Of a stretch of DNA of 64,000 nucleotides, positions 1-64,000 are shown piece after piece. The notes beneath the pieces were generated by a model, which saw only the letters and a list, made by a program, of their open reading frames with translations, did not search any database and was not told where the DNA came from. The translations under genes were made by a program, and so were the position numbers. The first letter of the stretch is position 1, and each line of letters begins with the position of its first letter. This DNA comes from Tupaia tana. Its lineage: Eukaryota > Chordata > Mammalia > Scandentia > Tupaiidae. Location: positions 62,001 through 126,000 of the forward strand of contig JAKSZU010000130.1 of NCBI GenBank assembly GCA_026018925.1, in the 5' to 3' direction.

Positions 1-3000
1 CCAGTATCCATGTGGCAACTTCTCAGAGAATGGCTCAACTCTCCTGCCTTGAAAAAGGAGCAGAAGGGCTTATTAACAAAACAAAAGATGGAGCTGAGAG
101 CCCGAGAGAAATTCTACCTTTAAATAAACGCAAAAAGGAAAAATTACCAAAAAAACAAATGAGGAGACAGGAGAAGAGAGAAACGGAGATCTCAGAGACA
201 CAGATACAGGGATAGAAGGCCAGAGGGGCTCCCTACCACACTAGATTTGCTTGCTGGAGGCTGAATTATGAGTAGAAAACATTCATTACTCCTGTGCCTG
301 TAATATCTGGTTCCCAGTATCCATGTGGAATCTTCTCAGAGAATGGCTCAACTCTCCTGCCTTGAAAAAGGAGCAGAAGATCTTATTAACAAAACAAAGA
401 TGGAGCTGAGAGCCAGAGAGAAATTCTACATTTAAAAAAAGGCAAAAAGGAAAAATTACCAAAAAAAAATGAGGAGGCAGGAGAAGAGAGAAAAAGAGAC
501 CTCAGAGGCACAGAGACAGGGATAGAAGACCAGAGGGGCTCCCTACCACCCTAGCTTTGCTTGCTGGAGGCTGAATTATGAGTAGAAAACCTTCATTTCT
601 CCTGTGCCTGAAATATCTATTTCCCAGTATCCATGTGGAAACTTCTCAGAGAATGGCTCAACTCTCCTGCCTGGAAAAAGGAGCAGAAGGGCTTATTAAC
701 AAAACAAAAGATGGATCTGAGAGCCAGAGAGAAATTCTACCTTTAAAAAAACGCAAAAAGGAAAAATTACCAAAAAAAAATGAGGAGACAAGAGAAGAGA
801 GAAACAGAGACCTCGGAGACACAGAGACAGGGATAGAAGGCCAGAGGGGCTCCCTTCCACACTAGCTTTGCTTGCTGGAGGCTGAATTATGAGTAGAAAA
901 CCTTCATTTCTCCTGTGCCTGAAATATCTAGTTCCCAGTATCCATGTGGAATCTTCTCAGAGAATGGCTCAACTCTCCTGCATGGAAAAAGGAGCAGAGG
1001 GGCTTATTAACAAAAGAAAAGATGGAGCTGAGAGCCAGAGAGAAATTCTACCTTTTAAAAAACGCAAAAAGAAAAATTACGAAAAAAAAAAAAATGAGGA
1101 GACAGGAGAAGAGAGAAACAGAGACCTCAGAGACACAGAGACAGGGATAGAAGGCCTGAGGGGCTCCCTTCTACACTAGCTTTGCTTGCTGGAGGTGAAT
1201 TATGAGTACAAAACCTTCATTACTCCTGTGCCTGAAATATCTGGTTCTCAGTATCCATGTGGAATCTTCTCAGAGAATGGCTCAACTCTCCTGCCTTGAA
1301 AAAGGAGCAGAAGGGCTTATTAACAAAACAAAAGATGGAGCTGAGAGCCAGAGAGAAATTCTACCTTTAAAAAAACGCAAAAAGGAAACATTACCAAAAA
1401 AAAATAAGGAGACAGGAGAAGAGAGAAACAGAGACCTCAGAGACACAGAGACAGGATAGAAGGCCAGAGGGGCCCCCTACCACACTAGCATTGCTTGCTG
1501 GAGGCTGAATTTAGAGTAGAAAACCATCATTTCTCCTGTGCCTGAAATATCTATTTCCCAGTATACATGTGGAATCTTCTCAGAGAATGGCTCAACTCTC
1601 CTGCCTGGAAAAAGGAGCAGAAGGGCTTATTAACAAAACAAAAGATGGAGCTGAGAGCGAGAGAGAAATTCTACCTTTAAAAAAACGCAAAAAGGAAACA
1701 TTACCAAAATAAAATGAGGAGACAGGAGAAGAGAGAAACAGAGACCTCAGAGACACAGAGACAGTGATAGAAGGCCAGAGGGGCTCCCTACCACACTAGG
1801 TTTGCTTGCTGGAGGCTGAATTATGAGTAGAAAACCTTCATTACTCCTGTGCCTGAAATATCTAATTCCCAGTATCTATGTGGAATCTTCTCAGAGAATG
1901 GCTCAACTCTCCTGCCTGGAAAAAGGAGCAGAAGGGCTTATTAACAAAACAAAAAATGGAGCTGAGAGCCAGAGAGAAATTCTACCTTTAAAAAAATGTA
2001 AAAAGGAAAAATTACCAAAAAAAAAATGAGGAGACAGGAGAAGAGAGAAACAGAGACCTCAGAGGCACAGAGACAGGGATAGAAGACCACAGGGGCTCCC
2101 TACCACACTAGCTTTGCTTGCTGGAGGCTGAATTATGAGTAGAAAACCTTCATTTCACCTGTGCCTGAAATATCTAGTTCCCAGTATCCATGTGGAATCT
2201 TCTCAGAGAATGGCTTAACTCTCCTGCCTGAAAAAGGAGCAGAAGGGCTTATTAACAAAACAAAAGATGGAGCTGAGAGCCAGAGAGAAATTCTACCTTT
2301 AAAAAAACGCAAAAAGGAAAAATTACCAAAAAAAAAAATGAGGAGACAGGACAAGAGAGAAACAGAGACCTCAGAGACACAGAGACAGGGATAGAAGGCC
2401 AGAGGGGCTCCCTAACACACTAGCTTTGCTTGCTGGAGGCTGAATTATGAGTAGAAAACATTCATTTCTCCTGTGCCTGAAATATCTAGTTCCCAGTATC
2501 CATGTGGAATCTTCTCAGAGAATGGCTCAACTCTCCTGCCTGGAAAAAGGTGCAGAGGGGCTTATTAACAAAACAAAAGATGGAGCTGAGAGCCAGAGAG
2601 AAATTCTACCTTTAAAAAAAGGCAAAAAGAAAAAATTACCAAAAAAAAAAAAAAATGAGGAGACAGGAGAAGAGAGAAACAGAGACCTCAGAGACACAGA
2701 GACAGGGATAGAAGGCCAGAGGGGCTCCCTACCACAGTAGCTTTGCTTGCTGGAGGCTGAATTATGAGTAGAAAACCTTCATTTCTCCTGTGCCTGAAAT
2801 ATCTAGTTCCCAGTATCCATGTGGAAACTTCTCAGAGAATGGCTCATCTCTCCTGCCTTGAAAAAGGAGCAGAAGGGCTTATTAAGAAAACAAAAGATGG
2901 AGCTGAGAGCCAGAGAGAAATTCTACCTTTAAAAAAACGCAAAAAGGAAAAATTACGAAAAAAAAATGAGGAGACAGGAGAAGAGAGAAACAGAGACCTC

Positions 3001-3567
3001 AGAGACACAGAGACAGGGATAGAAGGCCAGAGGGGCTCCCTACCACACTAGCTTTGCTTGCTGGAGGCTGAATTATGAGTAGAAAACCTTCATTTCTCCT
3101 GTGCCTGAAATATCTAGTTCCCAGTATCCATGTGGAATCTTCTCAGAGAATGGCTCAACTCTCCTGCCTGGAAAAAGGAGCAGAAGGTCTTATTAACAAA
3201 ACAAAAGATGGAGCTGAGAGCCAGAGAGAAATTCTACCTTTAAAAAAACGCAAAAAGGAAAAATTACCAAAAAAAAAATGAGGAGACAGGAGAAGAGAGA
3301 AAAAGAGACCTCAGAGGCACAGAGACAGGGTAGAAGACCAGAGGGGCTCCCTACCACACTAGCTTTGCTTGCTGGAGGCTGAATTATGAGTAGAAAACCT
3401 TCATTTCTCCTGTGCCTGAAATATCTAGTTCCCAGTATCCATGTGGAAACTTCTCAGGGAATGGCTCAGCTCTCCTGCCTGGAAAAAGGAGCAGAAGTTC
3501 TTATTAACAAAACAAAAGATGGATCTGAGAGCCAGAGAGAAATTCAACCTTTAAAAAAACGCAAAAA

Positions 3568-3845
3568 TGGGGGACCAGCAGTTAGTGTAATGGCTATGTC
3601 GCTGGACTCCCACGTAGTCGACCGCGGTTCGAGTCCCGGACCCGGCGGCTTAAACTCACGCCGGGCGCGTGTGCGTGCGTGCCCAAGATCCCGAGAGCAG
3701 AATGGAGGAGAAGGGATTGCGGCGTGGCCATCCCCCCTGGGGGGTGATTTCCTGCTTTCTATCTCTCTGTCTCTCTCTGTCTGTCTGGCGAGCGCACGCG
3801 CCCTATAGAAAAAACCTCTCCAAAAAAGAAAAAAAAAAAAAAAAG
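3568..3845 (+). mobile_element. tRNA-derived SINE, copy 1
   Basis: The element of about 278 bp interrupts the A-rich block of a class A monomer. In order it has a tRNA-like head (about 3570-3650) with pol III A and B boxes, a GC-rich tRNA-unrelated body (about 3655-3750), a pyrimidine tract of CT/GT repeats (about 3757-3789) and an A-rich tail that merges into the target. The 14-bp direct repeat AAAAAACGCAAAAA flanks it (3554-3567 and 3846-3859). The insertion point follows CTTTA, which resembles the TT|AAAA preference of L1-type endonucleases, so L1-style mobilisation is inferred. The head is too degenerate for a confident parent tRNA, and I do not recognise the family. Confidence 0.9.
3583..3636 (+). 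promoter_or_regulatory. Internal pol III promoter (A and B boxes), SINE copy 1
   Basis: The A box TAGTGTAATGG (3583-3593) fits TRGYNNARNGG at every position. The B box GGTTCGAGTCC (3626-3636) fits GGTTCGANNCC at every position. The spacing is tRNA-like. Activity inside heterochromatin is unknown. Confidence 0.8.
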
Positions 3846-4165
3846 AAAAAACGCAAAAAGGAAAAATTACCAAAAAAAAAAAGAGGAGACAGGACAAGAG
3901 AGAAACAGAGGACTCGGAGACACAGAGACAGGGATAGAAGGCCAGAGGGGCTCCCTACCACACTAGCTTTGCTTGCTGGAGGCTGAATTATGAGTAGAAA
4001 ACCTTCATTTCTCCTGTGCCTGAAATATCTAGTTCCCAGTATCCATGTGGAATCTTCTCAGAGAATGGCTCAACTCTCCTGCCTGGAAAAAGGAGCAGAG
4101 GGGCTTATTAACAAAACAAAAGATGGAGCTGAGTGCCAGAGAGAAATTCTACCTTTAAAAAAATC

Positions 4166-7100
4166 GCAAAAAGGAAAAATTACCAAAAAAATAAAAACTG
4201 AGGAGACAGGAGCAGAGAGAGACAGAGACCTCAGAGACACAGAGACAGGGATAGAAGGCCAGAGGGGCTCCTTACCACACTAGCTTTGCTTGCTGGAGGC
4301 TGAATTATGAGTAGAAAATCTTCATTTCTCCTGTGCCTGAAAAATCTAGTTCCCAGTATCCATGTGGAATCTTCTCAGAGAATGGCTCAACTCTCCTGCC
4401 TGGGAGAAAGGAGCAGAAGGCCTTATTAACAAAACAAAAGATGGGGCTGAGAGCCAGAGAGAAATTCTACCTTTAAAAAAATCGCAAAAAGGAAAAATTA
4501 CCAAAAAAATAAAATGAGGATTCAGGAGCAGAGAGAGACAGAGACCTTACAGACACAGAGACAGGGATAGAAGCCAGAGGGACTCCATACCACACTAGCT
4601 TTGATTGCTGGAGGCTGAATTATGAGTAGAAAATCTTCATTTCTCCTGTGCCTGAAATATCTAGTTCCCAGTATCCATGTGGTATCTTCTCAGAGAATGG
4701 CTCAACTCTCCTGCTTGGGAGAAAGGAGCAGAAGGGCTTATTAACAAAACAAAAGATGGAGCTGAGAGCCAGAGAGAAATTCTTCCTTTAAAAAATCGCA
4801 AAAAGGAAAAATTACCAAAAAAAATAATGAGGAGACAGGAGCAGAGAGAGACAAAGACCTCAGAGACAGAGAGACAGGGATAGAAGGTCAGAGGGGCTCC
4901 CTACCACACTAGCTTTGCTTGCTGCTGGCTGAATTATGAGTAGAAAATCTTCATTTCTCCTGTGCCTGAAATATCTAGTTCCCAGTATCCATGTGGCAAC
5001 TTCTCAGAGAATGGCTCAACTCTCCTGCCTGGGAGAAAGGAGCAGAAGGGCTTATTAACAAAACAAAAGAGCTGAGAACCAGAGAGTAATTCAACCTTTA
5101 AAAAAATAGCAGAACGGAAAAATTACCAAAAAAAAAAGAAAATGAGGAGACAGGAGCAGAGAGAGACATAGAACTCAGAGACACAGAGACAGTGATAGAA
5201 GGCCAGAGGGGCTCCCTACCACACTAGCTTTGCTTGCTGCAGGCTGAATTATGAGTAGAGAATCTTCATTTATCCTGTGCCTGAAATATCTAGTTCCCAG
5301 TATCCATGTGGAATCTTCTCAGAGAATGGCTCAACTCTCCTGCCTGGGAGAAAGGAGCAGAAGGGCTTATTAACAAAACAAAAGATGGAGCTGAGAGCCA
5401 GAGAGAAATTCTACCATTAAAAAAATCGCAAAAAGGAAAAATTTTCAAAAAAAAATGAGGATTCAGGAGCAGAGAGATACAAAAACCTCAGAGACACAGA
5501 GACAAGGACAGAAGGACAGAGGGGCTCCCTTCCACACTAGCTTAGCTTGCTGGAGGCTGAATTATGAGTAGAAAAATCTTCATTTCTCGTGTGCCTGAAA
5601 TATCTATTTCCCACTATCCATGTGGTATCTTCTCAGAGAATGGCTCAACTCTCCTGCCTGGGAGAAAGGAGCAGAAGGGCTTATTAACAAAACAAAAGAT
5701 GGAGCTGAGTGCCAGAGAGAAATTCCTCCTTTAAAAAAATCGCAAAAAGGAAAAATTACCAAAAAAATAAAATTAAGATTCAGGAGCAGAGAGAGACAGA
5801 GACCTCAGAGACAGAGAGACAGGGATAGAGGTCAGAGGGGTTCCCTACCACACTAGCTTTGCTTGCTCCAGGCTGAATTATGAGTAGAAAATTTTCATTT
5901 ATCCTGTGCCTGAAATACCATTTTCCAAGTATCCATGTGGAATCTTCTCAGAGAATGGCTCAACTCTCCTACCTGGGAGAAAGGAGCAGAAGGGCTTATT
6001 AACAAAACAAAAGATGGGGCTGAGAGCCAGAGAGAAATTCTACCTTTAAAAAAATCGCAAAAAGGAAAAATTACCAAAAAAATAAAAACTGAGGAGACAG
6101 GAGCAGAGAGAGACAGAGACCTCAGAGACACAGAGACAGGGATAGAAGGCCAGAGGGGCTCCTTACCACACTAGCTTTGCTTGCTGGAGGCTGAATTATG
6201 AGTAGAAAATCTTCATTTCTCCTGTGCCTGCAATATCTAGTTCCCAGTATCCATGTGGAATCTTCTCAGAGAATGGCTCAACTCTCCTGCCTGGGAGAAA
6301 GGAGTAGAAGGGCTTATTAACAAAACAAAAGATGGAGCTGAGTGTCAGAGAGAAATTCTACCTTTAAAAAAATCGCAAAAAGGAAAAATAACCAAAAAAA
6401 AATGAGGAGACAGGAGCAGAGAGAGACAGAGACCTCAGAGACACAGAGACAGGGATAGAGCTCAGAGGGGCTCCCTACCACACTAGCTTTGCTTTCTGCA
6501 TGCTGAATTATGAGTAGAAAATTTTCATTTATCCTGTGCCTAAAATATCTACTGCCCAGTATCCATGTGGAAACTTTTCAGAGAATGGCACAACTCTCCT
6601 GCCTGGGAGAAAGGAGCAGAAGGGCTTATTAACAAAACAAAAGATGGAGCTGAGTGCCTGAGAGAAATTCTACCTTTAAAAAAACGCAAAAAGGAAAAAT
6701 TACCAAAAAAAATAAAATGAGAATTCAGGAGCAGAGAGAGACAGAGACATCAGAGACACAGAGACAGGGATAGACGGCCAGAGGGGCTACCTACCACACT
6801 AGCTTTGCTTGCTGGAGGCTGAATTATGAGAAGAAAATCTTCATTTCTCCTGTGCCTGAAATATCTAGTTCCCAGTATCCATGTGGAATCTTCTCAGAGA
6901 ATGGCTCAAATCTCCAGCCTGGCAGAAAGGAGCAGAAGGGCTTATTAACAAAACAAAAGATGGAGCTGAGAGCCAGAGAGAAATTCTACCTTAAAAAAAA
7001 TCGCAAAAAGGAAAAATTACCAAAAAAGTAAAAATGAGGAGACAGGAGCAGAGAGAGACAGAGACCTCAGAGAAACAGAGACAGGGATAGAAGGCCATAG

Positions 7101-7225
7101 GGGCTCCCTACCACACTAGCTTTGCTTGCTGGAGACTGAATTATGAATAGAAAATCTTCATTTCTCCTGTGCCTGAAATATCTAGTTCCCAGTATCCATG
7201 TGGAATCTTCTCAGAGAATGGCTTA
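4166..7225 (+). repeat. Class B block 1
   Basis: Monomers start near 4307, 4622, 4936, 5251, 5564, 5880, 6198, 6510, 6826 and 7143. All carry GGGAGAAAGG or GGCAGAAAGG and GAGCAGAGAGAGAC-type tails. Subtypes with the 4-bp deletion (4936), the CATTTATCC variant (5251, 5880, 6510) and the TTTTCA variant of the A-block (5251) appear in fixed order. The unit at 7143 starts as class B and switches to class A at about 7220. No gene is present. Confidence 0.83.
4936..5250 (+). repeat. Class B subtype with 4-bp deletion (AAAAGAGCTGAGAACC)
   Basis: In this subtype AAAAGATGGAGCTGAGAGCC has become AAAAGAGCTGAGAACC, a net loss of four bases, followed by GAGAGTAATTCAACC instead of GAGAGAAATTCTACC. It usually has GTGGCAACTTCTC in the first half and GACATAGAACTCAGAG in the last part. 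The same subtype recurs at 11187, 16237, 17811, 19384, 20650, 23487 and 27275 (starts approximate). Its recurrence makes it a useful marker for tracing duplicated segments. Confidence 0.85.
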
Positions 7226-9816
7226 ACTCTCCTGCCTGAAAAAGGAGCAGAAGGGCTTATTAACAAAACAAAAGATGGAGCTGAGAGCCAGAGAGAAATT
7301 CGACCTTTAAAAAAACGCAAAAGGAAAAATTACCAAAAAAAAATGAGGAGACAGGAGAAGAGAGAAACAGAGACCTCAGAGACACAGAGACAGGGATAGA
7401 AGGCCAGAGGGGCTCCCAACCACACTAGCTTTGCTTGTTGGAGGCTGAATTATGAGTAGAAAACCTTCATTTCTCCTGTGCCTGAAATATCTATTTCCCA
7501 GTATCCATGTGGAAACTTCTCAGAGAATGGCTCAACTCTCCTGCATGGAAAAAGGAGCAGAAGGGCTTATTAACAAAACAAAAGATGGATCTGAGAGCCA
7601 GAGAGAAATTCTACCTTTAAAAAAACGCAAAAAGGAAAAATTACCAAAAAAAAATGAGGAGACAAGAGAAGAGAGAAACAGAGACCTCGGAGACACAGAG
7701 ACAGGGATAGAAGGCCAGAGGGGCTCCCTTCCACACTAGCTTTGCTTGCTGGAGGCTGAATTATGAGTAGAAAACCTTCATTTCTCCTGTGCCTGAAATA
7801 TCTAGTTCCCAGTATCCATGTGGAATCTTCTCAGAGAATGGCTCAACTCTCCTGCATGGAAAAAGGAGCAGAGGGGCTTATTAACAAAAGAAAAGATGGA
7901 GCTGAGAGCCAGAGAGAAATTCTACCTTTTAAAAAACGCAAAAAGAAAAATTACGAAAAAAAAAAAAAAATGAGGAGACAGGAGAAGAGAGAAACAGAGA
8001 CCTCAGAGACACAGAGACAGGGATAGAAGGCCTGAGGGGCTCCCTTCTACACTAGCTTTGCTTGCTGGAGGTGAATTATGAGTACAAAACCTTCATTACT
8101 CCTGTGCCTGAAATATCTGGTTCCCAGTATCCATGTGGAATCTTCTCAGAGAATGGCTCAACTCTCCTGCCTTGAAAAAGGAGCAGAAGGGCTTATTAAC
8201 AAAACAAAAGATGGAGCTGAGAGCCAGAGAGAAATTCTACCTTTAAAAAAACGCAAAAAGGAAACATTACCAAAAAAAAATAAGGAGACAGGAGAAGAGA
8301 GAAACAGAGACCTCAGAGACACAGAGACAGGATAGAAGGCCAGAGGGGCCCCCTACCACACTAGCATTGCTTGCTGGAGGCTGAATTTAGAGTAGAAAAC
8401 CATCATTTCTCCTGTGCCTGAAATATCTATTTCCCAGTATACATGTGGAATCTTCTCAGAGAATGGCTCAACTCTCCTGCCTGGAAAAAGGAGCAGAAGG
8501 GCTTATTAACAAAACAAAAGATGGAGCTGAGAGCCAGAGAGAAATTCTACCTTTAAAAAAACGCAAAAAGGAAACATTACCAAAAAAAAATGAGGAGACA
8601 GGAGAAGAGAGGAACAGAGACCTCAGAGACACAGAGACAGTGATAGAAGGCCAGAGGGGCTCCCTACCACACTAGGTTTGCTTGCTTTAGGCTGAATTAT
8701 GAGTAGAAAACCTTCATTTCTCCTGTGCCTGAAATATCTAATTCCCAGTATCTATGTGGAATCTTCTCAGAGAATGGCTCAACTCTCCTGCCTGGAAAAA
8801 GGAGCAGAAGGTCTTATTAACAAAACAAAAGATGGAGCTGAGAGCCAGAGAGAAATTCTACCTTTAAAAAAACGCAAAAAGGAAAAATTACCAAAAAAAA
8901 AAATGAGGAGAGAGGAGAAGAGAGAAACAGAGACCTCAGAGACACAGAGACAGGGATAGAAGGCCAGAGGGGCTCCCTACCACACTAGCTTTGCTTGCTG
9001 GAGGCTGAATTATGAGTAGAAAACCTTCATTTCTCCTGTGCCTGAAATTTCTAGTTCCCAGTATCCATGTGGAAACTTCTCAGAGAATGGCTCATCTCTC
9101 CTGCCTTGAAAAAGGAGCAGAAGGGCTTATTAACAAAACAAAAGATGGAGCTGAGAGCCAGAGAGAAATTCTACCTTTAAAAAAATGCAAAAAGGAAAAA
9201 TTACCAAAAAAAAAATGAGGAGACAAGAGAAGAGAGAAACAGAGACCTCAGAGACACAGAGACAGGGATAGAAGGCCAGAGGGGCTCCCTACCACACTAG
9301 CTTTGCTTGCTGGAGGCTGAATTATGAGTAGAAAACCTTCATTTCTCCTGTGCCTGAAATATCTAGTTCCCAGTATCCATGTGGAATCTTCTCAGAGAAT
9401 GGCTCAACTCTCCTGCCTGGAAAAAGGAGCAGAAGGTCTTATTAACAAAACAAAAGATGGAGCTGAGAGCCAGAGAGAAATTCTACCTTTAAAAAAACAC
9501 AAAAAGGAAAAATTACCAAAAAAAAAATGAGGAGACAGGAGAAGAGAGAAAAAGAGACCTCAGAGGCACAGAGACAGGGTAGAAGACCAGAGGGGCTCCC
9601 TACCACACTAGCTTTGCTTGCTGGAGGCTGAATTATGAGTAGAAAACCTTCATTTCTCCTGTGCCTGAAATATCTAGTTCCCAGTATCCATGTGGAAACT
9701 TCTCAGGGAATGGCTCAGCTCTCCTGCCTGGAAAAAGGAGCAGAAGGTCTTATTAACAAAACAAAAGATGGATCTGAGAGCCAGAGAGAAATTCAACCTT
9801 TAAAAAAACGCAAAAA

Positions 9817-10095
9817 TGGGGGACCAGCAGTTAGTGTAATGGCTATGTCGCTGGACTCCCACGTAGTCGACCGCGGTTCGAGTCCCGGACCCGGCGGCTT
9901 AAACTCACGCCGGGCGCATGTGCGTGCGTGCCCAAGATCCCGAGAGGAGAATGGAGGAGAAGGGATTGCGGCGTGGCCATCCCACCTGGGGGGTGATTTC
10001 CTGCTTTCTATCTCTCTGTCTCTCTCTGTCTGTCTGGCGAGCGCACGCGCCCTATAGAAAAAACCTCTCCAAAAAAGAAAAAAAAAAAAAAAAAG
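9817..10095 (+). mobile_element. tRNA-derived SINE, copy 2
   Basis: Same element, same target position and same 14-bp flanks (9803-9816 and 10096-10109) as copy 1, 6249 bp downstream. It belongs to the second copy of the large higher-order repeat, so it is a passenger of that duplication and not a new insertion. Small differences from copy 1 include GGGCGCATGTGCG for GGGCGCGTGTGCG and CATCCCACC for CATCCCCCC. Confidence 0.9.
9832..9885 (+). promoter_or_regulatory. Internal pol III promoter, SINE copy 2
   Basis: The A box (9832-9842) and B box (9875-9885) are identical to those of copy 1. Confidence 0.8.
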
Positions 10096-13000
10096 AAAAA
10101 ACGCAAAAAGGAAAAATTACCAAAAAAAAAAAAGAGGAGACAGGACAAGAGAGAAACAGAGGACTCGGAGACACAGAGACAGGGATAGAAGGCCAGAGGG
10201 GCTCCCTACCACACTAGCTTTGCTTGCTGGAGGCTGAATTATGAGTAGAAAACCTTCATTTCTCCTGTGCCTGAAATATCTAGTTCCCAGTATCCATGTG
10301 GAATCTTCTCAGAGAATGGCTCAACTCTCCTGCCTGGAAAAAGGAGCAGAGGGGCTTATTAACAAAACAAAAGATGGAGCTGAGTGCCAGAGAGAAATTC
10401 TACCTTTAAAAAAATCGCAAAAAGGAAAAATTACCAAAAAAATAAAAACTGAGGAGACAGGAGCAGAGAGAGACAGAGACCTCAGAGACACAGAGACAGG
10501 GATAGAAGGCCAGAGGGGCTCCTTACCACACTAGCTTTGCTTGCTGGAGGCTGAATTATGAGTAGAAAATCTTCATTTCTCCTGTGCCTGAAAAATCTAG
10601 TTCCCAGTATCCATGTGGAATCTTCTCAGAGAATGGCTCAACTCTCCTGCCTGGGAGAAAGGAGCAGAAGGCCTTATTAACAAAACAAAAGATGGGGCTG
10701 AGAGCCAGAGAGAAATTCTACCTTTAAAAAAATCGCAAAAAGGAAAAATTACCAAAAAAATAAAATGAGGATTCAGGAGCAGAGAGAGACAGAGACCTTA
10801 CAGACACAGAGACAGGGATAGAAGCCAGAGGGACTCCATACCACACTAGCTTTGATTGCTGGAGGCTGAATTATGAGTAGAAAATCTTCATTTCTCCTGT
10901 GCCTGAAATATCTAGTTCCCAGTATCCATGTGGTATCTTCTCAGAGAATGGCTCAACTCTCCTGCTTGGGAGAAAGGAGCAGAAGGGCTTATTAACAAAA
11001 CAAAAGATGGAGCTGAGAGCCAGAGAGAAATTCTTCCTTTAAAAAATCGCAAAAAGGAAAAATTACCAAAAAAAATAATGAGGAGACAGGAGCAGAGAGA
11101 GACAAAGACCTCAGAGACAGAGAGACAGGGATAGAAGGTCAGAGGGGCTCCCTACCACACTAGCTTTGCTTGCTGCTGGCTGAATTATGAGTAGAAAATC
11201 TTCATTTCTCCTGTGCCTGAAATATCTAGTTCCCAGTATCCATGTGGCAACTTCTCAGAGAATGGCTCAACTCTCCTGCCTGGGAGAAAGGAGCAGAAGG
11301 GCTTATTAACAAAACAAAAGAGCTGAGAACCAGAGAGTAATTCAACCTTTAAAAAAATAGCAGAACGGAAAAATTACCAAAAAAAAAAGAAAATGAGGAG
11401 ACAGGAGCAGAGAGAGACATAGAACTCAGAGACACAGAGACAGTGATAGAAGGCCAGAGGGGCTCCCTACCACACTAGCTTTGCTTGCTGGAGGCTGAAT
11501 TATGAGTAGAGAATCTTCATTTATCCTGTGCCTGAAATATCTAGTTCCCAGTATCCATGTGGAATCTTCTCAGAGAATGGCTCAACTCTCCTGCCTGGGA
11601 GAAAGGAGCAGAAGGGCTTATTAACAAAACAAAAGATGGAGCTGAGAGCCAGAGAGAAATTCTACCATTAAAAAAATCGCAAAAAGGAAAAATTTTCAAA
11701 AAAAAATGAGGATTCAGGAGCAGAGAGATACAAAAACCTCAGAGACACAGAGACAAGGACAGAAGGACAGAGGGGCTCCCTTCCACACTAGCTTAGCTTG
11801 CTGGAGGCTGAATTATGAGTAGAAAAATCTTCATTTCTCGTGTGCCTGAAATATCTATTTCCCACTATCCATGTGGTATCTTCTCAGAGAATGGCTCAAC
11901 TCTCCTGCCTGGGAGAAAGGAGCAGAAGGGCTTATTAACAAAACAAAAGATGGAGCTGAGTGCCAGAGAGAAATTCCTCCTTTAAAAAAATCGCAAAAAG
12001 GAAAAATTACCAAAAAAATAAAATTAAGATTCAGGAGCAGAGAGAGACAGAGACCTCAGAGACAGAGAGACAGGGATAGAGGTCAGAGGGGTTCCCTACC
12101 ACACTAGCTTTGCTTGCTCCAGGCTGAATTATGAGTAGAAAATTTTCATTTATCCTGTGCCTGAAATACCTTTTTCCAAGTATCCATGTGGAATCTTCTC
12201 AGAGAATGGCTCAACTCTCCTGCCTGGGAGAAAGGAGCAGAAGGGCTTATTAACAAAACAAAAGATGGGGCTGAGAGCCAGAGAGAAATTCTACCTTTAA
12301 AAAAATCGCAAAAAGGAAAAATTACCAAAAAAATAAAAACTGAGGAGACAGGAGCAGAGAGAGACAGAGACCTCAGAGACACAGAGACAGGGATAGAAGG
12401 CCAGAGGGGCTCCTTACCACACTAGCTTTGCTTGCTGGAGGCTGAATTATGAGTAGAAAATCTTCATTTCTCCTGTGCCTGAAATATCTAGTTCCCAGTA
12501 TCCATGTGGAATCTTCTCAGAGAATGGCTCAACTCTCCTGCCTGGGAGAAAGGAGTAGAAGGGCTTATTAACAAAACAAAAGATGGAGCTGAGTGTCAGA
12601 GAGAAATTCTACCTTTAAAAAAATCGCAAAAAGGAAAAATAACCAAAAAAAAAATGAGGAGACAGGAGCAGAGAAAGACAGAGACCTCAGAGACACAGAG
12701 ACAGGGATAGAGCTCAGAGGGGCTCCCTACCACACTAGCTTTGCTTTCTGCATGCTGAATTATGAGTAGAAAATTTTCATTTATCCTGTGCCTAAAATAT
12801 CTACTTCCCAGTATCCATGTGGAAACTTTTCAGAGAATGGCACAACTCTCCTGCCTGGGAGAAAGGAGCAGAAGGGCTTATTAACAAAACAAAAGATGGA
12901 GCTGAGTGCCTGAGAGAAATTCTACCTTTAAAAAAACGCAAAAAGGAAAAATTACCAAAAAAAATAAAATGAGAATTCAGGAGCAGAGAGAGACAGAGAC

Positions 13001-13399
13001 ATCAGAGACACAGAGACAGGGATAGACGGCCAGAGGGCCTCCCTACAACATTAGCTTTGCTTGCTGGAGGCTGAATTATGAGAAGAAAATCTTCATTTCT
13101 CCTGTGCCTGAAATATCTAGTTCCCAGTATCCATGTGGAATCTTCTCAGAGAATGGCTCAAATCTCCAGCCTGGCAGAAAGGAGCAGAAGGGCTTATTAA
13201 CAAAACAAAAGATGGAGCTGAGAGCCAGAGAGAAATTCTACCTTAAAAAAAATCGCAAAAAGGAAAAATTACCAAAAAAGTAAAAATGAGGAGACAGGAG
13301 CAGAGAGAGACAGAGAACTCAGAGAAACAGAGACAGGGATAGAAGGCCAGAGGGGCTCCCTACCACACTAGCTTTGCTTGCTGGAGGCTGAATTATGAA

Positions 13400-15500
13400 T
13401 AGAAAATCTTCATTTCTCCTGTGCCTGAAATATCTAGTTCCCAGTATCCATGTGGAATCTTCTCAGAGAATGGCTCAACTCTCCTGCCTGGGAGAAAGGA
13501 GCAGAAGGGCTTATTAACAAAACAAAAGATGGAGCTGAGAGCCAGAGAGAAATTCTACCATTAAAAAAATCGCAAAAAGGAAAAATTTTCATAAAATATG
13601 AGAATTCAGGAGCAGAGAGATACAAAAACCTCAGAGACACAGAGACAAGTATAGAAGGACAGAGGGGCTCCCTACCACACTAGCTTTGCTTGCTGGAGGC
13701 TGAATTATGAGTAGAAAATCTTCATTTCTCGTGTGCCTGAAATATCTAGTTCCCACTATCCATGTGGTATCTTCTCAGAGAATGGCTTAACTCTCCTGCC
13801 TGGGAGAAAGGAGCAGAAGGGCTTATTAACAAAACAAAAGATGGAGCTGAGTGCCAGAGAGAAATCCCTCCTTTAAAAAAATCGCAAAAAGGAAAAATTA
13901 CCAAAAAAAAAAAATTAAGATTCAGGAACAGAGAGAGACAGAGACCTCAGAGACAGAGAGACAGGGAAAGAAGGTCAGAGGGGTTCCCTACCACACTAGC
14001 TTTGCTTGCTGCAGGCTGAATTTTGAGTAGAAAATTTTCATTTATCCTGTGCCTGAAATACCTTTTTCCAAGTATCCATGTGGAATCTTCTCAGAGAATG
14101 GCTCAACTCTCCTGCCTGGGAGAAAGGAGCAGAAGGGCTTATTAACAAAACAAAAGATGGAGCTGAGAGCCAGAGAGAAATTCTACCTTTTAAAAATCGC
14201 AAAAAGGAAAAATTACCAAAAAAATAAAAACTGATGAGACAGGAGCAGAGAGAGACAGAGACCTCAGAGACACAGAGACAGGGATAGAAAGCCAGAGGGG
14301 CTCATTACCACACTAGCTTTGCTTGCTGGAGGCTGAATTATGAGTAGAAAATCTTCATTTCTCCTGTGCCTGAAATATCTAGTTCCCAGTATCCATGTGG
14401 AATCTTCTCAGAGAATGGCTCAACTCTCCTGCCTGGGAGAAAGGAGCAGAATGGCTTATTAACAAAACAAAACATGGGTCTGAGAGCCAGAGAGAAATTC
14501 TACCTTTAAAAAAATCGCAAAAAGGAAAAATTACCAAAAAAATAAAAATGAGGAGACAGGAGCAGAGAGAGACAGAGACCTCAGAGACACAGAGACAGGG
14601 ATAGAAGGCCAGAGGGACTCCCTACCACAATAGCTTTGCTTGCTGGAGGCTGAATTATGAGTAGAAAATCTTCATTTCTCCTGTGCCTGAAATATCTAGT
14701 TCCCAGTATCCATGTGGAATCTTCTCAGAGAATGGTTCAACTCTCCTGCCTGGAAGAAAGGAGCAGAAGGGCTTATTAACAAAACAAAAGAGCTGAGAAC
14801 CAGAGAGTAATTAAACCTTTAAAAAAATCGCAGAAAGGAAAAATTACCAAAAAAAAGAAAATGAGGAGACAGGAGAAGAGAGAGACAAAGAACTCAGAGA
14901 CACAGAGACAGTGATAGAAGGCCAGAGGGGCTCCCTACCACACTAGCTTTGCTTGCTGCAGGCTGAATTATGAGTAGAAAATTTTCATTTATCCTGTGCC
15001 TGAAATATCTAGTTCCCAGTATCCATGTGGAATCTTCTCAGAGAATGGCTCAACTCTCTTGCCTGGAAGAAAAGAGCAGAAGGGCTTATTAACAAAACAA
15101 AAGAGCTGAGAGCCAGAGAAAAATTCTACATTTAAAAAAATCGCAAAAATGAAAAATTACCAAAAAAAAAAAAAAGGAGGAGCCAGGAGCAGAGAGAGAC
15201 AGAGACCTGAGAGACACAGAGACAGGGATAGAAGGCCAGAGGGGCTCCCAACCACACTAGCTTTGCTTGCTGGAGGCTGAATTATGAGTAGAAAATCTTC
15301 ATTTCTCCTGTGCCTGAAATATCTCGTTCCCAGTATCCATGTGGAATCTTCTCAGAGAATGGCTCAACTCTCCTTCCTGGGAAAAAGGAGCAGAAGGGCT
15401 TATTAACAAAACAAAAGATGGAGCTGAGAGCCAGAGAGAAATTCTACCTTTAGAAAAATTGCAAAAAGGAAAAATTTCCAAAAAAAAAAAAAGTAGTAGA
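13400..15500 (+). repeat. Class B segment, copy 1 of 3
   Basis: Paired landmarks at 13434, 13762, 14049, 14395 and 15339 reappear exactly 7889 bp later at 21323, 21651, 21938, 22284 and 23228. Landmarks include CATAAAATATGAG-type A-blocks, GTGTGCCTG with CCCACTATCC, and the CCTTTTTCCAAGTATCC unit. Edges are approximate. Confidence 0.78.
14340..14656 (+). repeat. Representative class B monomer (317 bp)
   Basis: Class B differs from class A at linked positions: AAAATCTTCATTTC, CTGCCTGGGAGAAAGGAGC, AAAATCGCAAAAAGG, AATAAAAATGAGG after the second A-run, and GGAGCAGAGAGAGACAGAG. The unit is a few bases longer than class A. Several class B units replace GAGGAGACAGGAG with GAGGATTCAGGAG, and some have CATTTATCC in place of CATTTCTCC. 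These combinations define further subtypes that recur in fixed order inside the higher-order repeats. Confidence 0.88.
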
Positions 15501-15921
15501 CAGGAGCAGAGTGAGACAGAGACCTCAGAGACACAGAGACAGGGATAGAAGGCCAGAGGTGCTCCCTACCACACTCGCTTTGGTTGCTGGAGGCTGAATT
15601 ATGAGTAGAAAATCTTCATTTCTCCTGTGCCTGAAATATCTAGTTCCCAGTATCCATGTGGAATCTTCTCAGAGAATGTCTCAGCTCTCCTGCCTCGGAG
15701 AAAGGAGCAGAAGGGCTTATTAACAAAAAAAAAAAAACATGGAGCTGAGAGCCAGAGTGAAATTCTACCTTTAAAAAAATTGCAAAAAGGAAAAATTAAC
15801 AAAAAAATAAAAATGAGGATTCAGGACCAGAGAGAGACAGAAACCTCAGAGACACAGAGACAGGGATAGAAGGCCAGAGGGGCTCCCTACCAAACTAGCT
15901 TTGTTTGCTGGAGGCTGAATT

Positions 15922-17497
15922 ATGTGTAGAAAATCTTCATTTCTCCTGTGCCTGAAATATCTAGTTCCCAGTATCCATGTGGAATCTTGTCAGAGAATGG
16001 CTCAACTCTCCTGCCTGGGAGAAAGGAGCAGAAGGGCTTATTAACAAAACAAAAGATGGAGCTGAGAGCCAGAGAGAAATTCTACCTTTAGAAAAATTGC
16101 AAAAAGGAAAAATTTCCAAAAAAAAAAAGGACGAGACAGGAGCAGAGAGAGACAGAGACCTCAGAGACACAGAGACAAGGATAGAAGGCCAGAGAGGCTC
16201 CCTACCACACTACCTTTGCTTGCTGGAGGCTGAATTATGAGTAGCAAATCTTCATTTCTCCTGTGCCTGAAATATCTAGTTCCCAGTATCCACGTGGCAA
16301 CTTCTCAGAGAATGGCTCAACTCTCCTGCCTGGGAGAAAGGAGCAGAAGGGCTTATTAACAAAACAAAAGAGCTGAGAACCAGAGAGTAATTCAACCTTT
16401 AAAAAAATAGCAGAAGGAAAAATTACCAAAAAAAAAAAAGAAAATGAGGAGACAGGAGCAGAGAGAGACATAGAACTCAGAGACACAGAGACAGTGATAG
16501 AAGACCAGAGGGGCTCCCTACCACACTAGCTTTGCTTGCTGGAGGCTGAATTATGAGTAGAAATCTTCATTTCTCCTGTGCCTGAAATATCTAGTTCCCA
16601 GTATCCATGTGGAATCTTCTCAGAGAATGGCTCAACTCTCCTGCCTGGGAGAAAGGAGCAGAAGGGCTTATTAACAAAACAAAAGAGCTGAGAACCAGAG
16701 AGTAATTAAACATTTAAAAAAATCGCAGAAAGGAAAAATTACCAAAAAAAAGAAAATGAGGAGACAGGAGAAGAGAGAGACAAAGAACTCAGAGACACAG
16801 AGACAGTGATAGAAGGCCAGAGGGGCTCCCTACCACACTAGCTTTGCTTGCTGCAGGCTGAATTATGAGTAGAAAATTTTTATTTATCCTGTGCCTGAAA
16901 TATCTAGTTCCCAGTATCCATGTGGAATCTTCTCAGAGAATGGCTCAACTCTCTTGCCTGGAAGAAAAGGGCAGAAGGGCTTATTAACAAAACAAAAGAA
17001 CTGAGAGCCAGAGAAAAATTCTACATTTAAAAAAATCGCAAAAATGAAAAATTACCAAAAAAAAAAAAAAGTAGTAGACAGGAGCAGAGTGAGACAGAGA
17101 CCTCAGAAAAACAGAGACAGGGATAGAAGGCCAGAGGGGCTCCCTACCACACTCGCTGTGGTTGCTGGAGGCTGAATTATGAGTAGAAAATCTTCATTTC
17201 TCCTGTGCCTGAAATATCTAGTTCCCAGTATCCATGTGGAATCTTCTCAGAGAATGTCTCAACTCTCCTGCCTGGGAGAAAGGAGCAGAAGAGCTTATTA
17301 ACAAAAAAAAAAATATGGAGCTGAGAGCCAGAGTGAAATTCTACCTTTAAAAAAATTGCAAAAAGGAAAAATTAACAAAAAAATAAAAATGAGGATTCAG
17401 GACCAGAGAGAGACAGAAACCTCAGAGACACAGAGACAGGGATAGAAGGCCAGAGGGGCTCCCTACCAAACTAGCTTTGCTTGCTGGAGGCTGAATT
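15922..17497 (+). repeat. 5-mer higher-order repeat, unit 1 (1576 bp)
   Basis: Five distinct class B subtypes in order, starting at 15922, 16237, 16553, 16865 and 17179. Subtype 1 has ATGTGTAG and TTTAGAAAAATTGC. Subtypes 2 and 3 have the 4-bp deletion. Subtype 4 has GGAAGAAAAG, TTCTACATTT and GTAGTAGACAGG. Subtype 5 has GAATGTCTCAACTC and AATATGGAGC. The same order follows in the next unit. Confidence 0.88.
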
Positions 17498-19070
17498 ATG
17501 TGTAGAAAATCTTCATTTCTCCTATGCCTGAAATATCTAGTTCCCAGTATCCATGTGGAATCTTCTCAGAGAATGGCTCAACTCTCCTGCCTGGGAGAAA
17601 GGAGCAGAAGGCTTATTAACAAAACAAAAGATGGAGCTGAGAGCCAGAGAGAAATTCTACCTTTAGAAAAATTGCAAAAAGGAAAAATTTCCAAAAAAAA
17701 AAGGACGAGACAGGAGCAGAGAGAGACAGAGACCTCAGAGACACAGAGACAAGGATAGAAGGCCAGAGAGGCTCCCTACCACACTACCTTTGCTTGCTGG
17801 AGGCTGAATTATGAGTAGCAAATCTTCATTTCTCCTGTGCCTGAAATATCTAGTTCCCAGTATCCATGTGGCAACTTCTCAGAGAATGGCTCAACTCTCC
17901 TGCCTGGGAGAAAGGAACAGAAGGGCTTATTAACAAAACAAAAGAGCTGAGAACCAGAGAGTAATTCAACCTTTAAAAAAATAGCAGAAAGGAAAAATTA
18001 CCAAAAAAAAAAAGAAAATGAGGAGACAGGAGCAGAGAGAGACATAGAACTCAGAGACACAGAGACAGTGATAGAAGACCAGAGGGGCTCCCTACCACAC
18101 TAGCTTTGCTTGCTGGAGGCTGAATTATGAGTAGAAAATCTTCATTTATCCTGTGCCTGAAATATCTAGTTCCCAGTATCCATGTGGAATCTTCTCAGAG
18201 AATGGCTCAACTCTCCTACCTGGGAGAAAGGAGCAGAAGGGCTTATTAACAAAACAAAAGAGCTGAGAACCAGAGAGTAATTAAACATTTAAAAAAATCG
18301 CAGAAAGGAAAAATTACCAAAAAAAAGAAAATGAGGAGACAGGTGAAGAGAGAGACAAAGAACTCAGAGACACAGAGACAGTGATAGAAGGCCAGAGGGG
18401 CTCCCTACCACATTAGCTTTGCTTGCTGCAGGCTGAATTATGAGTAGAAAATTTTCATTTATCCTGTGCCTGAAATATCTAGTTCCCAGTATCCATGTGG
18501 AATCTTCTCAGAGAATGGCTCAACTCTCTTGCCTGGAAGAAAAGAGCAGAAGGGCTTATTAACAAAACAAAAGAGCTGAGAGCCAGAGAAAAATTCTACA
18601 TTTAAAAAAATCGCAAAAATGAAAAATTACCAAAAAAAAAAAAGTAGTAGACAGGAGCAGAGTGAGACAGAGACCTCAGAGACACAGAGACAGGGATAGA
18701 AGGCCAGAGGGGCTCCCTACCACACTCGCTTTGGTTGCTGGACGCTGAATTATGAGTAGAAAATCTTCATTTCTCCTGTGCCTGAAATATCTAGTTCCCA
18801 GTATCCATGTGGAATCTTCTCAGAGAATGTCTCAACTCTCCTGCCTGGGAGAAAGGAGCAGAAGAGCTTATTAACAAAAAAAAAAATATGGAGCTGAGAG
18901 CCAGAGTGAAATTCTACCTTTAAAAAAATTGCAAAAAGGAAAAATTAACAAAAAAATAAAAATGAGGATTCAGGACCAGAGAGAGACAGAAACCTCAGAG
19001 ACACAGAGACAGGGATAGAAGGCCAGAGGGGCTCCCTACCAAACTAGCTTTGCTTGCTGGAGGCTGAATT
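17498..19070 (+). repeat. 5-mer higher-order repeat, unit 2 (1573 bp)
   Basis: The same five subtypes in the same order as unit 1. The first monomer carries a one-base loss (GCAGAAGGCTTATT for GCAGAAGGGCTTATT) that it shares with unit 3 but not with unit 1. Units 2 and 3 are therefore closest relatives. Confidence 0.88.
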
Positions 19071-20334
19071 ATGTGTAGAAAATCTTCATTTCTCCTGTGC
19101 CTGAAATATCTAGTTCCCAGTATCCATGTGGAATCTTCTCAGAGAATGGCTCAACTCTCCTGCCTGGGAGAAAGGAGCAGAAGGCTTATTAACAAAACAA
19201 AAGATGGAGCTGAGAGCCAGAGAGAAATTCTACCTTTAGAAAAATTGCAAAAAGGAAAAATTTCCAAAAAAAAAAGGACGAGACAGGAGCAGAGAGAGAC
19301 AGAGACCTCAGAGACACAGAGACAAGGATAGAAGGCCAGAGAGGCTCCCTACCACACTACCTTTGCTTGCTGGAGGCTGAATTATGAGTAGCAAATCTTC
19401 ATTTCTCCTGTGCCTGAAATATCTAGTTCCCAGTATCCATGTGGCAACTTCTCAGAGAATGGCTCAACTCTCCTGCCTGGGAGAAAGGAGCAGAAGGGCT
19501 TATTAACAAAACAAAAGAGCTGAGAACCAGAGAGTAATTCAACCTTTAAAAAAATGGCAGAAAGGAAAAATTACCAAAAAAAAAAAAGAAAATGAGGAGA
19601 CAGGAGCAGAGAGAGACATAGAACTCAGAGACACAGAGACAGTGATAGAAGACCAGAGGGGCTCCCTACCACACTAGCTTTGCTTGCTGGAGGCTGAATT
19701 ATGAGTAGAAAATCTTCATTTATCCTGTGCCTGAAATATCTAGTTCCCAGTATCCATGTGGAATCATCTCAGAGAATGGCTCAACTCTCTTGCCTGGAAG
19801 AAAAGAGCATAAGGGCTTATTAACAAAACAAAAGAGCTGAGAGCCAGAGAAAAATTCTACATTTAAAAAAATCGCAAAAATGAAAAATTACCAAAAAAAA
19901 AAAAAGTAGTAGACAGGAGCAGAGTGAGACAGAGACCTCAGAGACAAAGAGACAGGGATAGAAGGCCAGAGGGGCTCCCTACCACACTCGCTTTGGTTGC
20001 TGGACGCTGAATTATGAGTAGAAAATCTTCATTTCTCCTGTGCCTGAAATATCTAGTTCCCAGTATCCATGTGGAATCTTCTCAGAGAATGTCTCAACTC
20101 TCCTGCCTGGGAGAAAGGAGCAGAAGGGCTTATTAACAAAAAAAAAAAAATATGGAGCTGAGAGCCAGAGTGAAATTCTACCTTTAAAAAAATTGCAAAA
20201 AGGAAAAATTAACAAAAAAATAAAAATGAGGATTCAGGACCAGAGAGAGACAGAAACCTCAGAGACACAGAGACAGGGATAGAAGGCCAGAGGGGCTCCC
20301 TACCAAACTAGCTTTGCTTGCTGGAGGCTGAATT
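19071..20334 (+). repeat. 5-mer higher-order repeat, unit 3, collapsed to four monomers (1264 bp)
   Basis: Monomers start at 19071, 19384, 19701 and 20014. The one at 19701 begins like subtype 3 (TCTTCATTTATCC, as at 18127) and ends like subtype 4 (CTCTTGCCTGGAAGAAAAG, TTCTACATTT, GTAGTAGACAGG). It is a fusion, so the unit is one monomer short. A fourth subtype-1 monomer follows at 20335 and a subtype-2 monomer at 20650, after which the series decays. Confidence 0.86.
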
Positions 20335-21289
20335 ATGTGTAGAAAATCTTCATTTCTCCTGTGCCTGAAATATCTAGTTCCCAGTATCCATGTGGAATCT
20401 TCTCAGAGAATGGCTCAACTCTCCTGCCTGGGAGAAAGGAGCAGAAGGGCTTATTAACAAAAGAAAAGATGGAGCTGAGAGCCAGAGAGAAATTCTACCT
20501 TTAGAAAAATTGCAAAAAGGAAAAATTTCCAAAAAAAAAAAGGACGAGACAGGAGCAGAGAGAGACAGAGACCTCAGAGACACAGAGACAAGGATAGAAG
20601 GCCAGAGAGGCTCCCTACCACACTACCTTTGCTTGCTGGAGGCTGAATTATGAGTAGAAAATCTTCATTTCTCCTGTGCCTGAAATATCTAGTTCCCAGT
20701 ATCCATGTGGCAACTTCTCAGAGAATGGCTCAACTCTCCTGCCTGGGAGAAAGGAGCAGAAGGGCTTATTAACAAAACAAAAGAGCTGAGAACCAGAGAG
20801 TAATTCAACCTTTAAAAAAATAGCAGAAAGGAAAAATTACCAAAAAAAAAAAAGAAAATGAGGAGACAGGAGCAGAGAGAGACATAGAACTCAGAGACAC
20901 AGAGACAGTGATAGAAGGCCAGAGGGGCTCCCTACCACACTAGCTTTGCTTGCTGGAGGCTGAATTATGAGTAGAAAATCTTCATTTATCCTGTGCCTGA
21001 AATATCTAGTTCCCAGTATCCATGTGGAATCTTCTCAGAGAATGGCTCAACTCTCCTGCCTGGGAGAAAGGAGCAGAAGGGCTTATTAACAAAAAAAAAG
21101 ATGGAGCTGAGAGCCAGAGTGAAATTCTACCTTTAAAAAAATTGCAAAAAGGAAAAATTACCAAAAAAATAAAAATGGGGATTCAGGACCAGAGAGAGAC
21201 AGAGACGTCAGAGACGCAGAGAAAGGGATAGAAGGCCAGAGGGGCTCCCTACCACACTATGTTTGCTTGCTGGAGGCTGAATTATGAAT

Positions 21290-23385
21290 AGAAAATCTTC
21301 ATTTCTCCTGTGCCTGAAATATCTAGTTCCCAGTATCCATGTGGATTCTTCTCAGAGAATGGCTCAATTCTCCTGCCTGGGAGAAAGGAGCAGAAGGGCT
21401 TATTAACAAAACAAAAGATGGAGCTGTGAGCCAGAGACAAATTTTACCATTAAAAAAATCGCAAAAAGGAAAAATTTTCATAAAAAATGAGGATTCAGGA
21501 GCAGAAAGATACAAAAACCTCAGAGACACAGAGACAAGTATAGAAGGACAGAGGGGCTCCCTACCACACTAGCTTTGCTTGCTGGAGGCTGAATTATGAG
21601 TAGAAAATCTTCATTTCTCGTTTGCCTGAAATATCTAGTTCCCACTATCCATGTGGTATCTTCTCAGAGAATGGCTCAACTCTCCTGCTTGGGAGAAAGG
21701 AGCAGAAGGGCTTATTAACAAAACAAAAGATGGAGCTGAGTGCCAGAGAGAAATTCCTCCTTTAAAAAAATCGCAAAATGGAAAAATTACCAAAAAAAAA
21801 AAATTAAGATACAGGAGCAGAGAGAGACAGAGACCTCAGAGACAGAGAGACAGGGATAGAAGGTCAGAGGGGTTCCCTACCACACTAGCTTTCCTTGCTG
21901 CAGGCTGAATTTTGAGTAGCAAATTTTCATTTATCCTGTGCCCAAAATACCTTTTTCCAAGTATCCATGTGGAATCTTCTCAGAGAATGGCTCAACTCTC
22001 CTGCCTGGGAGAAAGGAGCAGAAGGGCTTATTAACAAAACAAAAGATGGAGCTGAGAGCCAGAGAGAAATTCTACCTTTTAAAAATCGCAAAAAGGAAAA
22101 ATTACCAAAAAAATAAAAACTGAGGAGACAGGAGCAGAGAGAGACAGAGACCTCAGAGACACAGAGACAGGGATAGAAAGCCAGAGGGGCTCCTTACCAC
22201 ACTAGCTTTGCTTGCTGGAGACTGAATTATGAGTAGAAAATCTTCATTTCTCCTGTGCCTGAAATATCTAGTTATCAGTATCCATGTGGAATCTTCTCAG
22301 AGAATGGCTCAACTCTCCTGCCAGGGAGAAAGGAGCAGAAGGGCTTATTAACAAAACAAAACATGGGGCTGAGAGCCAGAGAGAAATTCTACCTTTAAAA
22401 AAATCGCAAAAAAAGAAAAATTACCAAAAAAATAAAAATGAGGAGACAGGAGCAGAGAGAGACAGAGACCTCAGAGACACAGAGACAGGGATAGAAGGCC
22501 AGAGGGGCTCCCTACCACACTAGCTTTGCTTGCTGGAGGCTGAATTATGAGTAGAAAATCTTCATTTCTCCTGTGCCTGAAATATCTAGTTCCCAGTATC
22601 CATGTGGAAACTTCTCAGAGAATGGTTCAACTCTCCTGCCTGGAAGAAAGGAGCAGAAGGGCTTTTTAACAAAACAAAAGAGCTGAGAACCCGAGATTAA
22701 TTAAACCTTTAAAAAAATCGCAGAAAGGAAAAATTACCAAAAACAAGAAAATGAGGAGACAGGAGAAGAGAGAGACAAAGAACTCAGAGACACAGAGACA
22801 GTGATAGAAGGCCAGAGGGGCTCCCTACCACACTAGCATTGCTTGCTGCAGGCTGAATTATGAGTAGAAAATTTTCATTTATCCTGTGCCTGAAATATCT
22901 AGTTCCCAGTATCCATGTGGAATCTTCTCAGAGAATGGCTCAACTCTCCTGCCTGGAAGAAAAGAGCAGAAGGGCTTATTAACAAAACAAAAGAGCTGTG
23001 AGCAAGAGAAAAATTCTACATTTAAAAAAATCGCAAAAATGAAAAATTACCAAAAAAAAAAAAAGGAGGAGACAGGAGCAGAGAGAGACAGAGACCTGAG
23101 AGACACAGAGACAGGGATAGAAGGCCAGAGGGGCTCCCAACCACACTAGCTTTGCTTGCTGGAGGCTGAATTATGAGTAGAAAATCTTCATTTCTCCTGT
23201 GCCTGAAATATCTAGTTCCCAGTATCCATGTGGAATCTTCTCAGAGAATGGCTCAACTCTCCTTCCTGGGAAAAAGGAGCAGAAGGGCTTATTAACAAAA
23301 CAAAAGATGGAGCTGAGAGCCAGAGAGCAATTCTACCTTTAGAAAAATTGAAAAAAGGAAAAATTTCCAAAAAAAAAAGACGAGA
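21290..23385 (+). repeat. Class B segment, copy 2 of 3
   Basis: Matches 13400-15500 at +7889 bp and is matched again at +3784 to +3786 bp by 25073-27170 (21651/25435, 21938/25722, 22284/26068, 23228/27014). The constant offsets show no net indel over most of its length. Confidence 0.8.
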
Positions 23386-25072
23386 CTCGAGCAGAGAGAG
23401 ACAGAGACCTCAGAGACACAGAGACAAGGATAGAAGGCCAGAGAGGCTCCCTACCACACTACCTTTGCTTGCTGGAGGCTGAATTATGAGTAGAAAATCT
23501 TCATTTCTCCTGTGCCTGAAATATCTAGTTCCCAGTATCCATGTGGCAACTTCTCAGAGAATGGCTCAACTCTCCTGCCTGGGAGAAAGGAGCAGAAGGG
23601 CTTATTAACAAAACAAAAGAGCTGAGAACCAGAGAGTAATTCAACCTTTAAAAAAATAGCAGAAAAGAAAAATTACCAAAAAAAAAAAAGAAAATGAGGA
23701 GACAGGAGCAGAGAGAGACATAGAACTCAGAGACACAGAGACAGTGATAGAAGGCCAGAGGGGCTCCCTACCACACTAGCTTTGCTTGCTGGAGGCTGAA
23801 TTATGAGTAGAAAATCTTCATTTATCCTGTGCCTGAAATATCTAGTTCCCAGTATCCATGTGGAATCTTCTCAGAGAATGGCTCAACTCTCCTGCCTGGG
23901 AGAAAGGAGCAGAAGGGCTTATTAACAAAAAAAAAAGATGGAGCTGAGAGCCAGAGTGAAATTCTACCTTTAAAAAAATTGCAAAAAGGAAAAATTACCA
24001 AAAAAATTAAAATGGGGATTCAGGACCAGAGAGAGACAGAGACGTCAGAGACACAGAGAAAGGGATAGAAGGCCAGAGGGGCTCCCTACCACACTAGCTT
24101 TGCTTGCTGGAGGCTGAATGATGAGTAGAAAATCTTCATTTCTCCTGTGCCTGAAATATCTAGTTCCCAGTGTCCAGGTGGAAACTTCTCAGAGAATGGC
24201 TCAACTCTCCTGCCTGGGAGAAAGGAGTAGAAGGGCTTATTAACAAAATAAAAGATGGAGCTGAGTGTCAGAGAAAAATTCTACCTTTAAAAAAATCGCA
24301 AAAAGAAAAAATAACCAAAAAAAAAATGAGGAGACTGGAGCAGAGAGAGACAGAGACCTCAGAGACACAGAGACAGGGATAGAGCTCAGAGGGGCTCCCT
24401 ACCACACTAGCTTTGCTTTCTGCATGCTGAATTATGAGTAGAAAATTTTCATTTATCCTGTGCCTAAAATATCTACTTCCCAGTATCCATGTGGAAACTT
24501 TTCAGAGAATGGCACTACTCTCCTGCCTGGGAGAAAGGAGCAGAAGGGCTTATTAACAAAACAAAAGATGGAGCTGAGTGCCAGAGAGAAATTCTACCTT
24601 TAAAAAAACGCAAAAAGGAAAAATTACCAAAAAAAATAAAATGAGAATTCAGGAGCAGAGAGAGACAGAGACATCAGAGACACAGAGACAGGCATAGACG
24701 GCCAGAGGGGCTCCCTACCACACTAGCTTTGCTTGCTGGAGGCTGAATTATGAGAAGAAAATCTTCATTTCTCCTGTGCCTGAAATATCTAGTTCCCAGT
24801 ATCCATGTGGAATCTTCTCAGAGAATGGCTCAAATCTCCTGCCTGGCAGAAAGGAGCAGAAGGGCTTATTAACAAAACAAAAGATGGAGCTGAGAGCCAG
24901 AGAGAAATTCTACCTTAAAAAAAATCGCAAAAAGGAAAAATTACCAAAAAAGTAAAAATGAGGAGACAGGAGCAGAGAGAGACAGAGACCTCAGAGACAC
25001 AGAGACAGGGATAGAAGGCCAGAGGGGCTCCCTACCACACTATGTTTGCTTGCTGGAGGCTGAATTATGAAT

Positions 25073-27170
25073 AGAAAATCTTCATTTCTCCTGTGCCTGA
25101 AATATCTAGTTCCCAGTATCCATGTGGAATCTTCTCAGAGAATGGCTCAATTCTCCTGCCTGGGAGAAAGGAGCAGAAGGGCTTATTAACGAAACAAAAG
25201 ATGGAGCTGAGAGCCAGAGACAAATTTTACCATTAAAAAAATCGCAAAAAGGAAAAATTTTCATAAAAAAATGAGGATTCAGGAGCAGAGAGATACAAAA
25301 ACCTCAGAGACACAGAGACAAGTATAGAAGGACAGAGGGGCTCCCTACCACACTAGCTTTGCTTGCTGGAGGCTGAATTATGAGTAGAAAATCTTCATTT
25401 CTCGTGTGCCTGAAATATCTAGTTCCCACTATCCATGTGGTATCTTCTCAGAGAACGGCTCAACTCTCCTGCTTGGGAGAAAGGAGCAGAAGGGCTTATT
25501 AACAAAACAAAAGATGGAGCTGAGTGCCAGAGAGAAATTCCTCCTTTAAAAAAATCGCAAAATGGAAAAATTACCAAAAAAAAAAAATTAAGATTCAGGA
25601 GCAGAGAGAGACAGAGACCTCAGAGACAGAGAGACAGGGATAGAAGGTCTGAGGGGTTCCCTACCACACTAGCTTTGCTTGCCGCAGGCTGAATTTTGAG
25701 TAGAAAATTTTCATTTATCCTGTGCCTAAAATACCTTTTTCCAAGTATCCATGTGGAATCTTCTCAGAGAATGGCTCAACTCTCCTGCCTGGGAGAAAGG
25801 AGCAGAAGGGCTTATTAACAAAACAAAAGATGGAGCTGAGAGCCAGAGAGAAATTCTACCTTTTAAAAATCACAAAAAGGAAAAATTACCAAAAAAATAA
25901 AACCTGAGGAGACAGGAGCAGAGAGAGACAGAGACCTCAGAGCCAAAGAGACAGGGATAGAAAGCCAGAGGGGCTCCTTACCACACTAGCTTTGATTGCT
26001 GGAGACTGAATTATGAGTAGACAATCTTCATTTCTCCTGTGCCTGAAATATCTAGTTCCCAGTATCCATGTGGAATCTTCTCAGAGAATGGCTCAACTCT
26101 CCTGCCAGGGAGAAAGGAGCAGAAGGGCTTATTAACAAAACAAAACATGGGGCTGAGAGCCAGAGAAAAATTCTACCTTTAAAAAAATCGCAAAAAAAGA
26201 AAAATTACCAAAAAAATAAAAATGAGGAGACAGGAGCACAGAGAGACAGAGACCTCAGAGACACAGAGACAGGGATAGAAGGCCAGAGGGGCTCCCTACC
26301 ACACTAGCTTTGCTTGCTGGAGGCTGAATTATGAGTAGAAAATCTTCATTTCTCCTGTGCCTGAAATATCTAGTTCCCAGTATCCATGTGGAATCTTCTC
26401 AGAGAATGGTTCAACTCTCCTGCCTGGAAGAAAGGAGCAGAAGGGCTTATTAACAAAACAAAAGAGCTGAGAACCAGAGAGTAATTAAACCTTTCAAAAA
26501 ATCGCAGAAAGGAAAAATTACCAAAAAAAAGAAAATGAGGAGACAGGAGAAGAGAGAGACAAAGAACTCAGAGACACAGAGACAGTGATAGAAGGCCAGA
26601 GGGGCTCCCTACCACACTAGCTTTGCTTGCTGCAGGCTGAATTATGAGTAGAAAATTTTCATTTATCCTGTGCCTGAAATATCTAGTTCCCAGTATCCAT
26701 GTGGAATCTTCTCAGAGAATGGCTCAACTCTCCTGCCTGGAAGAAAAGAGCAGAAGGGCTTATTAACAAAACAAAAGAGCTGAGAGCCAGAGAAAAATTC
26801 TACATTTAAAAAAATCGCAAAAATGAAAAATTACCAAAAAAAAAAAAAAAGGAGGAGACAGGAGCAGAGAGAGACAGAGACCTGAGAGACACAGAGACAG
26901 GGATAGAAGGCCAGAGGGGCTCCCAACCACACTAGCTTTGCTTGCTGGAGGCTGAATTATGAGTAGAAAATCTTCATTTCTCCTGTGCCTGAAATATCTA
27001 GTTCCCAGTATCCATGTGGAATCTTCTCAGAGAATGGCTCAACTCTCCTTCCTGGGAAAAAGGAGCAGAAGGGCTTATTAACAAAACAAAAGATGGAGCT
27101 GAGAGCCAGAGAGAAATTCTACCTTTAGAAAAATTGCAAAAAGGAAAAATTTCCAAAAAAAAAAGACGAG
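25073..27170 (+). repeat. Class B segment, copy 3 of 3
   Basis: Partner of 21290-23385. It lies inside copy 1 of the 10,989-bp duplication, so a fourth version exists at about 36062-38159. Small differences from copy 2 include TATTAACGAAAC (25184) and AGAGCCAAAGAGAC (about 25939). Confidence 0.8.
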
Positions 27171-30100
27171 ACTGGAGCAGAGAGAGACAGAGACCTCAGA
27201 GACACAGAGACAAGGATAGAAGGCCAGAGAGGCTCCCTACCACACTACCTTTGCTTGCTGGAGGCTGAATTATGAGTAGAAAATCTTCATTTCTCCTGTG
27301 CCTGAAATATCTAGTTCCCAGTATCCATGTGGCAACTTCTCAGAGAATGGCTCAACTCTCCTGCCTGGGAGAAAGGAGCAGAAGGGCTTATTAACAAAAC
27401 AAAAGAGCTGAGAACCAGAGAGTAATTCAACCTTTAAAAAAATAGCAGAAAGGAAAAATTACCAAAAAAAAAAAAGAAAATGAGGAGACAGGAGCAGAGA
27501 GAGACATAGAACTCAGAGACACAGAGACAGTGATAGAAGGCCAGAGGGGCTCCCTACCACACTAGCTTTGCTTTCTGCATGCTGAATTATGAGTAGAAAA
27601 TTTTCATTTATCCTGTGCCTAAAATATCTACTTCCCAGTATCCATGTGGAAACTTTTCAGAGAATGGCACTACTCTCCTGCCTGGGAGAAAGGAGCAGAA
27701 GGGCTTATTAACAAAACAAAAGATGGAGCTGAGTGCCAGAGAGAAATTCTACCTTTAAAAAAACGCAAAAAGGAAAAATTACCAAAAAAAATAAAATGAG
27801 AATTCAGGAGCAGAGAGAGACAGAGACATCAGAGACACAGAGACAGGCATAGACGGCCAGAGGGGCTCCCTACCACACTAGCTTTGCTTGCTGGAGGCTG
27901 AATTATGAGAAGAAAATCTTCATTTCTCCTGTGCCTGAAATATCTAGTTCCCAGGATCCATGTGGAATCTTCTCAGAGAATGGCTCAACTCTCCTGCCTG
28001 GCAGAAAGGAGCAGAAGGGCTTATTAACAAAACAAAAGATGGAGCTGAGAGCCAGAGAGAAATTCTACCTTTAAAAAAATCGCAAAAAGGAAAAATTACC
28101 AAAAAAGTAAAAATGAGGAGACAGGAGCAGAGAGAGACAGAGACCTCAGAGACACAGAGACAGGGATAGAAGGCCAGAGGGGCTCCCTACCACACTAGCT
28201 TTGCTTGCTGGAGGCTGAATTATGAATAGAAAATCTTCATTTCTCCTGTGCCTGAAATATCTAGTTCCCAGTATCCATGTGGAAACTTCTCAGAGAATGG
28301 CTCAACTCTCCTGCTTGGGAGAAAGGAGCAGAAGGGCTTATTAACAAAACAAAAGATGGAGCTGAGAGCCAGAGAGAAATTCTACCTTTAAAAAAATTGC
28401 AAAAAGGAAAAATTTCCAAAAAAAAAGGAGGAGACAGGAGCAGAGAGAGACTGAGACCTCAGAGACACAGAGACAGGGATAGAAAGCCAGAGGGGCTCCC
28501 TACCACACTAGCTTTGCTTGCTGGAGGCTGAATTATGAGTAGAAAATCTTCATTTCTCCTGTGCCTGAAATATCTAATTCCCAGTATCCATGTGGAATCT
28601 TCTCAGAGAATGGCGAAACTCTCCTGCCTGGCAGAAAGAGCAGAAGGGCTTATTAACAAAACAAAAGATGGAGCTGAGAGCCAGAGAGAAATTCTACCTT
28701 TAAAAAATTCGCAAAAAGGAAAAATTACCAAAAAAGTAAAAAAGCGGAGACAGGAGCAGAGAGAGACAGAGACCTCAGAGACACAGAGACAGGGATAGAA
28801 GGCCAGAGGGGCTCCCTACCACACTATCTTTGCTTGCTGGAGGCTGAATTATGAATAGAAAATCTTCATTTCTCCTGTGACTGAAATATCTAGTTCCCAG
28901 TATCCATGTGGAATCTTCTCAGAGAATGGCTCAACTCTCCTGCTTGGGAGAAAGGAGCAGAAGGGCTTATTAACAAAACAAAAGATGGAGCTGCGAGCCA
29001 GAGAGAAATTCTACCATTAAAAAAATCGCAAAAAGAAAAAATTTTCAAAAAAAAAATGAGGATTCAGGAGCAGAGAGATACAAAAACCTCAGAGACACAG
29101 AGACAAGGATAGAAGGACAGAGGGGCTCCCTACCACACTAGCTTTGCTTGCTGCATGCTGAATTATGAGTAGAAAATCTTCATTTCTCGTGTGCCTGAAA
29201 TATCAAGTTCCCAGTATCCATGTGGAATCTTCTCAGAGAATGGCTCAACTCTCCTGCCTGGGAGAAAGGAGCAGAAGGGCTTATTAACAAAAAAAAAGAT
29301 GGAGCTGAGAGCCAGAGTGAAATTCTACCTTTAAAAAAATAGCAAAAAGGAAAAATTACCAAAAGAATAAAAATGAGGATTCAGGAGCAGAGAGAGACAG
29401 AGACCTCAGAGACACAGGGACAGGGATAGAAGGCCAGAGGGGATCCCTACCACACTAGCTTTGCTTGCTGGAGGCTGAATTATGAGTAGAAAATCTTCAT
29501 TTCTCCTGTGCCTGAAATATCTAGTTCCCAGTATCCATGTGGAAACTTCTCAGAGAATGGCTGCACTCTCCTGTCTTCAAGAAAGGAGTAGAAGGGCTTA
29601 TTAACAAAACAAAACATGGAGCTGAGTGTCAGAGAGAAATTCTACCTTTAAAAAATCGCAAAAAGGAAAAATTACCAAAAAAAAATGAGGAGACAGGAGC
29701 AGAGAGAGACAGAGACCTCAGAGACACAGAGACAGGGATAGAGGCCAGAGGGGCTCCCTACCACAATAGCTTTGCTTGCTGGAGGCTGAATTATGAGTAG
29801 AAAATCTTCATTTCTCCTGTGCCTGAAATATCTAGTTCCCAGTATCCATGTGGAATCTTCTCAGAGAATGGCTCAACTCTCCTGCCTGGGAGAATGGAGC
29901 AGAAGGGCTTATTAACAAAACAAAAGATGGATCAGAGAGCCAGAAAAAAATTCTACCTTTAAAAAAATCACAAAAAGGAAAAATTACCAAAAACAAAAAA
30001 ATGAGGAGACAGGAGCAGAGAGGGACACAGAACTCCGAGACACAGAGACTGCGATAGAAGGCCAGAGGGGCTCCCTACCACACTAGCTTTGCTTGCTGGA

Positions 30101-30738
30101 GGCTGAATTATGAGTAGAAAATCTTCATTTCTCCCCTGCCTGAAATATCTAGTTCCCAGTATCCATGTGGAATCTTCACAGAAAATAGCTCAACTCTCCT
30201 GCCTGGGAGAAAGGAGCAGAAGTGCTTATTAACAAAACAATAGATGGAGCTGAGAGCCAGAGAGAAAATCTACCTTTAAAAAAATCGCAAAAAGGAAAAA
30301 TTACCAAAAAAAAAAAATGAGGAGACAGGAGCAGAAAGAGACAGAGACCTCAGAGACACAGAGACAGGGATAGAAGGCCAGAGGTGTTCCCTACCACACT
30401 AGCTTTGCTTGCTCGAGGCTGAATTATGACTAGAAAATCTTCATTTCTCCTGTCCCTGAAATATCTATTTCCCAGTATCCATGTGGAAACTTCTCAGAGA
30501 ATGGCTCAACTCTCCAGCCTGGGAGAAAGGAGCAGAAGGGCTTATTAACAAAACAAAAGATGGAGCTGAGTGCCAGAGAGAAATTCTACCATTAAAAAAT
30601 CGAAAAAAGGAATAATTACCAAAAAAAAAATTAGGATTCACGACCAGAGAGAGTCAGAGATCACAGAGAAACAGAGACAGAGATAGAAGGCCAGAGGGGC
30701 TCCTTACCACACTAGCTTTGCTTACTGGAGGCTGAATT

Positions 30739-32296
30739 ATGAGTAGAAAACCTTCATTTCTCCTGTGCCTGAAATATCTAGTTCCCAGTATCCATGTGGA
30801 AACTTCTCAGGAATGGCTCAACTCTCCTGCCTGGAAAAAGGAGCAGAAGGGCTTATTAACAAACCAAAAGATGGAGCTGAGAGCCAGAGAGAAATTCTAC
30901 CTTTAAAAAAACGCAAATAGAAAAATTACCAAAAAAAAATGAGGAGACAGGAGAAGAGAGAAACAGAGAACTCGGAGACACAGAGACAGGGATAGAAGGC
31001 CAGCGGGGCTCCCTACCACACAAGGTTTGCTTGCTGGAGGCTGAATTATGAGTAGAAAACCTTCATTTCTCCTGTGCCTGAAATATCTAGTTCCCAGTAT
31101 CCATGTGGAATCTTCTCAGAGAATGGCTCAACTCCCCTGCCTGGAAAAAGGAGCAGAGGGGCTTATTAACAAAACAAAAGATGGAGCTGAGAGCCAGAGA
31201 GAAATTCTACCTTTAAAAAAACGCAAAAAGGAAAAATTACCAAAAAAAAATGAGGAGACAGGAGAAGAGAGAAACAGAGTCATCAGAGACACAGAGACTG
31301 CGAGAGAAGGCCAGAGGGGCTCCCTAGCACACTAGCTTTCCTTGATGGAGGCTTAATTATGAGTAGAAAACCTTCATTACTCCTGTGCCTGAAATATCTA
31401 GTTCCCAGTATCCATGTGGAATCTTCTCAGAGAATGGCTCAACTCTCCTGCCTGGAAAAAGGAGCAGAAGGGCTTCTTAACAAAACAAAAGATGGAGCTG
31501 AGAGCCCGAGAGAAATTCTACCTTTAAAAAAACGCAAAAAGGAAAAATTACCAAAAAAACAAATGAGGAGACAGGAGAAGAGAGAAACAGAGACCTCAGA
31601 GACACAGAGACAGGGATAGAAGGCCAGAGGGGCTCCCTACCACACTAGCTTTGCTTGCTGGAGGCTGAATTATGAGTAGAAAACCTTCATTACTCCTGTG
31701 CCTGAAATATCTGGTTCTCAGTATCCATGTGGAACCTTCTCAGAGAATGGCTCAACTCTCCTGCCTTGAAAAAGGAGCAGAAGGGCTTATTAACAAAACA
31801 AAAGATGGAGCTGAGAGCCAGAGAGAAATTCTACCTTTAAAAAAACGCAAAAAGAAAAAATAACCAAAAAAAAAATGAGGAGACAGGAGAAGAGAAAAAC
31901 AGAGACCTCAGAGACACAGAGACAGGATAGAAGGCCAGAGGGGCCCCCTACCACACTAGCTTTGCTTGCTGGAGGCTGAATTATGAGTAGAAAACCTTCA
32001 TTTCTCCTGTGCCTGAAATATCTAGTTCCCAGTATCCATGTGGAATCTTCTCAGGGAATGTCTCAATTCTCCTGCCTGTGAGAAAGGAGCAGAAGGGCTT
32101 ATTAACAAAACAAAAGATGTAGCTGAGAGTCAGAGAGAAATTCTACCTTTAAAAAAATCGCAAAAATGAAAAATTACCCCAAAAAAAATAAGGAGACAGG
32201 AGCAGAGAGAGACAGAGACCTCAGAGACACAGAGACAGGGACAGAAGGCCAGAGGGGCTCCCTACCACACTAGCTTTGCTTGCTGGAGGCTGAATT
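30739..32296 (+). repeat. 1559-bp 5-mer higher-order repeat, unit 1
   Basis: Monomers start near 30739, 31048, 31359, 31672 and 31983. The series continues at 32297 with a second, diverged round (32297, 32607, 32918, 33231, 33546) offset by about 1559 bp. Private markers are CTCAGGAATGG with CGCAAATAG in the first unit, GGCTTAATTATGAG before the third, and GGGAATGTCTCAATTC in the fifth. Confidence 0.8.
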
Positions 32297-33859
32297 ATGA
32301 GAAGAAAACCTTCATTTCTCCTGTGCCTGAAATATCTAGTTCCCAGTATCCATGTGGAAACTTCTCAGAGAATGGCTCAACTCTCCTGCCTGGAAAAAGG
32401 AGCAGAAGGGCTTATTAACAAAACAAAAGATGGATCTGAGAGCCCGAGAGAAATTCTACCTTTAAAAAAACGCAAAAAGGAAAAATTACCAAAAAAAATG
32501 AGGAGACAGGAGAAGAGAGAAACAGAGAACTTGGAGACACAGAGACAGGGATAGAAGGCCAGAGGGGCTCCCTACCACACTAGCTTTGCTTGCTGGAGGC
32601 TGAATTATGAGTAGAAAACCTTCATTTCTCCTGTGCCTGAAATATCTAGTTCCCAGTATCCATGTGGAATCTTCTCAGAGAATGGCTCAACTCTCCTGCC
32701 TGGAAAAAGGAGCAGAGGGGCTTATTAACAAAACAAAAGATGGAGCTGAGAGCCAGAGAGAAATTCTACCTTTAAAAAAACGCAAAAAGGAAAAATTAAC
32801 AAAAAAAAATGAGGAGACAGGAGAAGAGAGAAACAGAGACATCAGAGACACAGAGACAGGGATAGAAGGCCAGAGGGGCTCACTAGCACACTAGCTTTCC
32901 TTGCTGGAGGCTTAATTATGAGTAGAAAACCTTCATTACTCCTGTGCCTGAAATATCTAGTACCCAGTATCCATGTGGAATCTTCTCAGAGAATGGCTCA
33001 ACTCTCCTGCCTGGAAAAAGGAGTAGAAGGGCTTATTAACAAAACAAAAGATGGAGCTGAGAGCCCGAGAGAAATTCTACCTTTAAAAAAACGCAAAAAG
33101 GAAAAATTACCAAAAAAACAAATGAGGAGACAGGAGAAGAGAGAAACAGAGACCTCAGAGACACAGAGACAGGGATAGAAGGCCAGAGGGGCTCCCTACC
33201 ACACTAGCTTTGCTTGCTGGAGGCTTAATTATGAGTAGAAAACCTTCATTTCTCCTGTGCCTGAAATATCTGGTTCCCAGTATCCATGTGGAATCTTCTC
33301 AGAGAATGGCTCAACTCTCCTGCCTTGAAAAAGGAGCAGAAGGGCTTATTAACAAAACAAAAGATGGAGCTTAGAGCCAGAGAGAAATTCTACCTTTAAA
33401 AAAACGCAAAAAGAAAAAATTACCAAAAAAAAAAAAAATGAGGAGACAGGAGAAGAGAAAAAGAGAGACCTCAGAGACACAGAGACAGGATAGAAGGCCA
33501 GAGGGGCCCCCTACCACACTAGCTTTGCTTGCTGGAGGCTGAATTATGAGTAGAAAACCTTCATTTCTCCTGTGCCTGAAATATCTAGTTCCCAGTATAC
33601 ATGTGGAATCTTCTCAGAGAATGGCTCAACTCTCCCACCTGGAAAAAGGAGCAGAAGTGCTTATTAACAAAACAAAAGATGGAGCTGAGAGCCAGAGAGA
33701 AATTCTAACTTTAAAAAAATTGCAAAAAGGAAAAATTACCAAAAAAAAAAATGAGGAGACAGGAGCAGAAAGAGACAGAGACCTCAGAGACACAGAGACA
33801 GGGATAAAAGGGCAGAGGGGTTCCCTACCACACTAGCTTTGCTTGCTCGAGGCTGAATT
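32297..33859 (+). repeat. 1559-bp 5-mer higher-order repeat, unit 2 (diverged)
   Basis: Pairs 31048/32607 and 31359/32918 are both offset by 1559 bp and share the TTTCCTTG and GGCTTAATTATGAG variants. The fifth unit (33546) differs from its partner, being class A in front and class B behind, so this round has been altered by exchange. Confidence 0.75.
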
Positions 33860-34813
33860 ATGACTAGAAAATCTTCATTTCTCCTGTCCCTGAAATATCT
33901 ATTTCCCAGTATCCATGTGGAACCTTCTCAGAGAATGGCTCAACTCTCCAGCCTGGGAGAAAGGAACAGAAGGGCTTATTAACAAAACAAAAGATGGAGC
34001 TGATTGCCAGAGAGAAATTCTACCATTAAAAAATCGCAAAAAGGAAAAATTACCAAAAAAAAAATTAGGATTCAGGACCAGAGAGAGACAGAGATCACAG
34101 AGAAACAGAGACAGAGATAGAAGGCCAGAGGGGCTCCTTACCACACTAGCTTTGCTTACTGGAGGCTGAATTATGAGTAGAAAATCTTCATTTCTCCTGT
34201 GCCTGAAATATCTAGTTCCCAGTATCCATGTGGAATCTTCTCAGAGAATGGCTCAACTCTCCTGCCTGGAAAAAGGAGCAGAAGGTCTTATTAACAAAAC
34301 AAAAGATGGAGCTGAGAGCCAGAGAGAAATTCTACCTTTAAAAAAACGCAAAAAGGAAAAATTACCAAAAAAAAAATTGAGGAGACAGGAGAAGAGAGAA
34401 ACAGAGACCTCAGAGACACAGAGACAGGGATAGAAGGCCAGAGGGGCTCCCTACAACACTAGCTTTGCTTGCTGGAGGCTGAATTATGAGTAGAAAACCT
34501 TCATTTCTCCTGTGCCTGAAATATCTATTTCCCAGTATCCATGTGGAAACTTCTCAGAGAATGGCTCAACTCTCCTGCCTGGAAAAAGGAGCAGAAGGGC
34601 TTATTAACAAAACAAAAGATGGATCTGAGAGCCAGAGAGAAATTCTACCTTTAAAAAAACGCAAAAAGGTAAAATTACCAAAAAAAAATGAGGAGACAAG
34701 AGAGAAACAGAGACCTCGGAGACACAGAGACAGGGATAGTAGGCCAGAGGGGCTCCCTTCCACACTAGCTTTGCTTGCTGGAGGCTGAATTATGAGTAGA
34801 AAACCTTCATTTC

Positions 34814-37800
34814 TCCTGTGCCTGAAATATCTAGTTCCCAGTATCCATGTGGAATCTTCTCAGAGAATGGCTCAACTCTCCTGCCTGGGAGAAAGGAGCA
34901 GAAGGGCTTATTAACAAAAAAAAAAGATGGAGCTGAGAGCCAGAGTGAAATTCTACCTTTAAAAAAATTGCAAAAAGGAAAAATTACCAAAAAAATTAAA
35001 ATGGGGATTCAGGACCAGAGAGAGACAGAGACGTCAGAGACACAGAGAAAGGGATAGAAGGCCAGAGGGGCTCCCTACCACACTAGCTTTGCTTGCTGGA
35101 GGCTGAATGATGAGTAGAAAATCTTCATTTCTCCTGTGCCTGAAATATCTAGTTCCCAGTGTCCAGGTGGAAACTTCTCAGAGAATGGCTCAACTCTCCT
35201 GCCTGGGAGAAAGGAGTAGAAGGGCTTATTAACAAAATAAAAGATGGAGCTGAGTGTCAGAGAAAAATTCTACCTTTAAAAAAATCGCAAAAAGAAAAAA
35301 TAACCAAAAAAAAAATGAGGAGACTGGAGCAGAGAGAGACAGAGACCTCAGAGACACAGAGACAGGGATAGAGCTCAGAGGGGCTCCCTACCACACTAGC
35401 TTTGCTTTCTGCATGCTGAATTATGAGTAGAAAATTTTCATTTATCCTGTGCCTAAAATATCTACTTCCCAGTATCCATGTGGAAACTTTTCAGAGAATG
35501 GCACTACTCTCCTGCCTGGGAGAAAGGAGCAGAAGGGCTTATTAACAAAACAAAAGATGGAGCTGAGTGCCAGAGAGAAATTCTACCTTTAAAAAAACGC
35601 AAAAAGGAAAAATTACCAAAAAAAATAAAATGAGAATTCAGGAGCAGAGAGAGACAGAGACATCAGAGACACAGAGACAGGCATAGACGGCCAGAGGGGC
35701 TCCCTACCACACTAGCTTTGCTTGCTGGAGGCTGAATTATGAGAAGAAAATCTTCATTTCTCCTGTGCCTGAAATATCTAGTTCCCAGTATCCATGTGGA
35801 ATCTTCTCAGAGAATGGCTCAAATCTCCTGCCTGGCAGAAAGGAGCAGAAGGGCTTATTAACAAAACAAAAGATGGAGCTGAGAGCCAGAGAGAAATTCT
35901 ACCTTAAAAAAAATCGCAAAAAGGAAAAATTACCAAAAAAGTAAAAATGAGGAGACAGGAGCAGAGAGAGACAGAGACCTCAGAGACACAGAGACAGGGA
36001 TAGAAGGCCAGAGGGGCTCCCTACCACACTATGTTTGCTTGCTGGAGGCTGAATTATGAATAGAAAATCTTCATTTCTCCTGTGCCTGAAATATCTAGTT
36101 CCCAGTATCCATGTGGAATCTTCTCAGAGAATGGCTCAATTCTCCTGCCTGGGAGAAAGGAGCAGAAGGGCTTATTAACGAAACAAAAGATGGAGCTGAG
36201 AGCCAGAGACAAATTTTACCATTAAAAAAATCGCAAAAAGGAAAAATTTTCATAAAAAAATGAGGATTCAGGAGCAGAGAGATACAAAAACCTCAGAGAC
36301 ACAGAGACAAGTATAGAAGGACAGAGGGGCTCCCTACCACACTAGCTTTGCTTGCTGGAGGCTGAATTATGAGTAGAAAATCTTCATTTCTCGTGTGCCT
36401 GAAATATCTAGTTCCCACTATCCATGTGGTATCTTCTCAGAGAACGGCTCAACTCTCCTGCTTGGGAGAAAGGAGCAGAAGGGCTTATTAACAAAACAAA
36501 AGATGGAGCTGAGTGCCAGAGAGAAATTCCTCCTTTAAAAAAATCGCAAAATGGAAAAATTACCAAAAAAAAAAAATTAAGATTCAGGAGCAGAGAGAGA
36601 CAGAGACCTCAGAGACAGAGAGACAGGGATAGAAGGTCTGAGGGGTTCCCTACCACACTAGCTTTGCTTGCCGCAGGCTGAATTTTGAGTAGAAAATTTT
36701 CATTTATCCTGTGCCTAAAATACCTTTTTCCAAGTATCCATGTGGAATCTTCTCAGAGAATGGCTCAACTCTCCTGCCTGGGAGAAAGGAGCAGAAGGGC
36801 TTATTAACAAAACAAAAGATGGAGCTGAGAGCCAGAGAGAAATTCTACCTTTTAAAAATCACAAAAAGGAAAAATTACCAAAAAAATAAAACCTGAGGAG
36901 ACAGGAGCAGAGAGAGACAGAGACCTCAGAGCCAAAGAGACAGGGATAGAAAGCCAGAGGGGCTCCTTACCACACTAGCTTTGATTGCTGGAGACTGAAT
37001 TATGAGTAGACAATCTTCATTTCTCCTGTGCCTGAAATATCTAGTTCCCAGTATCCATGTGGAATCTTCTCAGAGAATGGCTCAACTCTCCTGCCAGGGA
37101 GAAAGGAGCAGAAGGGCTTATTAACAAAACAAAACATGGGGCTGAGAGCCAGAGAAAAATTCTACCTTTAAAAAAATCGCAAAAAAAGAAAAATTACCAA
37201 AAAAATAAAAATGAGGAGACAGGAGCACAGAGAGACAGAGACCTCAGAGACACAGAGACAGGGATAGAAGGCCAGAGGGGCTCCCTACCACACTAGCTTT
37301 GCTTGCTGGAGGCTGAATTATGAGTAGAAAATCTTCATTTCTCCTGTGCCTGAAATATCTAGTTCCCAGTATCCATGTGGAATCTTCTCAGAGAATGGTT
37401 CAACTCTCCTGCCTGGAAGAAAGGAGCAGAAGGGCTTATTAACAAAACAAAAGAGCTGAGAACCAGAGAGTAATTAAACCTTTCAAAAAATCGCAGAAAG
37501 GAAAAATTACCAAAAAAAAGAAAATGAGGAGACAGGAGAAGAGAGAGACAAAGAACTCAGAGACACAGAGACAGTGATAGAAGGCCAGAGGGGCTCCCTA
37601 CCACACTAGCTTTGCTTGCTGCAGGCTGAATTATGAGTAGAAAATTTTCATTTATCCTGTGCCTGAAATATCTAGTTCCCAGTATCCATGTGGAATCTTC
37701 TCAGAGAATGGCTCAACTCTCCTGCCTGGAAGAAAAGAGCAGAAGGGCTTATTAACAAAACAAAAGAGCTGAGAGCCAGAGAAAAATTCTACATTTAAAA

Positions 37801-40800
37801 AAATCGCAAAAATGAAAAATTACCAAAAAAAAAAAAAAAGGAGGAGACAGGAGCAGAGAGAGACAGAGACCTGAGAGACACAGAGACAGGGATAGAAGGC
37901 CAGAGGGGCTCCCAACCACACTAGCTTTGCTTGCTGGAGGCTGAATTATGAGTAGAAAATCTTCATTTCTCCTGTGCCTGAAATATCTAGTTCCCAGTAT
38001 CCATGTGGAATCTTCTCAGAGAATGGCTCAACTCTCCTTCCTGGGAAAAAGGAGCAGAAGGGCTTATTAACAAAACAAAAGATGGAGCTGAGAGCCAGAG
38101 AGAAATTCTACCTTTAGAAAAATTGCAAAAAGGAAAAATTTCCAAAAAAAAAAGACGAGACTGGAGCAGAGAGAGACAGAGACCTCAGAGACACAGAGAC
38201 AAGGATAGAAGGCCAGAGAGGCTCCCTACCACACTACCTTTGCTTGCTGGAGGCTGAATTATGAGTAGAAAATCTTCATTTCTCCTGTGCCTGAAATATC
38301 TAGTTCCCAGTATCCATGTGGCAACTTCTCAGAGAATGGCTCAACTCTCCTGCCTGGGAGAAAGGAGCAGAAGGGCTTATTAACAAAACAAAAGAGCTGA
38401 GAACCAGAGAGTAATTCAACCTTTAAAAAAATAGCAGAAAGGAAAAATTACCAAAAAAAAAAAAGAAAATGAGGAGACAGGAGCAGAGAGAGACATAGAA
38501 CTCAGAGACACAGAGACAGTGATAGAAGGCCAGAGGGGCTCCCTACCACACTAGCTTTGCTTTCTGCATGCTGAATTATGAGTAGAAAATTTTCATTTAT
38601 CCTGTGCCTAAAATATCTACTTCCCAGTATCCATGTGGAAACTTTTCAGAGAATGGCACTACTCTCCTGCCTGGGAGAAAGGAGCAGAAGGGCTTATTAA
38701 CAAAACAAAAGATGGAGCTGAGTGCCAGAGAGAAATTCTACCTTTAAAAAAACGCAAAAAGGAAAAATTACCAAAAAAAATAAAATGAGAATTCAGGAGC
38801 AGAGAGAGACAGAGACATCAGAGACACAGAGACAGGCATAGACGGCCAGAGGGGCTCCCTACCACACTAGCTTTGCTTGCTGGAGGCTGAATTATGAGAA
38901 GAAAATCTTCATTTCTCCTGTGCCTGAAATATCTAGTTCCCAGGATCCATGTGGAATCTTCTCAGAGAATGGCTCAACTCTCCTGCCTGGCAGAAAGGAG
39001 CAGAAGGGCTTATTAACAAAACAAAAGATGGAGCTGAGAGCCAGAGAGAAATTCTACCTTTAAAAAAATCGCAAAAAGGAAAAATTACCAAAAAAGTAAA
39101 AATGAGGAGACAGGAGCAGAGAGAGACAGAGACCTCAGAGACACAGAGACAGGGATAGAAGGCCAGAGGGGCTCCCTACCACACTAGCTTTGCTTGCTGG
39201 AGGCTGAATTATGAATAGAAAATCTTCATTTCTCCTGTGCCTGAAATATCTAGTTCCCAGTATCCATGTGGAAACTTCTCAGAGAATGGCTCAACTCTCC
39301 TGCTTGGGAGAAAGGAGCAGAAGGGCTTATTAACAAAACAAAAGATGGAGCTGAGAGCCAGAGAGAAATTCTACCTTTAAAAAAATTGCAAAAAGGAAAA
39401 ATTTCCAAAAAAAAAGGAGGAGACAGGAGCAGAGAGAGACTGAGACCTCAGAGACACAGAGACAGGGATAGAAAGCCAGAGGGGCTCCCTACCACACTAG
39501 CTTTGCTTGCTGGAGGCTGAATTATGAGTAGAAAATCTTCATTTCTCCTGTGCCTGAAATATCTAATTCCCAGTATCCATGTGGAATCTTCTCAGAGAAT
39601 GGCGAAACTCTCCTGCCTGGCAGAAAGAGCAGAAGGGCTTATTAACAAAACAAAAGATGGAGCTGAGAGCCAGAGAGAAATTCTACCTTTAAAAAATTCG
39701 CAAAAAGGAAAAATTACCAAAAAAGTAAAAAAGCGGAGACAGGAGCAGAGAGAGACAGAGACCTCAGAGACACAGAGACAGGGATAGAAGGCCAGAGGGG
39801 CTCCCTACCACACTATCTTTGCTTGCTGGAGGCTGAATTATGAATAGAAAATCTTCATTTCTCCTGTGACTGAAATATCTAGTTCCCAGTATCCATGTGG
39901 AATCTTCTCAGAGAATGGCTCAACTCTCCTGCTTGGGAGAAAGGAGCAGAAGGGCTTATTAACAAAACAAAAGATGGAGCTGCGAGCCAGAGAGAAATTC
40001 TACCATTAAAAAAATCGCAAAAAGAAAAAATTTTCAAAAAAAAAATGAGGATTCAGGAGCAGAGAGATACAAAAACCTCAGAGACACAGAGACAAGGATA
40101 GAAGGACAGAGGGGCTCCCTACCACACTAGCTTTGCTTGCTGCATGCTGAATTATGAGTAGAAAATCTTCATTTCTCGTGTGCCTGAAATATCAAGTTCC
40201 CAGTATCCATGTGGAATCTTCTCAGAGAATGGCTCAACTCTCCTGCCTGGGAGAAAGGAGCAGAAGGGCTTATTAACAAAAAAAAAGATGGAGCTGAGAG
40301 CCAGAGTGAAATTCTACCTTTAAAAAAATAGCAAAAAGGAAAAATTACCAAAAGAATAAAAATGAGGATTCAGGAGCAGAGAGAGACAGAGACCTCAGAG
40401 ACACAGGGACAGGGATAGAAGGCCAGAGGGGATCCCTACCACACTAGCTTTGCTTGCTGGAGGCTGAATTATGAGTAGAAAATCTTCATTTCTCCTGTGC
40501 CTGAAATATCTAGTTCCCAGTATCCATGTGGAAACTTCTCAGAGAATGGCTGCACTCTCCTGTCTTCAAGAAAGGAGTAGAAGGGCTTATTAACAAAACA
40601 AAACATGGAGCTGAGTGTCAGAGAGAAATTCTACCTTTAAAAAATCGCAAAAAGGAAAAATTACCAAAAAAAAATGAGGAGACAGGAGCAGAGAGAGACA
40701 GAGACCTCAGAGACACAGAGACAGGGATAGAGGCCAGAGGGGCTCCCTACCACAATAGCTTTGCTTGCTGGAGGCTGAATTATGAGTAGAAAATCTTCAT

Positions 40801-41727
40801 TTCTCCTGTGCCTGAAATATCTAGTTCCCAGTATCCATGTGGAATCTTCTCAGAGAATGGCTCAACTCTCCTGCCTGGGAGAATGGAGCAGAAGGGCTTA
40901 TTAACAAAACAAAAGATGGATCAGAGAGCCAGAAAAAAATTCTACCTTTAAAAAAATCACAAAAAGGAAAAATTACCAAAAACAAAAAAATGAGGAGACA
41001 GGAGCAGAGAGGGACACAGAACTCCGAGACACAGAGACTGCGATAGAAGGCCAGAGGGGCTCCCTACCACACTAGCTTTGCTTGCTGGAGGCTGAATTAT
41101 GAGTAGAAAATCTTCATTTCTCCCCTGCCTGAAATATCTAGTTCCCAGTATCCATGTGGAATCTTCACAGAAAATAGCTCAACTCTCCTGCCTGGGAGAA
41201 AGGAGCAGAAGTGCTTATTAACAAAACAATAGATGGAGCTGAGAGCCAGAGAGAAAATCTACCTTTAAAAAAATCGCAAAAAGGAAAAATTACCAAAAAA
41301 AAAAAATGAGGAGACAGGAGCAGAAAGAGACAGAGACCTCAGAGACACAGAGACAGGGATAGAAGGCCAGAGGTGTTCCCTACCACACTAGCTTTGCTTG
41401 CTCGAGGCTGAATTATGACTAGAAAATCTTCATTTCTCCTGTCCCTGAAATATCTATTTCCCAGTATCCATGTGGAAACTTCTCAGAGAATGGCTCAACT
41501 CTCCAGCCTGGGAGAAAGGAGCAGAAGGGCTTATTAACAAAACAAAAGATGGAGCTGAGTGCCAGAGAGAAATTCTACCATTAAAAAATCGAAAAAAGGA
41601 ATAATTACCAAAAAAAAAATTAGGATTCACGACCAGAGAGAGTCAGAGATCACAGAGAAACAGAGACAGAGATAGAAGGCCAGAGGGGCTCCTTACCACA
41701 CTAGCTTTGCTTACTGGAGGCTGAATT
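34814..41727 (+). repeat. Class B block, second copy
   Basis: This block is the shifted copy (+10,989 bp) of 23825-30738. It holds the same subtypes in the same order, including GTGTCCAGGTGGAAAC at 35159 (compare 24170) and TATTAACGAAAC near 36173 (compare 25184). It follows a short class A stretch with the switch inside the unit starting at 34798. No gene is present. Confidence 0.85.
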
Positions 41728-44700
41728 ATGAGTAGAAAACCTTCATTTCTCCTGTGCCTGAAATATCTAGTTCCCAGTATCCATGTGGAAACTTCTCAGG
41801 AATGGCTCAACTCTCCTGCCTGGAAAAAGGAGCAGAAGGGCTTATTAACAAACCAAAAGATGGAGCTGAGAGCCAGAGAGAAATTCTACCTTTAAAAAAA
41901 CGCAAATAGAAAAATTACCAAAAAAAAATGAGGAGACAGGAGAAGAGAGAAACAGAGAACTCGGAGACACAGAGACAGGGATAGAAGGCCAGCGGGGCTC
42001 CCTACCACACAAGGTTTGCTTGCTGGAGGCTGAATTATGAGTAGAAAACCTTCATTTCTCCTGTGCCTGAAATATCTAGTTCCCAGTATCCATGTGGAAT
42101 CTTCTCAGAGAATGGCTCAACTCCCCTGCCTGGAAAAAGGAGCAGAGGGGCTTATTAACAAAACAAAAGATGGAGCTGAGAGCCAGAGAGAAATTCTACC
42201 TTTAAAAAAACGCAAAAAGGAAAAATTACCAAAAAAAAATGAGGAGACAGGAGAAGAGAGAAACAGAGTCATCAGAGACACAGAGACTGCGAGAGAAGGC
42301 CAGAGGGGCTCCCTAGCACACTAGCTTTCCTTGATGGAGGCTTAATTATGAGTAGAAAACCTTCATTACTCCTGTGCCTGAAATATCTAGTTCCCAGTAT
42401 CCATGTGGAATCTTCTCAGAGAATGGCTCAACTCTCCTGCCTGGAAAAAGGAGCAGAAGGGCTTCTTAACAAAACAAAAGATGGAGCTGAGAGCCCGAGA
42501 GAAATTCTACCTTTAAAAAAACGCAAAAAGGAAAAATTACCAAAAAAACAAATGAGGAGACAGGAGAAGAGAGAAACAGAGACCTCAGAGACACAGAGAC
42601 AGGGATAGAAGGCCAGAGGGGCTCCCTACCACACTAGCTTTGCTTGCTGGAGGCTGAATTATGAGTAGAAAACCTTCATTACTCCTGTGCCTGAAATATC
42701 TGGTTCTCAGTATCCATGTGGAACCTTCTCAGAGAATGGCTCAACTCTCCTGCCTTGAAAAAGGAGCAGAAGGGCTTATTAACAAAACAAAAGATGGAGC
42801 TGAGAGCCAGAGAGAAATTCTACCTTTAAAAAAACGCAAAAAGAAAAAATAACCAAAAAAAAAATGAGGAGACAGGAGAAGAGAAAAACAGAGACCTCAG
42901 AGACACAGAGACAGGATAGAAGGCCAGAGGGGCCCCCTACCACACTAGCTTTGCTTGCTGGAGGCTGAATTATGAGTAGAAAACCTTCATTTCTCCTGTG
43001 CCTGAAATATCTAGTTCCCAGTATCCATGTGGAATCTTCTCAGGGAATGTCTCAATTCTCCTGCCTGTGAGAAAGGAGCAGAAGGGCTTATTAACAAAAC
43101 AAAAGATGTAGCTGAGAGTCAGAGAGAAATTCTACCTTTAAAAAAATCGCAAAAATGAAAAATTACCCCAAAAAAAATAAGGAGACAGGAGCAGAGAGAG
43201 ACAGAGACCTCAGAGACACAGAGACAGGGACAGAAGGCCAGAGGGGCTCCCTACCACACTAGCTTTGCTTGCTGGAGGCTGAATTATGAGAAGAAAACCT
43301 TCATTTCTCCTGTGCCTGAAATATCTAGTTCCCAGTATCCATGTGGAAACTTCTCAGAGAATGGCTCAACTCTCCTGCCTGGAAAAAGGAGCAGAAGGGC
43401 TTATTAACAAAACAAAAGATGGATCTGAGAGCCCGAGAGAAATTCTACCTTTAAAAAAACGCAAAAAGGAAAAATTACCAAAAAAAATGAGGAGACAGGA
43501 GAAGAGAGAAACAGAGAACTTGGAGACACAGAGACAGGGATAGAAGGCCAGAGGGGCTCCCTACCACACTAGCTTTGCTTGCTGGAGGCTGAATTATGAG
43601 TAGAAAACCTTCATTTCTCCTGTGCCTGAAATATCTAGTTCCCAGTATCCATGTGGAATCTTCTCAGAGAATGGCTCAACTCTCCTGCCTGGAAAAAGGA
43701 GCAGAGGGGCTTATTAACAAAACAAAAGATGGAGCTGAGAGCCAGAGAGAAATTCTACCTTTAAAAAAACGCAAAAAGGAAAAATTAACAAAAAAAAATG
43801 AGGAGACAGGAGAAGAGAGAAACAGAGACATCAGAGACACAGAGACAGGGATAGAAGGCCAGAGGGGCTCACTAGCAAACTAGCTTTCCTTGCTGGAGGC
43901 TTAATTATGAGTAGAAAACCTTCATTACTCCTGTGCCTGAAATATCTAGTACCCAGTATCCATGTGGAATCTTCTCAGAGAATGGCTCAACTCTCCTGCC
44001 TGGAAAAAGGAGTAGAAGGGCTTATTAACAAAACAAAAGATGGAGCTGAGAGCCCGAGAGAAATTCTACCTTTAAAAAAACGCAAAAAGGAAAAATTACC
44101 AAAAAAACAAATGAGGAGACAGGAGAAGAGAGAAACAGAGACCTCAGAGACACAGAGACAGGGATAGAAGGCCAGAGGGGCTCCCTACCACACTAGCTTT
44201 GCTTGCTGGAGGCTTAATTATGAGTAGAAAACCTTCATTTCTCCTGTGCCTGAAATATCTGGTTCCCAGTATCCATGTGGAATCTTCTCAGAGAATGGCT
44301 CAACTCTCCTGCCTTGAAAAAGGAGCAGAAGGGCTTATTAACAAAACAAAAGATGGAGCTTAGAGCCAGAGAGAAATTCTACCTTTAAAAAAACGCAAAA
44401 AGAAAAAATTACCAAAAAAAAAAAAAATGAGGAGACAGGAGAAGAGAAAAACAGAGACCTCAGAGACACAGAGACAGGATAGAAGGCCAGAGGGGCCCCC
44501 TACCACACTAGCTTTGCTTGCTGGAGGCTGAATTATGAGTAGAAAACCTTCATTTCTCCTGTGCCTGAAATATCTAGTTCCCAGTATACATGTGGAATCT
44601 TCTCAGAGAATGGCTCAACTCTCCCACCTGGAAAAAGGAGCAGAAGTGCTTATTAACAAAACAAAAGATGGAGCTGAGAGCCAGAGAGAAATTCTAACTT

Positions 44701-45161
44701 TAAAAAAATTGCAAAAAGGAAAAATTACCAAAAAAAAAAATGAGGAGACAGGAGCAGAAAGAGACAGAGACCTCAGAGACACAGAGACAGGGATAAAAGG
44801 GCAGAGGGGTTCCCTACCACACTAGCTTTGCTTGCTCGAGGCTGAATTATGACTAGAAAATCTTCATTTCTCCTGTCCCTGAAATATCTATTTCCCAGTA
44901 TCCATGTGGAACCTTCTCAGAGAATGGCTCAACTCTCCAGCCTGGGAGAAAGGAACAGAAGGGCTTATTAACAAAACAAAAGATGGAGCTGATTGCCAGA
45001 GAGAAATTCTACCATTAAAAAATCGCAAAAAGGAAAAATTACCAAAAAAAAAATTAGGATTCAGGACCAGAGAGAGACAGAGATCACAGAGAAACAGAGA
45101 CAGAGATAGAAGGCCAGAGGGGCTCCTTACCACACTAGCTTTGCTTACTGGAGGCTGAATT
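41728..45161 (+). repeat. Mixed A/B block, second copy
   Basis: This is the shifted copy of 30739-34172, with class B-like units at about 42972-43285 and 44849-45161. Two single-base differences from the first copy are seen here: 43878 is A where 32889 is C, and 44452 is C where 33463 is G. Identity ends at 45256, where the sequence joins a class A series that resembles 1202 onward. Confidence 0.83.
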
Positions 45162-48100
45162 ATGAGTAGAAAATCTTCATTTCTCCTGTGCCTGAAATAT
45201 CTAGTTCCCAGTATCCATGTGGAATCTTCTCAGAGAATGGCTCAACTCTCCTGCCTTGAAAAAGGAGCAGAAGGGCTTATTAACAAAACAAAAGATGGAG
45301 CTGAGAGCCAGAGAGAAATCCTACCTTTAAAAAAACGCAAAAAGGAAACATTACCAAAAAAAAATAAGGAGACAGGAGAAGAGAGAAACAGAGACCTCAG
45401 AGACACAGAGACAGGATAGAAGGCCAGAGGGGCCCCCTACCACACTAGCATTGCTTGCTGGAGGCTGAATTTAGAGTAGAAAACCATCATTTCTCCTGTG
45501 CCTGAAATATGTATTTCCCAGTATACATGTGGAATCTTCTCAGAGAATGGCTCAACTCTCCTGCCTGGAAAAAGGAGCAGAAGGGCTTATTAACAAAACA
45601 AAAGATGGAGCTGAGAGCCAGAGAGAAATTCTACCTTTAAAAAAACGCAAAAAGGAAACATTACCAAAAAAAAATGAGGAGACAGGAGAAGAGAGAAACA
45701 GAGACCTCAGAGACACAGAGACAGTGATAGAAGGCCAGAGGGGCTCCCTACCACACTAGGTTTGCTTGCTGGAGGCTTAATTATGAGTAGAAAACCTTCA
45801 TTTCTCCTGTGCCTGAAATATCTAATTCCCAGTATCCATGTGGAATCTTCTCAGAGAATGGCTCAACTCTCCTGCCTGGAAAAAGGTGCAGAAGGGCTTA
45901 TTAACAAAACAAAAGATGGAGCTGAGAGCCAGAGAGAAATTCTACCTTTAAAAAAATGTAAAAAGGAAAAATTAACAAAAAAAAATGAGGAGACAGGAGA
46001 AGAGAGAAACAGAGACCTCAGAGGCACAGAGACAGGGATAGAAGACCACAGGGGCTCCCTACCACACTAGCTTTGCTTGCTGGAGGCTGAATTATGAGTA
46101 GAAAACCTTCATTTCACCTGTGCCTGAAATATCTAGTTCCCAGTATCCATGTGGAATCTTCTCAGAGAATGGATTAACTCTCCTGCCTGAAAAAGGAGCA
46201 GAAGGGCTTATTAACAAAACAAAAGATGGAGCTGAGAGCCAGAGAGAAATTCTACCTTTAAAAAAACGCAAAAAGGAAAAATTACCAAAAAAAAAAATAA
46301 GGAGACAGGAGAAGAGAGAAACAGAGACCTCAGAGACACAGAGACAGGGATAGAAGGCCAGAGGGGCTCCCTAACACACTAGCTTTGCTTGCTGGAGGCT
46401 GAATTATGAGTAGAAAACCTTCATTTCTCCTGTGCCTGAAATATCTATTTCCCAGTATCCATATGGAAACTTCTCAGAGAATGGCTCAACTCTCCTGCCT
46501 GGAAAAAGAGCAGAAGGGCTTATTAACAAAACAAAAGATGGATCTGAGAGCCAGAGAGAAATTCTAGCTTTAAAAAAACGCAAAAAGGAAAAATTACCAA
46601 AAAAAAAATGAGGAGACAGGAGAAGAGAGAAACAGAGACCTCGGAGACACAGAGACAGGGATAGAAGGCCAGAGTGGCTCCCTACCACACTAGCTTTGCT
46701 TACTGGAGGCTGAATTATGAGTAGAAAACCTTCATTTCTCCTGTGCCTGAAATATCTAGTTCCCAGTATCCATGTGGAATCTTCTCAGAGAATGGCTCAA
46801 CTCTCCTGCCTGGAAAAAGGAGCAGAGGGGCTTATTAACAAAACAAAAGATGGAGCTGAGAGCCAGAGAGAAATTCTACCTTTAAAAAAACGCAAAAAGA
46901 AAAAATTACCAAAAAAAAAAATGAGGAGACAGGAGAAGAGAGAAACAGAGACCTCAGAGACACAGAGACAGTGATAGAAGGCCAGAGGGGCTCCCTACCA
47001 CAGTAGCTTTGCTTGCTGGAGGCTGAATTATGAGTAGAAAACCTTCATTTCTCCTGTGCCTGAAATATCTAGTTCCCAGTATCCATGTGGAAACTTCTCA
47101 GAGAATGGCTCATCTCTCCTGCCTTGAAAAAGGAGCAGAAGGGCTTATTAACAAAACAAAAGATGGAGCTGAGAGCCAGAGAGAAATTCTACCTTTAAAA
47201 AAACGCAAAAAGGAAAAATTACGAAAAAAAAAAATGAGGAGACAGGAGAAGAGAGAAACAGAGACCTCAGAGACCCAGAGACAGGGATAGAAGGACAGAG
47301 GGGCTCCCTACCACACTAGCTTTGCTTGGTGGAGGCTGAATTATGAGTAGAAAACCTTCATTTCTCCTGTGCCTGAAATATCTAGTTCCCAGTATCCATG
47401 TGGAATCTTCTCAGAGAATGGCTCAACTCTCCTGCCTGGAAAAAGGAGCAGAAGGTCTTATTAACAAAACAAAAATGGAGCTGAGAGCCAGAGAGAAATT
47501 CTTCCTTTAAAAAAACGCAAAAAGGAAAAATTACCAAAAAAAAATGAGGAGACAGGAGAAGAGAGAAAAAGAGATCTCAGAGGCACAGAGACAGGGATAG
47601 AAGACCAGAAGGGCTCCCTACCACACTAGCTTTGCTTGCTGGAGGCTTAATTATGAGTAGAAAACCTTCATTACTCCTGTGCCTGAAATATCTAGTTCCC
47701 AGTATCCATGTGGAATCTTCTCAGAGAATGGCTCAACTGTCCTGCCTGGAAAAAGGAGCAGAAGGGCTTATTAACAAAACAAAAGATGGAGCTGAGAGCC
47801 AGAGAGAAATTCTACCTTTTAAAAAATGCAAAAAGGAAAAATTACCAAAAAAAAATGAGGAGACAGGAGAAGAGAGAAACAGAGACCTCAGAGACACAGA
47901 GACAGGGATAGAAGGCCAGAGGGGCTCCCTACCACAGTAGCTTTGCTTGCTGGAGGCTGAATTATGAGTAGAAAACCTTCATTTCTCCTGTGCCTGAAAT
48001 ATCTATTTCCCAGTATCCATGTGGAATCTTCTCAGAGAATGGCTCAACTCTCCTGCCTGGAAAAAGGAGCAGAAGGTCTTATTAACAAAACAAAAGATAG

Positions 48101-49081
48101 AGCTGAGAGCCAGAGAGAAATTCTACCTTTAAAAAAACGCAAAAAGGAAAAATTACCAAAAAAAAAAATGAGGAGACAGGAGAAGAGAGAAACAGAGTCC
48201 TCAGAGACACAGAGACAGGGATAGAAGGCCAGAGGGGCTCCCTACCGCACTAGCTTTGCTTGCTGGAGGCTGAATTATGAGTAGAAAACCTTCATTTCTC
48301 CTGTGCCTGAAATATCTAGTTCCCAGTATCCATGTGGAAACTTCTCAGAGAATGGCTCATCTCTCCTGCCTTGAAAAAGGAGCAGAAGGGCTTATTAACA
48401 AAACAAAAGATGGAGCTGAGAGCCAGAGAGAAATTCTACCTTTAAAAAAATGCAAAAAGGAAAAATTACCAAAAAAAAATGAGGAGACAGGAGAAGAGAG
48501 AAACAGAGACCTCAGAGACACAGAGACAGGGATAGAAGGCCAGAGGGGCTCCCTACCACACTAGCTTTGCTTGCTGGAGGCTGAATTATGAGTAGAAAAC
48601 CTTCATTTCTCCTGTGCCTGAAATATCTAGTTCCCAGTATCCATGTGGAATCTTCTCAGAGAATGGCTCAACTCTCCTGCCTGGAAAAAGGAGCAGAAGG
48701 TCTTATTAACAAAACAAAAGATGGAGCTGAGAGCCAGAGAGAAATTCTACCTTTAAAAAAACGCAAAAAGGAAAAATTACCAAAAAAAAAAATGAGGAGA
48801 CAGGAGAAGAGAGAAAAAGAGACCTCAGAGGCACAGAGACAGGGTAGAAGACCAGAGGGGCTCCCTACCACACTAGCTTTGCTTGCTGGAGGCTGAATTA
48901 TGAGTAGAAAACCTTCATTTCTCCTGTGCCTGAAATATCTAGTTCCCAGTATCCATGTGGAAACTTCTCAGGGAATGGCTCAGCTCTCCTGCCTGGAAAA
49001 AGGAGCAGAAGGTCTTATTAACAAAACAAAAGATGGATCTGAGAGCCAGAGAGAAATTCAACCTTTAAATAAACGCAAAAA

Positions 49082-49358
49082 TGGGGGACCAGCAGTTAGT
49101 GTAATGGCTATGTCGCTGGACTCCCACGTAGTCGACCGCGGTTCGAGTCCCGGACCCGGCGGCTTAAACTCACGCCGGGCGCGTGTGCGTGCGTGCCCAA
49201 GATCCCGAGAGGAGAATGGAGGAGAAGGGATTGCGGCGTGGCCATCCCCCCTGGGGGGTGATTTCCTGCTTTCTATCTCTCTGTCTCTCTCTGTCTGTCT
49301 GGCGAGCGAACGCGCCCTATAGAAAAAACCTCTCCAAAAAAGAAAAAAAAAAAAAAAG
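49082..49358 (+). mobile_element. tRNA-derived SINE, copy 3
   Basis: Same target position. The left flank has one substitution (AAATAAACGCAAAAA), and the right flank 49359-49372 is intact. It keeps the sequence states of copies 1 and 2 (TAGTGTAATGG, GGCGGCTTAAAC, GCGCCCTATAG), and its surroundings match 9012-10480, so it shares a recent ancestor with copy 2. CGAGCGAACGCG replaces CGAGCGCACGCG. Confidence 0.9.
49097..49150 (+). promoter_or_regulatory. Internal pol III promoter, SINE copy 3
   Basis: The A box (49097-49107) and B box (49140-49150) are intact and identical to those of copies 1 and 2. Confidence 0.8.
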
Positions 49359-49502
49359 AAAAAACGCAAAAAGGAAAAATTACCAAAAAAAAAAAGAGGA
49401 GACAGGACAAGAGAGAAACAGAGGACTCGGAGACACAGAGACAGGGATAGAAGGCCAGAGGGGCTCCCTACCACACTAGCTTTGCTTGCTGGAGGCTGAA
49501 TT

Positions 49503-49813
49503 ATGAGTAGAAAACCTTCATTTCTCCTGTGCCTGAAATATCTAGTTCCCAGTATCCATGTGGAATCTTCTCAGAGAATGGCTCAACTCTCCTGCCTGGA
49601 AAAAGGAGCAGAGGGGCTTATTAACAAAACAAAAGATGGAGCTGAGAGCCAGAGAGAAATTCTACCTTTAAAAAAACGCAAAAAGGAAAAATTACCAAAA
49701 AAATATGAGGAGACAGGAGAAGAGAGAAACAGAGACCTCAGAGACACAGAGACAGGGATAGAAGGCCAGAGGGGCTCCCTACCACACTAGCTTTGCTTGC
49801 TGGAGGCTAAATT
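49503..49813 (+). repeat. Representative class A monomer (311 bp)
   Basis: This unit is close to the class A consensus. Diagnostic features are AAAACCTTCATTTCTCC near the start, CTGCCTGGAAAAAGGAGC, AAAACGCAAAAAGG without a T before the CG, and GGAGAAGAGAGAAACAGAG in the GA-rich part. Parts in order are a mixed-sequence first half, the A-tract block, a purine-rich block, then a short CT/TG-rich tail. An open frame of 95 codons spans 49503-49790, but it exists in this form only where the two A-runs happen to keep phase, so I do not call it a gene. A common sub-variant of class A has CATTACTCC instead of CATTTCTCC (for example 1202, 8078, 31359). Confidence 0.9.
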
Positions 49814-51865
49814 ATGAGTAGAAAACCTTCATTACTCCTGTGCCTGAAATATCTAATTCCCAGTATCCATGTGGAATCTTCTCAGAGAATGGCTCAACTC
49901 TCCTGCCTGGAAAAAGGAGCAGAAGGGCTTATTAACAAAACAAAAGATGGAGCTGAGAGCCAGAGAGAAATTCTACCTTTAAAAAAACGCAAAAATGAAA
50001 AATTACACACAAAAAAAATTAGGAGACAGGAGAAGGGAGAAAAAGAGACCTCAGAGGCACAGAGACAAGGATATAAGACCAGAGGGGCTCCCTACCACAC
50101 TAGTTTTGCTTGCTGGAGGCTGAATTATGAGTAGAAAACCTTCATTTCACCTGTGCCTGAAATATCTAGTTCCCAGTATCCATGTGGAATCTTCTCAGAG
50201 AATGGCTTAACTCTCCTGCCTGAAAAAGGAGCAGAAGGGCTTATTAACAAAACAAAAGATGGAGCTGAGAGCCAGAGAGAAATTCTACCTTTAAAAAAAC
50301 GCAAAAAGGAAAAATTACCAAAAAAACAAATGAGGAGACAGGAGAAGAGAGAAACAGAGACCTCAGAGACACAGAGACAGGGATAGAAGGCAAGAGGGCC
50401 TCCCTACCACACTACCTTTGCTTGCTGGAGGCTGAATTATGAGTAGGAAATCTTCATTTCTCCTGTGCCTGAAATATCTAGTTCCCAATATCCATGTGGA
50501 ATCTTCTCAGAGAATGGCTCAACTCTCCTGCCTTGAAAAAGGAGCAGAAGGGCTTATTAACAAAACAAAAGATGGAGCTGAGAGCCAGAGAGAAATTCTA
50601 CCTTTAAAAAAATGCAAAAAGGAAAAATTACCAAAAAAAAATGAGGAGACAGGAGAAGAGAGAAACAGAGACCTCAGAGACACAGAGACATTGATAGAAG
50701 GCCAGAGGGGCTCCCTACCACAGTAGCTTTGCTTGCTGGAGGCTGAATTATTAGTAGAAAACCTTCATTTCTCCTGTGCCTGAAATATCTAGTTCCCAGT
50801 ATCCATGTGGAATCTTCTCAGAGAATGGCTCAACTCTCCTGCCTGGAAAAAGGAGCAGAAGGTCTTCTTATCAAAACAAAAGATGGAGCTGAGAGCCAGA
50901 GAGAAATTCTACCTTTAAAAAAAGCAAAAAGGAAAAATTACCAAAAAAAAAATTGAGGAGACAGGAGAAGAGAGAAACAGAGACCTCAGAGACACAGAGA
51001 CAGGGATAGAAGGCCAGAGGGGCTCCCTACCACACTAGCTTTGCTTGCTGGAGGCTGAATTATGAGTAGAAAACCTTCATTTCTCCTGTGCCTGAAATAT
51101 CTAGTTCCCAGTATCCATGTGGAAACTTCTCAGAGAATGGCTCATCTCTCCTGCCTTGAAAAAGGAGCAGAAGGGCTTATTAACAAAACAAAAGATGGAG
51201 CTGAGAGCCAGAGAGAAATTCTACCTTTTAAAAAAACGCAAAAAGGAAAAATTACCAAAAAAATATGAGGAGACAGGAGAAGAGAGACAGAGACCTCAGA
51301 GACACAGAGACAGGTATAGAAGGCCAGAGGGGCTCCCTACCACACTAGCTTTGCTTGCTGGAGGCTGAATTATGAGTAGAAAAGCTTCATTTCTCCTGTG
51401 CCTGAAATATCTAGTTCCCAGTATCCATGTGGAATCTTCTCAGAGAATGGCTCAACTCTCCTGCCTGGAAAAAGGAGCAGAAGATCTTATTAACAAAACA
51501 AAAGATGGATCTGAGAGCCAGAGAGATATTCAACCTTTAAAAAAACGCAAAAAGGAAAAATTACCAAAAAAAAAATGAGGAGACATGAGAAGAGAGAAAA
51601 AGAGACCTCAGAGGCACAGAGACAGGGATAGAAGGCCAGAGGGGCTCCCTACCACACTAGCTTTGCTTGCTGGAGGCTGAATTATGAGTAGAAAACCTTC
51701 ATTTCTCCTGTGCCTGAAATATCTAGTTCCCAGTATCCATGTGGAAACTTCTCAGGGAATGGCTCAACTCTCCTGCCTGGAAAAAGGAGCAGAAGGTCTT
51801 ATTAACAAAACAAAAGATGGATCTGAGAGCCAGAGAGAAATTCAACCTTTAAAAAAACGCAAAAA

Positions 51866-52139
51866 GGGGGGACCAGCAGTTAGCGTAATGGCTATGTCGC
51901 TGGACTCCCACTTAGTCGACCGCGGTTCGAGTCCCGGACCCGGCGGTTTAAACTCACGCCGGGCGCGTGTGCGTGCGTGCCCAAGATCCCGAGAGGAGAA
52001 TGGAGGAGAAGGGATTGCGGCGTGGCCATCCCCCCTGGGGGGTGATTTCCTGCTTTCTATCTCTCTGTCTCTCTCTGTCTGTCTGGCGAGCGCACGCACC
52101 CTATAGAAAAAAACCTCTCCAAAAAAAGAAAAAAAAAAA
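51866..52139 (+). mobile_element. tRNA-derived SINE, copy 4
   Basis: Same target position, with flanks 51852-51865 and 52140-52153 (AAAAAACGCAAGAA, one substitution). It carries the second set of diagnostic states: TAGCGTAATGG in the A box, GGCGGTTTAAAC, and GCACCCTATAG. A private change is CCCACTTAGTCG for CCCACGTAGTCG. Confidence 0.9.
51881..51934 (+). promoter_or_regulatory. Internal pol III promoter, SINE copy 4
   Basis: The A box is TAGCGTAATGG (51881-51891), one change from copies 1-3 but still within consensus. The B box is intact (51924-51934). Confidence 0.8.
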
Positions 52140-54956
52140 AAAAAACGCAAGAAGGAAAAATTACAAAAAAAAAAATGAGGAGACAGGAGAAGAGAGAAAC
52201 AGAGGACTCGGAGACACAGAGACAGGGATAGAAGGCCAGAGGGGCTCCCTACCACACTAGCTTTGCTTGCTGGAGGCTGAATTATGAGTAGAAAACCTTC
52301 ATTTCTCCTGTGCCTGAAATATCTAGTTCCCAGTATCCATGTGGAATCTTCTCAGAGAATGGCTCAACTCTCCTGCCTGGAAAAAGGAGCAGAGGGGCTT
52401 ATTAACAAAACAAAAGATGGAGCTGAGAGCCAGAGAGAAATTCTACCTTTAAAAAAACGCAAAAAGGAAAAATTACCAAAAAAATATGAGGAGACAGGAG
52501 AAGAGAGAAACAGAGACCTCAGAGACACAGAGACAGGGATAGAAGGCCAGAGGGGCTCCCTACCACACTAGCTTTGCTTGCTGGAGGCTTAATTATGAGT
52601 AGAAAACCTTCATTACTCCTGTGCCTGAAATATCTAATTCCCAGTATCCATGTGGAATCTTCTCAGAGAATGGCTCAACTCTCCTGCCTGGAAAATGGAG
52701 CAGAAGGGCTTATTAACAAAACAAACGATGGAGCTGAGAGCCAGAGAGAAATTCTACCTTTAAAAAAACGCAAAAAGGAAACATTACCAAAAAAAAATGA
52801 GGAGACAGGAGAAGAGAAAAACAGAGACCTCAGAGACACAGAGACAGGGATAGAAGGACAGAGGGGCTCCCTACCACACTAGGTTTGCTTGCTGGAGGCT
52901 GAATTATGAGTAGAAAACCTTCATTTCTCCTGTGCCTGAAATATCTAGTTCCCAATATCCATGTGGAATCTTCTCAGAGAATGGCTCAACTCTCCTGCCT
53001 GGAAAAAGGAGCAGAAGGGCTTATTAACAAAACAAAAGATGGAGCTGAGAGCCAGAGAGAAATTCTACCTTTAAAAAATATGCAAAAAGGAAAAATTACC
53101 AAAAAAAAAATGAGGAGACAGGAGAAGAGAGAAACAGAGACCTCAGAGACACCGAGACAGGGATAGAAGTCCAGAGGGGCTCCCTACCACACTAGCTTTG
53201 CTTGCTGGAGGCTGAATTATGAGTAGAAAACCTTCATTTCACCTGTGCCTGAAATATCTAGTTCCCAGTATCCATGTGGAATCTTCTCAGAGAATGGCTC
53301 AACTCTCCTGCCTGGAAAAAGGAGCAGAAGGGCTTATTAACAAAACAAAAGATGGAGCTGAGAGCCCGAGAGAAATTCTACCTTTAAAAAAACGCAAAAA
53401 GGAAAAATTACCAAAAAAAAAATGAGGAGACAGGAGAAGAGAGAAACAGAGACCTTAGAGACACAGAGACAGGGATAGAAGGCCAGAGGGGCTCCCTACC
53501 ACACTAGCTTTGCTTGCTGGAGGCTGAATTATGAGTAGAAAACCTTCATTTCTCCTGTGCCTGAAATATCTGGTTCCCAGTATCCATGTGGAATCTTCTC
53601 AGAGAATGGCTCAACTCTCCTGCCTGGAAAAAGGAGCAGAAGGTCTTATTAACAAAACAAAAGATGGAGCTGAGAGCCAGAGAGAAATTCTATCTTTAAA
53701 AAAACGCAAAAAGAAAAATTACCAAAAAAAAAAAATGAGGAGACAGGAGAAGAGAGAAAAAGAGACCTCAGAGGCACAGAGACAGGGATAGAAGACCAGA
53801 GGGGCTCCCTACCACACTAGCTTTGCTTGCTGGAGGCTGAATTATGAGTAGAAAACTTCATTTCTACTGTGCCTGAAATATCTAGTTCCCAGTATCCATG
53901 TGGAATCTTCTCAGAGAATGGCTTAACTCTCCTGCCTGAAAAAGGAGCAGAAGGGCTTATTAACAAAACAAAAGATGGAGCTGAGAGCCAGAGAGAAATT
54001 CGACCTTTTAAAAAAGGCAAAAAGGATAAATTACCAAAAAAAAATGAGGAGACAGGAGAAGAGAGAAACAGAGACCTCAGAGACACAGAGACAGGGATAG
54101 AAGGCCAGAGGGGCTCCCTACCACACTAGCTATTCGTGCTGTAGGCTGAATTATGAGTAGAAACCTTCATTTCTCCTGTGCCTGAAATATCTAGTTCCCA
54201 GTATCCATGTGGAGACTTCTCAGAGAATGGCTCAACTCTCCTGCCTGGAAAAAGGAGCAGAAGGGCTTATTAACAAAACAAAATATGGAGCTGAGAGCCA
54301 GAGAGCAATTCTACCTTTAAAAAAACGCAAAAAGGAAAAATTACCAAAAAAAAATGAGGAGACAGGAGAAGAGAGAAACAGAGACCTCAGAGACACAGAG
54401 ACAGGTATAGAAGGCCAGAGGGGCTCCCTACCACACTAGCTTTGCTTGCTGGAGGCTGAATTATGAGTAGAAAATCTTCATTTCTCCTGTGCCTGAAATA
54501 TCTAGTTCCCAGTATCCATGTGGAATCTTCTCAGAGAATGGCTCAACTCTCCTGCCTGGAAAAAGGAGCAGAAGGTCTTATTAACAAAACAAAAGATGGA
54601 GCTGAGAGTCAGAGAGAAATTCTACCTTTAAAAAAACGCAAAAAGGAAAAATTACCAAAAAAAAAATGAGGAGACATGAGAAGAGAGAAAAAGAGACCTC
54701 AGAGGCACAGAGACAGGGATAGAAGACCAGAGGGGCTCCCTACCACACTAGCTTTGCTTGCTGGAGGCTGAATTATGAGTAGAAAACCTTCATTTCTCCT
54801 GTGCCTGAAATATCTAGTTCCCAGTATCCATGTGGAAACTTCTCAGGGAATGGCTCAACTCTCCTGCCTGGAAAAAGGAGCAGAAGGTCTTATTAACAAA
54901 ACAAAAGATGGATCTGAGAGCCAGAGAGAAATTCAACCTTTAAAAAAACGCAAAAA

Positions 54957-55230
54957 GGGGGGACCAGCAGTTAGCGTAATGGCTATGTCGCTGGACTCCC
55001 ACGTAGTCGACCGCGGTTCGAGTCCCGGACCCGGCGGTTTAAACTCACGCCGGGCGCGTGTGCGTGCGTGCCCAAGATCCCGAGAGGAGAATGGAGGAGA
55101 AGGGATTGCGGCGTGGCCATCCCCCCTGGGGGGTGATTTCCTGCTTTCTATCTCTCTGTCTCTCTCTGTCTGTCTGGCGAGCGCACGCACCCTATAGAAA
55201 AAACCTCTCCAAAAAAAGAAAAAAAAAAAA
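54957..55230 (+). mobile_element. tRNA-derived SINE, copy 5
   Basis: Sixth monomer of unit 1 of the 2.16-kb repeat. Flanks 54943-54956 and 55231-55244 are both AAAAAACGCAAAAA. It has the second set of diagnostic states, as in copies 4 and 6. The following GA-rich part reads GAGGACTCAGAG where copies 1-4 read GAGGACTCGGAG. Confidence 0.9.
54972..55025 (+). promoter_or_regulatory. Internal pol III promoter, SINE copy 5
   Basis: The A box is TAGCGTAATGG (54972-54982) and the B box is intact (55015-55025). Confidence 0.8.
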
Positions 55231-57117
55231 AAAAAACGCAAAAAGGAAAAATTACCAAAAAAAAAATGAAGAGACAGGAGAAGAGAGAAACAGAGGACTC
55301 AGAGACACAGAGACAGGGATAGAAGGCCAGAGGGGCTCCCTACCACACTAGCTTTGCTTGCTGGAGGCTGAATTATGAGTAGAAAACCTTCATTTCTCCT
55401 GTGCCTGAAATATCTAGTTCCCAGTATCCATGTGGAATCTTCTCAGAGAATGGCTCAACTCTCCTGCCTGGAAAAAGGAGCAGAAGGGCTTATTAACAAA
55501 ACAAAAGATGGAGCTGAGAGCCCGAGAGAAATTCTACCTTTAAAAAAACGCAAAAATGAAAAATTACCAAAAAAAAAAATGAGGAGACAGGAGAAGAGAG
55601 AAACAGAGACCTCAGAGACACAGAGACAGGGATAGAAGGCCAGAGGGGCTCCCTACCACACTAGCTTTGCTTGCTGGAGGCTGAATTATGAGTAGAAAAC
55701 CTTCATTTCTCCTGTGCCTGAAATATCTCGTTCCCCGTATCCATGTGGAATCTTCTCAGAGAATGGCTCAACTCTCCTGCCTGGAAAAAGGAGCAGAAGG
55801 TCTTATTAACAAAACAAAAGATGGAGCTGAGAGCCAGAGAGAAATTCTATCTTTAAAAAAAACGCAAAAAGAAAAATTACCAAAAAAAAAAATGAGGAGA
55901 CAGGAGAAGAGAGAAAAAGAGACCTCAGAGGCACAGAGACAGGGATAGAAGACCAGAGGGGCTCCCTACCACACTAGCTTTGCTTGCTGGAGGCTGAATT
56001 ATGAGTAGAAAACTTCATTTCTACTGTGCCTGAAATATCTAGTTCCCAGTATCCATGTGGAATCTTCTCAGAGAATGGCTTAACTCTCCTGCCTGAAAAA
56101 GGAGCAGAAGGGCTTATTAACAAAACAAAAGATGGAGCTGAGAGCCAGAGAGAAATTCGACCTTTTAAAAAAGGCAAAAAGGATAAATTACCAAAAAAAA
56201 AAAATGAGGAGACAGGAGAAGAGAGAAACAGAGACCTCAGAGACACAGAGACAGGGATAGAAGACCAGAGGGGCTCCCTACCACACTAGCTATTCGTGCT
56301 GTAGGCTGAATTATGAGTAGAAAACCTTCATTTCTCCTGTGCCTGAAATATCTAGTTCCCAGTATCCATGTGGAGACTTCTCAGAGAATGGCTCAACTCT
56401 CCTGCCTGGAAAAAGGAGCAGAAGGGCTTATTAACAAAACAAAATATGGAGCTGAGAGCCAGAGAGCAATTCTACCTTTAAAAAAACGCAAAAAGGAAAA
56501 ATTACCAAAAAAAAATGAGGAGACAGGAGAAGAGAGAAACAGAGACCTCAGAGACACAGAGACAGGTATAGAAGGCCAGAGGGGCTCCCTACCACACTAG
56601 CTTTGCTTGCTGGAGGCTGAATTATGAGTAGAAAATCTTCATTTCTCCTCTGCCTGAAATATCTAGTTCCCAGTATCCATGTGGAATCTTCTCAGAGAAT
56701 GGCTCAACTCTCCTGCCTGGAAAAAGGAGCAGAAGGTCTTATTAACAAAACAAAAGATGGAGCTGAGAGTCAGAGAGAAATTCTACCTTTAAAAAAACGC
56801 AAAAAGGAAAAATTACCAAAAAAAAAATGAGGAGACATGAGAAGAGAGAAAAAGAGACCTCAGAGGCACAGAGACAGGGATAGAAGACCAGAGGGGCTCC
56901 CTACCACACTAGGTTTGCTTGCTGGAGGCTGAATTATGAGTAGAAAACCTTCATTTCTCCTGTGCCTGAAATATCTAGTTCCCAGTATCCATGTGGAAAC
57001 TTCTCAGGGAATGGCTCAACTCTCCTGCCTGGAAAAAGGAGCAGAAGGTCTTATTAACAAAACAAAAGATGGATCTGAGAGCCAGAGAGAAATTCAATCT
57101 TTAAAAAAACGCAAAAA

Positions 57118-57394
57118 GGGGGGGACCAGCAGTTAGCGTAATGGCTATGTCGCTGGACTCCCACGTTAGTCGACCGCGGTTCGAGTCCCGGACCCGGCGG
57201 TTTAAACTCACGCCGGGCGCGTGTGCGTGCGTGCCCAAGATCCCGAGAGGAGAATGGAGGAGAAGGGATTGCGGCGTGGCCATCCCCCCTGGGGGGGTGA
57301 TTTCCTGCTTTCTATCTCTCTGTCTCTCTCTGTCTGTCTGGCGAGCGCACGCACCCTATAGAAAAAACCTCTCCAAAAAAAGAAAAAAAAAAAA
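57118..57394 (+). mobile_element. tRNA-derived SINE, copy 6
   Basis: Sixth monomer of unit 2 of the 2.16-kb repeat, 2161 bp from copy 5. It has an extra T in the head (CACGTTAGTCG) and one extra G in the body (TGGGGGGGTG). The right flank is eroded (AAAAAACGCCACAA, 57395-57408), making it the most damaged copy. Confidence 0.9.
57134..57188 (+). promoter_or_regulatory. Internal pol III promoter, SINE copy 6
   Basis: The A box is TAGCGTAATGG (57134-57144) and the B box is intact (57178-57188). The interval is one base longer because of an inserted T. Confidence 0.78.
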
Positions 57395-57537
57395 AAAAAA
57401 CGCCACAAGGAAAAATTACCAAAAAAAAATGAGGAGACAGGAGAAGAGAGAAAAAGAGACCTCAGAGACACCGAGACAGGGATAGAAGTCCAGAGGGGCT
57501 CCCTACCACACTAGCTTTGCTTGCTGGAGGCTGAATT

Positions 57538-58460
57538 ATGAGTAGAAAACCCTTCATTTCACCTGTGCCTGAAATATCTAGTTCCCAGTATCCATGTGGA
57601 ATCTTCTCAGAGAATGGCTCAACTCTCCTGCCTGGAAAAAGGAGCAGAAGGGCTTATTAACAAAACAAAAGATGGAGCTGAGAGCCCGAGAGAAATTCTA
57701 CCTTTAAAAAACGCAAAAAGGAAAAATTACCAAAAAAAAAAATGAGGAGACAGGAGAAGAGAGAAACAGAGACCTCAGAGACACAGAGACAGGGATAGAA
57801 GCCCAGAGGGGCTCCCTAACACACTAGCTTTGCTTGCTGGAGGCTGAATTATGAGTAGAAAACCTTCATTTCTCCTGTGCCTGAAATATCTCGTTCCCCG
57901 TATCCATGTGGAATCTTCTCAGAGAATGGCTCAACTCTCCTGCCTGGAAAAAGGAGCAGAAGGTCTTATTAACAAAACAAAAGATGGAGCTGAGAGCCCG
58001 AGAGAAATTCTACCTTTAAAAAAAACGCAAAAAGAAAAATTACCAAAAAAAAAATGAGGAGACAGGAGAAGAGAGAAAAAGAGACCTCAGAGGCACAGAG
58101 ACAGGGATAGAAGACCAGAGGGGCTCCCTACCACACTAGCTTTGCTTGCTGGAGGCTGAATTATGAGTAGAAAACCTTCATTTCTACTGTGCCTGAAATA
58201 TCTAGTTCCCAGTATCCATGTGGAATCTTCTCAGAGAATGGCTTAACTCTCCTGCCTGAAAAAGGAGCAGAAGGGCTTATTAACAAAGCAAAAGATGGAG
58301 CTGAGAGCCAGAGAGAAATTCGACCTTTAAAAAAACGCAAAAAGGAAAAATTACCAAAAAAAAAAAATGAGGAGACATGAGAAGAGAGAAACAGAGACCT
58401 CAGAGACACAGAGACAGGGATTGAAGGCCAGAGGGGCTCCCTACCACACTAGCTTTGCGT
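57538..58460 (+). repeat. SINE-bearing higher-order repeat, unit 3 (partial, no SINE)
   Basis: The three monomers at 57538, 57851 and 58161 match the first three of units 1 and 2 at offsets of about 2163 and 4320 bp. The series then breaks into the chimeric unit at 58476, so no SINE-bearing sixth monomer is reached. Confidence 0.8.
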
Positions 58461-58664
58461 GCTGGAGGCTGAATTATGAGTAGAAAACCTTCATTTCTCC
58501 TGTGCCTGAAATATCTCGTTCCCAGTATCCATGTGGAAACTTCTCAGAGAATGGCTCAACTCTCCTGCCTGGAAAAAGGAGCAGAAGGTCTTATTAACAA
58601 AACAAAAGATGGATCTAAGAGCCAGAGAGAAATTCTACCTTTAAAAAAACGCAAAAAGGAAAAA

Positions 58665-59290
58665 TTACCAAAAAAAATATTAGGATTCAGGACCAGAGAG
58701 AGACAGAGATCACAGAGAAACAGAGACAGAGATAGAAGGCCAGAGGGGCTCCTTACCACACTAGCTTTGCTTACTGGAGGCTGAATTATGAGTAGAAAAT
58801 CTTCATTTCTCCTGTGCCTGAAATATCTAGTTCCCAGTATCCATGTGGAAACTTCTCAGAGAATGGCTCAACTCTCCTGCCTGGGAGAAAGGAGCAAAAG
58901 GGCTTATTAACAAAACAAAAGAGCTGAGAACCAGAGAGTAATTCTACCTTTAAAAAAATCGCAAAAAGGAAAAATTACCAAAAAAAAAAAAATGAGGAGA
59001 CAGGATCAGAGAGAGACAGAGTCCTCAGAGAAACAGAGACAGGGATAGAAGGCCAGAGGGGCTCCCTAGCACACTAGCTTTCCTTGCTGAAAGCTTAATT
59101 ATGAGTAGAAAACCTTCATTACTCCTCTGCCTGAAATATCTGGTTCCAAGTATCCATGTGGAATCTTCTCAGAGAATGGCTCAACTCTCCTGCCTTGAAA
59201 AAGGAGCAGAAGGGCTTATTAACAAAACAAAAGATGGAGCTGAGAGCCAGAGAGAAATTCTACCTTTAAAAAAACGCAAAAAGGAAAAAT
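58665..59290 (+). repeat. ~1877-bp duplication, copy 1
   Basis: Sequence from TTAGGATTCAGGACC through a class B unit (58788) into a class A unit (59101) with GAAAGCTTAATTATGAG and GGTTCCAAGTATCC. It recurs at 60541-61167 with the same private variants (offset 1876-1877 bp), about six monomers later. Confidence 0.8.
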
Positions 59291-60540
59291 TACCAAAAAA
59301 AAATGAGGAGACAGGAGAAGATGGAAACAGAGACCTCGGAGACACAGAGGACAGGGATAGAAGGCCAGAGGGGCTCCCTACCACACTATCTTTGCTTGTT
59401 GGAGGCTGAATTATGAGTAGAAAACCTTCATTTCTCCTGTGCCTGAAATATCTAGTTCCCAGTATCCATGTGGAATCTTCTCAGAGAATGGCTCAACTCT
59501 CCTGCCTGGAAAAAGGAGCAGAGGGGCTTATTAACAAAACAAAAGATGGAGCTGAGAGCCAGAGAGAAATTCTATCTTTAAAAAAAACGCAAAAAGGAAA
59601 AATTACCAAAAAAAAATGAGGAGACAGGAGAAGAGAGAAACAGAGACCTCAGAGACACAGAGACAGGGATAGAAGGCCAGAGGGGCTCCCTACCACACTA
59701 GCTTTGCTTGCTGGAGGCTTAATTATGAGTAGAAAAACTTCATTACTCCTGTGCCTGAAATATGTAGTTCCAAGTATCCATGTGGAATCTTCTCAGAGAA
59801 TGGCTCAACTCTCCTGCCTGGAAAAAGGAGCAGAAGGGCTTATTAACAAAACAAAAGATGGAGCTGAGAGCCAGAGAGAAATTCTACCTTTAAAAAAACG
59901 CAAAAAGGAAAAATTACCCAAAAAAAAATGAGGAGACAGGAGAAGAGAGAAACAGAGACCTCAGAGACACAGAGACAGGGATGGAAGGCCAGAGGGGCTC
60001 CCTACCACACTAGCTTTGCTTGCTGGAGGCTGAATTATGAGTAGAAAACCTTCATTTCTCCTGTGCCTGAAATATCTAATTCCCAGTATCCATGTGGAAC
60101 CTTCTCAGAGAATGGCTCAACTCTCCTGCCTGGAAAAAGGAGCAGAAGGGCTTATTAACAAAACAAAAGATGGAGCTGAGAGCCAGAGAGAAATTCGACC
60201 TTTAAAAAAAACGCAAAATGAAAAATTACCAAAAAAAAAAAATGAGGAGACAGGAGAAGAGAGAAACAGAGACCTCAGAAACACAGAGACAGGGATAGAA
60301 GGCCAGAGGGGCTCCCTACCCCACTAGCTTTGCTTGCTCGAGGCTGAATTATGACTAGAAAATCTTCATTTCTCCTGTCCCTGAAATATCTAGTTCCCAG
60401 TATACATTTGGAGACTTCTCAGAGAATGGCTCAACTCTCCAGCCTGGGAGAAAGGAGCAGAAGGGCTTATTAACAAAACAAAAGATGGAGCTGAGTGCCA
60501 GAGAGAAATTCTACCATTAAAAATTCGCAAAAAGGAAAAA

Positions 60541-61167
60541 TTACCAAAAAAAATATTAGGATTCAGGACCAGAGAGAGACAGAGATCACAGAGAAACAGA
60601 GACAGAGATAGAAGGCCAGAGGGGCTCCTTACCACACTAGCTTTGCTTACTGGAGGCTGAATTATGAGTAGAAAATCTTCATTTCTCCTGTGCCTGAAAT
60701 ATCTAGTTCCCAGTATCCATGTGGAAACTTCTCAGAGAATGGCTCAACTCTCCTGCCTGGGAGAAAGGAGCAAAAGGGCTTATTAACAAAACAAAAGAGC
60801 TGAGAACCAGAGAGTAATTCTACCTTTAAAAAAATCGCAAAAAGGAAAAATTACCAAAAAAAAAAAAAATGAGGAGACAGGATCAGAGAGAGACAGAGTC
60901 CTCAGAGAAACAGAGACAGGGATAGAAGGCCAGAGGGGCTCCCTAGCACACTAGCTTTCCTTGCTGAAAGCTTAATTATGAGTAGAAAACCTTCATTACT
61001 CCTCTGCCTGAAATATCTGGTTCCAAGTATCCATGTGGAATCTTCTCAGAGAATGGCTCAACTCTCCTGCCTTGAAAAAGGAGCAGAAGGGCTTATTAAC
61101 AAAACAAAAGATGGAGCTGAGAGCCAGAGAGAAATTCTACCTTTAAAAAAACGCAAAAAGAAAAAAT
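60541..61167 (+). repeat. ~1877-bp duplication, copy 2
   Basis: Partner of 58665-59290, with CAGGATCAGAGAGAG, CAGAGTCCTCAGAGAAAC and GAAAGCTTAATTATGAG in the same order. After about 61160 the two copies differ (AAAAAGAAAAAATT here, AAAAAGGAAAAATT in copy 1). Confidence 0.8.
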
Positions 61168-61933
61168 TACCAAAAAAAAAATGAGGAGACAGGAGAAGAG
61201 AAAAACAGAGACCTCAGAGACACAGAGACAGGATAGAAGGCCAGAGGGGCCCCCTACCACACTAGCTTTGCTTGCTGGAGGCTGAATTATGAGTAGAAAA
61301 CCTTCATTTCTCCTGTGCCTGAAATATCTAGTTCCCAGTATACATGTGGAATCTTCTCAGAGAATGGCTCAACTCTCCCGCCTGGAAAAAGGAGCAGAAG
61401 AGCTTATTAACAAAACAAAAGATGGAGCTGAGAGCCAGAGAGAAATTCTACCTTTAAAAAAACGCAAAAAGGAAACATTACCAAAAAATATGAGGAGACA
61501 GGAGAAGAGAGATACAGAGACTTCAGAGACACAGAGACAGGGATAGAAGGCCAGAAGGGCTCCCTACCACACTAGGTTTGCTTGCTGGAGGCTGAAATAT
61601 GAGTAGAAAACCTTCATTTCTCCTGTGCCTGAAATATCTATTTCCCAGTATCCATGTGGAATCTTCTCAGAGAATGGCTCAACTCTCCTGCCTGGAAAAA
61701 GGAGCAGAAGGGCTTATTAACAAAACAAAAGATGGAGCTGAGAGCCAGAGAGAAATTCTACCTTTAAAAAAATGCAAAAAGGAAAAATTACCAAATAAAA
61801 ATGAGGAGACAGGAGAAGAGAGAATCAGAGAGACAGGAGAAGAGAGAAACAGAGACCTCAGAGACACAGAGACAGGGATAGAATTCCAGAGGGGCTCCCT
61901 ACCACAATAGCTTTGCTTGCTGGAGGCTGAATT

Positions 61934-64000
61934 ATGAGTAGAAAACCTTCATTTCTCCTGTGCCTGAAATATCTAGTTCCCAGTATCCATGTGGAAACTT
62001 CTCAGGAATGGCTCAACTCTCCTGCCTGGAAAAAGGAGCAGAAGGGCTTATTAACAAAACAAAAGATGGAGCTGAGAGCCAGAGAGAAATTCTACCTTTA
62101 AAAAAACGCAAATAGAAAAATTACCAAAAAAAAATGAGGAGACAGGAGAAGAGAGAAACAGAGACCTCGGAGACACAGAGACAGGGAAAGAAGGCCAGAG
62201 GGCCTCCCTACCACACTAGGTTTGCTTGCTGGAGGCTGAATTATGAGTAGAAAACCTTCATTTCTCCTGTGCCTGAAATATCTAGTTCCCAGTATCCATG
62301 TGGAACCTTCTCAGAGAAAGGCTCAACTCTCCTGCCTGGAAAAAGGAGCAGAGGGGCTTATTAACAAAACAAAAGATGGAGCTGAGAGCCAGAGAGAAAT
62401 TCTACCTTTAAAAAAACGCAAAAAGGAAAAATTACCAAAAAAAAATGAGGAGACAGGAGAAGAGAGAAACAGAGTCATCAGAGACACAGAGACTGGGATA
62501 GAAGGCCAGAGGGGCTCACTAGCACACTAGCTTTCCTTGCTGGAGGCTTAATTATGAGTAGAAAACCTTCATTACACCTGTGCCTTAAATATCTAGTTCC
62601 CAGTATCCATGTGGAACCTTCTCAGAGAATGGCTCAACTCTCCTGCCTGGAAAAAGGAGCAGAAGGGCTTATTAACAAAACAAAAGATGGAGCTGAGAGC
62701 CCGAGAGAAATTCTACCTTTAAAAAAACGCAAAAAGGAAAAATTACCAAAAAAACAAATGAGGAGACAGGAGAAGAGAGAAACAGAGACCTCAGAGACAC
62801 AGAGACAGGGATAGAAGGCCAGAGGGGCTCCCTACCACACTAGCTTTGCTTGCTGGAGGCTGAATTATGAGTAGAAATCCTTCATTACTCCTGTGCCTGA
62901 AAAATCTGGTTCCCAGTATCTATGTGGAACCTTCTCAGAGAATGGCTCAACTCTCCTGCCTTGAAAAAGGAGCAGAAGGGCTTATTAACAAAACAAAAGA
63001 TGGAGCTGAGAGCCAGAGAGAAATTCTACCTTTAAAAAACGTAAAAAGAAAAAATTACCAAAAAAAAAAAAATGAGGAGACAGGAGACGAGAAAAACAGA
63101 GACCTCAGAGACACAGAGACAGGATAGAAGGCCAGAGGGGCCCCCTACCACACTAGCTTTGCTTGCTGGAGGCTGAATTATGAGTAGAAAACCTTCATTT
63201 CTCCTGTGCCTGAAATATCTAGTTCCCAGTATCCATGTGGAATCTTCTCAGGGAATGTCTCAATTCTCCTGCCTGGGAGAAAGGAGCAGAAGGGCTTATT
63301 AACAAAACAAAAGATGTAGCTGAGAGTCAGAGAGAAATTCTACCTTTAAAAAAATCGCAAAAATGAAAAATTACCCAAAAAAAATAAGGAGACAGGAGCA
63401 GAGACAGACAGAGACCTCAGAGACACAGAGACAGGGACAGAAGGCCAGAGGGGCTCCCTACCACACTAGCTTTGCTTGCTGGAGGCTGAATTATGAGAAG
63501 AAAACCTTCATTTATCCTGTGCCTGAAATATCTAGTTCCCAGTATCCATGTGGAAACTTCTCAGAGAATGGCTCAACTCTCCTGCCTGGAAAAAGGAGCA
63601 GAAGGGCTTATTAACAAAACAAAAGATGGATCTGAGAGCCAGAGAGAAAATCTACCTTTAAAAAAACGCAAAAAGGAAAAATTACCAAAAAAAAATGAGG
63701 AGACAGGAGAAGAGAGAAACAGAGACCTTGGAGACACAGAGACAGGGATAGAAGGCCAGAGGGGCTCCCTACCACACTAGCTTTGCTTGCTGGAGGCTGA
63801 ATTATGAGTAGAAAACCTTCATTTCTCCTGTGCCTGAAATATCTAGTTCCCAGTATCCATGTGGAATCTTCTCAGAGAATGGCTCAACTCTCCTGCCTGG
63901 AAAAAGGAGCAGAGGGGCTTATTAACAAAACAAAAGATGGAGCTGAGAGCCAGAGAGAAATTCTACCTTTAAAAAACGCAAAAAGGAAAAATTAACCAAA
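61934..64000 (+). repeat. Distant copy of the 1559-bp 5-mer
   Basis: Units at 61934, 62243, 62554, 62867, 63180, 63493 and 63804 match 30739, 31048, 31359, 31672, 31983, 32297 and 32607 at an offset of about 31,195 bp. Shared markers include CTCAGGAATGG with CGCAAATAG, ATGAGAAGAAAACC (63493 and 32297) and GGGAATGTCTCAATTC. The copy is diverged and runs off the window. Confidence 0.8.

Follow-up and report, generated by a model that had tools for sequence, protein, structure and literature searches.

The window, the whole stretch of 64,000 nucleotides that was analysed (1-64,000, + strand), is an array of an A-rich satellite with a monomer of about 313 bp, which lies in a single orientation, extends beyond both window ends and is broken within the window only by six SINE-like inserts (Table 1). 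This long head-to-tail repetition of one monomer in one orientation is the arrangement of a satellite DNA array. Tandem Repeats Finder reported a period of 313 with 165.4 copies at 1-51,867 and a period of 312 with 38.1 copies at 52,139-64,000, and the monomer anchors gave 203 hits, four of them false, leaving 199 monomers. No 25-mer of the window was common to both strands, indicating that all monomers run in the same direction, and the AT skew was 0.258-0.345 per 2-kb step, the + strand being A-rich. The window contains no N, its longest stop-free stretch in six frames is 170 codons, and it presents no sign of coding content.

Table 1. Positions of the features described in the text; monomers are numbered in order along the window.
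Feature	Position	Strand	Remarks
Copy 1	23,825-34,267	+	Monomers 74-106 plus edges; source copy in the favoured reading
Spacer of 546 bp	34,268-34,813	+	Remainder of monomer 107 with the larger part of 108; unrepeated after copy 2
Copy 2	34,814-45,256	+	Monomers 109-141 plus edges; new copy in the favoured reading
Left join of copy 2	34,814-34,884	+	71 bp identical to copy 1 and to the segment of monomers 2-3
Right join of copy 2	45,204-45,256	+	53 bp identical to copy 1 and to the segment of monomer 25
Downstream flank	45,257-46,451	+	Monomers 142-145, matching 4-7
Substitution, C (copy 1)/A (copy 2)	32,889/43,878	+	A taken as derived
Substitution, G (copy 1)/C (copy 2)	33,463/44,452	+	G taken as derived
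SINE-like insert 1	3,566-3,818		
SINE-like insert 2	9,815-10,067		
SINE-like insert 3	49,080-49,332		
SINE-like insert 4	51,865-52,118		
SINE-like insert 5	54,956-55,208		
SINE-like insert 6	57,118-57,372		

The median pairwise distance was 7.5% among the 199 monomers and 6.7% between neighbours, both medians taking in the partial monomer 198 and three wrongly trimmed monomers (162, 171, and 177), which are three of the six that bear inserts (trimmed strings 736-740 long) and whose own distances were not used. These four monomers were left out of the join scores, the neighbour lists and the exhaustive pair count (195 of the 199 used) as well as of the clustering, and the list of duplications, taken from diagonals, includes them. 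Two monomer flavours seen by eye were not split by the clustering, and the class called A-type below was assigned by hand. One monomer of 335 bp, at 61,645-61,979, carries a 24-bp internal tandem duplication. Literature searches on the 313-bp satellite returned no named satellite among the matches listed, and we make no claim as to whether it is already described in print; exact patterns of the satellite and of the SINE-like insert had no match in viral and other non-eukaryotic contig collections.

Direct comparison at a shift of +10,989 bp revealed that a block of 10,443 bp is present twice, with exact-match runs at 23,825-32,888, 32,890-33,462, and 33,464-34,267; on the remaining diagonals of the window, no exact repeat exceeds 1,368 bp. 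The comparison was made directly because the 10,989 diagonal was not among the 60 listed rows of a self-BLAST of the window. Alignment of the two blocks showed 10,441 identities, two mismatches and no gaps, and thus the coordinates, the period and the count of about 33 monomers given in the initial annotation hold, and the two substitutions noticed there are all the differences that exist between the copies. Its further statement that neighbouring monomers differ far more from each other agrees with the median neighbour distance given above, against two differences in 10,443 bp. Each copy comprises 33 monomers, 74-106 facing 109-141, and the period equals exactly 35 monomers (74-108). A unit of 35 monomers with a period of 10,989 bp, far less diverged than the neighbouring monomers, resembles a higher-order repeat; unlike higher-order repeats, it occurs within the window in two copies only rather than many-fold, and the second copy lacks the last two monomers.

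The array contains other duplications. An older one, of about 20 monomers at 624-13,440, pairs monomers 2-21 with 23-40: at a spacing of 19 monomers, aligning 9-21 with 28-40 over about 4.4 kb gave 22 mismatches and 4 gap columns; at a spacing of 21, aligning 2-5 with 23-26 over about 1.25 kb gave 8 mismatches with 2 gap columns. The second copy of this duplication has undergone an internal loss, in which monomer 27 alone stands opposite monomers 6-8, and the unrepeated monomer 22 forms a spacer between the copies. Monomers 166-170 match 172-176, six apart, at a mean distance of 0.8%, and monomers 48-64 show a ladder of 4-5 monomers; among the listed duplications of at least five monomers, the one of 35 monomers is the least diverged. 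Given duplications of various ages in the same array, its sequence indicates that the array copies its own pieces at several scales and that such events are routine here. Phase-keeping multi-monomer duplications of various ages, nested in one array, are likewise described for human alpha-satellite (PMC8997354, PMC11034957, PMC11062924), which differs in its monomer of about 171 bp as against 313 bp here. The core of the CENP-B box, searched as an exact motif on both strands, did not occur in the window.

The edges of the two copies keep monomer phase, as expected of a single unequal exchange: on the left, 24 bases separate the edge from the monomer end in each copy (offsets 293/317 and 282/306), and on the right the offset is 48 for copy 1 and copy 2 alike. 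If identical sisters had undergone one reciprocal exchange, the 546-bp spacer would also be repeated after copy 2, and the spacer does not recur there; the repeated length is 10,443 bp against the period of 10,989 bp. The best other match of 34,280-34,820 is 7,249-7,791 (97.1%), and monomers 107 and 108 differ from monomer 142 by 4.5 and 6.2%, and from every monomer of 142-160 by at least 1.6 and 2.9%, respectively. Since copy 2 has no trailing spacer, one reciprocal sister exchange is insufficient by itself, and a clean single exchange of that kind was rejected; a single-exchange account has to be supplemented by another jump, by the subsequent loss of three monomers, or by exchange partners that were already unequal. 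The proposal of a very recent unequal exchange in the initial annotation is thus retained as far as a recent recombinational duplication is concerned, with two differences, one of them private to each copy, and phase-keeping edges, and is given up for a single exchange between identical sisters.

Both ends of copy 2 lie within perfect homologies. At the left join, the match with the sequence before copy 1 stops at 34,813 and the match with the segments of monomers 1-3 and 22-24 stops before 34,885; at the right join, the match with monomers 24-26 begins after 45,203 and the match with copy 1 stops at 45,256, with one further mismatch to monomer 4 at 45,208. Support for six joins was assessed by whether the same two neighbours occur together elsewhere in the array. 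The neighbours of join 73-74 are matched together by monomers 64-65 (2.2%; 43% of joins are better), while joins 108-109 (5.7%; 94% better) and 141-142 (6.7%; 96% better), the two that flank copy 2, find the least support elsewhere among the four edge joins, and join 106-107 is also weak (4.5%; 84% better). In the older duplication, it is join 21-22, closing the first copy, that finds the least support (5.4%), and join 40-41 is supported (2.2%). Because the edges sit where monomers are much alike, with an identity to the consensus of 0.97-0.98 over the first 40 bases compared to 0.91-0.93 at 120-200, the placement of the joins may reflect the visibility of edges as much as a preference in exchange.

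The surroundings of copy 2 have counterparts elsewhere in the array. Monomer 108 differs from monomer 2, and monomer 142 from monomer 4, by 1.0% each; 2 and 4 have exactly one monomer between them, and the same order is found at monomers 23 and 25 (108 at 1.3%, 142 at 0.6%). Since the older duplication made 2-4 and 23-25 a pair of copies, they count as one witness and not as two. As good a match as that of 108 and 142 was found for 7 of 2,781 random pairs, 12 of 2,646 pairs of the hand-classed A-type and 108 of 35,196 ordered pairs taken exhaustively, counts that are not independent because the array is built of duplications. Monomers 3 and 24 are 0.6% apart and any further relative is at a distance of at least 4.7%, so that a monomer of the 3/24 kind is absent between 108 and 142. 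Upstream, monomer 107 is not close to monomer 1 (3.8%) or 22 (2.9%), and the matching order on that side therefore spans little over one monomer (34,459-34,884 against the segment of monomers 1-3). Downstream, monomers 142-145 match 4-7 at a mean distance of 1.4%, and 45,204-46,200 matches 1,244-2,241 at 98.7%. Between aligned positions there are 10,390 bp here and 333-335 bp at the other two segments, corresponding to a net gain of about 10.06 kb, or 32 monomers. With the weakest joins flanking it, and with 108 and 142 matching monomers that stand one apart elsewhere, copy 2 looks like the new copy, set where one monomer is missing by way of homologous joins that fall at one and the same conserved place of the monomer.

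The polarity of the two substitutions was examined in the columns of 192 of the 199 monomers, the six insert-bearing monomers and one partial monomer being dropped. The column of 32,889 holds C in 187 of the 192 and A in 5 (43,878 included), and that of 33,463 holds C in 179, A in 12 and G in 1. The seven nearest monomers listed have C at both columns, the lists for 32,889/43,878 being made per copy with the copy itself set apart. With C the commonest base at both columns, the A of copy 2 and the G of copy 1 seem to be derived, one private change in each copy. One private change per side is the expectation for independent mutation after copying, and two haplotypes could also differ in this way. 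The difference rate is 1.9e-4 per site (95% Poisson range 2.3e-5 to 6.9e-4), which at an assumed mammal-like rate of 2.2e-9 per site and year gives the block copy an age of about 44,000 years, with a range of 5,000-157,000. As mutation rates are described as raised in and around human centromeres (PMC11062924), this date is a loose one.

These observations could be accounted for, with a chance that we put at about even, by a recent out-of-register copying inside the satellite array that involved two jumps. The earlier order would likely have been monomers 74-106, 107, 108, one monomer of the 3/24 kind, and 142 onward. A break near the 3/24-like monomer, during repair or replication, would have led the end of monomer 108 to join the start of monomer 74 on the sister, 35 monomers backward, within the 71-bp perfect homology; 33 monomers would then have been copied, and the new strand would have switched from the end of monomer 106 to monomer 142 within the 53-bp perfect homology. 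Afterwards, one substitution would have arisen in each copy. Out-of-register break-induced copying is a published model, and as it is described (PMC8997354, PMC11034957) it covers the backward jump; simple unequal crossover is argued to be insufficient for new human alpha-satellite blocks (PMC11062924). Against this reading, the sequence is the same whether a single event jumped twice or two events took place separately, the older right-hand join is not certain, as join 106-107 is also weakly supported, and the 3/24 monomer might rather be a gain of the other lineage. The surroundings of the joins favour a copied-in block over one plain exchange and predict an empty site in other haplotypes. 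Block copies with joins that can be read in this way offer a chance to separate simple unequal exchange from break-repair copying in satellites; apart from the evidence of the joins, this would be normal satellite turnover, an ordinary process. It is doubtful, and in our judgement quite improbable, that the array grows in general by a double-jump break repair that goes tens of monomers back and a few forward, here turning one monomer into 33, with exchange at a single conserved point of the monomer, about -24 to +48 around the boundary. If such growth were general here, exchange would take place preferentially at this conserved stretch, and the lengths of the blocks would be set by it; the older duplication of monomers 2-21 and 23-40 is laid out differently from the young one, which disfavours such a rule.

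The same arrangement would also follow from a tandem duplication of all 35 monomers (74-108), by unequal exchange or break-induced replication, after which the second copy lost three monomers, namely 107, 108 and the one of the 3/24 kind, or from an exchange between unequal haplotypes, one of which already had none of these three. Either course accommodates the period of exactly 35 monomers; a small loss is seen in the older duplication as well, where the shift falls from 21 to 19 monomers, and the two substitutions could be haplotype differences. Both courses need one more event than the copying with two jumps, and we regard this explanation as rather unlikely, if still worth entertaining. 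Gene conversion, known as a homogenising process in satellites (PMC8997354), could in principle have kept an old duplication alike; the identity is nevertheless even across 10.4 kb with sharp edges, and the neighbouring older duplication has accumulated the 22 mismatches and 4 gap columns given above, which leaves this explanation very improbable.

An assembly artefact, in which two haplotypes were joined in series or a single sequence was entered twice, would readily produce copies with only two differences, and adjacent near-identical copies are what PMC9516828 describes as false duplications in long-read vertebrate assemblies, sometimes joined without a gap by sequence that reads do not support. 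The false copies described there are mostly, not constantly, separated by gaps, whereas here no gap stands between the copies, the edges are in monomer phase, and each join falls within a perfect homology, of 71 bp on the left and 53 bp on the right, lengths that we judge short for an assembler overlap. The absence of N together with the seamless joins makes an artefact less likely. Moreover, the sequence after copy 1 differs from that after copy 2, so that one sequence was not simply entered twice, a difference that two joined haplotypes would still fit, and the window also contains older duplications that resemble this one in kind. We consider an artefact to be improbable on the whole, and retain the out-of-register copying as the favoured reading.

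Two further features are related to the block. Monomers 76 and 86, ten apart, are identical, as are their copies 111 and 121 (at 24,480, 27,635, 35,469, and 38,624), forming a 413-bp exact match inside each block; this is probably the trace of a smaller conversion or exchange, older than the block copy since it is present in both copies. At 61,980-64,000, monomers 192-198 (198 being partial) match 96-102 and 131-137 at about 1.3-2.9%, and on this similarity they are an older relative of the tail of the block, running past the window end.

The SINE-like inserts are about 253 bp long, with a tRNA-like head and an A-rich tail as judged by eye. A search of Rfam with 3,432-4,060, which holds one of the six, gave two matches with E up to 1, both under the gathering score; ARAGORN, run with the bacterial code, reported no tRNA gene in the window, and a literature search for a SINE amplified together with a satellite found none. 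All six are located at the same monomer site in the same orientation and are flanked by AAAAAACGCAAAAA or variants of it. This sharing of site, orientation and flanks by six monomers suggests that a single SINE-like insertion was multiplied together with the array. The six insert bodies differ by 0.8-5.1%, a count that includes ragged ends, and this divergence is a possible second clock for the layers of the array.
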